A stretch of DNA of 52,038 bases, taken from NCBI GenBank assembly GCA_900696515.1, contig CAADGK010000137.1, positions 1 through 52,038 of the forward strand, in the 5' to 3' direction. Positions within the stretch are counted from its first letter, which is position 1. Every line of letters begins with the position of its first letter. Below the pieces are notes generated by a model that did not search any database, had not been told where the DNA came from, and saw only the letters and a program-made list of their open reading frames with translations. This document shows positions 1-52,038 of the stretch, one piece after another. The stretch is from an uncultured Nitrosospira sp. GTDB lineage: Bacteria; Nitrospirota; Nitrospiria; Nitrospirales; Nitrospiraceae. The position numbers and the translations under genes are program-made.

Positions 1-1093
1 CGTTGCGTGGGGCCATCTGCGGCAGAGCGACGAACGCCATCCCCGTATCACCCATGTCCGCCAGACAGATCGCATTCCACGTTGCGGTTTCTTTCTTCGC
101 ATTGTTCTCGATCTCGGCCTTGATGTTGTGCACGGCCGCCGACACCATGGACTCGATCATATATCCGGTCTTCGGCGCACCGGTCGGGACCGGCGTCTGC
201 TCGACCGGTGGAATGGCCACACAGACTCCAACCGAGTAGATATTTCTGTACTTAGGATTCGCCTGATACGCATCGATGTTGACGAATCCCTTGGGATTGC
301 ACAATCCCGGTGTTCCTACCACCGCATCAACTCCGGCGAAGGGCGGAATCATCATCGAATACCGGAACGGCACTTCCTGACCATCCTCCAAGAGCATCTT
401 GCCGGGTTGGACCTCTTTGATCGCTGAGTTGTGGATCGGTTTGATCGAGTGCTTGGCGAACTCATCTTCCATCAGCCGACGAGATTTCCCGACGCCGGCG
501 AGACCCATGTGACCGATATAGGGCTCGGGTGTCACGAAATAGATCGGAACCTTCTTGCGAAGTTTTTTCTTCCGCAAATCTGTATCGAGGATGAAGGCCA
601 TCTCGTACGCAGGTCCGAAGCAGGACGCGCCTTGCACGGCGCCGATGACGACGGGACCTGGATCTTTTAGAAAGGTCTGATAGGCACCCCAAGCCTGTTC
701 CGCATGGTCTACGTTGCATACTGACTGTGTATGGCCGCTTGGGCCCAGCCCAGGCACGGCAGCAAAGTTGAGTTTCGGTCCCGTGGCGATGATGAGATAG
801 TCGTACGGGACCTCGCCTTTCGCCGTGACGACGCGGTTCTGTTCCGGCTCGATGCGATCAGCCGTAGCATGAACGAATTCGATTCCCTTCTTCGCCAAGA
901 CAGGTGCGAGTTCAAAGCTGATGTCTTTTCGCGTGCGCCACCCGACCGCCACCCAAGGATTCGACGGCACGAAATGGAACGAACTCACGTTTGAAATGAC
1001 CGTCACCGTATGTTTCTTATCCAGCAGAGCCCGTGCCTCATAGGCGGCGGGTAACCCGCCGATCGATGCGCCGATGATCGCCACGCGTGCCAT
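1..1093 (-). CDS. Sulfide:quinone oxidoreductase-like FAD flavoprotein, 3' end cut by the window edge
   Basis: The frame is open from an ATG at 1093 (GGAGGTGA a few bases upstream) to the left edge, giving about 364 residues. The N-terminus has a dinucleotide-binding GxSIGGxPAAYE motif (residues 8-19), and an ATG-type second FAD motif lies near residue 103. Three cysteines, C126 (QSVCNVDH), C158 (GASCFGP) and C291 (VGVCVAIPP), sit where sulfide:quinone reductases carry their redox and flavin-linked cysteines. In this family, electrons from sulfide pass through FAD to membrane quinone. I infer an SQR or a close relative. A flavocytochrome-c flavoprotein or an NDH-2-like enzyme is the alternative. 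The C-terminal membrane-binding helices lie outside the window and cannot be checked. Confidence 0.75.
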   Translation of the reverse strand, partial: MARVAIIGASIGGLPAAYEARALLDKKHTVTVISNVSSFHFVPSNPWVAVGWRTRKDISFELAPVLAKKGIEFVHATADRIEPEQNRVVTAKGEVPYDYLIIATGPKLNFAAVPGLGPSGHTQSVCNVDHAEQAWGAYQTFLKDPGPVVIGAVQGASCFGPAYEMAFILDTDLRKKKLRKKVPIYFVTPEPYIGHMGLAGVGKSRRLMEDEFAKHSIKPIHNSAIKEVQPGKMLLEDGQEVPFRYSMMIPPFAGVDAVVGTPGLCNPKGFVNIDAYQANPKYRNIYSVGVCVAIPPVEQTPVPTGAPKTGYMIESMVSAAVHNIKAEIENNAKKETATWNAICLADMGDTGMAFVALPQMAPRN

Positions 1094-1163
1094 CGTTCAC
1101 CTCCAGTCCGAAGTGCTGAGTGCTGAGGGTGTGATTTCATGCAGCACTCAGACCTCATATTTC

Positions 1164-1472
1164 CTAGTGTCGCCCCCCGCCACCTCCGCCATGCTCAGTC
1201 CGCTCATACTGTGGCTTCTCAGGACGTTCTGTTTGCATATGCTCCCTCGCCCATTCGCGTTCCCGCGTTCGTTCACGTTCCTGCAACTGATCTTTGTCTT
1301 TCAACTCTTTATGCAGCTGATCTTGAGTTTGTAGCTTGTCCTGAAGCTGTTGCTGCGTCTTGAGCTGATCGCGGTCACGGTCACGATCTTCCGTTGATCC
1401 GATCGTAACGAAACCGGCCGGTGACACCATAGCGATCACTAGAGCGACACGTATGATAGCGTGGGACTTCAT
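1164..1472 (-). CDS. Small secreted Gln/Arg/Glu-rich protein with poly-Gly/His tail
   Basis: The protein has 102 residues from an ATG at 1472 preceded by GGGAGG; an upstream in-frame ATG at 1550 lacks a ribosome site. Residues 1 to about 24 form a signal peptide. Residues 28-85 are almost entirely D, R, Q, K, L and E with Asp-Arg and Gln-Leu repeats, which predicts a charged helix or coiled coil. The last residues are six glycines followed by Arg-His. I do not recognise a family. It is probably an exported, extended helical protein; the His/Gly tail could bind metal, but that is inference. It lies between the flavoprotein and a cytochrome gene on the same strand. Confidence 0.6.
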   Translation of the reverse strand: MKSHAIIRVALVIAMVSPAGFVTIGSTEDRDRDRDQLKTQQQLQDKLQTQDQLHKELKDKDQLQERERTREREWAREHMQTERPEKPQYERTEHGGGGGGRH

Positions 1473-1665
1473 GAAAACCTCCCTGACTGCGCTACCGGAG
1501 CGACATTGCTCTCGGCTGCGGTGGATTTTCACCTTCGAGGCTGATGCCATCCGGCCATGACAGGAGCGCTCATTGGGTGGGAGTCACCACATCGGAAATG
1601 GATTCGCCCTCGTTTCGTTTTCTTCATCTTCTGCCCCGCAGCTGATTGCTACTCGCTGATAGCTA

Positions 1666-2130
1666 TCAGCCAGCTTTGAACCTATACATATCATGACAGG
1701 TCGTGCAACGAGCGGTCATACTCGATAGCCGTTTCAAGAGTTGCTGAGACGTCTCGCGTTGCACGACCGCATCGGCCAGCGCATCCATGTCCTTGTGAAT
1801 CGACATACCCATCTGTTTAAACGGCAACGGCAGCTTGATCATGATGGCCGGCTCCACGTCCTCGGCCATGTGCATCCCACCTGCTCTGGCTGCCGATTCT
1901 ATTCGTTTCAGATCAGGTTCCGACTCTCCCAACTCTCGGATGACGCCGTCCACTGCTTTCAACAGCTGCCGCATCTCCGCTAGGATCTGATCACGTTCAG
2001 CCTGAGCCAACAGTATTTCGGTACGACCGTCGCTTCCTTTTGCGGTCCATCCGTTGATGAACAACCATCCCAAAACAGTGAGCGTGAGAACCCACAGCAC
2101 AACGCCCACGATGCACCATCGTGATTTCAT
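1666..2130 (-). CDS. Membrane-anchored small cytochrome c (cytochrome c'/c556-like)
   Basis: This 154-residue protein has one N-terminal hydrophobic segment (about residues 7-27, probably an uncleaved anchor or signal). A helical body follows, with a single heme-c motif, CTTCH, ten residues from the C-terminus. A CxxCH at the end of a four-helix protein is the cytochrome c'/c556 arrangement. A conserved Met-rich stretch (MGMSIHKDMDAL) could supply or shield the distal heme side. I infer a periplasmic one-electron carrier or gas-ligand-binding cytochrome. It lies beside the SQR-like gene on the same strand but with a 190-bp gap, so a shared operon is uncertain. Confidence 0.7.
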   Translation of the reverse strand: MKSRWCIVGVVLWVLTLTVLGWLFINGWTAKGSDGRTEILLAQAERDQILAEMRQLLKAVDGVIRELGESEPDLKRIESAARAGGMHMAEDVEPAIMIKLPLPFKQMGMSIHKDMDALADAVVQRETSQQLLKRLSSMTARCTTCHDMYRFKAG

Positions 2131-2598
2131 TTCTGCTGCTATGCCTCTCTATTCATTGTCGAAACAACACCCCTCACCCTTATACAGAAGACAAACATGG
2201 ACCATCTCTTTGACTGATCAGTTCGTCGAGCTTGCAAGGAGGAAACCGCAGGGTTGGTGAAAGGGAACCCAACATTCAGCCTTGGAAATTCACGAGTTCC
2301 GCAAACCGATCGGACTAACGATCGACTACCGTAGCCCTTTGCTACAGAAGGCACCAAACCTTTGTCGCAGAAGGCGACAGTCTGAGTTGCTGAGCCTACA
2401 ATCACCGGAGACTTAATCGTGAGCCCGAATTATCAACTGCACAAAATGTGGTCGCTCGCTCAGGCTCCTTTATGCTTAGACTACGTTATTATGTTATGGT
2501 TCCAGCCATGAAGGCTGCGTTCACAGAGGCGGCCGGTGCTCTTACCGGGAAGCAAGACCCACTGCCATAGGGCAGTCACAAGTGGGAGGGACGCGCTT
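2131..2598. other. Intergenic stretch, no convincing gene
   Basis: This divergent gap lies between the cytochrome gene (minus) and the SUMF-domain gene (plus). It contains short hairpins, for example TGTCGC/GCGACA near 2361-2377. The open frames inside have no ribosome site and low-complexity composition. I see nothing else in it. Confidence 0.5.
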
Positions 2599-3870
2599 AT
2601 GAGACAGACGCTTGGGGTGATGAGTTTTGTCATATGTTTGAACATGACCGCAACCTCCATGGCGCTGGCAGCCGACGCCGGCGAGCAGAACTTTGCCAAA
2701 GGAGAGAGTCTTTTAAAGCACAAACAATACGCCGAAGCGCGCGCGACGTTGGAGGCAGGGCTCATCAAGAATTCGTCTCATGTGCAGGCTCATTTTAACC
2801 TGGCAGAAGCCTGCCGGGGATTAGGAGCCTGGGACTGCGCGGAAGAACATTACGAGACCGCGCTCCATCTGGACGCGAAATCCAGGATCACGGGGACGAG
2901 GGAACCACGGTTAAGCAAAATGAAGGTGTGGCAGTCGCTGGAGGAAGTGACCGCGTGGCGGTTGTTGGAGGAAGCAAAGGGTCTGCTTGCCGGTGGACAA
3001 ACTCCGTCCGACAAGTTGAAGCAGGCGGAAGAGGCCCTGGATGGCGCTCATGAGCTGGGCCTCAATACTGAGCAACAGGCCCTCTATCAACAGCTCCAAG
3101 CGAAGTTCCCTGGACGACGTTCAACCACCTCGCCGGATAGTCTGAAACCAGACGCGCCAGCAGGAGAGGTGTTCCCGACCGATCCTCGTGACATACCGAT
3201 GGCGTTGGTACCGGCAGGGGAATTCACGATGGGGAGTACCCTGAAAACGGACGAAAAGCCTGTGCATCGTGTCTACCTTGACGCTTTCTCCATGGACAAG
3301 TACCACGTGACGGTAGGGCAGTATGCCAAGTATCTGGAGGCGACTGGCGCGGAGGCGCCGCCGGAGTGGGAGATCATGAACGAACCCCGCCATCAGAAAC
3401 GTCCGGTCGTGAACGTCAGCTGGTCGGATGCAGCCACGTACTGCAAGTGGGCCGGCAAGCGTCTGCCGACCGAGGCGGAATGGGAAAAGGCGGCGCGGGG
3501 GACGGATGGCCGCCTCTACCCCTGGGGCAACGAGACCCCCACCAGGCTCCACGCGAATTTCGGCAAGAAGGAATGGGCGTATCATATGGCCTTAGTTCCG
3601 GTGGGGATGTTCGAAATGGGCAAGAGCCCCTACGGGATCTATGACATGGCCGGCAATGCCTGGGAATGGGTCAACGACTGGTATGACCATGACTATTACA
3701 AGAAGAGCCCAGCGAAGAATCCTCAAGGGCCGGCAACGGGCAAGTCGAAAGTCGTGCGGGGCGGAAACTGGCTCTATGTTCAGGAGTTTTTGCGCTCTTC
3801 CTTCCGTTTCAATGCCGATCCATCTGGTCGGCAGTTCGGCTACGGGTTTCGTTGCGCAAAGACTCCGTAA
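2599..3870 (+). CDS. Secreted TPR + SUMF/FGE-sulfatase-domain protein
   Basis: The protein has 423 residues from an ATG at 2599, preceded by GGGAGGGA; an in-frame start at 2536 is not supported. A signal peptide (about 1-24) is followed by two TPR-like repeats (residues 28-95), a helical linker and a SUMF/formylglycine-generating-type domain (about 200-423). Typical signatures are VPAGEFTMGS, RLPTEAEWEKAARG, GNAWEWVNDW, VVRGGNW and the closing YGFRCA. The C-terminal stretch FRFNADPSGRQFGYGFRC has Phe/Asn where true formylglycine-generating enzymes carry the first active-site Cys, so catalysis by that route is unlikely. I infer a periplasmic binding or scaffold role. Confidence 0.85.
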   Translation: MRQTLGVMSFVICLNMTATSMALAADAGEQNFAKGESLLKHKQYAEARATLEAGLIKNSSHVQAHFNLAEACRGLGAWDCAEEHYETALHLDAKSRITGTREPRLSKMKVWQSLEEVTAWRLLEEAKGLLAGGQTPSDKLKQAEEALDGAHELGLNTEQQALYQQLQAKFPGRRSTTSPDSLKPDAPAGEVFPTDPRDIPMALVPAGEFTMGSTLKTDEKPVHRVYLDAFSMDKYHVTVGQYAKYLEATGAEAPPEWEIMNEPRHQKRPVVNVSWSDAATYCKWAGKRLPTEAEWEKAARGTDGRLYPWGNETPTRLHANFGKKEWAYHMALVPVGMFEMGKSPYGIYDMAGNAWEWVNDWYDHDYYKKSPAKNPQGPATGKSKVVRGGNWLYVQEFLRSSFRFNADPSGRQFGYGFRCAKTP

Positions 3871-4000
3871 CCCTGAGTGGCTTGATCTGAGTGATAGGAC
3901 CCCGTCCTCACTTTGTTGCCAGGGAGGCTTCATTCTTGCTCGATACGGTGAGCCAGAAGATGTCGCCGTGCAGGTCAACCAAGTGGTTCGTCAAATCCCG

Positions 4001-4477
4001 CTATGACCGTGCGAGCAACGCAGCTGTGATCACCACGGCCAGCGCAAGAAGTACCGAAAGACGCGGGAGCCAGCGCGCTGTTTTGAACACAACCTGCTCT
4101 CCTGCCGTTCGCTGGGACTCTGGAATCGCGATGACCCGGCTGACCTGGGGACCGAGCACGAGGTCATGCAGCAGGGTAAGGGCCAGCAACAGGGCGACCA
4201 GTGTCAGCTTCACTATGACGATTCCCGGCCAGGAGGAAGGGCTCGCGACCGCGACGCCGCGAAACGACAGCAACATCGGACCGGTCATCACGAGTATCGC
4301 CATGGCCACCCAAACGATGGGGCGAAAGCGGAGCGCGGCAGAGCGAAACAACGCCATGAATTCCGGTACTGCTTTCCGACTTCTCACCAACGGCGCCAAG
4401 ACCAATGACAGAAAGATCATGCCACCCACCCAACTGATCGCGGCAAGAATGTGTAAGACAACAAGCGTGGAATACAT
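4001..4477 (-). CDS. CopD-like four-helix integral membrane protein
   Basis: The 158-residue protein has four hydrophobic segments (about residues 4-26, 47-72, 84-108 and 135-157). The first helix has the pattern VLHILAAISWVGGMIF, with His8 and a WxGG motif, as in the CopD/DUF2269-type membrane family. A second histidine follows helix 3 (LLHDL). Members have been linked to copper handling or heme-containing membrane complexes, but the function is not settled. Nearby copper-site and heme proteins fit a metal or redox role; that is inference from context. Confidence 0.65.
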   Translation of the reverse strand: MYSTLVVLHILAAISWVGGMIFLSLVLAPLVRSRKAVPEFMALFRSAALRFRPIVWVAMAILVMTGPMLLSFRGVAVASPSSWPGIVIVKLTLVALLLALTLLHDLVLGPQVSRVIAIPESQRTAGEQVVFKTARWLPRLSVLLALAVVITAALLARS

Positions 4478-4666
4478 ACTGTGCTCTCATGATTGATGTG
4501 ATGAACCTCGTCGTTCCTGGACGACCGCACGTTCACTCAGCGCAGTGCCCGTAGAACGATCCTGTCGGTCACCGCGTGGTCTGCCCCCAATCGGCTTCGC
4601 GCAGACATTCGGTTCTGACGACCCGGCAGCACTCACCGGCGGTCCGCGATGGTGAGCCGTGACCGG

Positions 4667-5443
4667 TCAGTCCTTAGCCTCAAACCACAGATTCAATGAA
4701 ATCGTTTCATTTGCCGTGACGGTCAGCGCCTGCTCTCGCGTGCCGAGAATCGGATGCCAGACCTTGAGGCGATATTTTCCCGGCGGGAGATCATCGATGG
4801 AGAAAGACCCTGCTGCGTCCGTGACCGAAAAATAAGGATGATCGATCGCGTAACCCCAACTCTGCATGTAGGGATGCATGCTACACTGCATGCTGAATAC
4901 TTTTCGTCCTTTGACCAACTTCACGGCCTCGGTAGTCCCGCTTGCCTCCAAGGACGGGCGATAAAACACCATATCGCCTCCCGTTTGGTCGAACGCATAC
5001 CCCTGGATGTCGTGCGGGACTGAATCCCGATTGAATACCGTGATCAATCGCTTGTCGCCGACCACAGTGACAAACGGCATAAATCGACAGCCCCTCGCCT
5101 CCACTTCGACATCCGTGAAGGGAAAGGGCTTCCCACGCTCCACACCCTCCACCATGACGAGCACGTCCTTGAGGCCGCCGTCGGGCCTGACCGTGATTTC
5201 TCTCATGAGCCGATATCCGTTGAGATCAGATCGCTGACTACAATATTCGTGGTCGAGATATCGACGCAATTCGAATTCTTTCGGCGGTGGGACGGTTCCG
5301 ATAAAGGTCACGGTGCCACGCACGGTAGCCCCCTCTACCACAGACTGAGACTCATAGGCCAGGATTTCTGTTCCTGGACACATCGTCAGGGCCACGAGCA
5401 CCCATCCCGCCAAACAGCTTTCCGTTTTGTATCTTCGTTTCAC
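4667..5443 (-). CDS. Secreted cupredoxin-like protein with carboxypeptidase-regulatory-like fold
   Basis: I chose a GTG start at 5443 because AAAGGA lies five bases upstream; the frame remains open to 5812, but those codons look non-coding. The 258-residue product has a signal peptide (about 1-30), then a beta-rich domain. A His in SVPHDIQG and, about 50 residues on, CSMHPYM give the His/Cys/His/Met set of a type-1 copper site. The last ~60 residues (SFSIDDLPPGKYRLKVWHP) match carboxypeptidase-regulatory-like beta domains. I infer a periplasmic blue-copper electron carrier or copper-binding protein, similar to the plastocyanin-like methylamine-utilization annotations. Copper loading is unproven. 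Confidence 0.7.
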   Translation of the reverse strand: MKRRYKTESCLAGWVLVALTMCPGTEILAYESQSVVEGATVRGTVTFIGTVPPPKEFELRRYLDHEYCSQRSDLNGYRLMREITVRPDGGLKDVLVMVEGVERGKPFPFTDVEVEARGCRFMPFVTVVGDKRLITVFNRDSVPHDIQGYAFDQTGGDMVFYRPSLEASGTTEAVKLVKGRKVFSMQCSMHPYMQSWGYAIDHPYFSVTDAAGSFSIDDLPPGKYRLKVWHPILGTREQALTVTANETISLNLWFEAKD

Positions 5444-5771
5444 ACTATCCTTTCTTCGCACTCTCGTCCCGCGCTGATGGCGTAATCTCATAAAGATTGA
5501 CCCGGTTTCCTTCACGGGAACCTCTCCCTGCGGAGGAGGCAGATCCTCACACAATTGCGCGTCGCAACCGTCTTTGCAGATGGTCATGGGAAATCGAGAT
5601 GATCCCGCCGACATCCAAGCTGAGCGTTGCACGCAGAGACTGTAGAGGGCTACGGAATAGTTGTACCGTATGGATCGGGCGGACGCAAGACCGCATTGGC
5701 GCGGCACGTCTGCGCGTGCATGGCTCCTGCGGCCCGCATTCGTGAATATATTCCGGTTTCGTAAACGGCCT
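5444..5771. other. Gap between HEAT-repeat and cupredoxin-like genes
   Basis: These 328 bases are probably the upstream region of the cupredoxin-like gene. The minus frame stays open here, but it has no start with a ribosome site and its composition is unlike a protein. I see no RNA gene or clear promoter. Confidence 0.4.
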
Positions 5772-6326
5772 CTATGTAGAGGCTTCGGGAGAAGAGGGCA
5801 CCCTCTCGGCACGAAGCTGGGCCAATAGCTTGCGTCCTCGACTTTTCATGGCGGCACTCCCGCTCCTGGTGAGAGATGAGAGGAGCGGCCGGATTGAATT
5901 CCTTAAGGTTGGATCCTGCTTCGTCAAGTCGGCCAAGCCCTGCATCGCACACGTCTTGACGATGCGGCTCTGATCTCTCAGGTAGCGGCGAAGGACCCCC
6001 GCAACAATCATGCAGTCTCTCCTCGACAACTCCAAGCGCGGAAGGACCTGTGCCAAGTGCCAGCGCAGCTCCGGCTGTTCCGCAACAGCCGCCAACTTGA
6101 TGAGCTGAATTCTGAAAGGCTGAAGCCACTGTGGATTCTTCACGGTGAGTTTTTCCACCACATCGGCGGTCCGCATGCGGACCAGTTCGTCTTCGTGATG
6201 CATGCAGTCCATGAGAGCGGGAAACAGTGTGGGTGTTCGCCGTACCAGCGCGACGACCCGGTTGGAACGGCCGATAGAGCGCCGGTCACCCCCCTTCAGC
6301 GCACATACGATGTCCACAGGATTCAT
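5772..6326 (-). CDS. HEAT-repeat protein
   Basis: The 184-residue soluble protein is made of paired helices with the HEAT pattern, including LVRMRTADVVEKLT, PELRWHLAQVLPRL and RIVKTCAMQGLADLT (residues ~45-150). The basic C-terminus reads KSRGRKLLAQL. HEAT arrays bind proteins or act as scaffolds, and no catalytic residue is visible. It starts 57 bases after the Rieske oxygenase stop codon on the same strand, so it is probably the last gene of that transcript. I infer an accessory or partner-binding role. Confidence 0.7.
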   Translation of the reverse strand: MNPVDIVCALKGGDRRSIGRSNRVVALVRRTPTLFPALMDCMHHEDELVRMRTADVVEKLTVKNPQWLQPFRIQLIKLAAVAEQPELRWHLAQVLPRLELSRRDCMIVAGVLRRYLRDQSRIVKTCAMQGLADLTKQDPTLRNSIRPLLSSLTRSGSAAMKSRGRKLLAQLRAERVPSSPEAST

Positions 6327-6383
6327 CGCTCAACCCCGGAATGGACGGGTTCCGGCACCAGTCCATTTCTGCGTCGCTCCATC

Positions 6384-7424
6384 TTAGGTCACCCATCTGA
6401 GCAGAGTTTTTTCGGGAACCGGATGCTGAGGATCGCGCACACCGGCCAACAGATCGCCATGATATTTCTTCAACTGCCGGTACCACACGGCCAAGGTGTC
6501 CGACTCTAAGTTCAATAACATACTTCCGTGCCGACCGAACCCTTGTTCTTGCGATTCCAGCACGTGTCGGTCCTGACCAAGAATCGTCCTCAGAGTCCGG
6601 CGGACCAGCCATCCGACAGGAAATCCGCGCAGAAAGTTCCACCCCACGCAGATGTCAAATCGGCTTCGTTCGTCAGTCAGCGGAGTGGCCACCAACATGA
6701 CGGATGCGAACCGATCGCCGATGTCCCATCGCTCCAAATGGATGCCGGGTAGGACAAAGTCGACCGTGGTCGTCGCCGAGCCCAGCCTTGGCGATAACGC
6801 CCGAAAGATAAAGGTATCCGGCAGCAAGACATTCTGCGAGATCGTACGAAACCCCAGCGGCAGCCGCGTGAAGACCTTCTTTTTCTCCCTGGTTGCCTCC
6901 CGCCGCCTGAAGTAGTTGTTGTGCACGAACGGGACATGAGCGGGATCCATGAGGCTATCCACCGCGAAATCCCACCGGACTTTTGCCTGGGCGGACTCAC
7001 GCACGGAAACCATTGGACCGCCGTCTGCAGGAATCGGCAACGAGGGTGGCGGCGACGAAGGTTTCGGACACCGATCGGTCCCCATGTACACCCACACCCA
7101 CCCGTCCCGTTCCTCTGCCGGAAATGTCCGAACGCAAGCCGAGGCCGATGATGGATGCGGTGCGTTACCGAGGGCCGGAACCTCGACGCACTCACCCGAG
7201 GAGATGAAGCGCCACCCATGAAACGCACAGCGCAAGGAATCCCCTTCTTGGCAACCTGAGGAGAGGGGGACGCCTTTATGGGGGCAGCGGTCGTGTAACG
7301 CATGCACCAGGCCACGCCGATCCCGAAAGAGGACAAGAGGTTGGTTGCAGAGGACTGCAGGGTATGGCCGTCCTGCGCGGACGTTCCTGCTTTCTGTGGC
7401 GATATACCAGAATCCTTCGAGCAT
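6384..7424 (-). CDS. Rieske non-heme iron oxygenase, pheophorbide-a-oxygenase/VanA-like
   Basis: The protein has 346 residues. The N-terminal Rieske [2Fe-2S] domain (about 5-105) has CPH and CAFH ligand pairs 18 residues apart. The catalytic domain has the non-heme iron motif DPAHVPFVH (about 162-170), with His, His and an upstream Asp as in pheophorbide-a oxygenases and vanillate O-demethylases. Enzymes of this family take electrons through the Rieske centre and attack ring or methoxy substrates with O2. There is no transmembrane tail, unlike plant PaO. The gene begins 14 bases after the HemQ-like stop codon with no strong ribosome site, suggesting translational coupling. The substrate is unknown; a tetrapyrrole is an attractive guess given that neighbour. 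Confidence 0.85.
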   Translation of the reverse strand: MLEGFWYIATESRNVRAGRPYPAVLCNQPLVLFRDRRGLVHALHDRCPHKGVPLSSGCQEGDSLRCAFHGWRFISSGECVEVPALGNAPHPSSASACVRTFPAEERDGWVWVYMGTDRCPKPSSPPPSLPIPADGGPMVSVRESAQAKVRWDFAVDSLMDPAHVPFVHNNYFRRREATREKKKVFTRLPLGFRTISQNVLLPDTFIFRALSPRLGSATTTVDFVLPGIHLERWDIGDRFASVMLVATPLTDERSRFDICVGWNFLRGFPVGWLVRRTLRTILGQDRHVLESQEQGFGRHGSMLLNLESDTLAVWYRQLKKYHGDLLAGVRDPQHPVPEKTLLRWVT

Positions 7425-7438
7425 CTGGTTCTGTAGTC

Positions 7439-8161
7439 TCAGCCACCGAGCGTGTCGAGCATTTCCTTGAGACTCTTGCGAATGCAGGTGAAAATCGGCG
7501 TATCGCGCAGTGTGTAGCGTGAGCCCTCAGTTTCTCGTAGCGCCATCACAAGCTCCAGAAAGTCTTCCGGCTTATCACTTTCAAATGCCACCACCCATTC
7601 CTGATCATCCAAGCCGAAGGAATAGCTTGTATTCAGTTTCACCGAGGGGAACCGATGACCGACTTCGATATGTTCATCCATCATGCCCTGTCGTGCCGCC
7701 TTCGTGAGCAAAAACCATTCGCGTGTCTTCAGAAACGGATATACAAAGTTATACTTGCTCTTCCCCGGCACCACCGTCAGCCGTTTCCCTTCTTGTCCTG
7801 CGTGCGAATGGTGGTCGACATAGACAGATCGCTTGGTCATCGCCAGGTAGGAATAGGGGGTAGAAAGGTATCGCCCGAGGCCTGAGGCAAGAATCTTGGT
7901 GCCCATGGCCTGAAGCAAATCCAGGTCGTAGCTGATCCGCCACAGCATGAGATCGCAGTCACCGCGAATGCCGATGGTCGAATAAGGAACCACCAGCACT
8001 TTCCCGTTGTAATCATCCACGGCCCGGATGAATTCCTGCTTCCCCTTGGTGCGGCTATCCTCAGGCAACCGCCGCCACACCGGATCGACTTTATAGAATA
8101 CGAAATTCACATACTGTCGTTGGAGTGCCTGGATCGTCGGATCGTGTTCGGAGGGGGACAT
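7439..8161 (-). CDS. Chlorite-dismutase-superfamily protein, HemQ (coproheme decarboxylase)-like
   Basis: The 240-residue protein has AAGGAG upstream of its ATG. It shows the paired ferredoxin-like folds of the Cld/HemQ superfamily: GIRGDCDLMLW near residue 64, YPFLKTREW near 140, MDEHIEVGHRF carrying the proximal heme His, and SFGLDDQEWVVAFE. Aligned by eye on GLDD, the distal position that is Arg in chlorite dismutases and Gln in Firmicute HemQ is Leu here (VKLNTSYSFGLDD). A true chlorite dismutase is therefore unlikely. The Tyr in VYPF matches the HemQ radical Tyr. In HemQ, coproheme plus peroxide gives heme b. I infer coproheme decarboxylase or a related heme enzyme, in an operon with the Rieske gene. 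Confidence 0.8.
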   Translation of the reverse strand: MSPSEHDPTIQALQRQYVNFVFYKVDPVWRRLPEDSRTKGKQEFIRAVDDYNGKVLVVPYSTIGIRGDCDLMLWRISYDLDLLQAMGTKILASGLGRYLSTPYSYLAMTKRSVYVDHHSHAGQEGKRLTVVPGKSKYNFVYPFLKTREWFLLTKAARQGMMDEHIEVGHRFPSVKLNTSYSFGLDDQEWVVAFESDKPEDFLELVMALRETEGSRYTLRDTPIFTCIRKSLKEMLDTLGG

Positions 8162-8210
8162 CTCAAACTCCTTCTTGATTGCGTGCGCGCGCCCATAGCG
8201 GCACCATCCA

Positions 8211-9194
8211 CTATGAGTCGGAACAACCCCCCGCCGTCATATAGAGCAGATAGTTACCCATCCCATGGTTCACTTGCGCTTCCTGCAACGGACGGTGATG
8301 GACCATCACCATCTCGTACTCGTCGCGAGTATTGACAGGAAAGCCCCGCGCGTCGCGGTACACTTGGCGCGGTGGAAACGACAGAAAGGCTCCGTCCGGC
8401 GCGACATCGGGCACCGTCCGGAGCAGCGTCTTCTGCGCAGTCTTGTTTTCCAAGGCGATCAGGAGCACCTGATCATGTCCGTGCGGATAGGCGAACTTCA
8501 CGCAACCGTCTATCTTAAATTTGAGCGGTGCACGATCCACCTGCACGCCCCGCTGAATTTCTATCCCCTCGTCGGTCTCGTCCGATCGCCGCTTATCAAA
8601 CTGCGTGAAACAGACCGTATTGACGCCGACCTGGTATACCTCAAGCGGCCGCACACCGGACCCTTTCGGGGCCATCTCCATTGTGAAGCTCGCCATCACA
8701 TCCTTCGTCGGCGGCACACCATGGTAGAATGCGACGATAGTCATCAATTTCTGTCCCTTTGTGAGTTTGACGCCATACCCGGCGGGAAACTTCGTGTCCG
8801 CCATTTCCATCCCGGCGCCGGCGAAGAACAACGGCTCGCCCGGGCAGGCGGCGCTGTGTTGGTCCTGATTGATCATCAAAATATGGTGCAAATACTGGCG
8901 TGGAAGAGGCGTACCGTCTTTTTGGAACACAGCGGAATGGAAGCCGGTCATGATCATGTCATCCGGCACCGTAACGACATGCTTCGGCAAGCTGGCGGCC
9001 AACTCGCCGTCATGCCCCGACGGCAGATCGGTCGGACCGAACGTGATGGTGACACGATTGCTTTCCCAGGATACGCTCGTCGTCGTTCGGCCCGCCAACT
9101 GCGGCGCAATCTGGTGATCGTGGTGCCCGCCGTCCGCCGACCCCGTGTCTGCTATGCTGAGCATGAGTAATAGTACGATCGAAAACGCCAGCAT
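8211..9194 (-). CDS. Secreted copper-monooxygenase-fold (PHM/Nod19-like) protein
   Basis: The protein has 327 residues from an ATG with GGAGGA upstream. A signal peptide (about 1-20) precedes a His-rich mature N-terminus (GGHHDHQ). Two all-beta halves follow. The first has YLHHILMINQ; the second ends with MVMVHHRPLQEAQVNHGMGNYLLYM. His-His pairs and a terminal His..Met pattern recall peptidylglycine-monooxygenase-type copper domains and the plant Nod19 family. I therefore infer an exported, probably copper-binding beta-sandwich protein. Catalysis is not established. It is 49 bases upstream of the HemQ-like gene, same strand, and may begin that transcript. Confidence 0.55.
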   Translation of the reverse strand: MLAFSIVLLLMLSIADTGSADGGHHDHQIAPQLAGRTTTSVSWESNRVTITFGPTDLPSGHDGELAASLPKHVVTVPDDMIMTGFHSAVFQKDGTPLPRQYLHHILMINQDQHSAACPGEPLFFAGAGMEMADTKFPAGYGVKLTKGQKLMTIVAFYHGVPPTKDVMASFTMEMAPKGSGVRPLEVYQVGVNTVCFTQFDKRRSDETDEGIEIQRGVQVDRAPLKFKIDGCVKFAYPHGHDQVLLIALENKTAQKTLLRTVPDVAPDGAFLSFPPRQVYRDARGFPVNTRDEYEMVMVHHRPLQEAQVNHGMGNYLLYMTAGGCSDS

Positions 9195-9361
9195 GATTCC
9201 TCCTTACTGAAGAGAGATTGCGCGTCGACCCAGGCCGATCAAAACCCTTCCGTTGAGATCGGCTTGGATGCGCGTTTGCTCATTGAGCTTGAGCAGTTTG
9301 TCTTCTTCAGCTTCCACCGGTTCCTTCAGGGTACCAGCCTCATAAAACGCTTACATGACCT

Positions 9362-10066
9362 CTAGAATCCGATCGCCCCATAAATGCCGGCAGTCCAGAA
9401 ATTGTTCACGGTGTTGGTTTGGTTGGAGGCCAGATGGAATCGGCTGTCGAGACCAAGCCACAACTCTTTCCATACCCGAAACTCGGCGCCGCCGCCGAAC
9501 TGAACCCCGATGTCCAAATAATTGATCTGGCTCGACGTCGGGCTGATGACGTGGAAATCCAACCCAGCCGGAATGATCCAGGGTTGGAAATCAGTTCCCT
9601 GTCGGAACTTCACCTTGGGGGCTACGCTCACGGTCAGCATGGTCAGCTGCACTTTACTCAGACCGCCGTTACTCACTCCCGTCACGCCTGTAGTATCGCC
9701 GTTCCCGACGTTGGCGGAGGCCCACCTCTTGAACTCCAATCCGATCTCACCGACGAGCGCCACGCCGTTCATCATTCCCCACAGATCTTTTGTGACCATG
9801 AGGTCCGTTCCCCCACCGATGTAATAGCCACCGGTCCCATCGTTCCTTCCTGCCACTCCATGGCCGTCGGTAATCAACTCACCTCCGCGATCGCTGAGCA
9901 GCTCGCCATAGCCGCCGCGAAAGAATACGCGGTTCCCCGTCGCGGTGCTTTCCTTTGCCGTCTCCTGGGCCAGAACAGTCCCTCCGTCCGAAAACGCGCT
10001 CGCCGCCACGAGCGACAATGCGACCGCCCACACAGCGATGTTCTTACTGCCTTTACAAACCTGCAT
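9362..10066 (-). CDS. Outer-membrane beta-barrel protein
   Basis: The protein has 234 residues, with AAAGGAG upstream of the ATG. A signal peptide (about 1-35, ending near VLAQE) is followed by alternating hydrophobic/polar beta strands (GGYYIGGGTDLMVT, VALVGEIGLEFKRW, LDIGVQFGGGAEFRV). The C-terminus GAIGF ends in Phe, as expected for Bam-inserted barrels. Length suggests an eight-stranded OmpA/OmpW-type barrel. No ligand or enzyme motif is visible. The gap to the PHM-like gene (167 bp) may hold an unrelated transcript end. Confidence 0.75.
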   Translation of the reverse strand: MQVCKGSKNIAVWAVALSLVAASAFSDGGTVLAQETAKESTATGNRVFFRGGYGELLSDRGGELITDGHGVAGRNDGTGGYYIGGGTDLMVTKDLWGMMNGVALVGEIGLEFKRWASANVGNGDTTGVTGVSNGGLSKVQLTMLTVSVAPKVKFRQGTDFQPWIIPAGLDFHVISPTSSQINYLDIGVQFGGGAEFRVWKELWLGLDSRFHLASNQTNTVNNFWTAGIYGAIGF

Positions 10067-10232
10067 GACACGCTCCTTTCTGGTTGTGCATTGAGGAGTC
10101 CCCCCTCCCTCAAGCGATCAGCTGACTGACGTCTGCCGGCCCCAGACTTCAGCGTGATATGTCATCCATTCAACAGATCTTCCTCGATCATGGAAGCGCA
10201 CACTCCGCCTTACTCGTTCGTTGCCTCACCAT

Positions 10233-10742
10233 TCACGCTTTCAGTTTTGCAAGGCGTAGATTCGGACACCAGTCCACTTCCGCCCGGCGCGCTATTTCCA
10301 AAAACTGACTCGCCATCGGAGGCGCGCTGTGGTCGCGCGACAGTCCCATACACCGTGAACAAATAAATCGGCAGTGAGACAGGCATGATCGCTCGAGACA
10401 TCCTCTATCAGCTCCGACTTTTTCCGCCTGCTCAAGACAATAGGCCTCTGCGTCGGGAGCACTTAGACTCTCCTGATAGCATCTGAGGGCGGCATAGAAG
10501 TTGATCCGGCTCACGACGGGTCTGCCTTCGAGTGTGATGTGGACATCGCGCAGGTCCCAGGCTTCCTCGATCATTCGCGCGACGATCTCCACCGACGCCG
10601 GAAAGTCCTCAAAGAAGGCCACGTACTCGGCTCCCAGTTCATCCGCCTCCGCATCGCACACAGGTGCCATTCGGATCAGCTTTAGCAGCGTCGGGGCGTC
10701 AACAGCCTGTGCCTCAGGAATCGCGATTGAGAGATCCACCAC
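10233..10742 (-). CDS. Cys-rich protein of unknown function, overlapping the 2OG oxygenase gene
   Basis: The 169-residue product has a GTG start at 10742, set by AGGAG four bases upstream, and overlaps the end of the upstream oxygenase gene by 29 bases, so the two are probably co-translated. The first ~105 residues are acidic and helical. Residues ~108-135 carry a dense cysteine cluster (CLEQ, CLERSCLSHC, CSRC) that could bind zinc or an Fe-S cluster. I do not recognise the family. A role as substrate or partner of the oxygenase is inference from the overlap. Confidence 0.6.
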   Translation of the reverse strand: MVDLSIAIPEAQAVDAPTLLKLIRMAPVCDAEADELGAEYVAFFEDFPASVEIVARMIEEAWDLRDVHITLEGRPVVSRINFYAALRCYQESLSAPDAEAYCLEQAEKVGADRGCLERSCLSHCRFICSRCMGLSRDHSAPPMASQFLEIARRAEVDWCPNLRLAKLKA

Positions 10743-11562
10743 CGGCTCCTATAGGGAATAACATTGTCATCTGATTGACCATCGCGCCGGACAGCGTGGT
10801 CCCAGCCGCATCGATCACCTGCCTCCCTTTCGGTCTGCGCATCAGAGCGGCAGGGCCGAAATAGGCGAAGGCGTCCTTCATATTCGAGAATAATTTCTTT
10901 ACCGGTCCCATTCGCTGGTCTGTGACATATTGCAGGGTCAGGACTACACGCCGTTCCCCTTCACCTAACGGGGTAACGGCATGCCATAGTGTGTCTCCGT
11001 TGAAGACCACCATCGTGCCCGCATCCATCCGAAGGTGGGTTTCAGGGAGATTCACCACGGCTTCATCCTTTCCGACACGTGCGACCAATCGGCAATGTTC
11101 CGAACGCTCTACGAGCCCGATGAGGACGGTATAGCGGGCGCCTTTGTAGTAGGAGGTGTCATAGTGATAGCCGATGTGATCACCAGGCCTTGTGTAGTAG
11201 TACAGGGCACAGGCATGGGGATCGTCTTCGGGGCACAGCTTCAACTCGGCATCGGTAAGCCAGTCGAGAAATGCCCGGAGCGCTGAAGACCGATAGAGAG
11301 CTAGCATCACGGGTGCCTTCTCACGAATGCTGTAGAAACTGACGCTGCCCCCCTGTTTGTGGCCCGGGACATAGTTACGATTGATGTCCGACTCCAGTAC
11401 CTCAACTTCTGTAAGCAACGGATCGAACACGGACGGAGGAAGAAAATGCTCAAGGTGGATGAACTCGTTCTGCTGCCAATAGGCACGCTGGATAGTCCGT
11501 CGATCCGCTCGTGTGACCGTCTCTGCAAGTTCCTCTTCTAGACCGACCACCAGGCTAGTCAT
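10714..11562 (-). CDS. 2-oxoglutarate/Fe(II)-dependent oxygenase (prolyl-4-hydroxylase-like)
   Basis: I place the start at 11562 (AAAGGGG eight bases upstream) rather than the in-frame start at 11601, giving 282 residues. The double-stranded beta-helix core has the iron triad: HxD in IGYHYDTSYY (about residue 150) and a distal His in LWHAVTPLGEGERR, with the following Arg placed to bind 2-oxoglutarate. Family members hydroxylate proline or other residues or small molecules using O2 and 2-oxoglutarate. About 70 residues beyond the core form an extra C-terminal segment. The substrate is unknown; the overlapping Cys-rich gene is the obvious candidate partner. The leader upstream holds a terminator-like hairpin. 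Confidence 0.8.
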   Translation of the reverse strand: MTSLVVGLEEELAETVTRADRRTIQRAYWQQNEFIHLEHFLPPSVFDPLLTEVEVLESDINRNYVPGHKQGGSVSFYSIREKAPVMLALYRSSALRAFLDWLTDAELKLCPEDDPHACALYYYTRPGDHIGYHYDTSYYKGARYTVLIGLVERSEHCRLVARVGKDEAVVNLPETHLRMDAGTMVVFNGDTLWHAVTPLGEGERRVVLTLQYVTDQRMGPVKKLFSNMKDAFAYFGPAALMRRPKGRQVIDAAGTTLSGAMVNQMTMLFPIGAGGGSLNRDS

Positions 11563-11607
11563 CTCATGGACCCCTTTCGTCGTCTGGTTCCTCACCCCCA
11601 ATGCAGT

Positions 11608-11736
11608 TATCGATACTCAGCCCTGCCCGCCGAGAAAAAAATGAGGGGGCCACTCTCACCTGTGACCCCCTCATCGCTGACACGTGGCGGCCGGGACTGC
11701 CGCTCACAATGGGGTGAACTGTACTGAGTATCGATA
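11608..11736 (-). promoter_or_regulatory. Nested inverted-repeat segment upstream of the 2OG oxygenase gene
   Basis: Perfect 13-bp inverted repeats (TATCGATACTCAG at 11608-11620, CTGAGTATCGATA at 11724-11736) enclose a shorter hairpin that ends in a T run on the minus strand. The arrangement sits 46-174 bases upstream of the oxygenase start. It fits an attenuating leader whose outer and inner stems compete. A small mobile or MITE-like insertion is the alternative; I see no target-site duplication. Confidence 0.45.
11635..11674 (-). terminator. Intrinsic terminator (minus strand)
   Basis: The stem ATGAGGGGG (11641-11649) pairs perfectly with CCCCCTCAT (11666-11674). On the minus strand it is followed directly by a run of seven T. 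No clear gene lies upstream on that strand before the sigma-54 activator at 12346, so it terminates either readthrough, a small RNA, or the oxygenase leader. Confidence 0.7.
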
Positions 11737-12345
11737 GGGCGACTCGACACCCAGCCCGCAGAAAGAGTTGGACCTCTCTGCGTTGCTGTAACAAATGAGC
11801 AACTGTCGTGCCATTCGTGGCCGTCGTTCCTCAACAGATGATTCGCGCATCAGAAGAGAAGATGAATGGCTTTCGTCAATCTCGCAGTCTGCTCCTGCTA
11901 CGCCGGAGACTCCACACTCTTGGACAGTGGTGGACGACATCTCCTCATTCGTTCACATATCATTCGCTTAGGCTGTCCATACCAATGGACGTTCGTTCAC
12001 GGAACGGGGGGGAGAAAAGGGACATCGGATCATCCCGCCATGTTGCCGCTCGCAAGATAGAGGCATCTCAAGCTGACGATAGACCTCGTGCTTCGGCCGC
12101 CCGATTCGTGCTGCGCATTTATGATGGGCGAATGGATCCGAACAATGCGGTGAGTGAACTGGATCCGATCGGTCTGAAGAGTCAGAAGATCAGATGGCTT
12201 GATCCTCAGACCCTCACATGGCAGGCCTCACCAGGCCAATGGCGCAACGGTCGAAGGCGGCAGTTCTTGATCCTCTGATAAGATGCTCTCACTGCGTGGG
12301 AAACCGTGGCCTAAGGAAGGAAGGGGACAAGAAAACGGGTAACGC
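11737..12345. other. Long stretch without a supported gene
   Basis: The stretch lies between the sigma-54 activator stop codon and the nested repeat. Frames on both strands (for example plus 11808-12278) have no ribosome site and read like random protein. An untranslated RNA ending at the terminator at 11635-11674 could start here, but I see no convincing promoter. Confidence 0.4.
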
Positions 12346-13728
12346 CTATTCAATGCTGTACGCGCGAAGTTTGTTATAGAGACTCGCTCGGCTGATTCTG
12401 AGCAACTTGGCTGCTTTCAAGCGGTTACCGGCCGTCTTTTGCAGCGCATCAACGATTCGAGTGCGCTCCGTTTGCGCCACCGCCCCGCGCGACGCCGAAC
12501 GTAAACTTTCGTCCTCCTCCCCCAGAGATTGGTCAAGAAGATCCTGGCAAGGCAGCGACGGGCCGACCGTCGTCACCACGGCCCGCTCGATATAGTGCTG
12601 TAACTGTCGGACATTTCCTGGCCAAGGCGCGTCCCGTAACAACCGCAAAGCCCGCTCATCCACATATCGCACCGGCTGATGATGTCGTGCACAAGACGCC
12701 GCGACGAAATGCCGGACAAGTAACGGGATATCGTCTCGCCGCTCCCGTAATGCCGGCAAATACAGGGGCAGCACAGCCAGTCGATAGTACAGATCCTGCC
12801 GAAACGTTTTCGCTTTCACGAGTTCGGTCAGACCCTTGTTCGAGGCCGAGATGACGCGCGCATGGATCTTGACGGTTCGCGTCCCGCCTACCGGCTTGAT
12901 CTCACCCTCTTGCAGGACACGCAGCAACTTGGCTTGAAAGGTCGGCGTCGTGTCGGCAATCTCATCAAGGAAGATCGTGCCGCCGTCGGCCTCATCAAAC
13001 AAGCCTCGTTTGTTCGCCACTGCCCCGGTGAAAGCTCCCTTCACATGTCCGAACAGCTCACTTTCGAGCAGCGTCTCAGGCAATGAGCCGCAGTCAACCA
13101 CCACGAATGGTCGATCCCTCCTGGGACTGAGCGCGTGAATCGTTTTCGCCAGGAGTTCTTTCCCCGTTCCGCTCTCACCTTGAATGAGGACGGTCGCCGA
13201 GCTTTCCGCGACAAGACGTGTCATATCGAAGAGCTGCTGCATGATCGGACTTCGTCCGATCAGGTCACCAAGGCCATCCGCAAGAGGTGGTGTGGTACCG
13301 CTGTCCCCAGCTGTAGCAGCATGAGCAGGCTTCGATGCCGGCTGGAAAAGCACCAGCATTGAGACGACGGATCCGTTCGCGTCCGTCAACGGAAAGGCTT
13401 GCTGCATCCCACAAGCCGTGCCGTCACCTCCTGCCGAACAGGAGACACATTGCACCTCGGAAGTCTCGAACACTTTGGTCGCCGGACAGGCTCCACAGGG
13501 ATCGGTCCGCCGGGCAAAGGCTTCATAGCACTTGGCGTGGGGTCTGGGAGCGGGTGTGCTCTGCTGCACTGACCAGGCCGCTTCGTTCGCGTAGACGACG
13601 TTGAAGGATTGATCCATGACCGCCACCCGATCGGATAGGCCTCCGGCCAGCTGCCTGATAGCTTCGACTCGCGCGGTGATGATGGGATCTTGGGGTACGA
13701 GGTTGCTGGAGCGTTCTGGGTCAGACAA
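12346..13728 (-). CDS. Sigma-54-dependent activator with Cys-rich PAS sensor domain
   Basis: The product has 460 residues from a TTG start; no in-frame ATG/GTG lies before the upstream stop. An N-terminal PAS domain (about 25-135) contains [17 protein letters not shown] plus an inserted pair, CVSC...CGM, six or more cysteines in all. The AAA+ domain (about 155-385) has Walker A GESGTGKE, an intact GAFTGA sigma-54 loop, Walker [10 protein letters not shown] and an arginine-finger region. A Fis-type helix-turn-helix ends the protein ([20 protein letters not shown]). There is no receiver domain, so input is probably through the PAS cysteines (redox or metal). A lone receiver gene lies just upstream on the same strand. 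Confidence 0.9.
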
Positions 13729-13846
13729 GGCGTTCTCGCTTCTGGAGATACGGCGCCCGGAGCCTAGAGCCGATGGCGGCCGACACGAAAATGACTACGC
13801 CATGAGAACTCACCGGGGCCTTTTCATTCTGGCCATAAGCCATACG

Positions 13847-14239
13847 CTACCTGCGCTCAGCTCCCGGTCCGTGATTGAGCAATTGTTGCACACAGTCCTT
13901 CAGCTCCGCAATATGGACCGGCTTGTCAAAGTAGGCGTTCGCACCCGCTTTCAGTACCTGTGCTTTCAATCGCGCATCGCCGAACGCAGTCATGACAACA
14001 ATCGGACACTGCGGCGCCACAGTCCGCAACCGGCTGACGTAATCATCGCCTCCCGCCGGCATTCGCAGGTCAGTCAGGATTGCATCCGGCACGGATTGCA
14101 GGACCGACAGAAACGCTTCATCCCCATCCCGTGCCTCACGGAGTTGATAGCCCATTCCACAAAACTCATCACACAGCAGGCTGCGCATCTCCCGGTCATC
14201 TTCGACGATCAACAGCACCGCAGTCTTTTCTTTCGCCAC
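13847..14239 (-). CDS. Single-domain response regulator (receiver only)
   Basis: The 130-residue CheY-type receiver has the acidic pair VEDD near residue 13, the phospho-acceptor Asp in LTDLRMP (about 57), Thr in MTAFGD and Lys in FDKPV. No output domain follows. It lies 118 bp upstream of, and on the same strand as, the sigma-54 activator that lacks a receiver, so the pair may work together or relay signals from the PAS kinase further upstream. The partner assignment is inference. Confidence 0.85.
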   Translation of the reverse strand: MAKEKTAVLLIVEDDREMRSLLCDEFCGMGYQLREARDGDEAFLSVLQSVPDAILTDLRMPAGGDDYVSRLRTVAPQCPIVVMTAFGDARLKAQVLKAGANAYFDKPVHIAELKDCVQQLLNHGPGAERR

Positions 14240-14430
14240 AGTTGCATCCTCATCTGTTTATCCCGGCCGAGCGGTTTGACAATACAAGCAGCAAGGGCGA
14301 TGCCTGCGAGATGAACCATCAACTGCGCCATAAATCGTGGGAAATGAGGATGGAATAGGACTCGGGTCACATTTTAGTGTTGAGAAAGACGACAGTCCCC
14401 AACACATCGACTGTTGCGGGATGCCACAGA

Positions 14431-14465
14431 TCAGCTGATAGCTGACGGCTGTCAGCAATCAGCCC
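14431..14465. repeat. AGCTGA/TCAGCT-type repeat cluster
   Basis: Imperfect palindromic units (CAGCTGATAGCTGA, GGCTGTCAGC, AATCAGCC) are clustered at the 3' side of the four-helix-bundle gene. Similar units recur on its other side and near 1641-1675. Confidence 0.5.
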
Positions 14466-14473
14466 GATAGTCC

Positions 14474-14833
14474 TCAGCTGTCAACCTTAAGCTTCTTGGA
14501 CAAGACCGTCAGCATGCGCTTTACCTCTACCAGCTTTCCGACGATTCGCTCATGGTCTTCAGGAGATAAGAAGCGAAGGTCTTTCGCGAGAAGGAGGTGG
14601 TATTCGAGTTCATTGGCTGATCCCAGTCCGATCCGTAGAAATCGTCTCAGCTCAGCCTCACCTTCTCTCCCACAACCCTCTGCGATATTTGCTGGGATCG
14701 AGACACATGCCCGTCGCAGTTGAGCTGTAATCCCATACAGCTCTTCACGTGGGAACCCAGCCGTAACACTGTAGGTATCGAGAACCAATTCATGTGCTTT
14801 TTCCCACACCTTGAGCTTACGAAAATCACGCAT
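14474..14833 (-). CDS. Four-helix bundle protein (23S rRNA intervening-sequence type)
   Basis: The 119-residue protein opens with DFRKLKVWEKAHELVL and has RRACVSIPANIAEGCGR in the middle and an LxxAxDL-type third helix. These are the signatures of the small four-helix bundle family first met inside 23S rRNA intervening sequences and common as free-standing genes. The function is unknown. Palindromic AGCTGA-type repeats flank it on both sides, which suggests the gene and its repeats move or spread together. Confidence 0.9.
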   Translation of the reverse strand: MRDFRKLKVWEKAHELVLDTYSVTAGFPREELYGITAQLRRACVSIPANIAEGCGREGEAELRRFLRIGLGSANELEYHLLLAKDLRFLSPEDHERIVGKLVEVKRMLTVLSKKLKVDS

Positions 14834-14843
14834 GATATAGCGA

Positions 14844-15039
14844 TATCAGCTACCAGCAGTCAGCCATCAGTTTCGACAAGTTTTCCCGTTTGAAATGCTG
14901 ATCCCCAAACATTGTCTACATTCTGCTATGGGCTGTCAGCTGGTACCCGAGATCTGACTGCCACTTGCTCCCCACCTGTTAGCTATCAGCGTCCAGAATC
15001 ATTCGTGTCTGGCAGCTGATCGCTGTCGGCTGAGTGCCA
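14844..15039. repeat. Second AGCTGA/TCAGCT-type repeat cluster
   Basis: At least six degenerate units (ATCAGCTACCAGC, CAGTCAGCCATCAG, GCTGTCAGCTGG, GTTAGCTATCAGC, GGCAGCTGATCGC, TGTCGGCTGAG) fill the gap between the four-helix-bundle gene and the kinase gene. No protein is encoded. Confidence 0.5.
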
Positions 15040-17718
15040 TTAGCTTTGGGGCAGCAGAATCGTAAACGTCGTTCCCGCCCCCTCCTGACTTTCAACGGCG
15101 ATGGATCCCTGGTGCTCTTCAATAATGCCCTTGACGACCGTCAACCCTAACCCTGTCCCCTTGCCGAATTCCTTCGTCGTGAAAAAGGGATCGAAGATCT
15201 TCTTGATCACTTCTCGCGGGATGCCATGGCCCGTATCTGCAACGGTGAGTCTGACCATCTGTGGTTCAGGGGCCAGCGTGACACGGAGAGTCCCGCCTTC
15301 CGGCATCGCATGCACGGCATTCATGACGAGGTTGATCATGACTTGGCTCATCTGGTCCGCATCGGCCAGAACCATGGGGCACGGATCGGCCAAGGACAAC
15401 TCAACCTGGATCCGGCTTCGCACAAGACGTTCGTGAAACATCTCGAGACTGTCTTCAACCACTTGCTTCAGATCAAGCGCACCGCGTTCCGGAGTTTTCC
15501 GTCGTGCGAAGGAAAGCAACTGGTTCATCACCCTTGTAATCCGTTCGACTTGGGTCACAATGGTCTGGAGGCCTTTCTTGATCGACTCGTCCGTGACACG
15601 ATCCATCAAGTATTCCGCACGGCCAAGAATGACGTTCATCGGCGTCCCGATTTCGTGGGCCATGCCCGAGGCCACCGTCCCGAGTTCTGCGATGCGCTCA
15701 GTTTTTCGTAACTGTTCTTGCAGCCGCTTCCGCTCGCCGATATCCCGCAACATGACCAGTATCGCCGGACCTTCCTCATCCACGAATCGCGCCGCGCTGA
15801 CTTCCACGTCCACGGGCTTTCCCCCCAGCGTGAGAACTTTCTCCTCGAACATGGGCACTTGTGGTCGGCCTTCCACCAATTCGTGGATGCGCTCTTGAAT
15901 GACACGATGATAGTCAGGATGAAACAGGTCCAATGGGGATTTCCCGAGAATCTCCTCCGCCTTCACGGCGCCGAACAGCTTGATGGCCTGGTCGTTCGCA
16001 AAGAGGATGCGGTCTCCTCGATTCACAAAGATCGCGTAAGGCGAAATAGCAATCAGACGCCGGTACCGTTCTTCACTCTGCCGCAGCAAGTGCTCCGCTC
16101 GCTTCCGTTCCGTGATGTCGGTGACAAACCCTTCCAGGTAGCTCAGGCCACCGTCCATGGCATAAATCCCTTCACCCCGTTCCCAGACCGACTTGACCTC
16201 CCCCGCTCTGGTGAGGATTCGATAGGTCGTTTCGTAGGGGCGACGCTGCGCCACCGCCGCTTGAATCTCTTGCCACACTCGCTCGCGGTCGCCCGGATGA
16301 GTATTGTCTCCGTAGGAGATCGACCGTTCTACGAGATATTCGCTGACGCTGTACCCGGTCAAATCCGAGACCCCTTCGCTGAGATACTCGAAGGTCCAGT
16401 TACGGTTGTTCTGGCAACGGTACACAAAGCCCGGCAGATTGCCGATCAAGGTAGAAAGTTGCCTCTGACTTTCATGGAGAGCGGCTTCGTCTTGCTTCCG
16501 CTTCGTAATATCCTCGGTGAAGAAGACGAGGCCTCCGACGGTCCCCTCGATCGTATACCAAGGACGCACCTCCCACTGCAGCCACTGCTCGGCCCCATCC
16601 TGTCGGACAAAGCAGTCCTCCTCACAGCGTATGACTTCTCCGGCCAGTCCCCGTTGATGCACGACCTTCCACCGTTCCGGAATCTCAGGAAAGACCTCAT
16701 AGTGCGATCGTCCAATGAGGATCTGATCTTCCAATCTATAGTCGGTAATCCACCGTTGACTGACGGCAAGATAGCGCAGATCACGATCCAACATGGCCAA
16801 CGCTGCCGGAGCATATTGCATCAATAGCCGCGACCGTTCCGTGGTCTCCTGGAGCAGGCTTTCGGCATGCTTGCGCTCGGTGATGTCCCGAAGAACAACG
16901 GTAAAATACCTCGTCCTCTCCACGGAGACATGGGAGATGGCGGCTTCAATCGGAAACTCTTCTCCGTTCGAGCGAAGCCCCATCACCGCCCCCAGCTGTC
17001 CCATCTTGCGGCTCGTGACGCCGGATCGACCGAATCGCTGGACATGCTGCCGATGGCCTTCGCGGAACCGCGCGGGCAAGAAGCGATCGAGCGGCTGTCC
17101 GATCGCTTCTTGAGTGGAGCAGCCAAACATCTGCTCGGCCGCATGGTTGAACAGCACGACTCTCTGCGTTTCGTCCACCGTAATGATCGCATCCATCGCG
17201 GATTCGATGATGCTTTCGAGCCGCAGTTGGCTGACCAGAAGCTGTTCCTCGGCTTCTTTGCGACCGACGACGGCACGAACGGCTTCCCGGTCCGCGTAGT
17301 ACCGTGCCTGTTGCGCCTCCATCATCAACCCTTCGGCATGGGCTCGCTCCACACGCTCCGACATCAGCTCTCGTCCTGCCTGCACCGATTCATGCCGCAG
17401 CCGTCTGAAGCGAATCAATCCCAGGGCTAAGATCCACAAAACCACGGTTCCCAATGTACGATTGAGCACGCCGTACAGGAGTGAACTGCCCGGCGGCTTG
17501 AGAAACAGCCCGAGCCAAAGGAGGCTGGTGGCAAGGCCGCAAAAATAGAGCGATTCTTGATCCTTCGACCTGAACACCGTAAGCAACAGCGGAATGACAT
17601 AGAGGATCGAGACGGCAATTCCCACTGGGGTCAGCAGGTCGACAACAAAGATGCCAATTGTGAGGAGTGGGATCGTCCAAGGCGCGGTGCGCATAGCGAG
17701 AGGCTCGACATCCTTCAT
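15040..17718 (-). CDS. Membrane multi-PAS sensor histidine kinase
   Basis: The protein has 892 residues. N-terminal hydrophobic segments (about 12-85) are followed by a charged coiled coil (95-145). Four PAS/PAC modules come next (about 150-275, 285-400, 410-530 and 540-655), then a HisKA dimerisation domain with SGMAHEIGTPMNVI (phospho-His) and a HATPase domain (NLVMNAVHAMPEGG, DTGHGIP, GKGTGLGL). It autophosphorylates on His and passes phosphate to a receiver. The gene lies 69 bp downstream of the NtrC-type regulator gene, same strand, so the two form a two-component operon. Input ligands are unknown; the stacked PAS domains suggest redox or small-molecule sensing. Confidence 0.93.
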   Translation of the reverse strand: MKDVEPLAMRTAPWTIPLLTIGIFVVDLLTPVGIAVSILYVIPLLLTVFRSKDQESLYFCGLATSLLWLGLFLKPPGSSLLYGVLNRTLGTVVLWILALGLIRFRRLRHESVQAGRELMSERVERAHAEGLMMEAQQARYYADREAVRAVVGRKEAEEQLLVSQLRLESIIESAMDAIITVDETQRVVLFNHAAEQMFGCSTQEAIGQPLDRFLPARFREGHRQHVQRFGRSGVTSRKMGQLGAVMGLRSNGEEFPIEAAISHVSVERTRYFTVVLRDITERKHAESLLQETTERSRLLMQYAPAALAMLDRDLRYLAVSQRWITDYRLEDQILIGRSHYEVFPEIPERWKVVHQRGLAGEVIRCEEDCFVRQDGAEQWLQWEVRPWYTIEGTVGGLVFFTEDITKRKQDEAALHESQRQLSTLIGNLPGFVYRCQNNRNWTFEYLSEGVSDLTGYSVSEYLVERSISYGDNTHPGDRERVWQEIQAAVAQRRPYETTYRILTRAGEVKSVWERGEGIYAMDGGLSYLEGFVTDITERKRAEHLLRQSEERYRRLIAISPYAIFVNRGDRILFANDQAIKLFGAVKAEEILGKSPLDLFHPDYHRVIQERIHELVEGRPQVPMFEEKVLTLGGKPVDVEVSAARFVDEEGPAILVMLRDIGERKRLQEQLRKTERIAELGTVASGMAHEIGTPMNVILGRAEYLMDRVTDESIKKGLQTIVTQVERITRVMNQLLSFARRKTPERGALDLKQVVEDSLEMFHERLVRSRIQVELSLADPCPMVLADADQMSQVMINLVMNAVHAMPEGGTLRVTLAPEPQMVRLTVADTGHGIPREVIKKIFDPFFTTKEFGKGTGLGLTVVKGIIEEHQGSIAVESQEGAGTTFTILLPQS

Positions 17719-17787
17719 GTGATCGACCCCGGCCTGGAGTGGGACTATCCAATCACTGTCCCGCTGCGACGATCCAATAGTGGTAGA

Positions 17788-19167
17788 TTAATCCTCTGGG
17801 TGAGGCGTACCTTCGATTTCGGCGAGTTTACGGTATAGAGTCTTTCGATCGATTCCAAGGGCATGGGCGGCCTGATACTTGTTGCCGCCGGTCTTTTCGA
17901 GGACCTTCTTGATGTATTCTTTCTCAAGCTCGTGTAACGGCAAGGTGTGTTCGGCCGCTTCATCCAACACACGCCGGTCTCCTCGCGCTCCCTGTACCGC
18001 CGGGGGCAGATCATCCGGTGCAATCTTCTCACTACGGCTCAGCGTTACGGCCCGCTCAATGACGTTCTCCAGCTCTCGCACATTGCCGGGCCACGCATAG
18101 TCCATCAGCATGGCAAGGGCCGCCTCGCTCACCCCCTTCACTTCCTTCCCGCGCACCTGGCCGCATTTCTTGAGAAACGCCTCCACCAGCAGCGGGATAT
18201 CCTCCCGCCGCTCTCGAAGCGGCGGCAACTTCAGTTCGATGACGTTGAGCCGATAGTAAAGGTCCTCGCGAAACCGCTTGTGCTTCACTTCCTCATTGAG
18301 ATTCAAGTTTGTGGCCGCGATGATCCTGACATCCACCGAGATCGGTTTCGTTGCACCCACCCTCCTGATTTCCTTCTCCTGAATCGCACGCAGAATCTTG
18401 GCCTGGAGCATCAACGGCAGCTCGCTGATCTCGTCGAGAAACAAGGTGCCTTTCTGCGCTTCTTCGAACAAGCCCCGCTTGTCGAGCTTGGCATCGGTAA
18501 AGGCCCCGCGCATGTGCCCGAAGAGCTCGCTCTCCAGCAGTTGTTCCGGGATGGCCGCGCAATTGACCGGGATAAACGGGGCATCTTTCCGGTCGCTGTT
18601 GAAGTGAATCGCCTTCGCCACCAATTCCTTGCCGGTTCCACTCTCACCGGTAATCAGGACATTGGTCGGACTATCGGCTACCCGGCGAATGAGATCGAAG
18701 ACCCCTTGGATCGCCTTGCTCTTTCCCAGGATCTGATGAAAACTATATTCTTTGTGCACTTCCTTTCGAAGTCGACTTACTTCCCGCCGCAACGACGCCT
18801 CACGAACGACCCGCTCGATCACGCGAACGAGGTCATCTTTCTTCACAGGCTTCGTGAGATAATCGCTGGCTCCGTGTTTCATCGCTTCGACCGCCGTCTC
18901 CACCGACCCGAATGCCGTCATCAGAATGACGTTGAGGTCGGGATATCTGCGCTTGATTTCAGTCAGCAATTCGATCCCTTCCATCCCTTTCATACGGAGA
19001 TCGGTCAGGACCACGGCATAGTCTTCCTCGCCCAGTCGTTTCAGGGCCTTTTCTCCGCTCCCGGCCATCGTCACCTGGTGACCGCGGTCCTTCAGCATGT
19101 CATAGGCCAACTCCCGCATATCCGCGTCATCATCCACAACGAGGATTGCACCCCAATCTTCCGTCAT
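17788..19167 (-). CDS. NtrC-family sigma-54 response regulator
   Basis: I start it at the ATG at 19167 (GGAGAAGG upstream), not the in-frame start at 19206, giving 459 residues. A receiver domain (about 7-120, LVVDDDAD, Asp in LTDLRMKG, Lys in LTKPV) is followed by an AAA+ domain (about 145-375: [16 protein letters not shown]) and a Fis-type helix-turn-helix (NKYQAAHALGIDRKTLYRKL). The sigma-54 contact loop reads GAFTDA instead of GAFTGA. It is cotranscribed with the PAS kinase and is probably its phosphorylation target. Three TGCGACA elements upstream may be autoregulatory binding sites. Confidence 0.92.
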   Translation of the reverse strand: MTEDWGAILVVDDDADMRELAYDMLKDRGHQVTMAGSGEKALKRLGEEDYAVVLTDLRMKGMEGIELLTEIKRRYPDLNVILMTAFGSVETAVEAMKHGASDYLTKPVKKDDLVRVIERVVREASLRREVSRLRKEVHKEYSFHQILGKSKAIQGVFDLIRRVADSPTNVLITGESGTGKELVAKAIHFNSDRKDAPFIPVNCAAIPEQLLESELFGHMRGAFTDAKLDKRGLFEEAQKGTLFLDEISELPLMLQAKILRAIQEKEIRRVGATKPISVDVRIIAATNLNLNEEVKHKRFREDLYYRLNVIELKLPPLRERREDIPLLVEAFLKKCGQVRGKEVKGVSEAALAMLMDYAWPGNVRELENVIERAVTLSRSEKIAPDDLPPAVQGARGDRRVLDEAAEHTLPLHELEKEYIKKVLEKTGGNKYQAAHALGIDRKTLYRKLAEIEGTPHPED

Positions 19168-19219
19168 GCCCTTCTCCAAAATAAAAGAATCGTTGAGCAG
19201 AACCACAGCTGCCCCATAT

Positions 19220-19279
19220 TGCGACAGTGATCTATCATCTTTGGGGCATTATGCGACATTTTTCATAAGATTGTCGCAT
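19220..19279 (-). promoter_or_regulatory. TGCGACA/TGTCGCA repeat sites upstream of the NtrC-type gene
   Basis: An inverted pair, ATGCGACA (19251-19258) and TGTCGCAT (19272-19279), with 13 bases between arms, plus a third TGCGACA at 19220-19226, lie 53-112 bases upstream of the regulator start. The layout fits enhancer sites for a dimeric activator. Confidence 0.5.
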
Positions 19280-19314
19280 TGAGCAGACAAGGGTGCAAGG
19301 GGAGGACCACGGGG

Positions 19315-20133
19315 CTACTGACCCTGGGAAACTCCTGCGCCTGATTGGATCGCCGCGCCGCTCTGAACCAGTTCAAAAGAAACATCGGTTACGGCAACGG
19401 CTTTGATCGGTGGCTGATTCCCCTCATACCTGCTCGGGAATACATACCACCGCTCCTCAGCCGCAAACAAAAGCTTGTACGTAGCCACATCATCGCGAAG
19501 ATATACGTTCAGAAGCGACGAGGTGTCTTGCTGATCTAGCCGTGCCCAGTTTGTGCCGAGCTGTGCGGGCACAACATACAGCGCAGCAGTGATCACCGCG
19601 AGCGAGAGGTACGCCCTCGACAGATCGATACTCCGGTCAATATTGCCGAATCTCACCACAAAGAGTTCGAGTGTCGACGCACATAAGAAGAGAAGAAGAG
19701 GGATCGCAATCAGCAAGAAGTCGATCGCGGCAGACACGAAATCAAGTGAGCTGAGCAGCGTGGGGATGCTGAGAAGTCCGGCCAACAGCCACGGACCATG
19801 CCGGACCCCCGCGACCGAAATCTTGCACGCTGAGGTCGTCGGCACACTACCGAGCCCCTCGATCAGCGTGAGATTCGTGACGGCCACATACCCGAAGAAG
19901 AGAATGAGCAGCAGCGGGATCCAGCTCTGACTGAAATAGATCGCGATCGGAACCTCTTCCAGGATCCACGAGGCTCCGAACGCTGAAAAGTACGATCTGG
20001 TGTACACCGATCCGGACAGATAGGCCGCACCGGTCATCGTGAACAGGGCGATGAAGACCTTTGGCCCTTGTTCGATCAGGCGGCGAGCGTTGGCACGAGC
20101 CTCTTCGATTTTCTTGTTGTCGCTGGACCGCAT
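19315..20133 (-). CDS. Multi-pass membrane protein of unknown function
   Basis: The 272-residue product has a cytoplasmic-type basic N-terminus (1-23) and about five hydrophobic helices (about 26-46, 68-88, 113-131, 133-153, 170-190). A soluble C-terminal domain of ~75 residues with no membrane segment follows. There are no catalytic motifs that I recognise. The C-terminal part alternates short beta strands and may be periplasmic. No neighbour suggests a job; the ribosome site is weak and the start could shift. Confidence 0.6.
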   Translation of the reverse strand: MRSSDNKKIEEARANARRLIEQGPKVFIALFTMTGAAYLSGSVYTRSYFSAFGASWILEEVPIAIYFSQSWIPLLLILFFGYVAVTNLTLIEGLGSVPTTSACKISVAGVRHGPWLLAGLLSIPTLLSSLDFVSAAIDFLLIAIPLLLFLCASTLELFVVRFGNIDRSIDLSRAYLSLAVITAALYVVPAQLGTNWARLDQQDTSSLLNVYLRDDVATYKLLFAAEERWYVFPSRYEGNQPPIKAVAVTDVSFELVQSGAAIQSGAGVSQGQ

Positions 20134-20238
20134 GGTTTACGACGCGGGACCGTAGAACGACCATGACCTTTTGTGTGATGTATTCTAGGATCGACTTGGA
20201 CGCCGGTGCAATGCGCATTGTGTGGAGGTCATGAATCT

Positions 20239-20544
20239 TAGCAGTTTGCTGAAAAGATTGGTTTCTGGTTCGCGCGCCGTTACATGATGAAAAAAGAACT
20301 GTGGCACTCTACAGCTCAGAATGCTCAAAAAGGCTGTCCAGCAAGGCCGCAGCGAGCGAAGGGGCGAGGAGGTACATACCAAGCTTCGCTTGACCCGCTC
20401 GCTTTGATCACATGCGAGCGGATAGGTACTTTGCCTTTAGTGGTCTTTACAGCGTTGAGCCTCTGAGCGATGCGACCTGCCTGCGCGAAGCGCTTCGGCG
20501 AAGGCAGGGAACGCCGCTGGAAGACTTTTTCAGCATTCTGCTAG
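20239..20544. repeat. Dispersed repeat, copy A
   Basis: This 306-bp element has inverted ends (TAGCAGTTTGCTGAAAA ... TTTTTCAGCATTCTGCTA). It also contains an internal CAGAATGCTCAAAAAGGC, which is an inverted partner of the right end. It shares blocks with the copies at 22640, 41328 and 48071. The right end supplies the TAG stop codon of the adjacent minus-strand gene (20541-20543). It has about 100 bp more in the middle than copy B. Confidence 0.8.
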
Positions 20545-21170
20545 CGCCACAAAATCGACGATACTCCAGCATACGGCAGCACGGCGTCCAGTCCTAAGTT
20601 CCGTTCTCCTACCCCCGCATTCGAGATGTGGTGGTATCGCACCCCCACGGTCAACGCCATGCTGGTCGTCGCGTAGTATTGAATGCCTGGTCCCGTCTCA
20701 AGGGTAAAGTTCACCTGGCTACTGTCCTCGGCAATGCGGGGAGCGAGATCCGTCCACAGTACACCAACTCCGACATCCCAATAGGGCACCCAGCGCCCGA
20801 AGGAAAGGAGATTGTACTTCAGAACCAGCGATGCTCCGGCCCCATGACCAGTGAAGGTATTTTTGAACCGACCATAGACTGGTTCCACCTGTACCGCCAG
20901 ATTACCCGAAAGCATGCCGGCGTTCACTTCATCGGTCACAACCACCCCTATCCTGGGCATCATCAAGACGGCACGGCGACTTGATGAATGTGCCTCGGTG
21001 GGAAAGAGGAATTCCTCCCAGTACCCTACCGTTCCACCTGCCTCTATTGTCCCGCGCTTCAAGATAGTCCGGGCGTCCGGTATTGTGGCGTCCGACTGTG
21101 CCCAGCAGAGAGGAATCACTCCCACCCAGCCCGCGAGCAACACCCCTATCCATGCACCATAAGACGACAT
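20541..21170 (-). CDS. PagL-like outer-membrane protein (lipid A 3-O-deacylase family)
   Basis: I choose the ATG at 21170, where a clear signal peptide begins (about 1-26); the frame stays open to 21356 and the ribosome site is weak. The 209-residue product is a small beta-barrel with a C-terminal HHISNAG motif. In PagL the catalytic His and Ser are two apart (HxSNAG) and Glu follows at +14. Here His and Ser are kept and the +14 residue is Asp. PagL removes the 3-linked acyl chain of lipid A. I infer a PagL/acyloxyacyl-hydrolase-family protein; activity is uncertain because of the Asp. Its stop codon lies in repeat copy A. Confidence 0.65.
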   Translation of the reverse strand: MSSYGAWIGVLLAGWVGVIPLCWAQSDATIPDARTILKRGTIEAGGTVGYWEEFLFPTEAHSSSRRAVLMMPRIGVVVTDEVNAGMLSGNLAVQVEPVYGRFKNTFTGHGAGASLVLKYNLLSFGRWVPYWDVGVGVLWTDLAPRIAEDSSQVNFTLETGPGIQYYATTSMALTVGVRYHHISNAGVGERNLGLDAVLPYAGVSSILWR

Positions 21171-21388
21171 CGTACAACGGATCACTTGCAACAACGCTGC
21201 CGATTCGAAGAGTTGTACAGGGAAACCGAACCGGACCGATAAAAGTGATGATCGCACACGAAAGGGAGCCCCCCATTTCCACCGTTCGGGCAAAAAATGT
21301 GTGGGGAGAATTTTACTCGCGGCACAAATTCTGGTATATGTCACACGGACAATCACTATTCTCGAAATCGAAGGGAGGTGGGGAACTC

Positions 21389-21445
21389 ATGGCGACGAAG
21401 AAAGCAGCGAAGAAGCCGGCCAAGAAGGCGGCCAAGAAGAAGTAG
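21389..21445 (+). CDS. 18-residue Lys/Ala-rich micro-ORF (histone H1 tail-like)
   Basis: The ATG is preceded by GGGAGG, and the frame encodes MATKKAAKKPAKKAAKKK, then TAG. The composition (10 Lys, 5 Ala, 1 Pro in 18) is that of bacterial histone-H1-like or DNA-binding tails. A perfect GC-rich hairpin follows 12 bases after the stop. The ribosome site, ORF and hairpin together make a complete small transcription unit. It could instead be the remnant of a longer H1-like gene. I infer nucleic-acid binding from charge only. Confidence 0.5.
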   Translation: MATKKAAKKPAKKAAKKK

Positions 21446-21457
21446 CCATCGTATCAC

Positions 21458-21485
21458 GAGGAGGCGTCGGCCACGTCGCCTCCTC
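21458..21485 (+). terminator. Hairpin after the Lys/Ala micro-ORF
   Basis: GAGGAGGCG (21458-21466) pairs perfectly with CGCCTCCTC (21477-21485) across a 10-base loop. A T-rich but not uninterrupted stretch follows. Probably an intrinsic terminator. Confidence 0.55.
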
Positions 21486-21623
21486 ACCATCCTTCATTTT
21501 CTCCGCCCCCACACTGCCTCACAGGAGCCGCTCTCCGATCGAACACTTCCTCGGTCACAGCTCCAAGAGACCCGCTCGGAGGGAATCCATGGTTGTCCTT
21601 TGCAGTGATCCGGGTCATTTCGG

Positions 21624-22241
21624 CTAAGAGGGCTCCGTCTTGTTCATGAGTCGAACTGTCCGTCCGGCGAACCAGGCCCTCCAGTCCAGTTTCGTGAAGA
21701 GGACCACCAGTGCGAGCATGAGGACTTGCGTCACGACAAAATATCCCCCGAGGTAGGCAAAGATCGATGCCTCATCGACAACCACCTTCTGCGCCACCTC
21801 CGTCGCCATGACCACCCAAACGCTATAGGTCAGAAACCGGCCGATGAAGGCGGCCGCTGCCACCGGAGCCAGCGGCAAAGACGTGAGTCCATAGGCGATA
21901 AACAGCGAGTTCGATGGCAAGGGGCTGCAGGTATAGGCAAGGACGGCCCCGAACGTCATCGCGCGGTGCTGTTCCAGGCGGGCTTTCACCAGATCAACAT
22001 TCTCTTTGGTCCGCGCACTCAGCCAGCGTTGCCTGACGAGAAGAAACGCCATTTTCGCAAGCACCAGCCTTCCGGCGGTCGCCGCAGTTGCAGCCACGAG
22101 GGCGGTGAGCCAAGGATTCGCGCCGGGGCTGGACAAGGTTATTGCGGACACCACCATCCACGTCGGTGGTGCAAACGCGGGCAGACAATTGAGCACAAAG
22201 ATAATCGCAAAAAGAGACAGAGTGGTCATCGTTACATACAT
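21624..22241 (-). CDS. Small VTT/SNARE-associated-type (DedA-like) membrane protein
   Basis: The product has 205 residues from an ATG at 22241; a GTG at 22298 in the same frame is possible and neither has a strong ribosome site. Hydrophobic segments lie near residues 5-25, 45-70, 105-125, 135-160 and 165-190. A re-entrant-like PLPSNSLFIAYGLTSLP resembles the loop of VTT/DedA-type membrane proteins, which move lipids or protons. The gene is short for a full DedA. I infer the family from the loop and spacing only. Confidence 0.5.
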   Translation of the reverse strand: MYVTMTTLSLFAIIFVLNCLPAFAPPTWMVVSAITLSSPGANPWLTALVAATAATAGRLVLAKMAFLLVRQRWLSARTKENVDLVKARLEQHRAMTFGAVLAYTCSPLPSNSLFIAYGLTSLPLAPVAAAAFIGRFLTYSVWVVMATEVAQKVVVDEASIFAYLGGYFVVTQVLMLALVVLFTKLDWRAWFAGRTVRLMNKTEPS

Positions 22242-22639
22242 GCACAACCAACTGAGGATGCTGGCTCCATTGCGGCATTGCCGCGTATGCGCCACCAATC
22301 AGGCGAGTCTGGCGGTTCCCTTGACGTCACAGCTTGAATGGATTGCCGCATCCGCAACCACTGAATTGTATCGCGTGAGATAATGTTATAGACAGCCGGT
22401 AGGAGAATGAGAGACACGGCACAAGTCGTAGAGGATACGTGAGACGGCAGCGAAAACCGGCCGGCCCGAGAGGGAGAAACAGCGGACGTGCCAATCTCAC
22501 TGGCACGAGCGATGCCTCTGACAGATCCTAGCCGTTCGGCCACCATCGGCAGCAGAACAGAGTTTCATGCCGTACAGGCAGCCCTCTCCAGGAAGCCCCT
22601 GGGAGCATTTCCCCGGTCGATCCGATGATTGACTATTCG
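22242..22639. other. Gap with a hairpin overlapping a sigma-54-like box
   Basis: I see no gene. CGTGCCA (22487-22493) and TGGCACG (22501-22507) form a 7-bp stem. The right arm also starts TGGCACG-N4-ATGCC (22501-22516), which has the GG-N10-GC spacing of a sigma-54 promoter on the plus strand. No plus-strand gene follows. Confidence 0.35.
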
Positions 22640-22844
22640 CTAGCAGTTTGCTGAAAAACGCGGTTCTGCTTCGCACATCGTTGCACAATGATAGAAGGAA
22701 CTGTGGCACTCTACACCTCAGAATGCTCAAAAAGGCCGTCCAGCAAGGCCGCAGCGAGCGAAGGGGCGAGGCGTACGCTTCGGTACGTTGAGCCTCTGAG
22801 CGATGCGAGAACGCCGCTGGAAGGCTTTTTCAGCATTCTGCTAG
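22640..22844. repeat. Dispersed repeat, copy B
   Basis: This 205-bp element has terminal inverted repeats CTAGCAGTTTGCTGAAAAA and CTTTTTCAGCATTCTGCTAG. It contains the central CGTACGCTTCGGTACG palindrome and the GCCGCAGCGAGCGAAGGGGCGAGG block shared with copy A. Its right end gives the TAG stop codon (22841-22843) of the adjacent minus-strand gene. Confidence 0.85.
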
Positions 22845-23011
22845 TCTGTCTCCTCACCGCCTTCAATACATGCTTCACATTGGTCTAATTGAGAGGTGCC
22901 GTGCTCACTACAGAAATACCGACGACAGCGGCTGCATGTCATGAAGGTCATCCTGACTCGATCGTCGACTTCGCATTGAGCACACTGGCCGGCACTGCGG
23001 GCTTTGGGCAT
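22841..23011 (-). CDS. Small zinc-ribbon-like protein
   Basis: The ATG at 23011 follows GGAGAG; a longer frame to 23101 lacks support. The 56-residue product has CAQC, CSRC, a CSEH and CEAC, giving seven Cys and one His spaced for two zinc sites. It is acidic at both ends. Proteins like this often act in protein-protein or nucleic-acid contacts; no specific function is visible. The stop codon belongs to repeat copy B. Confidence 0.6.
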   Translation of the reverse strand: MPKARSAGQCAQCEVDDRVRMTFMTCSRCRRYFCSEHGTSQLDQCEACIEGGEETD

Positions 23012-23308
23012 CGTTATCTCTCCATGACAGGTCGTATGAGTTCTCAGACCATCCTTCGCATGATGTGGCGACTCCCGCAGGACGTGGCCCGCGTCCGCCA
23101 CACCATAAGTCCTTCACTACTAACACATCGGTGCTTGGCCCTCCAATTTAAAACGGTCATGTCCGGCTCGTAGTCATTCCGACCGCAACGCTCCCGTTGC
23201 GAACCGTCACAAAAGATGCTTCAGGTCTACTAAGATTACGCTGGACTGAGGCTATACAGACGGGCTGAGGATGAAGTTCTGTTGAAAGTTCTGCAGTGGC
23301 CCAGAGTC

Positions 23309-23350
23309 GTGAGCCGGCTGAGACTCAAACCCAAGACCCTTGCCTTCAAG
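23309..23350. repeat. Decayed copy of the tRNA-Lys 3' end (old attachment site)
   Basis: GTGAGCCGGCTG is followed by a diverged version of the tRNA-Lys 3' segment. Compared with attL, the substitutions are mostly G-to-A or C-to-T, with a small change at the AAAAG end. It lies 330 bp outside attL in the same orientation, as expected for the abandoned end of an earlier integration. Confidence 0.7.
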
Positions 23351-23384
23351 TACACGCGTGTTGACGACGTGAAGTGGTCTTTGC

Positions 23385-23621
23385 CTAACTCACGTGCAGA
23401 GCTTCGATGATCTTCACAATTTCCAATGCCACAAACACTCGGTTGCGTTGCTTCCCCATGGCTTCCTTCAGAATACCCCTGCCGATCAATTTATCGATGT
23501 TGAGCTGGGCCGATCGGTGTGTCACTTGTAAGAGCTTTGCGGCCTGAGTGGTCGTAATTGCCGTTCCCTTACGGCCGACACATAGTTCGGAGAGAAAATT
23601 GGAGGCCGAGGCCAGAACAGG
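23385..23621 (-). pseudogene. C-terminal fragment of a Fic-family protein (winged-helix tail)
   Basis: The frame encodes a helix-turn-helix/winged tail (TTTQAAKLLQVTHRSAQLNIDKL) followed by GILKEAMGKQRNRVFVALEI. The tail matches the C-terminal part of bacterial Fic/DUF4172-type proteins. The catalytic Fic core (HxFxDGNGR) is missing; upstream the frame runs into the attL tRNA fragment. I infer a remnant cut off by recombination at the attachment site, or left from an older element. Confidence 0.6.
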
Positions 23622-23638
23622 CGGTGGGAAAGAATGAA

Positions 23639-23684
23639 GTGGTGAGCCGGCTGGGACTCGAACCCAGGGCCCTCGCCTTAAAAG
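23639..23684. repeat. attL: 46-bp direct repeat of the tRNA-Lys 3' end
   Basis: These 46 bases are identical to 41243-41288, which cover the CCA end, T-arm, variable loop and part of the anticodon arm of tRNA-Lys. The flanks differ immediately on both sides. This is the displaced chromosomal end of the tRNA gene. Confidence 0.93.
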
Positions 23685-23742
23685 CACCGACATTTCTGAG
23701 ATAAATCAACAGGATGACTCGTCGGAGTCGTCCGATGAGTAG

Positions 23743-23762
23743 CAAGGATTTACAAGGACTTA
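23743..23762. repeat. Tandem decamers near attL
   Basis: CAAGGATTTA and CAAGGACTTA lie directly in tandem about 60 bp inside attL. Short direct repeats in this position often are integrase arm-type sites. I could not find a matching pair at the right end, which is occupied by the integrase gene. Confidence 0.35.
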
Positions 23763-23783
23763 CATAACACGTGTCCGATATAG

Positions 23784-24173
23784 GATAACCGTCGCCTCCG
23801 TCGTTCTCCGCCTCCCCATCGTCACCACAGGTCCCCATTGGCGAGCACAACCTCAATGTCATCAGTCCATGATGATCAGGCTCCTGCCGAAATCTTCCTT
23901 CTGGTGAAAGGTGCTGACGACAGCTCAGAGACCATCGCGCTGTACGACGGCATTGCCCGCCTAATGAGTATCGCCCTGCAATACGGTGCATCCCTCGAAA
24001 AGGTCGGTGGTCTCCTCACAGGCGCCCAATTTGCCCCATGCTGGCCAGTCTCTGGCTTCTATCTGGTTCAGGGTCGAATATGCTCAGCGGGTGCTTGTGT
24101 GTCCGCACGGTATCTCCCTGCTGCTAGTGGAGGAGTTCGTACTCAATGGCGTGAAGCAACTCGGGAAGGTTGA
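23784..24173 (+). pseudogene. TSCPD-domain (ribonucleotide-reductase-like) remnant, probably frameshifted
   Basis: From 23856 the frame reads PAEIFLLVKGADDSSETIAL, then IARLMSIALQYGASLEKV and GAQFAPCWPVSG. This is the pattern of the TSCPD domain at the end of B12-dependent ribonucleotide reductases and of free-standing phage homologues. Just before it, the expected IGEHNLNVI is in another frame (around 23836-23865). After PVSG the expected continuation is lost. I infer a gene broken by at least one frameshift. The 3' end overlaps the receiver gene on the other strand. Confidence 0.4.
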
Positions 24174-24486
24174 GTGGCTTTACGAAAGTTTGCCGTGCCC
24201 CAAGGAGTCGGGCCGTCTGTAGCTTCCCTGCCGAGTGGCCACTCATGGCAATGACTTTGACATCCAAGAACGTGCGGGTCAGTTCCAAGATCAGGTCCAA
24301 ACCGTCCATTTCAGGCATCTCTAGGTCCGTGAGGACCAGATCGACGGGCTGGGCGTGGAACTGGGCGAGCCCTTGTCGGCCATCCACCGCCTGATAGACC
24401 TGGTACCCAGCCTCTTCGAGAACCTGCGCCAGGAGCTTACGGACGGATGCCTGATCCTCAATGACCAGGATCGTGGATGGCTTCAT
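24124..24486 (-). CDS. Single-domain response regulator in the element
   Basis: The 120-residue receiver has AAAGGA upstream of its ATG. It shows VIEDQAS, the phospho-acceptor Asp in LTDLEMPEMDG and Lys in FVKPLN; the usual second acidic pocket residue is Gln (EDQ). MSGHSA replaces the common MTA. There is no output domain. It heads a minus-strand group with a zinc-ribbon and a PilZ protein at the left end of the element. A sensor kinase is not present in the element, so it probably uses a host kinase. Confidence 0.85.
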   Translation of the reverse strand: MKPSTILVIEDQASVRKLLAQVLEEAGYQVYQAVDGRQGLAQFHAQPVDLVLTDLEMPEMDGLDLILELTRTFLDVKVIAMSGHSAGKLQTARLLGARQTFVKPLNLPELLHAIEYELLH

Positions 24487-24534
24487 GACCGTGTTCCTTT
24501 CGTGCTCGAAAAGCTGTGCAGTGGGAGTTCACCG

Positions 24535-24774
24535 CTAGGCTGCCAGTGGTTCCTGTTCCGAATCCCAGGACAGATCTAAGGCTTCTGACAGTGCGACTGT
24601 CTGGGAGAGAGCCACTGGCCGCAGGTAGGCTTGGTGGTGTTGCTGGATCACCGCATCATGTCGATGGCCACAATTGACACAACGAGAGCTGAGGCTCCAC
24701 ATCTCGCCATACGCTGCTTCCATGTCGATTATCTGCTCTTCCAGCATCAACCCTTGGCATCGTGTACAGGTCAT
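24535..24774 (-). CDS. Small zinc-ribbon protein
   Basis: The ATG at 24774 follows GGAGGGCG, giving 79 residues. CTRC (residues 3-6) and CVNC with GHRHD (about 32-40) form a treble-clef-like zinc ribbon. The second half is a short helix-rich tail (VALSQTVALSEALDL). Such proteins are usually regulatory or nucleic-acid binding. It lies between the receiver and PilZ genes on the same strand, so a joint signalling role is plausible but inferred. Confidence 0.6.
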   Translation of the reverse strand: MTCTRCQGLMLEEQIIDMEAAYGEMWSLSSRCVNCGHRHDAVIQQHHQAYLRPVALSQTVALSEALDLSWDSEQEPLAA

Positions 24775-24797
24775 GGTCGCCCTCCTGTTTGCTGTGC

Positions 24798-25169
24798 TCA
24801 TCGCGTCTGGGATAACCGTATCAGGCCGTTGTAGCGTCTACGAGCCAGCAGCTCATCCAGCACCTGCTGGAGTCGCCCTCTCTCCCGCTCGTCAAGGTGG
24901 CCAAAGGCTAATCCACACTCCAATCCCTTAACCCATTTCACGGATGCTCGCTCGATGACCAGCGGCTTCAGGTCACTCGGCAGCGCAAGTCGTACGCTCA
25001 GAGACGTGCCCTCAATTACAGGAGCGTTGCTGAGGGCCTGACACCCGACCAAGGATAACTCCCGGACAATCCCTTGGCCGGTGACGGTCTGCCCTAGATA
25101 CATCATCGGAAAGTGTACAGCGAACCGTGAATAGATCCGGTGCACAAACCTCTTGTTCAGCGTGTGCAT
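24798..25169 (-). CDS. PilZ-domain protein
   Basis: The 123-residue protein starts with GGGAG upstream. An N-terminal HRIYSR (RxxxR) and LSLVGCQ in place of the (D/N)xSxxG motif define a PilZ domain, the receptor for cyclic-di-GMP. The loss of the acidic residue in the second motif may weaken binding. Basic C-terminal helix (RGRLQQVLDELLARRRY). It is the first gene of the minus-strand signalling group near attL. Confidence 0.75.
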   Translation of the reverse strand: MHTLNKRFVHRIYSRFAVHFPMMYLGQTVTGQGIVRELSLVGCQALSNAPVIEGTSLSVRLALPSDLKPLVIERASVKWVKGLECGLAFGHLDERERGRLQQVLDELLARRRYNGLIRLSQTR

Positions 25170-25745
25170 GGTGTGACTCCCTCACAGGTTTTTGGTGATC
25201 AGTGGCTGTCTGGGTGAAGCCTAGCGGTGCAGGAGGCTCAGCGAATTCCCCATTGGGGTTACTTCAGAAAAGGGGCGAGCAAGACCACGACCGGTCGTGA
25301 CCGTGATTCGAAGTCACAACCTGACGAGACGGGAGCCCCGAAAAACAAGAAAAATAAGGAGTCTGGCCATGCAGAGGAGTGAAAATCCTGGCAGGACAGT
25401 CGCAACCTGAATGGACAGGACTCCTCACTTGGATGAAATGTGCGAATAAGCGGTCAAGAATCTCTAAGTAAAACATCCGGCTAGGTCGTACACATCAAGG
25501 GCTCGCTCCAACCAGGGCAAGTCCTTGATGTTTTGGTGTGCACGTTAGGAGAAAAGCAACTCATTGAGCTGCCGTCTGGCCTAGCCCTTCAGGTAGAAAA
25601 AACTGTTAAGTCTATGTACGAGTGGAACTATGAGCTATGTTCGATGTAAGTAATATGTGGATGGTGGGCATGATAATTGATGCCTTGACGGTTAGGCACC
25701 TCAGTGTTACACGGATCGCTCTAAAAATCGACGGGAGGACACCCA
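25170..25745. other. Intergenic control stretch between PilZ and dCTP-deaminase operons
   Basis: There is no supported gene in these 576 bases. ACATCAAGG (25492-25500) and CCTTGATGT (25523-25531) form a 9-bp stem with a 22-base loop. Base composition drops to AT-rich after 25540. It is a divergent region and should hold promoters for both sides; I cannot assign one confidently. Confidence 0.4.
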
Positions 25746-26036
25746 ATGGATTTCAATAGAGATTACGTCTTTCTCAGAGTGCGTTTAGAACCAGGGATGT
25801 TTGACAACGAAGTTACAATCCTTCTTTCGACGGAAGGGCGCGAAATTAGTTCCGTCGTTTCAAAGGAGAATGTAACAATTGAGACGGAGCCAACGGCTCA
25901 CCGGCAGGGAAGTGGACTTTTGAAAGTCAGAGTAGTAAGCTCGGCAGAAGGTCGGCACTTAGTCGATCTCCCCAAGCCATCGTTTACATCTCAGCCACGG
26001 CTGAGCGTTTCCGATAGGGACTTAGTGGCATCTTGA
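25746..26036 (+). CDS. Unknown 96-residue protein, coupled to the dCTP deaminase gene
   Basis: The ATG at 25746 has GGGAGGA upstream. The product is predicted to be mostly beta (YVFLRVRLEPGMF, EVTILLSTEGREISS, SGLLKVRVVSSAEGRHLVDL), with no cysteines and no membrane segment. I do not recognise it. Its stop codon overlaps the TTG start of the dCTP-deaminase gene (TTGA at 26033-26036), so the two are co-translated and their products may act together. Confidence 0.65.
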   Translation: MDFNRDYVFLRVRLEPGMFDNEVTILLSTEGREISSVVSKENVTIETEPTAHRQGSGLLKVRVVSSAEGRHLVDLPKPSFTSQPRLSVSDRDLVAS

Positions 26037-26608
26037 TCCTCAGCGATCGCGCGATCCAAGAAGCGGTACGGGATAAGAAGCTCATCATTGATCCTGCTCC
26101 GCCTCCTGAACAGTACAACACCACGTCTGTGGACCTGCGGCTTGGCAGGATACTCAAAATTTGGGACAAGATTCCGCTTGGCCTTAGTTTCGTCGTAGAC
26201 TACGACGATGTCAAAATTCAGACGTTGTCAAAGTACGCCATCGACGCTCCATTGGATCATGATGGTTGCTTTACCCTAAAACCTCAACAATTCATGCTTG
26301 GGCAGACGCTAGAAAAGATTGGTCTCCCACTTGACTCACGGCTTGCAGCTAGGGTTGAGGGTCGAAGCAGCCTTGCTCGGCTCGGTGTGGTTGTTCATTT
26401 AACTGCTCCAACCATCCACGCTGACTTCGGTGGGACGGTTGGTTCGCCTATAACGCTCGAAATTTTTAACATGGGTCCCTTCCACATTAAGATTGAGCCT
26501 GGTGTCTCAAAGATTTGTCAGATCATCGTCGAGCGTGTTGAAGGCGCGCATGGTGGCGCCGCACCAAGTCAGTTTCGCGATCAACGAGACCCCTTAGGCC
26601 GCGGATAG
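26033..26608 (+). CDS. dcd: dCTP deaminase (dUTPase-fold)
   Basis: The product has 191 residues from a TTG start coupled to the preceding gene. MILSDRAIQ opens the protein; YNTTSVDLRLG, EGRSSLARLG, HLTAPTIHADFGG and PITLEIFNMGPF are the conserved blocks. Ser and Arg of GRSSLARLG and Glu of ITLE match the deaminase catalytic set. The C-terminus has the SKICQIIVERVEG block. The enzyme deaminates dCTP to dUTP for thymidylate synthesis. In an element with phage genes it could also alter nucleotide pools during phage growth; that is inference. Length is normal, so it lacks the extra domains of known large defence deaminases. Confidence 0.85.
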   Translation: MILSDRAIQEAVRDKKLIIDPAPPPEQYNTTSVDLRLGRILKIWDKIPLGLSFVVDYDDVKIQTLSKYAIDAPLDHDGCFTLKPQQFMLGQTLEKIGLPLDSRLAARVEGRSSLARLGVVVHLTAPTIHADFGGTVGSPITLEIFNMGPFHIKIEPGVSKICQIIVERVEGAHGGAAPSQFRDQRDPLGRG

Positions 26609-26705
26609 TGAGTGTAGTTCTTTCCTACGTCTCAAAGTCTTCCATTAGCTGACAGTAATCAGCCCCACCTCTCGCGACACCTCCAATACTTGTCGGCCGG
26701 CGAGC

Positions 26706-27590
26706 CTAGGCATGCTTCTCCTGGTACTTATCAGTAGATTTTTCAGTGTTTCCTGAATCAACCCGTGAGCCCTTGGCAATATCCTCATTGACGCTCCTCA
26801 CCTCCTGCATAATCTTTGCGGCTCGTTCAATGCTCTGTGTGTCTGATTCTTCGCCGCGCATCATGCGCTGCAACTCCTTCAAGAGCGCTGCTTCCAGCGG
26901 TTCAAGTATAAAGGCATACCCTGCAGTACCATGCTTTTCGACATATTCTCCGTAGTGAGGAAGCACGGCTAGAATAAGCTTGGAGACGTGGCTGTGATCC
27001 AGTATGTCGGAGGTCAATTGGGGCCCCATGCTTAGTAGATGAAGTTGCATCGTGCTATATCCAACGATCGCTTGATAGGCCGAGAATAATGCCCAGGCGA
27101 TCTCGGATACGAATGGTCGAGCTTTGTGCACATCGACCTTAGGAATGTTTTGTGAGTCGAGCTTTGGGGCAAGCTTTGAGAAAAAGGCTCTCATTTCTGG
27201 ATTTTCAGAGACTGATTCTAAGGCCTTTTCGAAGTTGATACTCCTCATCCACATCGTAGCTACCTTGAAGGGACCAAGGGTCTCAACACCCGCCCATAGT
27301 TGGTCAATTGCCTCAAGTCGCCGTTTGTCTAGTGCCGCTTGTCTGCTTACCATCCCGGACAGCGCCCCGCTTTGTAGAGCTGCTATTTGATTTTCTTTGG
27401 CTCGCAAATCTGCCTTGAAGGACTCCTCACTCTTGCGAAAATCTGTGCGAATACCTTCCAGCTTTTGGTCGAATTCATGTTGGACACTTGCCTGCAAGCG
27501 GGTAATGATCAAGTTCCTGCACAGCCAGGCTAGTGCCAGAATGGCGGCCATCGAAAAGGAGCTTGATAGAAACAGATCAGATAAGCTCAT
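26706..27590 (-). CDS. Membrane-anchored coiled-coil protein of unknown function
   Basis: The 294-residue protein has one N-terminal transmembrane helix (about 12-30), then a long charged coiled coil (about 32-75, EFDQKLEGIRTDFRKSEESFKADLRAKENQ). A helical domain (80-240) and a polar tail rich in Glu, Ser and Lys follow. No enzyme motif is seen. It is convergent with the dCTP deaminase gene and lies in AT-richer DNA, typical of element cargo. Single-helix anchors with cytoplasmic coiled coils occur in phage-defence effectors, but nothing here proves that role. Confidence 0.6.
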   Translation of the reverse strand: MSLSDLFLSSSFSMAAILALAWLCRNLIITRLQASVQHEFDQKLEGIRTDFRKSEESFKADLRAKENQIAALQSGALSGMVSRQAALDKRRLEAIDQLWAGVETLGPFKVATMWMRSINFEKALESVSENPEMRAFFSKLAPKLDSQNIPKVDVHKARPFVSEIAWALFSAYQAIVGYSTMQLHLLSMGPQLTSDILDHSHVSKLILAVLPHYGEYVEKHGTAGYAFILEPLEAALLKELQRMMRGEESDTQSIERAAKIMQEVRSVNEDIAKGSRVDSGNTEKSTDKYQEKHA

Positions 27591-27731
27591 GGAAGGAATA
27601 TAGACCAGGCTGTGTGAACTCCACTTTTCAGCCTATAAGCTCTGTCTTGGTCGAGTGCCAGATGCTGGATGTCGAGCATGAGCTGCTGACCGAGGCTTAA
27701 GGGCGTTCTCAGCTTTCTAGCTGACGGTCTT

Positions 27732-27902
27732 TCAGGCGCGCTTCTCCCGGTACTTCTTCAGCACATCCTTCAGTGCTTCCTCAATTAACTCGTTAAACCG
27801 ACGCCGTTGGCGTAGGGCAAGTACTCGGACCTCTGTGATGAGTTCCTGGTCAACTCGTGCCCCGATTTGCTGCCTGATAGGGTCTGATGATTTGGTTGGC
27901 AT
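27732..27902 (-). CDS. Ribbon-helix-helix regulator (minus arm of a divergent pair)
   Basis: From the ATG at 27902 the product has 56 residues: PIRQQIGARVDQELITEVRVLALRQ and RRFNELIEEALKDVLKKY give a beta strand and two helices of the RHH (Arc/CopG) fold. The frame is open to 27938, so the start is not certain. It lies 103 bp from a divergent RHH gene; a palindrome sits between them. I infer a repressor or antitoxin-like regulator; no toxin is evident next to it. Confidence 0.65.
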   Translation of the reverse strand: MPTKSSDPIRQQIGARVDQELITEVRVLALRQRRRFNELIEEALKDVLKKYREKRA

Positions 27903-27970
27903 GGCGGAAACCATAATGAAAGCGCTGATATGTGTCAAGTAACACCGGTTGACATTAAGTGGTGTAACAT

Positions 27971-27985
27971 GGTAACAGTGTTACC
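27971..27985. promoter_or_regulatory. 15-bp palindromic operator between divergent RHH genes
   Basis: GGTAACA-G-TGTTACC is a perfect palindrome with a one-base centre. Related half-sites (GTAACAC at 27940, GTGTAACA at 27962) precede it, and TTGACA at 27951 may be a -35 element. It lies just before the ribosome site of the plus-strand RHH gene, as expected for an autoregulated operator. Confidence 0.6.
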
Positions 27986-28005
27986 TAATGAAGGAGGTGA
28001 TCCAA

Positions 28006-28152
28006 GTGAGAATGAAAAGGCTCAACATTCAGTTACCTGCGCAGTTGAAGGCCAAATTGGATGCCTTGCGAAAGGAGGGGATTTCGGCCAGTGGATTTAT
28101 TCGCAATCTGCTTGAGCGGGAATTCAAGCGTCGAAAGGAATTGAGACCGTGA
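28006..28152 (+). CDS. Ribbon-helix-helix regulator (plus arm)
   Basis: AAGGAGGT (27991-27998) is seven bases from GTG at 28006; an ATG six bases later is an alternative start. The 48-residue product (MKRLNIQLPAQLKAKLDALRK and SASGFIRNLLEREFKRRKE) is a minimal Arc/CopG-type RHH protein: one strand for DNA contact and two helices. It is probably controlled by the palindrome that precedes it. Together with the divergent RHH gene it could set the element's on/off state. Confidence 0.75.
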   Translation: MRMKRLNIQLPAQLKAKLDALRKEGISASGFIRNLLEREFKRRKELRP

Positions 28153-28207
28153 GTGTGACGTATCTCTAGTGCACTGCTTTCGGTAAACTTTTACACCTGG
28201 AGGTCCT

Positions 28208-28426
28208 GTGAAAACCAAGACGACTACCGAAACTGAGGAAACCAAGCCGAGGCTGGCGTTACAGGCAAGAGTTCTCTCTCGCGATCGAGATGGACAGACC
28301 AGGGACGTGACTGATCAGAAACCATTCGGCCTCAAATGGGTTGCAGAAGATGGTGACCTCGCCCTGTACATTCTCGGGAACTGCAAGAATCGGTTGGATC
28401 TGCTGTTCATGGCTGCAGAAAGCTGA
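28208..28426 (+). CDS. Unknown 72-residue protein, possibly first half of a split gene
   Basis: The GTG start at 28208 follows GGAGGTCCT. A Lys/Thr/Glu-rich leader is followed by LALQARVLSRDRDGQTRD and a helical segment ending MAAES-TGA. The same frame remains open after this TGA and gives a protein-like sequence to 28621. The two parts may be one 137-codon gene with a nonsense mutation. I do not recognise it. Confidence 0.5.
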   Translation: MKTKTTTETEETKPRLALQARVLSRDRDGQTRDVTDQKPFGLKWVAEDGDLALYILGNCKNRLDLLFMAAES

Positions 28427-28447
28427 TCACATATCGATGCCGGCATT

Positions 28448-28621
28448 GTGCGACTCATTGTTGATGAATTAAGAAGTGAGTTTGACGACGGAAGCGAGCT
28501 CGTCACCTATGTTCGGCTCACTCATGAATTGTTCAGCAACTCCGATCCGATTGCTGAGCCAGAGATGACTGGTGCGCGAACGACCAGTCGTTCTCAAACC
28601 AGCACCCAGTCAGCATTATGA
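28448..28621 (+). CDS. Downstream half of the split ORF
   Basis: This is in the same frame as 28208-28426, from a possible GTG at 28448 with no ribosome site. It encodes VRLIVDELRSEFDDGSELVTY and a Ser/Thr-rich tail, 57 residues. It is either the continuation of the previous gene past an in-frame TGA or a separately translated partner. Confidence 0.4.
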   Translation: MRLIVDELRSEFDDGSELVTYVRLTHELFSNSDPIAEPEMTGARTTSRSQTSTQSAL

Positions 28622-28707
28622 AGAAGGCAGGGACACCACAGTGACCCGAACCGCTGATGAGCGACGACAGTCACGTCAGCCGTAATTGAGCAGAAAGGAC
28701 GGTGACC

Positions 28708-29067
28708 ATGGGTCGAACACGAATTGTGACGATACGGTTTGATCTCTCTGACAAATATGATGCCGCCACCTATCATGGCCTCGCGGAATCAGGGCGTCGC
28801 GCCTACCGCGGCGATCGAGGTATGCAGGCGAACTACCTGGTTTCTCTTGTACTAGGAGTGCGACCCTACATGGGGCTTCAGGAGGCTGGCCTCGCTGCAC
28901 CACCGCAAGTACTCCCTGATATTGACGAACGGTTATCTCACCTTCGGGCACGGTGTGAAGAATTAGAACGCCAGATCGCAAGTCGGCCGGTGCACCGACC
29001 GAGACCTGCACCCGTCCTTCGGCTCCTACCGAACTCCGATCGCAATAGTCCCTACAAAAGTGCCTGA
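28708..29067 (+). CDS. Unknown 119-residue protein with coiled coil
   Basis: The ATG at 28708 is eight bases after AAAGGA. The N-terminal part reads TRIVTIRFDLSDKYDAATY, resembling a beta strand followed by helices as in RHH-related or DUF-type plasmid proteins. A helix-rich coiled coil (IDERLSHLRARCEELERQIA, about 73-92) and a basic tail follow. It is 15 bp upstream of the replication-type gene and likely in its operon. Function unknown. Confidence 0.6.
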   Translation: MGRTRIVTIRFDLSDKYDAATYHGLAESGRRAYRGDRGMQANYLVSLVLGVRPYMGLQEAGLAAPPQVLPDIDERLSHLRARCEELERQIASRPVHRPRPAPVLRLLPNSDRNSPYKSA

Positions 29068-29082
29068 TCAAGAGAGGACCAG

Positions 29083-29616
29083 ATGCTAGACGATGCCGAA
29101 TTGAGGAAATCTTCGCGACCCGATGTGCCGAGGTATTACCGGGTGGCCTGTCACTTCTGGTCGGATGAGAAGGTTGCCACCTGGCCAGACTCGCAAAAGC
29201 TGTTCGCGTTGTACCTTCTGACGACGAAGCACCGCACGTTGGAAGGCTTTTTCGTGCTGCCGCCGCAATACATCGCGGCAGATATGGGCTGGCCACTCCG
29301 GCGAGTCAAGGACATGCTACTGAAACTAGAAGGAGATGGGTTCATACGATTCGATGAGAAGACGAGCCTGCTCCTTGTTCGAAATGCGCTCAGGTATCAG
29401 CAGCCGGACAGCAAGAACGTCCAGAAGGCGGTGATTGCGCGGGTCCGCAACCTGCCAGATAGCCCGGAGCTGATTAACGAGTTTCTCTCGCTGGCCAGAG
29501 TCCACTGTCTCCGGAGTGGGCTGTCACCGTTTGCACAAGGGTTTCCGGACTTGTTGGAACGGGAGTTCCGACCGGTGTCGAACGACCGTCAGGAGGTAGC
29601 TCGCAGAGTTGTCTGA
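29083..29616 (+). CDS. Phage replication initiator-type winged-helix protein (DnaT/RepO-like)
   Basis: The 177-residue product opens with a helical N-terminus and a winged-helix segment: YRVACHFWSDEKV, SQKLFALYLLTT, GFFVLPPQYIAADMGWPLRRVKDMLLKLEGDGFIRFDE. The last block is the classic winged helix of phage replication proteins O and DnaD/DnaT relatives, followed by a C-terminal helical region. These bind an origin and help load the host helicase. It is followed by an AT-rich repeat stretch that may be that origin. Confidence 0.65.
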   Translation: MLDDAELRKSSRPDVPRYYRVACHFWSDEKVATWPDSQKLFALYLLTTKHRTLEGFFVLPPQYIAADMGWPLRRVKDMLLKLEGDGFIRFDEKTSLLLVRNALRYQQPDSKNVQKAVIARVRNLPDSPELINEFLSLARVHCLRSGLSPFAQGFPDLLEREFRPVSNDRQEVARRVV

Positions 29617-29640
29617 ACACTCGTTCGACGAGCGTTCCGA

Positions 29641-29760
29641 CCGGCGTAGGAACTCTTAAATCTTAGATCTTTATCTTCTATCTGGAATCGGGAATCATTA
29701 ATCAGGAATCTTAAATCTGGGCTGTGAATGTTTGTGGATAGCGTGGATAGGCAGCAGGAT
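29641..29760. other. AT-rich repeat stretch, candidate replication origin
   Basis: Directly after the winged-helix replication gene come CTTAAATCTTAGATC, GGAATC repeats (29684-29710) and CTTAAATCTG, then TGTGGATAG (29733-29741, one base from a DnaA box) and CGTGGATAGG. Origins of phage and plasmid elements often sit next to their initiator gene. No iteron array is clear. Confidence 0.4.
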
Positions 29761-29876
29761 ATGGGGAATTGAGCCGGAGCGCTCTGATGAGGAGGCTGAC
29801 AAGTGGTTGTGGTGAAGTACTTGAATGCATCCGATCGGGCGGACCAACACGCGAACCTGAACAGGAGGACAACACG

Positions 29877-30233
29877 ATGGGAACAGCATTGACTGATACG
29901 GATAAGGCCAAGGCAGTCGCGCCACGCAAGAAGCGGGAAAAGATTGAGATCATGGAGGTGAACCCTCGAGAGGAATGGTTCAAACGAAGCAGAGATCAAT
30001 TCGGTCGGCTAGTGTGGTTTTTGCGCGTGGAGATGACAGGTCTCCGTCCTAGACGATTCGGCCCCTTCCCTAGCAAGCACAAGGGGCTTTTGTTCCTGGA
30101 CCATCTGCTGAACCAATTGGGTGATGGTTTTTCTGAGGCCACTGGTGACCTTGACCGTTACCAAGTCCGTCGACGTTGCTTTGGGATGCGGGCTGGTCAT
30201 TATCCCGTCGTGGAGGACGAGCTGTGCTCGTAG
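29877..30233 (+). CDS. Unknown basic protein of the replication-side operon
   Basis: The ATG at 29877 has AGGAGGAC upstream; an in-frame ATG at 29769 is not supported. The 118-residue product has a Lys/Arg-rich start (APRKKREKIEIME) and a globular remainder with FGRLVWFLRVEM and RRFGPFPSKHKGLLFLDHLL. No known motif is seen. It lies just beyond the origin-like stretch, on the same strand as the following small genes. Confidence 0.6.
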   Translation: MGTALTDTDKAKAVAPRKKREKIEIMEVNPREEWFKRSRDQFGRLVWFLRVEMTGLRPRRFGPFPSKHKGLLFLDHLLNQLGDGFSEATGDLDRYQVRRRCFGMRAGHYPVVEDELCS

Positions 30234-30299
30234 TGATCGCAAAGGTCGTGGTGCGCCTATGACAAACGGATGCTCTTCAGAACGATGGAGGAAACTCAC

Positions 30300-30539
30300 A
30301 TGATCAAACAAGTAAACGTGTGGACCTTGATTGGTGAACGTGAAGTGGACAGTATCGAACAGGCACTGAACGAGCTGGAATTGAGTCTGGTGACGGTAGA
30401 GGATGTCATCGAGCGGAATGTCGAAGGAGCGGGTGAGAGTTTCATTGGCGTCAATCTCGGCTTGTATGTCCAGCATACGAAGCGCCTTCTCATGCGCTGT
30501 CGGGACCTGATTCAGCCCCACGATGGAGCACAACCATGA
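30300..30539 (+). CDS. Unknown 79-residue protein
   Basis: The ATG at 30300 follows GGAGGAAAC. The helical, acidic product (IKQVNVWTLIGEREVDSIEQALNELELSL) ends with LMRCRDLIQP. It overlaps the next gene by four bases (ATGA), showing translational coupling. Function unknown; it is probably part of the element's small-protein operon. Confidence 0.55.
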   Translation: MIKQVNVWTLIGEREVDSIEQALNELELSLVTVEDVIERNVEGAGESFIGVNLGLYVQHTKRLLMRCRDLIQPHDGAQP

Positions 30540-30721
30540 AGCCTGGGACGAGGGTTAAACGCACGGATCAGCGGGAGCGAAACAGGGACCTGCTGGATGC
30601 CGTTGAAGGCATGCCGGGCCATCACAAGGCTGCCATGCTGGCCCGTATCATGAAGGACGTCGTCGCGGGTAAAATCACCGCGACAGAGGCAAATGAAATA
30701 AGAAAGGCGGTCAAGGTCTGA
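30536..30721 (+). CDS. Unknown 61-residue protein
   Basis: The start overlaps the previous stop (ATGA). A basic N-terminus (KPGTRVKRTDQRERNRD) is followed by HKAAMLARIMKDVVAGKITATEANEIRK, two helices with a turn. It could be a DNA-binding or excisionase-like accessory protein; the evidence is composition and size only. Confidence 0.5.
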   Translation: MKPGTRVKRTDQRERNRDLLDAVEGMPGHHKAAMLARIMKDVVAGKITATEANEIRKAVKV

Positions 30722-30822
30722 AATTTCGGAAGGGCTAAGCGTCGACTGATCCTCGACGTGATGGAGTCGTCCTCGCGGCTCCGGCCCTTCCTTCCCTACG
30801 CGAGGCCTCACGAGGAGGGGAT

Positions 30823-32340
30823 ATGTTGCCACGTTCGTTACGTGGGAAGAAGATCAGGCTTTCTTGTACCCTCAAAGATAAGCAAGGTGCATTACTCGGA
30901 GAGCATGGATCGGTTCTTGTCGTTGGAAAGCATCTCTCCATCAAACTTGCCAAACAGCTTCTGGCTGGTGCCAGTGCCACGATCTTAGACAAACGATTGT
31001 TAAAGCCTTTTTCTGCGCTTCAGGAGTGGCCTAGTTCCATCCAGCTAGGTCCCTTTGAGGGAAAAGGTAAGGCCGATGCTAAGACGATCTCAGTTCATGT
31101 CGGCATCCAACTGAATAGTGTTGGATGTGGTCGGAGTTGGCTGAAGCTACGCGCTGCTCCTTCAACATTCTGTGAACTGTTTGAGCGTTGGTTCTCCACC
31201 GTCACTACACGCCACCTTGGCATATTGCTTATCAAATCTATTCTTAAGGGAGGAGGAGACAATTTGTTTCCGCTGAGATTTTCCTCCGCAACACATGACC
31301 AGATTGAAGAAATTATCGTTGGTAGAGTCCAGCGAGAACGTGCTGTCCCAGTCACGATTCGTATTAAGCATGACAGGAAGGAACATGACATCACACTTTT
31401 AACTGAGAGTTCCGTATTTAAGACCCTTGCCTCGTTTCATCACGGAGATGAGGCCTCAGACGTTCGATTCGGTAAAATTTTTCGTGAGGCACTGCATGCC
31501 GGACGAGATCATGTCCTGAAAGCGCAGCTTCGCAAGGGGAAGAAAGGTGGAAAGTTTCCAACTTCATTTTGGTCTACCGCCGCATGGCTTGGTCCCGCAT
31601 TACTGAACAGATTGAGACAAGCTTATGAGAGTCACCCCAAAGTGATTGAGACGATTCACGAGTACATGACGGAAAAGAGTCAGCGATCGATAAAGCTGAC
31701 TCCTAAGAACATCGGGGTTAGGAATATGGGAGCATTTCTTGTAGACAAGAACTGGCAGAATTTTAAACGGCGCCAGCAGCCAATAGCCAACGATGACGAA
31801 GAAAATACAAACAGTGAAGTGTTGACCAGTACAATTGCTCTCAGGCAGGAAGGCAACAGGAGCGGCACTTATAGTTCTGTCGCTTTCTGGGACAAGATCT
31901 TCTATCAGCAGCTCAAATTGAAGTCTTTTCCTTGGGCAAGGCTTAGAAATAAGAATATTGAGCGATTTAAGGAGCTGATGGAGCAGCCCTGCAAAGAGCA
32001 TTATTTACGGCAGGATCCGACCTGTGATTGGGACAAACTTAAAAGAGATTATCCAACCCGATTCAAGAAACTCATTGATGGGTTCATAAGAAATAAGGAC
32101 CTCGCGGACCGCCACATGAAGCATTACCTGTTTAGCCATGACATGGAGATAGCCAGACGGACTGCACGGCGAATGGAATGGACTCCTGCACAGCGACGTG
32201 AGTTAAGGAGAGACCCGAAAACCGGGAATATGCTGTTGGCACTTCCCACTCAGGGCCCAACGTTCATTCTACCAAAGTCCCTTGAAGAGACGGTCGACGA
32301 CATCCTCTTGAATCGCGACGTATTCATTCTCTCTTCTTGA
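30823..32340 (+). CDS. Large protein of unknown function, candidate cargo
   Basis: The product has 505 residues, with GAGGGG five or fewer bases before the ATG. The N-terminal part (1-110) is beta-rich and basic; residues 120-210 include FCELFERWFSTVTTRHLGI, and residues 250-330 are helical and basic. The C-terminal third has long charged helices (ARRTARRMEWTPAQRRELRRD) and ends LPKSLEETVDDILLNRDVFILSS. There are no transmembrane helices and no recognisable nuclease, ATPase or polymerase motif. It is the largest non-structural gene of the element, and its DNA looks AT-richer than its neighbours. I cannot assign a family; a cargo or defence/interference role is only a hypothesis from its position. 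Confidence 0.7.
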   Translation: MLPRSLRGKKIRLSCTLKDKQGALLGEHGSVLVVGKHLSIKLAKQLLAGASATILDKRLLKPFSALQEWPSSIQLGPFEGKGKADAKTISVHVGIQLNSVGCGRSWLKLRAAPSTFCELFERWFSTVTTRHLGILLIKSILKGGGDNLFPLRFSSATHDQIEEIIVGRVQRERAVPVTIRIKHDRKEHDITLLTESSVFKTLASFHHGDEASDVRFGKIFREALHAGRDHVLKAQLRKGKKGGKFPTSFWSTAAWLGPALLNRLRQAYESHPKVIETIHEYMTEKSQRSIKLTPKNIGVRNMGAFLVDKNWQNFKRRQQPIANDDEENTNSEVLTSTIALRQEGNRSGTYSSVAFWDKIFYQQLKLKSFPWARLRNKNIERFKELMEQPCKEHYLRQDPTCDWDKLKRDYPTRFKKLIDGFIRNKDLADRHMKHYLFSHDMEIARRTARRMEWTPAQRRELRRDPKTGNMLLALPTQGPTFILPKSLEETVDDILLNRDVFILSS

Positions 32341-32430
32341 TCTCCCGTACGTTTCTCTCTCCTTTCAGAAGCGCAAAATTCTTCTTGAAGAAGGATCTTT
32401 TGAATTTGGGATTCCAGTAGCTTAAATCCC

Positions 32431-32625
32431 ATGAAAGCTACTGATCAGATCCTCACATCCGCTGAAGTTGGGAAGAGGCTCAACCTTTCCTCAGAACGTG
32501 TCCGTCAACTTGAACGGACCGGAGAGCTGCATGCCATTCGAACAACGAATGGAATCCGACTTTTTACCGCGTCTGCTATAGAAGAATTCCGCCGTCAGCG
32601 TCAGCACAGGATGCCACGCCGATGA
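32431..32625 (+). CDS. Excisionase/MerR-type DNA-binding protein
   Basis: The 64-residue product, ILTSAEVGKRLNLSSERVRQLERTGELHAIRTTNGIRLFTASAIEEF, is a complete helix-turn-helix plus wing of the excisionase/HTH_17 type. It overlaps the next gene by four bases (ATGA). A second such gene lies next to the integrase; this one may be a regulator of the downstream operon rather than the recombination directionality factor. Confidence 0.75.
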   Translation: MKATDQILTSAEVGKRLNLSSERVRQLERTGELHAIRTTNGIRLFTASAIEEFRRQRQHRMPRR

Positions 32626-32903
32626 AGGATTCGTCTCGGCCGATTCTTTGTAAAACCGTGGTTACTGCGCTTCGCGCATTCGTCAATCTAGATGGCATGT
32701 GTGAATTGTCGTTTCATAATCTTTCTCGTGTCACTGGTTATTCCAGGCGGTCCGTGATCCAAGCCATCAAAGGTCTCGTTGCACGTGGTGCAATAGTCGT
32801 CCACCGTCGCTATGCGTCTGATGGCACCCAACTCTGCAATGCGTATCGCATGACCGCTGAGCAACCAAGTCAACCAGCAAGAGGGGTGCGGTGTGTCACG
32901 TGA
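32622..32903 (+). CDS. Winged-helix replication/regulatory protein
   Basis: The 93-residue product, coupled by ATGA to the previous gene, has LSFHNLSRVTGYSRRSVIQAIKGLVARGAIVVHRR, a winged helix like the HTH_36 modules of phage replication and MarR-like proteins. A short disordered tail follows. It probably binds DNA; the target is unknown. The next gene starts inside its 3' end, so the three are one operon. Confidence 0.65.
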   Translation: MKDSSRPILCKTVVTALRAFVNLDGMCELSFHNLSRVTGYSRRSVIQAIKGLVARGAIVVHRRYASDGTQLCNAYRMTAEQPSQPARGVRCVT

Positions 32904-33402
32904 GTTAGACGAAGCAACCATCGTACTGACGACTGAAGCGCTCCCCGTCGTCTCGGATGTGGAGCTGGAGATCGATGCGGCCCCAGTCCGAGTCGCGCCA
33001 GGTAACTATGCGGCGGAGTGCCTGAAAGTCACGAAAGTCGACCGCAGAGAGTGGCGCCGCACATACTGGCAATTCCGCTTTCGACTGCGCGGCATTGGCC
33101 CTGAGAACCACATCATCCTGCCCGGGTTCGTGAACATACCCAGAAAGGGAAAGGTATCAGCTTACAGCAAACTTGGCCGCTGGGCGCGCATTATTGCTGC
33201 GTACACCGGTGGACGAGCGGATCGTGTGACTATGAAAGCTTTTGGTCAATTTCTATTTACCGTCAAGGTGGAAACAGTGACTCAAGCAAATTCCAAGGGC
33301 GACAAAAAACCATTCACACTTCCGGAGGCCGCGCAATACGAGGTCGTGTCGGAAGTCTTGGACATTGTCGGTCAACTGGCGCCGCGTTCGAGTGCAACAT
33401 GA
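32893..33402 (+). CDS. Phage-type protein of unknown function
   Basis: The product has 169 residues from a GTG inside the end of the previous gene. It is beta-rich: VAPGNYAAECLKVTKVDRREW, YWQFRFRLRGIGPENHIILPGFVNIP. The overall look recalls small single-stranded-DNA-binding or DUF669-type phage proteins. No diagnostic residues are seen. It follows two DNA-binding genes in one operon. Confidence 0.55.
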   Translation: MSRELDEATIVLTTEALPVVSDVELEIDAAPVRVAPGNYAAECLKVTKVDRREWRRTYWQFRFRLRGIGPENHIILPGFVNIPRKGKVSAYSKLGRWARIIAAYTGGRADRVTMKAFGQFLFTVKVETVTQANSKGDKKPFTLPEAAQYEVVSEVLDIVGQLAPRSSAT

Positions 33403-33605
33403 AGAACCATCCCAATCCAGACCATCCCAATCCATCCCATACCACCCTCAGGCTCTTTAACGTATTGCTTTCTAAAAGAGAAAGAGAGTGTCCTGGCAAA
33501 ACTAATCGCGCGCGTTTTTGCATTTCCGGCGGGGTGGCCGTCATCAACAGCAGCAACTGTCCATCACCCGGGCCGGGCGAGGCAACTCCCCGGCTCGACA
33601 GGCTG

Positions 33606-33788
33606 ATGTCCCTGGAGTTCGATAGGACGGAGCTGACTCGTTTGCTGTGTAATTTGGATCTGTGTCAGCGGTTTACGACGCGGGGTGACTCTGAGCAGCG
33701 AGTGCATTTGATGCACCGTAGGGTTGGGCCGGTTGATAGTGAGAGGCTTTATGTTTCAGAGCATCATTCGACCGGTGAGCGAGATTGA
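33606..33788 (+). CDS. Small phage protein, paralogue 1
   Basis: I choose the ATG at 33606 (60 residues); the frame continues back to 33399, but residues there are low-complexity Pro/Asn. The core LLCNLDLCQRFTTRGDSEQRVHLMHR matches the protein encoded just downstream. Function unknown. Confidence 0.5.
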   Translation: MSLEFDRTELTRLLCNLDLCQRFTTRGDSEQRVHLMHRRVGPVDSERLYVSEHHSTGERD

Positions 33789-33945
33789 GGAATCGGATGT
33801 GCTGAGCGTCGAGCATGCAGCGACGGCTCGCTGGCTGTGCGATGTGGACCTCCGCCAACGGTTTCTCACTCTTCCGGATTACCTGCAGCGAGTGCGGTTG
33901 ATGCGACTGGGGATGGTGCCGCTGGATGCAACCCTTTACCCGTAA
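33751..33945 (+). CDS. Small phage protein, paralogue 2
   Basis: The ATG at 33751 follows GAGAGG, giving 64 residues. WLCDVDLRQRFLTLPDYLQRVRLMR aligns with the preceding small protein (shared LCxxDLxQRF and QRVxLM). It overlaps the first gene in another frame by 38 bases and ends 20 bp before the S49 protease gene. I infer a tandem duplication; the function is unknown. Confidence 0.55.
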   Translation: MFQSIIRPVSEIEESDVLSVEHAATARWLCDVDLRQRFLTLPDYLQRVRLMRLGMVPLDATLYP

Positions 33946-33965
33946 CGGAAATAACGAGGTGGACC

Positions 33966-34928
33966 ATGTTTCAATTTAATCAGCCGTGGGCGATCAAACC
34001 GGCACTGCTTCAACCATTAGCTGAGGCGTATACCTCCTCCATGCGTGAAGCCACTTTCCTGGCTGTGCGTTCGACTACGTCGACTGTCGCTTCCCGCGCC
34101 GGGTATGAGCTGAACGACGGGGTCGCGGTGATTCGCCTCACTGGCGTGTTGCTGAGACATGAGCCGTCCTGGTCGGGGCTGTTCGATGTGACCTCGACCG
34201 CGCACGTGAGTGAAGTGCTTCGCCTCGCACTCCGCGATTCGTCAGTCCGGGCCATTGTATTGGCCGTTCACAGTCCTGGGGGTGCAGTCGACGGTGCCCA
34301 GGAGCTGGCGCGCCAAGTCTATGCGGCCCGGAGAAGTAAGCCCATTGTTGCCTATGCGGAAGGCTTGATGGCGAGTGCCGCGTACTGGATCGGTGCGGCT
34401 GCTGATCAGGTGTATATCAGCAGCGAGACGACGGAGCTCGGTTCGATCGGTGTCGTCGCGACGCATGTCGACATCTCGAGAGCTGAGGACGCGCGCGGCC
34501 TCAAGACGACAGAGATCGTCGCCGGGCAGTACAAGCGTGTCGCCTCTATGTATCAGCCTCTCTCCCAACTCGGTCGGTCGACCCTGCAAGAGCAGGTCAA
34601 TCAGGTCTATTCAGTCTTCGTCAATGACGTTGCCACCTTTCGCCGGACGACACCAGAGACGGTCATCCGTTCCATGGCAGACGGGCGAATCTTTCTCGGG
34701 CGGTCCGCCATCGCTGCGGGCCTTGCCGACGGCAAGACGACGCTGGATACCCTCACGAGCCATTTACGCACGAGTACGGCTTCGATGGGCCCACGCGCCC
34801 AAACACTACTGCAGCAATTTAAGAATGATGCATCGCTTCGGCAGCAGTATGGGTCGATCAGTCGGTACGCTGAGGAGTGCGATCCCGCTGTGCTTCATGG
34901 CTACGACCAGCAAGTTCCCAGTCACTAA
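33966..34928 (+). CDS. S49 (SppA/protein C-type) serine protease, phage head-maturation type
   Basis: The ATG at 33966 follows GAGGTGG; the product has 320 residues. The Ser-Lys dyad family is recognised by AVHSPGGAVDGAQELA, the nucleophile Ser in EGLMASAAYWIG and the Lys in VAGQYKRVASMYQPLS. Phage capsid genomes use such proteases to cleave scaffold and head proteins. It has no signal peptide, unlike chromosomal SppA. The following coiled-coil gene could be its substrate. No major capsid or portal gene is found nearby, so its function here is uncertain. Confidence 0.85.
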   Translation: MFQFNQPWAIKPALLQPLAEAYTSSMREATFLAVRSTTSTVASRAGYELNDGVAVIRLTGVLLRHEPSWSGLFDVTSTAHVSEVLRLALRDSSVRAIVLAVHSPGGAVDGAQELARQVYAARRSKPIVAYAEGLMASAAYWIGAAADQVYISSETTELGSIGVVATHVDISRAEDARGLKTTEIVAGQYKRVASMYQPLSQLGRSTLQEQVNQVYSVFVNDVATFRRTTPETVIRSMADGRIFLGRSAIAAGLADGKTTLDTLTSHLRTSTASMGPRAQTLLQQFKNDASLRQQYGSISRYAEECDPAVLHGYDQQVPSH

Positions 34929-34954
34929 CCACCAACCCACACCAAGGAGGAATC

Positions 34955-35599
34955 ATGTCCACATTGTTACAGCGAGTCAAATCGAACATGCAGAAGCCTG
35001 CTGCGGCCAGTCCTGAGCGTGAGGCCAGACTGAAAGCTGCGGCTGAGTTGCGGCAAGCCACCGATAATGTGTATGCGGGACGGAGGCGGATTGATGCCAT
35101 CAGGGTAAAAAAGTCTGAGTTGTCCGCAACCGTCGCGCTGCTGGAAGTAGAGGATGCCGAGGCTCGCAAAGCAAAATCAGCCGCGATGGTAGCCTATGCG
35201 GCTGGACAGGCTACGGAGGATGTAGTCACTCAAGCCAGTACGCGCGCACGAGACATCGCCTCTCGGCTGAGCGATGCTCGAGAGATGCACAATGCTTTGG
35301 AGGGGGAAGTCTTGCGCGCAGAATCGGATGCGCCGCCGTCCCGTGATTTGGATGGAATTAAGGAACGAGCTGAGCGCGTCTTCTGGTCTACCGTCTTTGC
35401 GGAGATCGCAGCTACGGAAGCACCGGCTGGCGTGCAGGAATGGATCAGGCGATGTTGGGCTGTGTTTCGCGTATATGGCTATGGTGGCCTTCCCGAAATG
35501 TACGCGCAGCTCTTCGCTGCGGAGTTCGATCGTCAGGAGATGGAGACGATTCGGCAGGACATTGAGCGCGAGTTCTTATCAGATAGTGCGCGTGTTTAA
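34955..35599 (+). CDS. Coiled-coil protein, scaffold-like
   Basis: AAGGAGGA precedes the ATG at 34955. The 214-residue product has extensive Ala/Glu/Arg-rich helices (residues ~20-120) typical of coiled coils, and a globular C-terminal third (FWSTVFAEIAATEAPAGV...GYGGLPEMYAQLFAAEF). It follows the S49 protease by 26 bp. In phage operons this position is often the scaffold or a head accessory gene; I infer that here without a family match. Confidence 0.6.
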   Translation: MSTLLQRVKSNMQKPAAASPEREARLKAAAELRQATDNVYAGRRRIDAIRVKKSELSATVALLEVEDAEARKAKSAAMVAYAAGQATEDVVTQASTRARDIASRLSDAREMHNALEGEVLRAESDAPPSRDLDGIKERAERVFWSTVFAEIAATEAPAGVQEWIRRCWAVFRVYGYGGLPEMYAQLFAAEFDRQEMETIRQDIEREFLSDSARV

Positions 35600-35635
35600 C
35601 CAACCACACTCAGCGTGTGAACGAAGGGTTGTGAC

Positions 35636-35806
35636 ATGAGAGTTATTGCTCCACCTCGAGACGTTGTTGGTGACTCGATGCTGCAGCTCTGGCGAGGTAC
35701 GCCAGAACTGCAAGCACGCTTTCCGGAGACAGAAGGCGGCGCGGCGGCCTTCTGCGCGTATGTGCAAGAAGTCGTACGACAGAAGATTGCTACGGAAGGT
35801 AGATAG
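35636..35806 (+). CDS. Unknown 56-residue protein
   Basis: The ATG at 35636 has GAAGGG upstream. The product (VVGDSMLQLWRGTPELQARF, AAAFCAYVQEVVRQKIATEGR) is amphipathic and helical. It fits between the coiled-coil gene and a degraded stretch. Function unknown. Confidence 0.5.
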   Translation: MRVIAPPRDVVGDSMLQLWRGTPELQARFPETEGGAAAFCAYVQEVVRQKIATEGR

Positions 35807-35809
35807 TCC

Positions 35810-36330
35810 ATGTGGGCCTATCTGGCCAGAGGCATTACCGATGTGCACCGCATGAACACACTTTGTGGTGCCGTACGAGATGCCTACACATTGACGCTGC
35901 GGTGCCAGCGTCAATCCGTCGGGATCGGGACGGGCGCAGCGGATCCGATCAGGGCCGTCTCCTCGGCCACGCACCATCTGCTGCCACTATCTTGTTTATC
36001 AATTTCTTGTGGAATCCAGATCGCCCGCATCGTCACAAGACGGTTGTGGAGATGGCAGATCGTCGTCTCGCAACCCTTCATCAGGAGTCTCAACCTCTCC
36101 TCCATCACAAGGTGTTTCCCCTTCTTAAAAAGCAAAAGGTACTGTGACGAGAGTGAGCTATACGGGAAAGGGACTTCGCGCAAATTCGCTAGTCACAGGT
36201 TCAAAAAGGAGCCTACGTTGTTGAAGCTAATGGGCTTATACGCGAACGATCTGGAGGCGGTGAATACCACTGGTCATCTTTCAAGGCGGGACGCGCCTAC
36301 AGGGCATTTATGAAGCCGATCTGTTTTTAA
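35810..36330 (+). pseudogene. Degraded stretch of phage-like gene fragments
   Basis: An ATG frame at 35810 starts well (WAYLARGITDVHRMNTLCGAV...) and then loses protein character. A second frame gives FLWNPDRPHRHKTVVEMADRR (about 36006-36068). A third gives AYVVEANGLIRERSGGGEYHW and FKAGRAYRAFMKP before a stop at 36328-36330. Fragments in different frames suggest one or two frameshifted genes where a portal or packaging gene might have been. I cannot name them. Confidence 0.35.
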
Positions 36331-36365
36331 TGTGAAATCTGGGTGGACGTGAGCGTGGTGGGAGT

Positions 36366-36920
36366 TTGAGGAAATATAGACCTGGCTATCTGACGAAATA
36401 TGCCAAACATGCGGGGATCGCTCTGTCTTCAGCATCGGAGGCTCTTCAGCGAGTCGGAATAGATTATATGCAGCCGTTTGATTTCGCTGACGCTGACCGG
36501 CGGCGTGAGGCAGCCCGCCACGCCGACAGAGACGCTTTCTCGAAGCGAATCAAGATCAGCAATGAAGATGAAGGGCCGGTCGATCCTGAAACCAAGAAGG
36601 ATCCTAAGTTTATCGAGAGCCAGGCGCGCCGCGAGATGTTCAAGGCGAAGCTTACGGAGCTTGAGTATCAGGAACGGGTTGGTGAACTGATACCGGCCAA
36701 GGACGTTGATGATGAGTGGTTCAGACTTGCGCGGCTGGTGCGGGACACCATGCTGAACATCCCGGCACGGATCGCCGATCAACTGGCACATGAGACCGAT
36801 CAGCGCAAGGTGCAGGACCTGCTTGAACAGGAAATCTATCAGGCCCTCGAAACGCTTTCCGGCGAAGGGGAGCAGGCCATACAGCCTTCCTGTGAAGCAG
36901 AGCCTGAGATCCTACAGTGA
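36366..36920 (+). CDS. Phage terminase small subunit-like protein (Nu1 type)
   Basis: The 184-residue product starts at TTG 36366. The N-terminal helix-turn-helix reads YLTKYAKHAGIALSSASEALQR; the central and C-terminal helices read ARREMFKAKLTELEYQERVGELIP and AKDVDDEWFRLARLVRDTMLNIPARIA, which match Nu1/TerS-like DNA-packaging proteins that bind packaging sites. A TerL partner should follow but a tape-measure gene comes next. I infer that the element packages DNA with a borrowed large terminase or that the gene was left by decay. Confidence 0.7.
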   Translation: MRKYRPGYLTKYAKHAGIALSSASEALQRVGIDYMQPFDFADADRRREAARHADRDAFSKRIKISNEDEGPVDPETKKDPKFIESQARREMFKAKLTELEYQERVGELIPAKDVDDEWFRLARLVRDTMLNIPARIADQLAHETDQRKVQDLLEQEIYQALETLSGEGEQAIQPSCEAEPEILQ

Positions 36921-36935
36921 CGAAGGGAGATTAAG

Positions 36936-39287
36936 ATGGCGGGCAACGAACTCGCGGTGGTGCTCAGGCTGGTCGCCGATCAGTTCAAGAGTGAGCTGCA
37001 ATCCTCTCGCGGGGCGATTGGGCAGTTCAACGATTTCTTGAAAGACTGGCGCACGCAGCTGTCGGCCGCCGGTGCCGCGCTCTTTGCTGTGGCGAAGAGC
37101 ACGGCGGACTTCGGCGAGGAGATGCTGAAGGGGGCACAAAAGGCGGGCGCGACGGTCCAGAGCTTTAGCGCCTTGGCCCATGCCGCAAAGATGGCCGACG
37201 TCGAGCAGCAGACGCTGATCAACGGGATGAAAGCCTTGTCCGTCACTATGGCGGAGGCAGCGCGAGGGAACAAGGACTCCGTGGAGCTCTTTGCCCGGCT
37301 GGGGGTGTCGGCGGTCGATGCCACGGGCAAACTCCGTCCGATCGAAGCCGTGATGCTCGATCTTGCCGACGTCTTCGCTTCGTCTGCCGATGGCGCCGGA
37401 AAGAATGAAGTCGCGGTCAAGCTCTTCAGTAAGGCCTGGGAGGGCTTTCTGCCATTTTTAAATCAAGGCAGGGAAGCCATTCAGGCACAAGAAGCCGAGG
37501 CCGCGAAATTAGGGCGCACGCTCTCTGAGCAGGATGCCAAGGCGGCGGATGCGTTCAACCTGGAACTGAAAAAACTCGAGGCGGCGATGAAGGGGCTCGT
37601 GACGAATGCCGGCCGCCCACTACTGGTATCGCTGACCGATCTCGTCACATTGATGAAAGAGATCACGTCTGGTCCGGTAGGTGGATCCGTCCAAAGCACC
37701 TTTGCGGTCATGGGAGAACACCTGCTGGGACTCACCCAGGCCGCGAAGGAGTTTGCAGTGGTCTGGAAGTTTGCGTTTGGCGGTGGGAAAGACAGCCTCT
37801 CATGGGAGCAGTTGAAGGGGGAACTGGCGAGAATCGAGAAGGAATGGACCCTCCGGCTGTTTCGATTGCAGCACCCTCTGGCCGCGCCACTCTTGGAAGG
37901 GCCGGCTGAGAAAAAGTCGAGAACTGTACCGTTGAGTGCAGATGGTCCGGTGAAGCCTGGCGCGACATCCTCTACAGGGAAGCCGTTTGACCAAGCCAAG
38001 TGGGCAACAGAGAAGGTTGCGCTGTGGACCGGGCAATGGAATGAGCAGCACGCGAAAGACCTGATTGAAATTTGGCTGACCGGAAATCGGGCCCTGGAGA
38101 TTCAGAAAAAGTTGATCGGGGAAGAATTGGACCTCCTGTTCCGGCAGGAGCAGCTGACGGACGAAGGCCGCAAGAAGCGGGACGAGCAGAACCGCGCGCA
38201 ACTCGATGCCGGGCTGGCCAATGCGGAGCGGATGCTGGAGGCCAATGAGCAGGCGCAGCAGAAGGAGCGGGCCGGGTTGGTGACGCTCGCGCAGGCCTGG
38301 CTTGACTATGACAATCAGGTTGGGGCCTCGCGGGAGCAGCGGTATACGCATCAGATGGATCTGCTGCGGGCCACGCTCACGAAGGAAACGCAGCTCACGC
38401 AGGACGAGGCGGCGCGGCTGGTGCTGGCCTGGCAGAACAATGAGACGCAGCTCGCGCAGGATATTTTGAATCGTACCAATTTGACCGGGCAGGAGCGCGA
38501 AATTCTCGAGCGGCAATCGCTCGCCCGGCTGGCGGCGCTGCATCAGGAATCCGCCGACGGGATTTTCGAGGGTTGGAGTCGCGGGCTGGAGAACTATGTG
38601 CGGAATACCGATTCCGCCTTCGGCTTCGCCGCGCAGATGGCGCAGCGGACCGCGCAGTTCATGGAGCAGAATTTCCGCACGTTCTTCTTCGATGTGATGG
38701 ACGGCAACATCAAATCACTCAACGATCTGTTCAAGGGCTTTGCGAATTTCGCGAAGCAGATGATCGCGCAGGTGATGGCGCAGCTGGCCACGATGTTGGC
38801 GCTGAAGGCCGCGACGGGGCTCATGAGCGGCGGGCTGGGCGGATTCTTCGGGGGCTTCGGCGGGCTGTTCGGCGGCAGCGGCGGCGCGGCGGCAGTGTCG
38901 GGCGGTGTCGATGCCGGCGGCCTGTTCGGCGGGCTGTTCGGCGGCAGCGGCGGCGCGGCGGCAGTGTCGGGCGGTGTCGATGCCGGCGGCCTGTTCGGCG
39001 GGTTGCAGTTTGTGGCGGGCGGGCCGGTGCTGGGCGCGGGCAACAGCGACACGGTGCGCGCGATGTTGACGCCGGGCGAGGGCGTGTTGAATCGGCGGGG
39101 GATGGAGGCGCTCGCGCAGCTGAACAGCGGGGCGATGCCGGCGACGACAACTCAGCAACCGGTGATTGTCAATTTTCATGGTGTGGTCGCTGGCCAACAG
39201 CCCGAGGTCAATATCCGGCGTCAGTTTGAGGGCATGGTTATCGATGTGGTCTTGAAAAATCGCCGCGATCTGTTTGGGTACCAATGA
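36936..39287 (+). CDS. Phage tail tape-measure-like protein
   Basis: The product has 783 residues with GGGAG upstream of the ATG. The N-terminal half has the TMP pattern (ELAVVLRLVADQFKSELQSSRGAIGQFNDFLK, then FSALAHAAKMADVEQQ). The central part is helical; the C-terminal ~170 residues are Gly/Ala-rich with membrane-like helices and a tandem repeat. Tape-measure proteins set tail length and help DNA entry. It has no neighbouring tail genes except a small 153-residue partner overlapping by four bases. This is the only long structural gene in the element. Confidence 0.8.
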   Translation: MAGNELAVVLRLVADQFKSELQSSRGAIGQFNDFLKDWRTQLSAAGAALFAVAKSTADFGEEMLKGAQKAGATVQSFSALAHAAKMADVEQQTLINGMKALSVTMAEAARGNKDSVELFARLGVSAVDATGKLRPIEAVMLDLADVFASSADGAGKNEVAVKLFSKAWEGFLPFLNQGREAIQAQEAEAAKLGRTLSEQDAKAADAFNLELKKLEAAMKGLVTNAGRPLLVSLTDLVTLMKEITSGPVGGSVQSTFAVMGEHLLGLTQAAKEFAVVWKFAFGGGKDSLSWEQLKGELARIEKEWTLRLFRLQHPLAAPLLEGPAEKKSRTVPLSADGPVKPGATSSTGKPFDQAKWATEKVALWTGQWNEQHAKDLIEIWLTGNRALEIQKKLIGEELDLLFRQEQLTDEGRKKRDEQNRAQLDAGLANAERMLEANEQAQQKERAGLVTLAQAWLDYDNQVGASREQRYTHQMDLLRATLTKETQLTQDEAARLVLAWQNNETQLAQDILNRTNLTGQEREILERQSLARLAALHQESADGIFEGWSRGLENYVRNTDSAFGFAAQMAQRTAQFMEQNFRTFFFDVMDGNIKSLNDLFKGFANFAKQMIAQVMAQLATMLALKAATGLMSGGLGGFFGGFGGLFGGSGGAAAVSGGVDAGGLFGGLFGGSGGAAAVSGGVDAGGLFGGLQFVAGGPVLGAGNSDTVRAMLTPGEGVLNRRGMEALAQLNSGAMPATTTQQPVIVNFHGVVAGQQPEVNIRRQFEGMVIDVVLKNRRDLFGYQ
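38861..38998 (+). repeat. 69-bp tandem duplication in the tape-measure gene
   Basis: Two exact 69-bp units (38861-38929 and 38930-38998) encode 23-residue glycine-rich repeats (GLFGGSGGAAAVSGGVDAGG). They preserve the frame. A recent in-frame duplication changes protein length by 23 residues. Confidence 0.85.
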
Positions 39288-39745
39288 GTATCACGCTTCA
39301 GGTGCTCAGTGATTGCACGATCACCGGGCCCTTCGGATTCCGCATGCATGGCCCTGGCGAACTGCTGACCTTGCCTGTGCCCGAAGCGCTTAAGGTGATG
39401 AATCTAGAGCCGAGCCATTTCAAGATCGTGAACCCAACGCCGCTCATTGCAGGCGTGGCGGTGCGCTGGCTCTTGCCAGATGATCGGGCGCAAGGGCCAG
39501 GCCTGGTGCAGTTGGTTGATGGTGCCTACCCAGACCGGCGGATATCCGTGCTGCTGGACGGCGAGCTTCGATGGATTCATGAGCGAGACATCGTAGAGAT
39601 CGACCCCTGGCCCGCAATCGACGCTCGGCTCGAGGAAGCGGTGGAGTATCTGCTTGTTGATGGCGACGAATCACCAAAAACCCAAGAGGTGAGAGATTGG
39701 ATCGCCGCACACTTTGATGAGGATAAAGATCAGTGGATGGGGTGA
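39284..39745 (+). CDS. Unknown 153-residue protein after the tape measure
   Basis: It is coupled by ATGA to the tape-measure gene. The N-terminal part (SDCTITGPFGFRMHGPGELLTLPV) is beta-rich; the C-terminal part is acidic and helical. No motif is recognised. Position suggests a tail-assembly or tail-tip partner, but that is inference. Confidence 0.55.
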   Translation: MSITLQVLSDCTITGPFGFRMHGPGELLTLPVPEALKVMNLEPSHFKIVNPTPLIAGVAVRWLLPDDRAQGPGLVQLVDGAYPDRRISVLLDGELRWIHERDIVEIDPWPAIDARLEEAVEYLLVDGDESPKTQEVRDWIAAHFDEDKDQWMG

Positions 39746-39800
39746 GGAATACCTGGGACAGTTTCGAATAGTGTGGAACGTTGCATAAACGGGAAATGTG

Positions 39801-40112
39801 ATGAGACCGTTGAATCTTCAAGAAGCCGCACAGTTCCTTCGGATGTCGAGATCTTCTCTGTACCAGAGAAAAGATATTCCTCGGTATCGACGCCCAGGAT
39901 CGCGCGCACTCTTGTTTGATCAGGATGAGCTTGAAGCATGGGTCAAGACTGGTCGCGTTGAGCTTGTGCTCTCGTCAGGCGTGGCGATCGACCCCCAGGT
40001 TGCCTCACAGGCAGCAGGTAGTAGCTCTGTTAGTACTGGAGTGCTCTCTTCGAGCGATGCTCTGGACATTCGTAGATCAGGTGTCTACCATCGCAATCCC
40101 CGTTATCGTTGA
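39801..40112 (+). CDS. Excisionase-like protein next to the integrase
   Basis: The 103-residue product begins LNLQEAAQFLRMSRSSLYQRKDIPRYRRPGSRALLFDQDELEAWV, the helix-turn-helix with wing of HTH_17/excisionase proteins, and ends in a Ser-rich tail. It is seven bases upstream of the integrase gene. I infer the recombination directionality factor. Confidence 0.75.
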   Translation: MRPLNLQEAAQFLRMSRSSLYQRKDIPRYRRPGSRALLFDQDELEAWVKTGRVELVLSSGVAIDPQVASQAAGSSSVSTGVLSSSDALDIRRSGVYHRNPRYR

Positions 40113-40119
40113 AATCCGC

Positions 40120-41334
40120 ATGGCCTACACGATCACTAAAAGACATACGAAGAAAGGCCTGGCCTTCGATCTCTATTTCCGCTTGAGGGGTGTCCGTTAT
40201 CGTCCGCTTCTTGGCTACAACCTCACGAAGCAGCAGGCCGAGGAGGCCGCGATCGCCATGACCGCCAAGATACAGACGCAATCTGCTCTACCCCGCAGCA
40301 GAGAATCCACACACACCCTCCGCGACCTGCTCACGTTGTTCTGGGATAGTTTCGCCGTGAAAAAACGGGTCGATCACGTTCGTCCGAAAGGAATTCTTGA
40401 GAACCATCTTCTGCCGGCGTTCGGTGATCGCACTGTGTCATCGCTGACCCCTACAGACGGCTTGGACTATGTTCGTAAGCGTCAACAGGCCGGTGCTTCC
40501 GCGGGGACCATCCGTCGAGAGTGGCAAGTCCTGATGCGCTTGCTCAACCTGGGGGTTCGCTACGACTGGCTCGATAAGAACCGGCTCAAGGCCGTGGAGC
40601 TCCCAGACGCACAACGGCGTACTCGTGTTGCTGAGGTCCAGGAACTTGAACGAATTCGGCAGCTCAAGGACCGTGTCATGCTTGAAGTCTTGAAGGAATT
40701 GTGGCGGGTTGTGGTGGCCGAGCTCAATATCGGATTACGAGAGGCCAAACTCCTCAGCATCGATCGATCATGGATCCGACAGGAGGTCGACGGCTGGTGG
40801 TTAGTCCTCCCGCCGAGTGCGACGAGACTGAAGGGCACCCCAACGCGCATTCCCCTGAATGCCTCAGCCCTGTGGGCACTTCGTGACCCGTTGCCTTCAC
40901 TCACTGACGGCCGAGTGTTTCGACGTTGGAGTGACGTAAGAGCGTTCAAAAAGTACTGGGCGCGGGTCTGTACCCTGGCGAAGATCCAAGATCTGCACTT
41001 TCACGATCTCCGGCACACCTTCGCCACCAGATTGCAGGGCCTTGGTGTCGATTATGAAGTGCGGCAAGCGCTTCTGGGTCACCGGATGCCTGGCATGACG
41101 GCCACCTACTCTCATGGCGGTCCCGCGTGGGATCAAAAGCTCCGTGATGCGGTCACGAAGCTCGATTCCGCCTTCAAGTTGTCCTATGGATTGTCCTATA
41201 AACGACCAGCGGTCGCGGTGGCTGACCCTAACCTATTGAATTGTGGTGAGCCGGCTGGGACTCGAACCCAGGGCCCTCGCCTTAAAAGGGCGATGCTCTA
41301 CCGACTGAGCTACCGGCTCACAATCGAACGCTGA
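40120..41334 (+). CDS. Tyrosine integrase of the tRNA-Lys element
   Basis: The product has 404 residues. An N-terminal arm domain (YTITKRHTKKGLAFDLYFRLRG) and core-binding domain (about 65-165) precede the catalytic domain (about 190-370). Catalytic residues are Arg in LNIGLREAKLL, His-x-x-Arg in HFHDLRHTFATRL, His in LLGHRMPG and Tyr in ATYSHGG. The last ~30 codons run antisense through the tRNA-Lys gene, so the C-terminus is encoded by attR and host DNA. The TGA stop lies in repeat copy D. It catalyses site-specific recombination between attP and the tRNA 3' end. Confidence 0.95.
   Translation: MAYTITKRHTKKGLAFDLYFRLRGVRYRPLLGYNLTKQQAEEAAIAMTAKIQTQSALPRSRESTHTLRDLLTLFWDSFAVKKRVDHVRPKGILENHLLPAFGDRTVSSLTPTDGLDYVRKRQQAGASAGTIRREWQVLMRLLNLGVRYDWLDKNRLKAVELPDAQRRTRVAEVQELERIRQLKDRVMLEVLKELWRVVVAELNIGLREAKLLSIDRSWIRQEVDGWWLVLPPSATRLKGTPTRIPLNASALWALRDPLPSLTDGRVFRRWSDVRAFKKYWARVCTLAKIQDLHFHDLRHTFATRLQGLGVDYEVRQALLGHRMPGMTATYSHGGPAWDQKLRDAVTKLDSAFKLSYGLSYKRPAVAVADPNLLNCGEPAGTRTQGPRLKRAMLYRLSYRLTIER
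41243..41288. repeat. attR: 46-bp direct repeat inside tRNA-Lys
   Basis: Identical to 23639-23684. It covers the 3' part of the intact tRNA-Lys gene and lies inside the integrase ORF. Confidence 0.93.
41244..41319 (-). tRNA. tRNA-Lys(UUU)
   Basis: The 76-base cloverleaf on the minus strand has acceptor GAGCCGG/CCGGCTC, D-arm GCTCAGTCGGTAGAGC, anticodon stem TCGCC/GGCGA with loop CTTTTAA (anticodon TTT), T-loop TTCGAGT and an encoded CCA. Its 3' half is the element's attachment site. Confidence 0.97.
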
Positions 41335-41448
41335 AACCGGTCGTCAACTTCGTTCTCGCGTCGCTCCAACCTTGCGACGTACCAGCTGCTGTACGCCTCA
41401 GGTTTTCGCTCACTGCGGCCTTGTTGGCAACCGATTTGAGCGTCCTCG
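41328..41448. repeat. Dispersed repeat, diverged copy D
   Basis: This stretch aligns with copy C: CGCTGAAAcc, CGTTCTCGC.TCGCTC, GTACGCCTC, TCACTGCGGCCTTG.TGG and TTTGAGC.TCCT in the same order. It is more diverged than A-C and has no clear right-hand CTAG. The integrase stop TGA (41332-41334) lies in its GCTGA end. Confidence 0.6.
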
Positions 41449-41607
41449 ACAGAACTACAAAATCGAGGCTACGTTCTCGTTCAGCCTTCTCACCGTCCTG
41501 AACATCCTGCACTTCGATCGCCCCATCATTCTATGTTTTCAACGAATGATGACGCAACGGACCGCCCATCCTACCATTCCCGGCTGACCGATGACCATTG
41601 GCTATTT

Positions 41608-42924
41608 TCAGGAGCGTTTGGGGCGTCGGCGGGAGCAATCCAGCGGATTTCGCAACATAATTGTTTCCGCACGCTTGGACCCGGTCGAAATCATGTCGAT
41701 GCGGCAGTCCACCAGCTCTTCGATACGTGTCAAATAGCGTTTCGCCTCGGCAGGGAGCTGCTTATAACTCGTCGTTCCCGTCGTGGCCGTGGTCCACCCC
41801 TTCATTCGCTGATACATCGGCTCGCTGTTGGCCAACACATCCAGATCGGCCGGCATCGTCTTATGGATGGTACCGCCATGTCGATAGCCGGTACACAGTT
41901 TCAACTCCTTGCAGCCATCCAACACATCCAGCTTTGTCAGCGCCAGCGAAGTCAGCCCATTCACCACCGTCGCATGGCGAACCACCACCGCATCAAACCA
42001 GCCGCAGCGCCTGGCCCGTCCTGTGGTTGAGCCGAACTCCTTCCCTCGTTCTTGAAGCCCTCGTCCGACTTCATCCGTCAGTTCGGTGGGAAACGGGCCG
42101 CTCCCGACTCTGGTGGTGTAGGCCTTCGCAATGCCCATCACGGCGTCGATCATCGTTGGTCCGACACCGGTTCCAGTGCAGGCACCCCCGGCTGCGGCAC
42201 TCGACGAAGTCACATAGGGATAGGTGCCGAAGTCCACATCGAGGTGCGTCCCTTGCGCGCCCTCAAAGAGAACCGTCTTGTTCTTCTCAATGGCCCGATT
42301 CAGCAACATGGTGGTATCGACGATATGGCTCTTGAGCCGGTCGGCATAGCCCATGTACTGGTCGAAGACTTTGTCCACCTGAAAGGTGTCGACTTTATAG
42401 AGCCGCTCCAGGAACCAGTTCATTTCGACGAGATTCTCTTCGAGTTTTCTCTTGAACAAGGTCGGATTCAGCAGATCCCCCATAAGGATGCCGATCCGTG
42501 CCATTTTGTCGGCATAGGATGGTCCAATCCCTCGTCCGGTCGTGCCGATCTTCCGTGATCCCTTCGACTGTTCGGCCGCTCGGTCGATGGCCTTATGATA
42601 GGGAAGGATCAAGTGCGCTCGCTGACTGACGGCGAAGTTCTTGCCGAACGTGATGCCCTTGGCTTGCAGCTGATCCATTTCCTCGATCAAGGAGCCGGGA
42701 TCGACGACCACCCCGTTGCCGATGACACAGGTCATTCCGCGATAGAGGATTCCCGAGGGAATGAGATGAAAGATGTAGGTCCCCCGTTCGTTGATCACGG
42801 TATGCCCGGCATTGGACCCACCTTGATAGCGCACCACGATGTCGGTATCACGGGCCAAGATATCGACAATCTTCCCTTTACCTTCATCGCCCCACTGCGC
42901 ACCGATAATGACGAGATTTCCCAT
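41608..42924 (-). CDS. purA: Adenylosuccinate synthetase
   Basis: The 438-residue enzyme is full length. It opens with the GDEGKGK phosphate loop (residues 11-19), GGSNAGHT and VVDPGSL; GTTGRGIGPSY and the AQGTHLDVDFGTYP block follow, then the GRARRCGWFD and LTKLDVLD signatures. It converts IMP, Asp and GTP to adenylosuccinate in AMP synthesis. It lies just beyond the tRNA-Lys site, on the minus strand with its own promoter region; a hairpin at 42966-42994 is in its upstream gap. Housekeeping gene; assignment is secure. Confidence 0.97.
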   Translation of the reverse strand: MGNLVIIGAQWGDEGKGKIVDILARDTDIVVRYQGGSNAGHTVINERGTYIFHLIPSGILYRGMTCVIGNGVVVDPGSLIEEMDQLQAKGITFGKNFAVSQRAHLILPYHKAIDRAAEQSKGSRKIGTTGRGIGPSYADKMARIGILMGDLLNPTLFKRKLEENLVEMNWFLERLYKVDTFQVDKVFDQYMGYADRLKSHIVDTTMLLNRAIEKNKTVLFEGAQGTHLDVDFGTYPYVTSSSAAAGGACTGTGVGPTMIDAVMGIAKAYTTRVGSGPFPTELTDEVGRGLQERGKEFGSTTGRARRCGWFDAVVVRHATVVNGLTSLALTKLDVLDGCKELKLCTGYRHGGTIHKTMPADLDVLANSEPMYQRMKGWTTATTGTTSYKQLPAEAKRYLTRIEELVDCRIDMISTGSKRAETIMLRNPLDCSRRRPKRS

Positions 42925-43109
42925 AATTCAACGATGTCCCGGTCCCGATTTTGACACGAAAAAATGGCTCTGACCTGATGGAGAGACCAGAGCCACGGGG
43001 GCTCATGGTAGGTATCACCTACTGTTTTGTCAAGCCGTTCGTCTCAGTTCGTGGGATCGAGAACTGTTTTGATTCATAATCTATTTGAAAAGATCCCGCC
43101 GGTGGTTTC

Positions 43110-43138
43110 TTGACTGCCCTGTATCCGCGTGTTAGCAT
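43110..43138 (+). promoter_or_regulatory. Sigma-70-type promoter for tRNA-Ala
   Basis: TTGACT (43110-43115) and TAGCAT (43133-43138) are separated by 17 bases, about 64 bases upstream of the tRNA start. Confidence 0.6.
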
Positions 43139-43201
43139 GCCGATTCGTTCTCAACATCTTCATTTTTCGAATTAATTTCCCTGACTTCTTCGCGTGAGAG
43201 T

Positions 43202-43277
43202 GGGGCTGTAGCGCAGTTGGGAGCGCGCGTGAATGGCATTCACGAGGTCGCCGGTTCAATCCCGGCCAGCTCCACCA
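43202..43277 (+). tRNA. tRNA-Ala(GGC)
   Basis: A 76-base cloverleaf: acceptor GGGGCTG/CAGCTCC, anticodon stem CGTGA/TCACG with loop ATGGCAT (anticodon GGC), T-arm GCCGGTTCAATCCCGGC and encoded CCA. A promoter lies upstream and a double hairpin follows. Confidence 0.96.
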
Positions 43278-43327
43278 ACCTTCGCCGGCAGCGAAGGTTG
43301 CCCGCCAGAGCTTGAGCGACGGCGGGC
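43277..43327 (+). terminator. Two hairpins directly after tRNA-Ala
   Basis: AACCTTCGC/GCGAAGGTT (43277-43299, 5-base loop) and GCCCGCC/GGCGGGC (43300-43327) follow the CCA end. No T run follows, so they may be processing or termination structures. Confidence 0.45.
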
Positions 43328-43526
43328 AACGACGCTCCCCGCTTCGGTTGGCAGGCCAGCATTCCATGGTCGCATGATTTACACTCGTCACATACCCAGC
43401 TGTCTCCACATGCAGTTGCTTATCAACTTCGAGCTGCCTCGGCTCCCTACCTGCTGACTTTCTCGTTCGTTCGAGTTCGTCTCTTAATGATCTGGTTGTT
43501 TCACTTCACACGGAAGGTGTGTGCCG

Positions 43527-45368
43527 ATGCTCCAAATTGAATCGATCAGCAAGCAATATTCCACGAAGGTGCTCCTGACGGACGCCTCCGCACATCTTCG
43601 TCCGAATTCACGGGTTGGTCTCGTCGGTCCGAACGGCGCCGGGAAAACGACGCTCTTTCGCATGGTTCTCGGTGAAGAGTCACCGGACAAAGGCTCGATC
43701 CGCAAGCGGCCTCGCCTTCGCATCGGCTATCTCCCGCAAGAGTTGGAAACCATCACGGGCAAGACCGCACTCGACGCCGCCCATCGCGACGAATACCCTG
43801 AACACGAGGCCAAGCGTATCCTGATGGGGCTGGGGTTTACCGAAGCCGATTTCGATCGCCCCGTCGAGAAACTCTCTGGAGGCTACCGGATGCGGGTAGC
43901 CCTGGCCCATCTCCTTCTCTCGAATCCCGATGTGTTGATGCTCGACGAGCCGACGAACCACTTGGATAAACCAACCCAGCGTTGGTTTGAACAGTTTCTG
44001 ATCCAATCCGGGATGACGCTCCTGATCATCAGCCACGACACCGCGTTTCTGGACCGCGTGGTGACGCACATCTGGGAACTCCGGCATCATAAAATCGAGG
44101 AATATCGGGGCAACTACTCGCTCTTCACCAGGTTGAAGGAGGAGCGGGATGCCCAGCTCCAAGCCTCGGCAACCCGACAGTCCAAAGAGATCGCCCGAGT
44201 TCAGAAGTTCGTCGATCGGTTCCGCTATCAGGCCAATAAGGCCAGTCAGGTGCAATCGCGGTTGAAGCAGCTGGACAAGGTGAAGCGGATTGAAATCCAG
44301 CGGGACCCGAAACGCGTCAAGTTCCGATTTCCCCTTCCATCTACCAGCGGTCGTCAGGTATTGGATCTTGTCGGGGCGAGCAAACGCTACGGTGAAAAGG
44401 TGGTCTACAAAACGCTCGATTTTTCCGTGGAGCGTGGTCAGCGTGTCGCGCTGGTCGGTGAAAACGGGGCCGGCAAGAGTACGCTCTTAAAAATGCTCTC
44501 CGGCGTACTGGCGCCCGATACCGGCACCCGAACGGTCGGCCACGGGGTGACCCTGCACTACTTTGCCCAGCATCAGGCGGAGACGCTCAACCCTGAGCAT
44601 TCGGTGCTCGAGTCGCTCGAAGAGGTCACCAAACATGCGGAGATGAACTTTCTCCGGGGGATCGCAGGTGCATTCCTGTTCTCCGGCCAGGATCAGAAGA
44701 AACCCATCAAGGCGTTGAGCGGTGGTGAACGGAACCGGGTCGCCCTCGCCCGTATGCTGGTGGAACCGGCCAATACCCTCTTGCTCGATGAGCCGACGAA
44801 CCACCTGGATCCTGCCTCCGTCGATGTGCTCACGGACGCCTTGGCGGAATTCCCAGGGACGATCATCTTCATTTCGCATGATCCGACGTTTCTGGCCCGC
44901 ATCGCCACTCGAGTCGTCGAGATTGAAGAGGGGAACGCCCGGAACTTCATCGGAGACTACGAGTATTATCTCTGGAAAAAGGCGCAGGAGTTTGACTCGA
45001 TCAAGGAAACGAGCGAGGAGCTCGCGGGTGGTTCAGCGCCCACGTCTTCGGGCCCGACCCGTGCGATGGTTCAACAGGTTCAACCAAAGGGGAAGGGCGG
45101 AGAACGACGAGACTTGACCAAGACCCAAGCACGACTGGAAAAACAGGTGTCCCGAGCAGAAACTGATATTGCTGAGACGGAAACCAAAATCAAAGCGCGC
45201 GAGTCTGAGCTCTCCGATCCGAAGCTCTATGCCGAGTTCGATCGATGGAATCTTCTGCATCAGGAACAGGACGGCTGGAAGCGGGATCTTGAACGACTGA
45301 CGGCTCGCTGGGAATCACTCTCGGCTGAGCTCGAGAACGTGAAGCAACAGCTGGTATCGATGGGGTAG
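43527..45368 (+). CDS. ABC-F family ATPase (ribosome-associated, Uup/EttA-like)
   Basis: I start it at the ATG 43527, seven bases after AAGGTG, giving 613 residues. There are two ABC domains (about 1-250 and 275-505) with Walker A GPNGAGKT and GENGAGKS, signatures LSGGYRMR and LSGGERNR, and Walker B LMLDEPTNHLD / LLLDEPTNHLD. The linker between them is charged and basic. A C-terminal coiled coil (about 540-613) is present, as in Uup. There are no membrane segments. ABC-F proteins bind the ribosomal E site and rescue or regulate translation, and some give antibiotic protection. The exact subclass is uncertain. Confidence 0.93.
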   Translation: MLQIESISKQYSTKVLLTDASAHLRPNSRVGLVGPNGAGKTTLFRMVLGEESPDKGSIRKRPRLRIGYLPQELETITGKTALDAAHRDEYPEHEAKRILMGLGFTEADFDRPVEKLSGGYRMRVALAHLLLSNPDVLMLDEPTNHLDKPTQRWFEQFLIQSGMTLLIISHDTAFLDRVVTHIWELRHHKIEEYRGNYSLFTRLKEERDAQLQASATRQSKEIARVQKFVDRFRYQANKASQVQSRLKQLDKVKRIEIQRDPKRVKFRFPLPSTSGRQVLDLVGASKRYGEKVVYKTLDFSVERGQRVALVGENGAGKSTLLKMLSGVLAPDTGTRTVGHGVTLHYFAQHQAETLNPEHSVLESLEEVTKHAEMNFLRGIAGAFLFSGQDQKKPIKALSGGERNRVALARMLVEPANTLLLDEPTNHLDPASVDVLTDALAEFPGTIIFISHDPTFLARIATRVVEIEEGNARNFIGDYEYYLWKKAQEFDSIKETSEELAGGSAPTSSGPTRAMVQQVQPKGKGGERRDLTKTQARLEKQVSRAETDIAETETKIKARESELSDPKLYAEFDRWNLLHQEQDGWKRDLERLTARWESLSAELENVKQQLVSMG

Positions 45369-45433
45369 TGATGTTTCCGATTTTGACGTAGGGTGTGAAC
45401 CGTCGATGGATGACGGCCTGTCCGGAAAGAGGC

Positions 45434-45826
45434 TCACACAGAGGCTTTGAGAGTTTCTTCGAGGTAGTAGTACAACCAGCGGTGTTTTTCTTTTGTGACT
45501 AATTCATCCCACACAACCCCGATGAGGAACCCCTTCTTTTCCCATGGCCTCACCCAGGCGACCATGCCGTCGAGCTTTTCCTGCTGCTCGACTCGATCGG
45601 AATCCAGAAAGGCGAGCGAGACGGTGACCCGCTCATTCGACGGGAACCGTTCCTTGGTGTGAAACCCCGCTCCGATCTTGTTCACATTATCCAGAACCGC
45701 CGTACAGGCGCGCCTGCCGCTCTTCGGCGACACCAAGGCAGACCCTACCAATTCGGCACGAACGAACTTGCGCCGCTCACTTAGCGCGGTGGCATGGGCC
45801 GATAGTTTTCCTTCTCCTCGTCTCAT
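45434..45826 (-). CDS. PilZ-domain protein
   Basis: The 130-residue product has RRKFVRAEL (RxxxR) near residue 18 and DNVNKIGAGF in the place of the (D/N)xSxxG motif (Lys instead of Ser), followed by a beta-barrel pattern. PilZ domains bind cyclic-di-GMP. The altered second motif may change affinity. It lies just downstream of rarA on the same strand with a 50-bp gap. Confidence 0.7.
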   Translation of the reverse strand: MRRGEGKLSAHATALSERRKFVRAELVGSALVSPKSGRRACTAVLDNVNKIGAGFHTKERFPSNERVTVSLAFLDSDRVEQQEKLDGMVAWVRPWEKKGFLIGVVWDELVTKEKHRWLYYYLEETLKASV

Positions 45827-45876
45827 CGTTCTAAGTATAATCGATAGGACGAGAATGTAAACCCCGGCAATTGGCC

Positions 45877-47175
45877 CTATGGAGGCGGCTTTGGGCGGTA
45901 GTAGCGTCGGTCCTTGAGCACCGGTGGGAGGTGGGTTTGCTCTGTTCGTGCACCTGGATCGTCATGAACATAGCGGTAGTCGGTCCCATACCCCAAGTCC
46001 TTCATCACGGACGTCACGGCATTCCGGAGATGGAGCGGAACTCCTAGATTTCCATGGGCTTGTGCATCCTTGCGGGCGTCCAGAAGACCGATATAGGACG
46101 CGTTGTCCTTCGGCCGAGAGGCGAGGTACGTCGTCCCATGCGCGAGATTGATCTGGGCCTCCGGGAGCCCGACAAGCTGGACGGCCTGTGCCACCGAAAC
46201 GGCCACGACAAGGGCGAGGGGATCGGCATTGCCGATATCTTCCGATGCAAAGATCACCATCCGGCGGGCGATGAACATGGGATCCTCTCCGGCCTCCAAC
46301 ATGCGCGCCAACCAGTAGAGGGCTCCATCCGCATCGGAATCGCGTAGGCTTTTGATATAGGCTGAGATGGTATTGTAGTGTTCTTCACCGGACTTATCGT
46401 ACCGCAAGGATTTTTTGTTCAGAGCAGCTGCCAATATCCCTACATCGATCGCTCGTGTGCCATCCGGTCCGATGGGCGCCTGCCTTACGACAAACTCCAA
46501 CGCCGTCAGTAACGCCCTCGCATCACCATTACCGAACACAACCAAGCGCTGACGGGCTTGTGGTGATAGCGCGGCCTTCAGTTGTCCCAGACCGACCGCT
46601 GAATCGTTCAGTGCCCGATCCAGAATCCGCCCGAGGGCTTCATCGCTCAGGGGTTTCAGCACCACTAAAATCGAGCGTGACAATAGCGGACTGATGACTT
46701 CGAACGAGGGGTTTTCCGTGGTTGCGCCGACCAGGATGATGGTACCTCGCTCGACGTGAGGAAGAAAGGCATCTTGTTGCGCTTTGTTGAACCGGTGAAT
46801 TTCATCCACAAATAGGATGGTCCGTTGCCCGTTGATCAACCGGCGTTGCTCGGCCGCCTTGATGATCATGCGCAACTCGGGCACCCCGCCGGTGACGGCC
46901 GAGAAGGATACAAACTGAGCCTTCGTATACCTGGCAATCAGATGAGCGAGTGTCGTCTTCCCCGATCCGGGTGGCCCCCAGAAGATGACGGAGGAGAGCT
47001 GATCGGCCTCGATGGCCCGCCGTAGTGGTCGATCCGTGGCGGTGATGTCATCTTGCCCCAGGAAATCATCAAACGTACGTGGCCGCATCCGTTCCGCGAG
47101 CGGAGCTTCGACGGCGGGGTCATCAGGCCGAGACGCGCTGAATAGATCCGGAGTCTCTTCATGAGAGCGGGTCAT
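45877..47175 (-). CDS. rarA: Replication-associated recombination protein A
   Basis: ATG 47175 with AGGAG upstream gives 432 residues; an earlier in-frame start at 47217 is less likely. AAA+ clamp-loader-like ATPase: Walker A GPPGSGKTT (about 63), Walker B LFVDEIHRFN, sensor motif GATTENPSF, then the tetramerisation C-terminal domain (MLEAGEDPMFIARRMVIFASEDIG, DNASYIG). RarA/MgsA acts at stalled forks and gaps. The N-terminus has an extra ~25 residues (TRSHEETPDLFSAS) resembling a clamp/SSB-binding tail. Assignment is secure. Confidence 0.95.
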   Translation of the reverse strand: MTRSHEETPDLFSASRPDDPAVEAPLAERMRPRTFDDFLGQDDITATDRPLRRAIEADQLSSVIFWGPPGSGKTTLAHLIARYTKAQFVSFSAVTGGVPELRMIIKAAEQRRLINGQRTILFVDEIHRFNKAQQDAFLPHVERGTIILVGATTENPSFEVISPLLSRSILVVLKPLSDEALGRILDRALNDSAVGLGQLKAALSPQARQRLVVFGNGDARALLTALEFVVRQAPIGPDGTRAIDVGILAAALNKKSLRYDKSGEEHYNTISAYIKSLRDSDADGALYWLARMLEAGEDPMFIARRMVIFASEDIGNADPLALVVAVSVAQAVQLVGLPEAQINLAHGTTYLASRPKDNASYIGLLDARKDAQAHGNLGVPLHLRNAVTSVMKDLGYGTDYRYVHDDPGARTEQTHLPPVLKDRRYYRPKPPP

Positions 47176-47287
47176 CTCACTCCTCACACCGTGCGAGAAT
47201 TGTATACGCAGGGCCACACGAGCGCAAATGACCCCTTGACCATGCAGGCAGCCGATGGTACGACGTTCGATACCAACGGACCGAACG

Positions 47288-48085
47288 ATGCTCGCTCAGA
47301 TTAATGGCATCACCCTCGCCTTCAATGATCACGGGACAGGACCGCCCCTTGTCTTTCTCCATGCCTTTCCGCTCAACCGCAGCATGTGGACGGACCAAGA
47401 AACAGCCCTTTCAACACAGTTCCGCGTGATCACGATTGACCTGCGCGGACACGGCGAATCCGATGCGCCGCTCTGGCACTATTCTCTCGACCAGGCCGCA
47501 GATGACGTGCATGGCCTGCTGGATCACCTTTCGATCCGTCAAGCGGTCCTCATCGGATTGTCGATGGGGGGCTACATCGCCTTGGCCTTCTATCGAAAGT
47601 ATGCCGAGCGTGTCAAAGGATTGATATTGGCCGATACGAGGGCCCAGGCGGATACAGAGGATGGGAAACGGGCGCGCTTTGAAATAGCTCAGCTTGCGTA
47701 CAAACAAGGGCCGAGCGCGATCGCCGATCTCATGATCTCCAAGTTGCTGAGCCCTGCAACGATTCAGACGAGGCCGGAGCTGGTTCAACGGGTACGCACG
47801 ATGATCGAGGGCACTCAAGTGAGTGGCATTGCCGGGGATCTCATGGCGATGGCCGAGCGGCCAGATTCTATCCCGCTCCTACAGCAGATTGGCTGTCCGA
47901 CTCACATCATTGTCGGTGAGCTGGATGTGCCAACGCCGCCTGCCGACGCCCGGTTCATGGCGGATAGGATTCCTCATGCCCGCCTGGCCGTCATTCCAGG
48001 AGCAGGCCATCTCTCGAACTTGGAACAGCCGGATCTGTTCAATGAAGCGATCCGTTCCTTTGGTTTGCTTCTAGCAGGATGCTGA
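47288..48085 (+). CDS. Alpha/beta hydrolase
   Basis: The product has 265 residues from an ATG at 47288. Features are the oxyanion HAFPLN, nucleophile elbow GLSMGG (Ser near 94), acid in GELDVPTP and His in GAGHLSN. This is the fold of 3-oxoadipate enol-lactonase/BioH-like hydrolases; the substrate is unknown. The last residues and TGA stop lie in repeat copy C (CTAGCAGGATGCTGA), so the C-terminus may be shaped by the insertion. It is divergent from rarA. Confidence 0.9.
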   Translation: MLAQINGITLAFNDHGTGPPLVFLHAFPLNRSMWTDQETALSTQFRVITIDLRGHGESDAPLWHYSLDQAADDVHGLLDHLSIRQAVLIGLSMGGYIALAFYRKYAERVKGLILADTRAQADTEDGKRARFEIAQLAYKQGPSAIADLMISKLLSPATIQTRPELVQRVRTMIEGTQVSGIAGDLMAMAERPDSIPLLQQIGCPTHIIVGELDVPTPPADARFMADRIPHARLAVIPGAGHLSNLEQPDLFNEAIRSFGLLLAGC

Positions 48086-48272
48086 AAAAGACCGCCAGCG
48101 GCGTTCTCGCATCGCTCAGAGGCTCAGCGTACCGAAGCGTACGCCTCGCCTCCTCACTCACTGCGGCCTTGCTGGACAACCTTTTTGAGCATCCTGGGTG
48201 TTCGTGTTCTACCTCTCTCTCTTATTTCAACGGTGGTTGATGTATACACTGAGTGTTTCAGCAGACTGCTAG
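48071..48272. repeat. Dispersed repeat, copy C
   Basis: This 202-bp element has ends CTAGCAGGATGCTGAAAAAG and TTTCAGCAGACTGCTAG. It is inverted relative to A and B, with the central GTACCGAAGCGTAC palindrome and GCGGCCTTGCTGGACAACC block. The left end gives the stop codon of the alpha/beta hydrolase gene. Confidence 0.85.
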
Positions 48273-48313
48273 CAAGATAGACGGTGGGTTGACGAGCGAG
48301 ATCCATAGAGCGT

Positions 48314-48961
48314 TCACTCTGGATCGCCGACGCTGCCCCGTCGAATCAATTTCAAAAACTCCTCGCGCGTCTGCGATTGACTGCGGAATGCTCCCAACAT
48401 TGAGCTGGTGACGGCCACGGTGTTTTGTTTTTCCACGCCCCGCATCATCATGCAAAGATGTCGGGCTTCGATCACAACGCCGACGCCATGGGCATTCAGC
48501 TTCGTGCTCAATGTTTCAGCGATCTGCACCGTCAACCGTTCTTGAACTTGCAGACGCCTGGCGAACATGTCGACGATCCGCGGGATCTTGCTGAGACCGA
48601 CCACCTTCTTGTTGGGCAAGTAGCCGACGTGGACTCGACCAAAAAACGGCAGCAAGTGATGTTCACACATGCTGAAAAAGTCGATGTCTTTGACGATGAC
48701 CATTTCGTCATATTCGATCGGAAACAGCGCGCCGTTCAGGAGGTGATCGATATCACGCTGGTACCCCTGCGTCATAAAGGCCAGGGCTTTGGCCACGCGC
48801 TCAGGGGTCTTGAGCAGCCCATTCCGACTCGGCTTTTCGCCGAGGGCGAGGAGCATCTCCGTCACCAGCGATTGGAGGACCGGTAAGTCCGGAGCCCGTC
48901 CGCTTCCGTTGGCGTCTTCCACCGATGTCGGTCGTTTCTCTCGTTTTGGTGACTTTCTCAC
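48314..48961 (-). CDS. folE: GTP cyclohydrolase I
   Basis: The GTG at 48961 follows GAAAGGGA, 17 bases after the PTPS stop codon, giving 215 residues. GTP cyclohydrolase I motifs: zinc Cys and His in [27 protein letters not shown], and His/Cys in [11 protein letters not shown] ~20-residue polar N-terminal extension precedes the core. It converts GTP to 7,8-dihydroneopterin triphosphate, the entry to folate, queuosine or biopterin. Coupled with the 6-pyruvoyltetrahydropterin synthase homologue just upstream, so a queuosine or pterin product is likely. Confidence 0.95.
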
Positions 48962-48977
48962 GATATTCCCTTTCGCC

Positions 48978-49382
48978 TTAACTGGCGCCCGTATATTCAA
49001 AATAGTTGTCTCTGGTCTCAATGACACCGACTTTGTGCAGACGACCGGCAGGCAGCAGCGGGGTGAGGATGTCCCAGATCACTGCGACAAGATTCTCTCC
49101 CGTTGTGGTCAAGGCGGAGAACGCCGGGTCACTGTTCAGATCCTGATGATCAAAGCGTTCGATGACCGTATCGGTGACGAGGCGGTCAAGGGAATCCAGG
49201 TCGGTCATACTCTCCGCCGTTCCGGCACGAATCGTCACCAGGACCACATAGTTATGTCCGTGACCGTTCGTATTGTTACATTTGCCGAAAGCAGCCCAGT
49301 TTTCTTCAGGAGAGAGGAGATCCGTGTGCAGCCGATGGGCGGCGCAAAAACGATAGCGTCTGGTCACAAATATCTGTGACAT
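48978..49382 (-). CDS. 6-pyruvoyltetrahydropterin synthase / QueD family enzyme
   Basis: The 134-residue protein has the PTPS zinc site: His in CAAHRL (about 16) and His-x-His in NGHGHNY. Catalytic Cys lies in [11 protein letters not shown], Asp/His in FDHQDLN, and Glu in [14 protein letters not shown] forms 6-pyruvoyltetrahydropterin; QueD forms carboxytetrahydropterin. The [11 protein letters not shown] motif leans toward the PTPS-type. Next to folE, it fits pterin or queuosine precursor synthesis; I cannot decide between the two. Confidence 0.85.
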
Positions 49383-49409
49383 TCAATCCGGTGACTCGTC
49401 GTGTGGGTG

Positions 49410-49446
49410 AAAAAGCTAAGACTGCCCGATGCTCGAGCAGTCTTAG
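49410..49446 (-). terminator. Intrinsic terminator of the nuoF-ferredoxin-HesB operon
   Basis: CTAAGACTGC (49416-49425) pairs perfectly with GCAGTCTTAG (49437-49446). On the minus strand a run of T follows (A at 49410-49414). Confidence 0.85.
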
Positions 49447-49494
49447 ACAGGAGAGTTCATGATCGGCATTCCTACGGTCATCCCGTAGCCAGGC

Positions 49495-49815
49495 TTAGGC
49501 GCTAAAAGAGCTGCCGCATCCGCACGTCGTTTTGGCCTGGGGGTTCTTGATCGAAAAACCCGAACCCTGCACACTGTCGACGTAGTCGACTTCCGCGCCC
49601 TGCAGCAAGGGGGCACTCTGTGAATCCATGATGAGTTTCACCTCACCCTTTTCGATGATGGTATCATCCTCGGCCATCTTGGATTCAAAGGCCATGCCGT
49701 ATTGATAGCCATGGCATCCACCACCGCGCACATAGACCCGTAACCCGACGATATCCTTTTCCTCGGCCATCAATTCCTTGATCTTCTGTTCCGCCACCGC
49801 CGTAATGTTAACCAT
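49495..49815 (-). CDS. HesB/IscA-type iron-sulfur assembly protein (ErpA-like)
   Basis: ATG 49815 lies six bases after AGGAGG; the ATG at 49821 overlaps the ribosome site. The 106-residue protein has three cysteines in the A-type pattern: GGGCHGYQY near residue 34 and TTCGCGSSF at the end. A-type carriers bind and hand over [2Fe-2S] or [4Fe-4S] clusters. It is the last gene of the nuoF-ferredoxin operon, whose products need Fe-S clusters. Confidence 0.88.
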   Translation of the reverse strand: MVNITAVAEQKIKELMAEEKDIVGLRVYVRGGGCHGYQYGMAFESKMAEDDTIIEKGEVKLIMDSQSAPLLQGAEVDYVDSVQGSGFSIKNPQAKTTCGCGSSFSA

Positions 49816-49890
49816 TGTCATCCTCCTCTATGGATCGTTCCAGCCTACTCGGCCGGCTAGAATGTTAGTCTAACACCTCTTCTTCCAATA

Positions 49891-50226
49891 TCAACCCCTT
49901 GCCTCCGATGCCGCGCGCTGCGGTTGCTCCCACTTGGCTTCCGGTACGCGCACCACGACGTCCCCCAACACGCGAGCCTGACAAGCCAACCGGTGCCATG
50001 GCTCGGTCAATGCTTCACGATCCAGCAGGTCTTGCTCGTCGAAATCGATCTCCGAGAGATGCTCTTGGCCCATCTGAACCTCGACCCGGCACGTCGTACA
50101 GGATGCATTCCCGCCGCAATCGTGATTCAGGCGAAATCCCAACTCCTTGGCGGCATCCAGCAACGAGACGTTCTCATCAACCTCTCCGCTTCGCCCGTCC
50201 GTGTGCAGAAACGTCACTCGTGGCAT
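49891..50226 (-). CDS. [2Fe-2S] ferredoxin
   Basis: ATG 50226 has AGGAGA upstream; the product has 111 residues. The cluster ligands are in HDCGGNASCTTCRVEV (Cys-x5-Cys-x2-Cys) and a fourth Cys in LACQARV, as in adrenodoxin/plant-type ferredoxins. An acidic loop (SEIDFDEQDLLDRE) is typical of Isc-type ferredoxins. It starts 11 bases after the NuoF-like stop codon, so the two are cotranscribed and may exchange electrons. Confidence 0.9.
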   Translation of the reverse strand: MPRVTFLHTDGRSGEVDENVSLLDAAKELGFRLNHDCGGNASCTTCRVEVQMGQEHLSEIDFDEQDLLDREALTEPWHRLACQARVLGDVVVRVPEAKWEQPQRAASEARG

Positions 50227-50237
50227 GATGACGTCTC

Positions 50238-51542
50238 CTAGGCGTGGGGCACGATCCCAGCCGGTGTTTCCTGATAAGGACACCGCTGCAGACGAATATG
50301 GTCTTCGTATTCGTGACGAAACAATTTCAAACTGCTTTGCACCAACACCGATGCACCGGTGACAAGCGTGCAGTAACCGGTGCCTTTGACGAAGCCGCAG
50401 AGTTGCAACATACTGTCGAGGTCTTTTTGAGTGCCCTGTCCGGATTCAATCTTGGTCATCAGGATGGCCAGGTTGTTCGTACCCATACGGCACGGTGGGC
50501 ACTGCCCGCAGCTCTCATTCTTGAAAAAATTCGAAAAATGCAATGTCTTCGCCACCATACAGGTCGCATCATCGACGACGATCATCCCGGCCGACCCTAG
50601 CCCAGTCCCCGCTTTCTTCAGTGAATCGAAGTCCATCGTGAGATCGAGCTGATCCGCCGTCACCATCGGGAAGGCCGGCCCACCCGGGAAAACGGCCTTG
50701 ATCCTGCGGCCACCCGGCACTCCGCCACCGCACTCCTCCACCATTTCACGGATGGTCACGCCCATCGGCATCTCATAGACACCGGGTCGATTCACCGATC
50801 CACTCAACGAAAACATCATCGTACCGGGACACTTCTCCGTCCCAATCTGGGTGAACCATCCGGCGCCTTTGTGCAGAATACGCGGAATGTTGCACAGGGT
50901 CTCAACGTTATTGACGAGGGTCGGTTTGCCATAGAGGCCGAAGTCGGTCGGATAAAACGGCGGCTTCTGTCGCGGCATCGCGGGACGACCCTGCATCGAT
51001 TCCAACATCGCCGTTTCTTCACCGGCCACGTAGCTGCCATGACCGTCAAAGAGTTCCAACTCGATATCGACGCCGCTGCCGAGGACGTTCTTCCCCAGGA
51101 ATCCATGTGCCTTCGCTTGAGCGATGGCTTTCTTCAGATTCTGCTGTTCCTCATGGTACTCATGGTTCACGTAAATGAAGGACGCTTTCGCTTGTACCGT
51201 GAAGGAAGCGATCAAGCAACCTTCAATCAGTTGATGCGGCAATGTTTTCAATAAATATCGATCCTTGAACGTGCCCGGCTCATGTTCGCCGGCATTGCAC
51301 ACGAAATAGTGCTCCTTCACCCGGTGATTAAGGACTTTGTCCCACTTGATCCCTGTCGGAAATCCCGCGCCACCCCGTCCACGAAGCCCTGATTGTTTCA
51401 GCTCATCAATGACTTGAGCCGCGTTCAATTCCTTCACGCACCGTTTCCAGGCTTCATAGCCGCCGACTTTGAGATACCCCTCAATCTCCCAAGGGGCTCC
51501 CTCGATCTGTTGAACAAGGCGAGGTTCTGTAAGCGTGGGCAT
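50238..51542 (-). CDS. nuoF: NuoF-like NADH dehydrogenase flavoprotein subunit
   Basis: I choose the ATG at 51542 (434 residues), not the in-frame start at 51608. NADH/FMN domain: GLRGRGGAGFPTGIKW (about 50-65), AGEHEPGTFKDR, GAGAYVCGEETA-type block (GSYVAGEETAML). C-terminal [4Fe-4S] ligands are ESCGQCPPCRMG and a Cys ~40 residues on. NuoF oxidises NADH and passes electrons through FMN to Fe-S clusters of complex I. Here nuoE and nuoG are not adjacent; the partner is a [2Fe-2S] ferredoxin, so it may belong to a soluble NADH/ferredoxin enzyme instead of complex I. Confidence 0.88.
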   Translation of the reverse strand: MPTLTEPRLVQQIEGAPWEIEGYLKVGGYEAWKRCVKELNAAQVIDELKQSGLRGRGGAGFPTGIKWDKVLNHRVKEHYFVCNAGEHEPGTFKDRYLLKTLPHQLIEGCLIASFTVQAKASFIYVNHEYHEEQQNLKKAIAQAKAHGFLGKNVLGSGVDIELELFDGHGSYVAGEETAMLESMQGRPAMPRQKPPFYPTDFGLYGKPTLVNNVETLCNIPRILHKGAGWFTQIGTEKCPGTMMFSLSGSVNRPGVYEMPMGVTIREMVEECGGGVPGGRRIKAVFPGGPAFPMVTADQLDLTMDFDSLKKAGTGLGSAGMIVVDDATCMVAKTLHFSNFFKNESCGQCPPCRMGTNNLAILMTKIESGQGTQKDLDSMLQLCGFVKGTGYCTLVTGASVLVQSSLKLFRHEYEDHIRLQRCPYQETPAGIVPHA

Positions 51543-51718
51543 AGCTATCCGCTCTGAACTCTTCAAGGTTGAGCGGGTACTATACGGTTCCGCCTCTTCT
51601 TCCGTCAAGGCAACCAGTCATAAATGGGCCTGAATCTCAAACAGTTAGGCCTAGGAGGCCTAGTCAAAGCCTAGGCAGGGAGGGGCAGAAGAGTAGGAGA
51701 AGGGGAGAGATGGAAACC

Positions 51719-51748
51719 GTGGCCGGAGGGGGTGCCCCCTCCGGCCAC
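51719..51748 (-). terminator. Long GC-rich hairpin, transcription end
   Basis: GTGGCCGGAGGGGG pairs perfectly with CCCCCTCCGGCCAC (14 bp) with a two-base centre, 12 bases after the stop of the next gene. The T run is weak on both sides. Confidence 0.65.
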
Positions 51749-51760
51749 GCATCAAATTTT

Positions 51761-52038
51761 CTATCTAAAATGGCTACCGGCCCCCATGAAGAACAGCATG
51801 GGAATCGAGAGCATGAAATTCACGCGGGAAGCGAGCAAGGCGGTTCTCCCCCACTGTGCCATCTCGGGCGGCGCCGGGGTTCCCTGCGCAGCTGCAGTGA
51901 CGGCGGCAATGATCTTCTTCTGGTTCGGCCAGATAATGCCATGAACATTGCCCATCATGATGATGCCGAGCAACCCACCGATGGCCAAAGCCACCGCTCC
52001 TGTTCCACCCTTGTGATACATATGCCCATACAACAACA
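51761..52038 (-). CDS. PuuD/urate-oxidase-N-like membrane protein, 5' end beyond the window
   Basis: The frame is open at the right edge. The visible 91 residues have two hydrophobic helices and the sequence GNVHGIIWPNQKKII followed by ALLASRVNFMLSIPMLFFMGAGSHFR. This pattern (N-x-WPNQK..., ASRxNxxLSIPMLFFM) is seen in the membrane part of PuuD, annotated as urate oxidase N-terminal, and in related bacterial heme/quinone membrane proteins. The true start is outside the window. No c-heme motif is in the visible part. Confidence 0.6.
   Translation of the reverse strand, partial: LLYGHMYHKGGTGAVALAIGGLLGIIMMGNVHGIIWPNQKKIIAAVTAAAQGTPAPPEMAQWGRTALLASRVNFMLSIPMLFFMGAGSHFR

Follow-up and report, generated by a model that had tools for sequence, protein, structure and literature searches.

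A probably mobile imperfect hairpin often lies directly behind gene 3' ends in Nitrospira, and related hairpins often do so in other bacterial lineages

The window, by which we mean the whole stretch of 52,038 nucleotides that was analysed (contig C137 of an assembly of 4.585 Mb in 144 contigs), carries four copies of a dispersed repeat, which we call A, B, C and D. All four copies named by the first-pass annotation are present and belong to one repeat. The copies and the genes around them are as follows, with positions counted along the window.

20238 to 20544, minus strand: copy A, with nested inserts; its CTAG at 20541-20544 contains the TAG of the PagL-like gene
20541 to 21356, minus strand: PagL-like gene, with its stop inside the CTAG of copy A
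22640 to 22844, minus strand: copy B, a full-length element flanked by CTAG left and right; the open reading frame ending there is not credible
39916 to 41334: phage-type integrase open reading frame, with its TGA (41332-41334) inside copy C
41320 to 41447, plus strand: copy C, degenerate, adjoining a tRNA-Lys gene (41244-41319, minus strand)
47255 to 48085, plus strand: alpha/beta hydrolase open reading frame, with its TGA (48083-48085) inside the left arm of copy D
48071 to 48272, plus strand: copy D, a full-length element of 202 nt made of YTAR, hairpin, tail, right inverted repeat and YTAR
48071 to 48074, plus strand: left CTAG of copy D, target duplication; of 14 full copies flanked by YTAR left and right, 12 have the same tetranucleotide at both ends
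48075 to 48196, plus strand: hairpin core of copy D, 122 nt, imperfect, recognised by folding and covariation
48254 to 48268, minus strand: right terminal inverted repeat of copy D (reverse complement, CAGTCTGCTGAAACA), similar to the termini of IS5-family elements from sister genomes
48269 to 48272, plus strand: right CTAG of copy D
48314 to 49027, minus strand: convergent gene for GTP cyclohydrolase I, at a distance of 41 nt from the right end of copy D

The repeat is an imperfect hairpin of about 122 nt. Complete copies, about 202 nt long, also have a tail, inverted repeats at the ends and a YTAR duplication. In copy D, used here as the reference, the hairpin (CAGGATGCTGAAAAAG ... CTTTTTGAGCATCCTG) comes directly after the left CTAG and is followed by the tail, the right inverted repeat and CTAG. 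Folded as RNA, this hairpin reaches -53 kcal/mol on the top strand and -67.5 kcal/mol on the bottom strand, and it is much more stable than shuffled sequence on both (z -4.6 and -6.8, respectively). A GC-rich mini-hairpin of about 39 nt is nested at one site, after GGCGTT, in the window (20317-20544) and at the loci L013, L015, L016 and L020, and a second, longer insert is nested in copy A, L022 and L025. They mark either distinct subfamilies or a spot hit by insertion more than once.

The 5' end of the hairpin faces the open reading frame in all four copies, and hence the common gene-relative orientation that had been claimed for copies A to C extends to copy D. It had also been claimed that the terminus of each copy provides a stop codon to the adjacent gene. 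This holds for copy A, where the TAG lies in CTAG, and in a different way for copies C and D. The hydrolase frame at D and the integrase frame at C run through the first bases of the element to the TGA of ..GCTGA, which is located inside the left arm, 11 nt beyond the first tetranucleotide, and therefore the element does supply the stop there. Copy B has no credible gene, as the 86-aa frame at 22841-23101, whose end falls in the CTAG of this copy, scores -9.1 for coding and has no Pfam match. Part of tRNA-Lys is repeated directly and without mismatch over 46 bp in the window, at 23639-23684 and 41243-41288, and a third copy, 80% identical, lies at 23306-23351. Together with the integrase frame beside the intact tRNA-Lys, this suggests an integrated element of about 17.6 kb at window positions 23639-41288. 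A 783-aa open reading frame (36936-39287) contains a perfect 69-bp tandem duplication at 38856-38993.

A DNA search of the own assembly with copy D gave 47 matches. A covariance model of the hairpin gave 59 matches, eight of which are the reverse strand of another, leaving 51 hairpins. The model used is R2, with a structure folded from the consensus, which replaced an earlier model R1 because the consensus of RNAalifold itself missed the long stem. We assembled a set of 137 copies from 46 of these 51 hairpins and from two single-contig genomes, G022 (56 copies, after one opposite-strand match was dropped from 57) and G040 (35 copies). The set leaves out the five weakest hairpins of the own genome and three copies known from their end pattern only. 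A sense stop lies exactly at the left tetranucleotide in three of these five and two of these three, and therefore the omission did not favour the claim about gene ends. Nitrospira genes were called with a home-made 3-periodic Markov caller, and open reading frames of at least 80 codons were used for the other lineages.

The complete form of the repeat has the marks of a mobile element. Its end pattern YTARCAGNNTGYKGAAAAA has 38 occurrences in the own genome with at most one mismatch and the reversed pattern none; among the 39 genomes searched, of which the own is one, 29 contain the pattern without mismatch, and so do 20 of the 22 others of the same genus. Terminal inverted repeats with up to four mismatches are present at both ends of 33 of the 137 copies, compared with 10 of 714 windows by chance, while a recognised right end is absent from 104. 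The equal YTAR flanks listed above amount to 12 of all 33 full copies, against a shuffled mean of 5.3 over the same 33 (p=0.0004). Elements of about 1.25-1.3 kb in sister genomes have the same kind of ends and encode a transposase; for example, L037 has the end CAGTCTGCTGAAAAA, CTAG on both sides and a 360-aa transposase that scores 251 bits against the NCBI IS5-family model NF033581 (cut-off 140). Both element ends are found without mismatch in L037, L038, L040 and L062 of the sister genomes. Based on the shared ends, the YTAR duplication and the IS5-family transposase, the complete form is a miniature inverted-repeat transposable element (MITE) of an IS5-family element. An autonomous parent was not found in the own draft genome: none of the six DDE_Tnp_1 loci checked, nor the two places with DUF772 (L044 and L032), has the ends on both sides at up to two mismatches. 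We hence rejected a parent element at these loci of the own draft genome, parent-type elements being found in the sister genomes instead.

The first-pass annotation had suggested targeting to gene ends or a shared 3'-end module, a suggestion that an absence of bias across the genome would have contradicted. We found a strong bias. In the own genome a sense stop ends exactly at the left tetranucleotide in 21 of 54 elements. Of the 137 copies in the three Nitrospira genomes, 47 have the hairpin's 5' end exactly at a sense stop and 72 have it no more than 7 nt away from one; for the opposite hairpin end the respective numbers are 6 and 11. Of 89 left neighbours that are sense genes, 76 are separated from the hairpin by -22 to 7 nt and the other 13 by at least 30 nt. 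The orientation is clearly biased in the 104 copies that have no recognised right end, of which 59 against 4 are sense-oriented (p=1e-13). The 33 full-length copies have 11 exact stops on the left and 5 on the right, or 13 and 7 within 7 nt (p=0.26), and show no clear orientation bias. A supply of stop codons is mostly not what these sites show: the exact cases are stops overlapping the left tetranucleotide, mostly the TAG or TAA of YTAR, and the element can be said to contribute the stop only where the TGA lies inside it at +11, as in C and D and in 3 of the 89 sense genes on the left.

Targeting of YTAR alone does not explain the bias. The YTAR sites of the same loci that are non-disruptive would lead one to expect 8.1% hairpin-first stops, and 34% were seen (p=3e-18), with the caveat that this null is rough and depends on the home-made gene calls. 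The next called start is at most 60 nt from the hairpin in 25 of 46 codirectional abutting cases, and therefore a stabiliser or a partial terminator is favoured at those sites. Only 22 of the 72 abutting copies lie between convergent genes. One copy in the own genome lies 8 nt behind a tRNA-Gln gene. A cluster in G022 (L188, G022:C1:1285746-1296234) packs seven hairpins onto one strand within 10.5 kb, and six of the seven abut a sense stop; two Y1_Tnp genes are 4-7 kb off, and the genome-wide rotation test is not significant.

The hairpin core extends beyond Nitrospira. Its loop motif CTCAACGTAC..GTACGCCTCG was matched in at least 120 stretches; the 80 of them that were listed come mostly from Nitrospira records, and the matches listed also include records labelled Rokubacteria, Geobacter, Desulfuromonadales, Desulfobacteraceae, Deltaproteobacteria, Nitrospirae, Muiribacteriota, Uhrbacteria, Bacillota and Acidimicrobiia; many of these records are metagenome-assembled genomes (MAGs), whose labels may be wrong. 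Model R3, built from the R2 matches in loci of other lineages, gave 15 to 96 matches per genome at E<=0.001 in 12 genomes, which were picked for having the motif, opposite-strand matches being included in these numbers. The outer stems vary by lineage (GAAACCTCTG, GAGACCGCTG and GTTGACGCTG), and the right arms match each of them. We consider membership in a broad family of imperfect hairpins of about 120-130 nt to be the best explanation of the core.

In four of these genomes, with loci drawn from the best matches listed, 26 of 46 hairpins start between -7 and +11 nt from the stop of a sense open reading frame, compared with 3 of 46 for antisense frames and 113 of 2717 random positions (4%). 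By genome the sense-abutting hairpins are 16 of 25 in G053, 4 of 11 in G055, 2 of 6 in G046 and all 4 in G045. We restrict the headline number to these four genomes because the interval of -7 to +11 was chosen after nine single loci of other lineages had been viewed; eight of these nine abut, and having been inspected beforehand they are kept apart. Four of 27 loci, clipped at contig ends (L402, L414, L428 and L408), and one partial match (L407) were left uncounted. The stops in other lineages include TGA and the flanks often have no YTAR, and the idea of a stop supplied by the element fails there, as ordinary TGA, TAA or TAG stops merely precede the hairpin. In the Uhrbacteria genome G052 we examined 30 hairpins of 46 matches, many of them weak, and 8 of the 30 abut a gene, three of them at the ends of tRNA-Ile, tRNA-Tyr and tmRNA. 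Given these cases and the varied stops, what the sites have in common seems to be a gene 3' end and not a stop-codon motif, with the tRNA cases being few. A Nitrospirae hairpin (L416) lies on the opposite strand just upstream of a tRNA-Asp gene. In the Bacillota-labelled MAG G055 (L405, L417, L429 and L478-L487), 6 of 11 hairpins have a CTAG foot, and the right tail is nearly identical in the three loci that were read further; this has the look of a recent burst. At L401 in the Rokubacteria genome G047 the start of a second hairpin comes directly behind the first, apparently a tandem hairpin pair behind one stop codon.

Several observations indicate that the structure is under selection. Among 128 aligned matches the covariation score is 0.284, compared with 0.117+-0.003 for shuffles that retain the same alignment and at most 0.056 for slid arms; the alignment (A3) was fitted to the model and so leans toward the structure, comes from 100 sources and not from all loci, and includes one opposite-strand match. 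It has 556 double-changed cells against 165 in the shuffles, with double changes in 39 of the 45 stem pairs. Eight orthologous pairs of hairpins between genomes, judged by upstream proteins that are 65-91% identical, carry 43 compensatory double changes, i.e. changed on both sides and still Watson-Crick, where 3.3 are expected. Seven of the eight are at the stop codon and the eighth lies further downstream, and in about five of them the sequence just past the hairpin has diverged, as judged by eye. One pair lies behind a purH-like gene, with the start of a purD-like gene next in G022 (names given by eye from translated ends). Copies less than 85% identical to the consensus also differ by position: with equal identity and right-abutting copies left out, the median folding energy is -55 kcal/mol for abutting copies and -47.7 for others over all lengths (44 versus 33 copies, p=0.001), and -55 versus -44.4 for lengths up to 135 (42 versus 30 copies, p=6e-5). 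Palindrome repair by template switching mimics compensatory change and could account for part of the covariation, but it does not explain the difference in folding between abutting and other copies. One orthologous pair, G022:C1:1634315 (L195) and G040:C1:877462 (L221), is away from the stop and just before the next gene; its hairpin follows a conserved leader with AGGGTGGTACC and its T-run, presumably a T-box from the look of this motif.

The strand that folds better is the bottom strand, i.e. the template strand of the abutting gene, where the top and bottom labels were given from sequence homology alone. Using RNA parameters the bottom strand is more stable in 113 of 137 Nitrospira hairpins and all 85 others, and using DNA parameters in 115 of 137 and 83 of 85, which is 198 of 222 in either case. 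As argued from the letters, the top-strand mismatches of the conserved loop CTCAA/CCTCG would become two G.U pairs and a tandem G.A on the bottom strand. AAAA..TTTT tracts were found in 133 of the 222 hairpins overall and in 2 of 30 in Uhrbacteria. The predicted folding of the bottom strand speaks against a terminator that simply works from the sense strand, and our interpretation leaves this point, above all others, unexplained.

The placement and the structure of the hairpin are firm. For their cause, the reading to which we give about an even chance is that a mobile hairpin has been kept as a module of gene 3' ends, putatively a terminator or mRNA stabiliser, as judged from sequence. An IS5-family transposase would spread the complete form, and landing on a stop codon would be harmless since YTAR contains TAG or TAA. 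Copies whose hairpin comes immediately after a gene, in sense orientation, may then be retained, because the transcribed hairpin, with its A-tract, stem and T-tract, would end or stabilise the upstream transcript. Several points weigh against such a module: the better-folding strand is the bottom and not the transcribed top strand, and T-tracts are often missing; full termination in the short codirectional gaps would cut off the next gene at many copies, including the one between the purH-like and purD-like genes in G022; the conservation of the loops across lineages exceeds the needs of a terminator; and the full-length copies are not clearly oriented, with a weaker bias in G055, G046 and Uhrbacteria.

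A preference for the insertion site could by itself pile up copies without any function, if the element targets YTAR and TAG or TAA stops are among the few harmless sites. The 12 equal duplications among 14, the CTAG-type flanks of the IS5-family parent and the absence of a significant orientation bias in full-length copies at stops fit this idea. We nevertheless consider it rather unlikely, as it predicts 8% of copies at stops where 34% are there exactly, and accounts neither for the 59:4 orientation of copies without the right end, nor for the TGA stops and non-YTAR flanks of other lineages, nor for compensatory changes at orthologous sites. The stability of the bottom strand under both parameter sets, and the reading of its loop as G.U pairs plus tandem G.A, could instead mean that the folded bottom strand is a single-strand DNA substrate of a recombinase or transposase, whose mechanism dictates the position behind genes, as with attC or REP sequences; the attC sites of integrons likewise lie behind stops of open reading frames and are active as the bottom strand. 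Such a substrate seems unlikely to us, given that the attC R box GTTRRRY is at the right end of only 6 of 137 copies, that no hairpin occurs in 30 Y1-transposase loci and rotation tests give p of 0.26 and 0.05, and that hairpins are vertically inherited at orthologous genes.

The same strand asymmetry would also be expected if RNA polymerase arriving from downstream made the bottom-strand hairpin and stopped before entering the gene, an antisense insulator that would fit with hairpins beginning exactly at gene 3' ends and with the three Uhrbacteria cases at tRNA and tmRNA ends. With convergent neighbours at only 22 of 72 abutting copies and the T-tract absent from many, it is the least probable of the explanations. 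It is possible, though on the doubtful side, that the hairpins form an undescribed structured nucleic-acid family of several bacterial lineages, including the Uhrbacteria-labelled record of about 0.9 Mb, positioned to the nucleotide after gene 3' ends and functional as the folded bottom strand or its RNA, which some protein would recognise; the capture by IS5 in Nitrospira would then be secondary.

Dispersed bacterial palindromes have usually been seen as debris or as loosely tied to gene ends. A core that is shared by distant lineages, sits at stops on the single-nucleotide scale and shows compensatory change makes the question of selfish versus host function directly testable. The hairpin is a structured RNA or DNA family without a match in Rfam 15, and may be used for the annotation of gene ends in Nitrospira and uncultured lineages.

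Rfam searches at the curated threshold with the window and 14 loci of other lineages gave tRNAs only, and searching with the element alone at E<=5 brought up a single snoRNA match that falls well short of the gathering score. Three queries found nothing in plasmid and phage collections. Among the top-ranked open-licence PMC papers on the motif or the phenomenon, none was named that deals with this hairpin. The complete form is like other IS5-family MITEs in being short, with terminal inverted repeats, a 4-bp YTAR duplication and the ends of a full IS5-family element; it is unlike them in that 104 of 137 copies have no right end and that the core hairpin occurs with unrelated outer stems in other lineages. 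Integron attC sites are imperfect hairpins behind the stop of an open reading frame with the bottom strand structured and active, a likeness that does not extend to the R boxes (RYYYAAC in 2 and GTTRRRY in 6 of 137, the latter at the right end) or to the arrangement, as our copies are dispersed and not in arrays. We rejected attC identity on the rarity of the R boxes. The MIRU repeats of mycobacteria also sit at stop codons between genes, where they target overlapping stop and start sites, but are not known to form such a hairpin.

Two further parallels come from published descriptions. The SPRITE repeats of Streptococcus pneumoniae are described as MITE-like dispersed repeats with a terminator-like fold, enriched near the 3' ends of coding sequences, and their authors proposed co-option as terminators (PMC3049150). 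The same paper gives 30 copies in the studied strain, a distribution nearly confined to S. pneumoniae and S. mitis, and an 18-bp stem plus a U-rich tract with AAAA/TTTT ends (PMC3049150). Compared with SPRITE as described there, our hairpin is longer, has conserved loops, lies at zero distance to stops and occurs in several phyla. REP elements, including GTAG- and CGTC-tagged palindromes, are described as dispersed intergenic hairpins with an unpaired foot tetranucleotide in several phyla (PMC3733652, PMC6006769). Our repeat is likewise a dispersed hairpin with a foot tetranucleotide, and differs from REP as described in its length of about 122 nt and from the GTAG-tagged kind in its foot, which is YTAR in 57 and GTAG in 4 of 137 copies. 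No hairpin lies beside a Y1-transposase gene in 30 loci with 1.5-kb flanks, and the rotation test on the median distance between hairpins and Y1 genes gave p of 0.26 and 0.05, the latter in one genome. We therefore rejected a REP-associated Y1 transposase (RAYT) as the mover. Y1_Tnp is present in 7 of 7 Nitrospira genomes with hairpins and absent from G008 (80% complete) and G009, which have no end pattern, numbers too few to weigh. The 'class 4' multicopy sites of Geobacter metallireducens are described as CCYTC pentanucleotide repeats, and a likeness to multicopy sequences in numerous other genomes is claimed for them (PMC2700814); their likeness to our hairpin, compared by description only, is in being multicopy. 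A review of MITEs names a terminator as a conceivable role (PMC10969869). By these descriptions a dispersed hairpin linked to gene ends is of a known kind, as in the SPRITE and REP literature; within the literature searched, and as far as our searches reach, what is new here is its breadth, the exact abutment to gene ends and the conserved loops.
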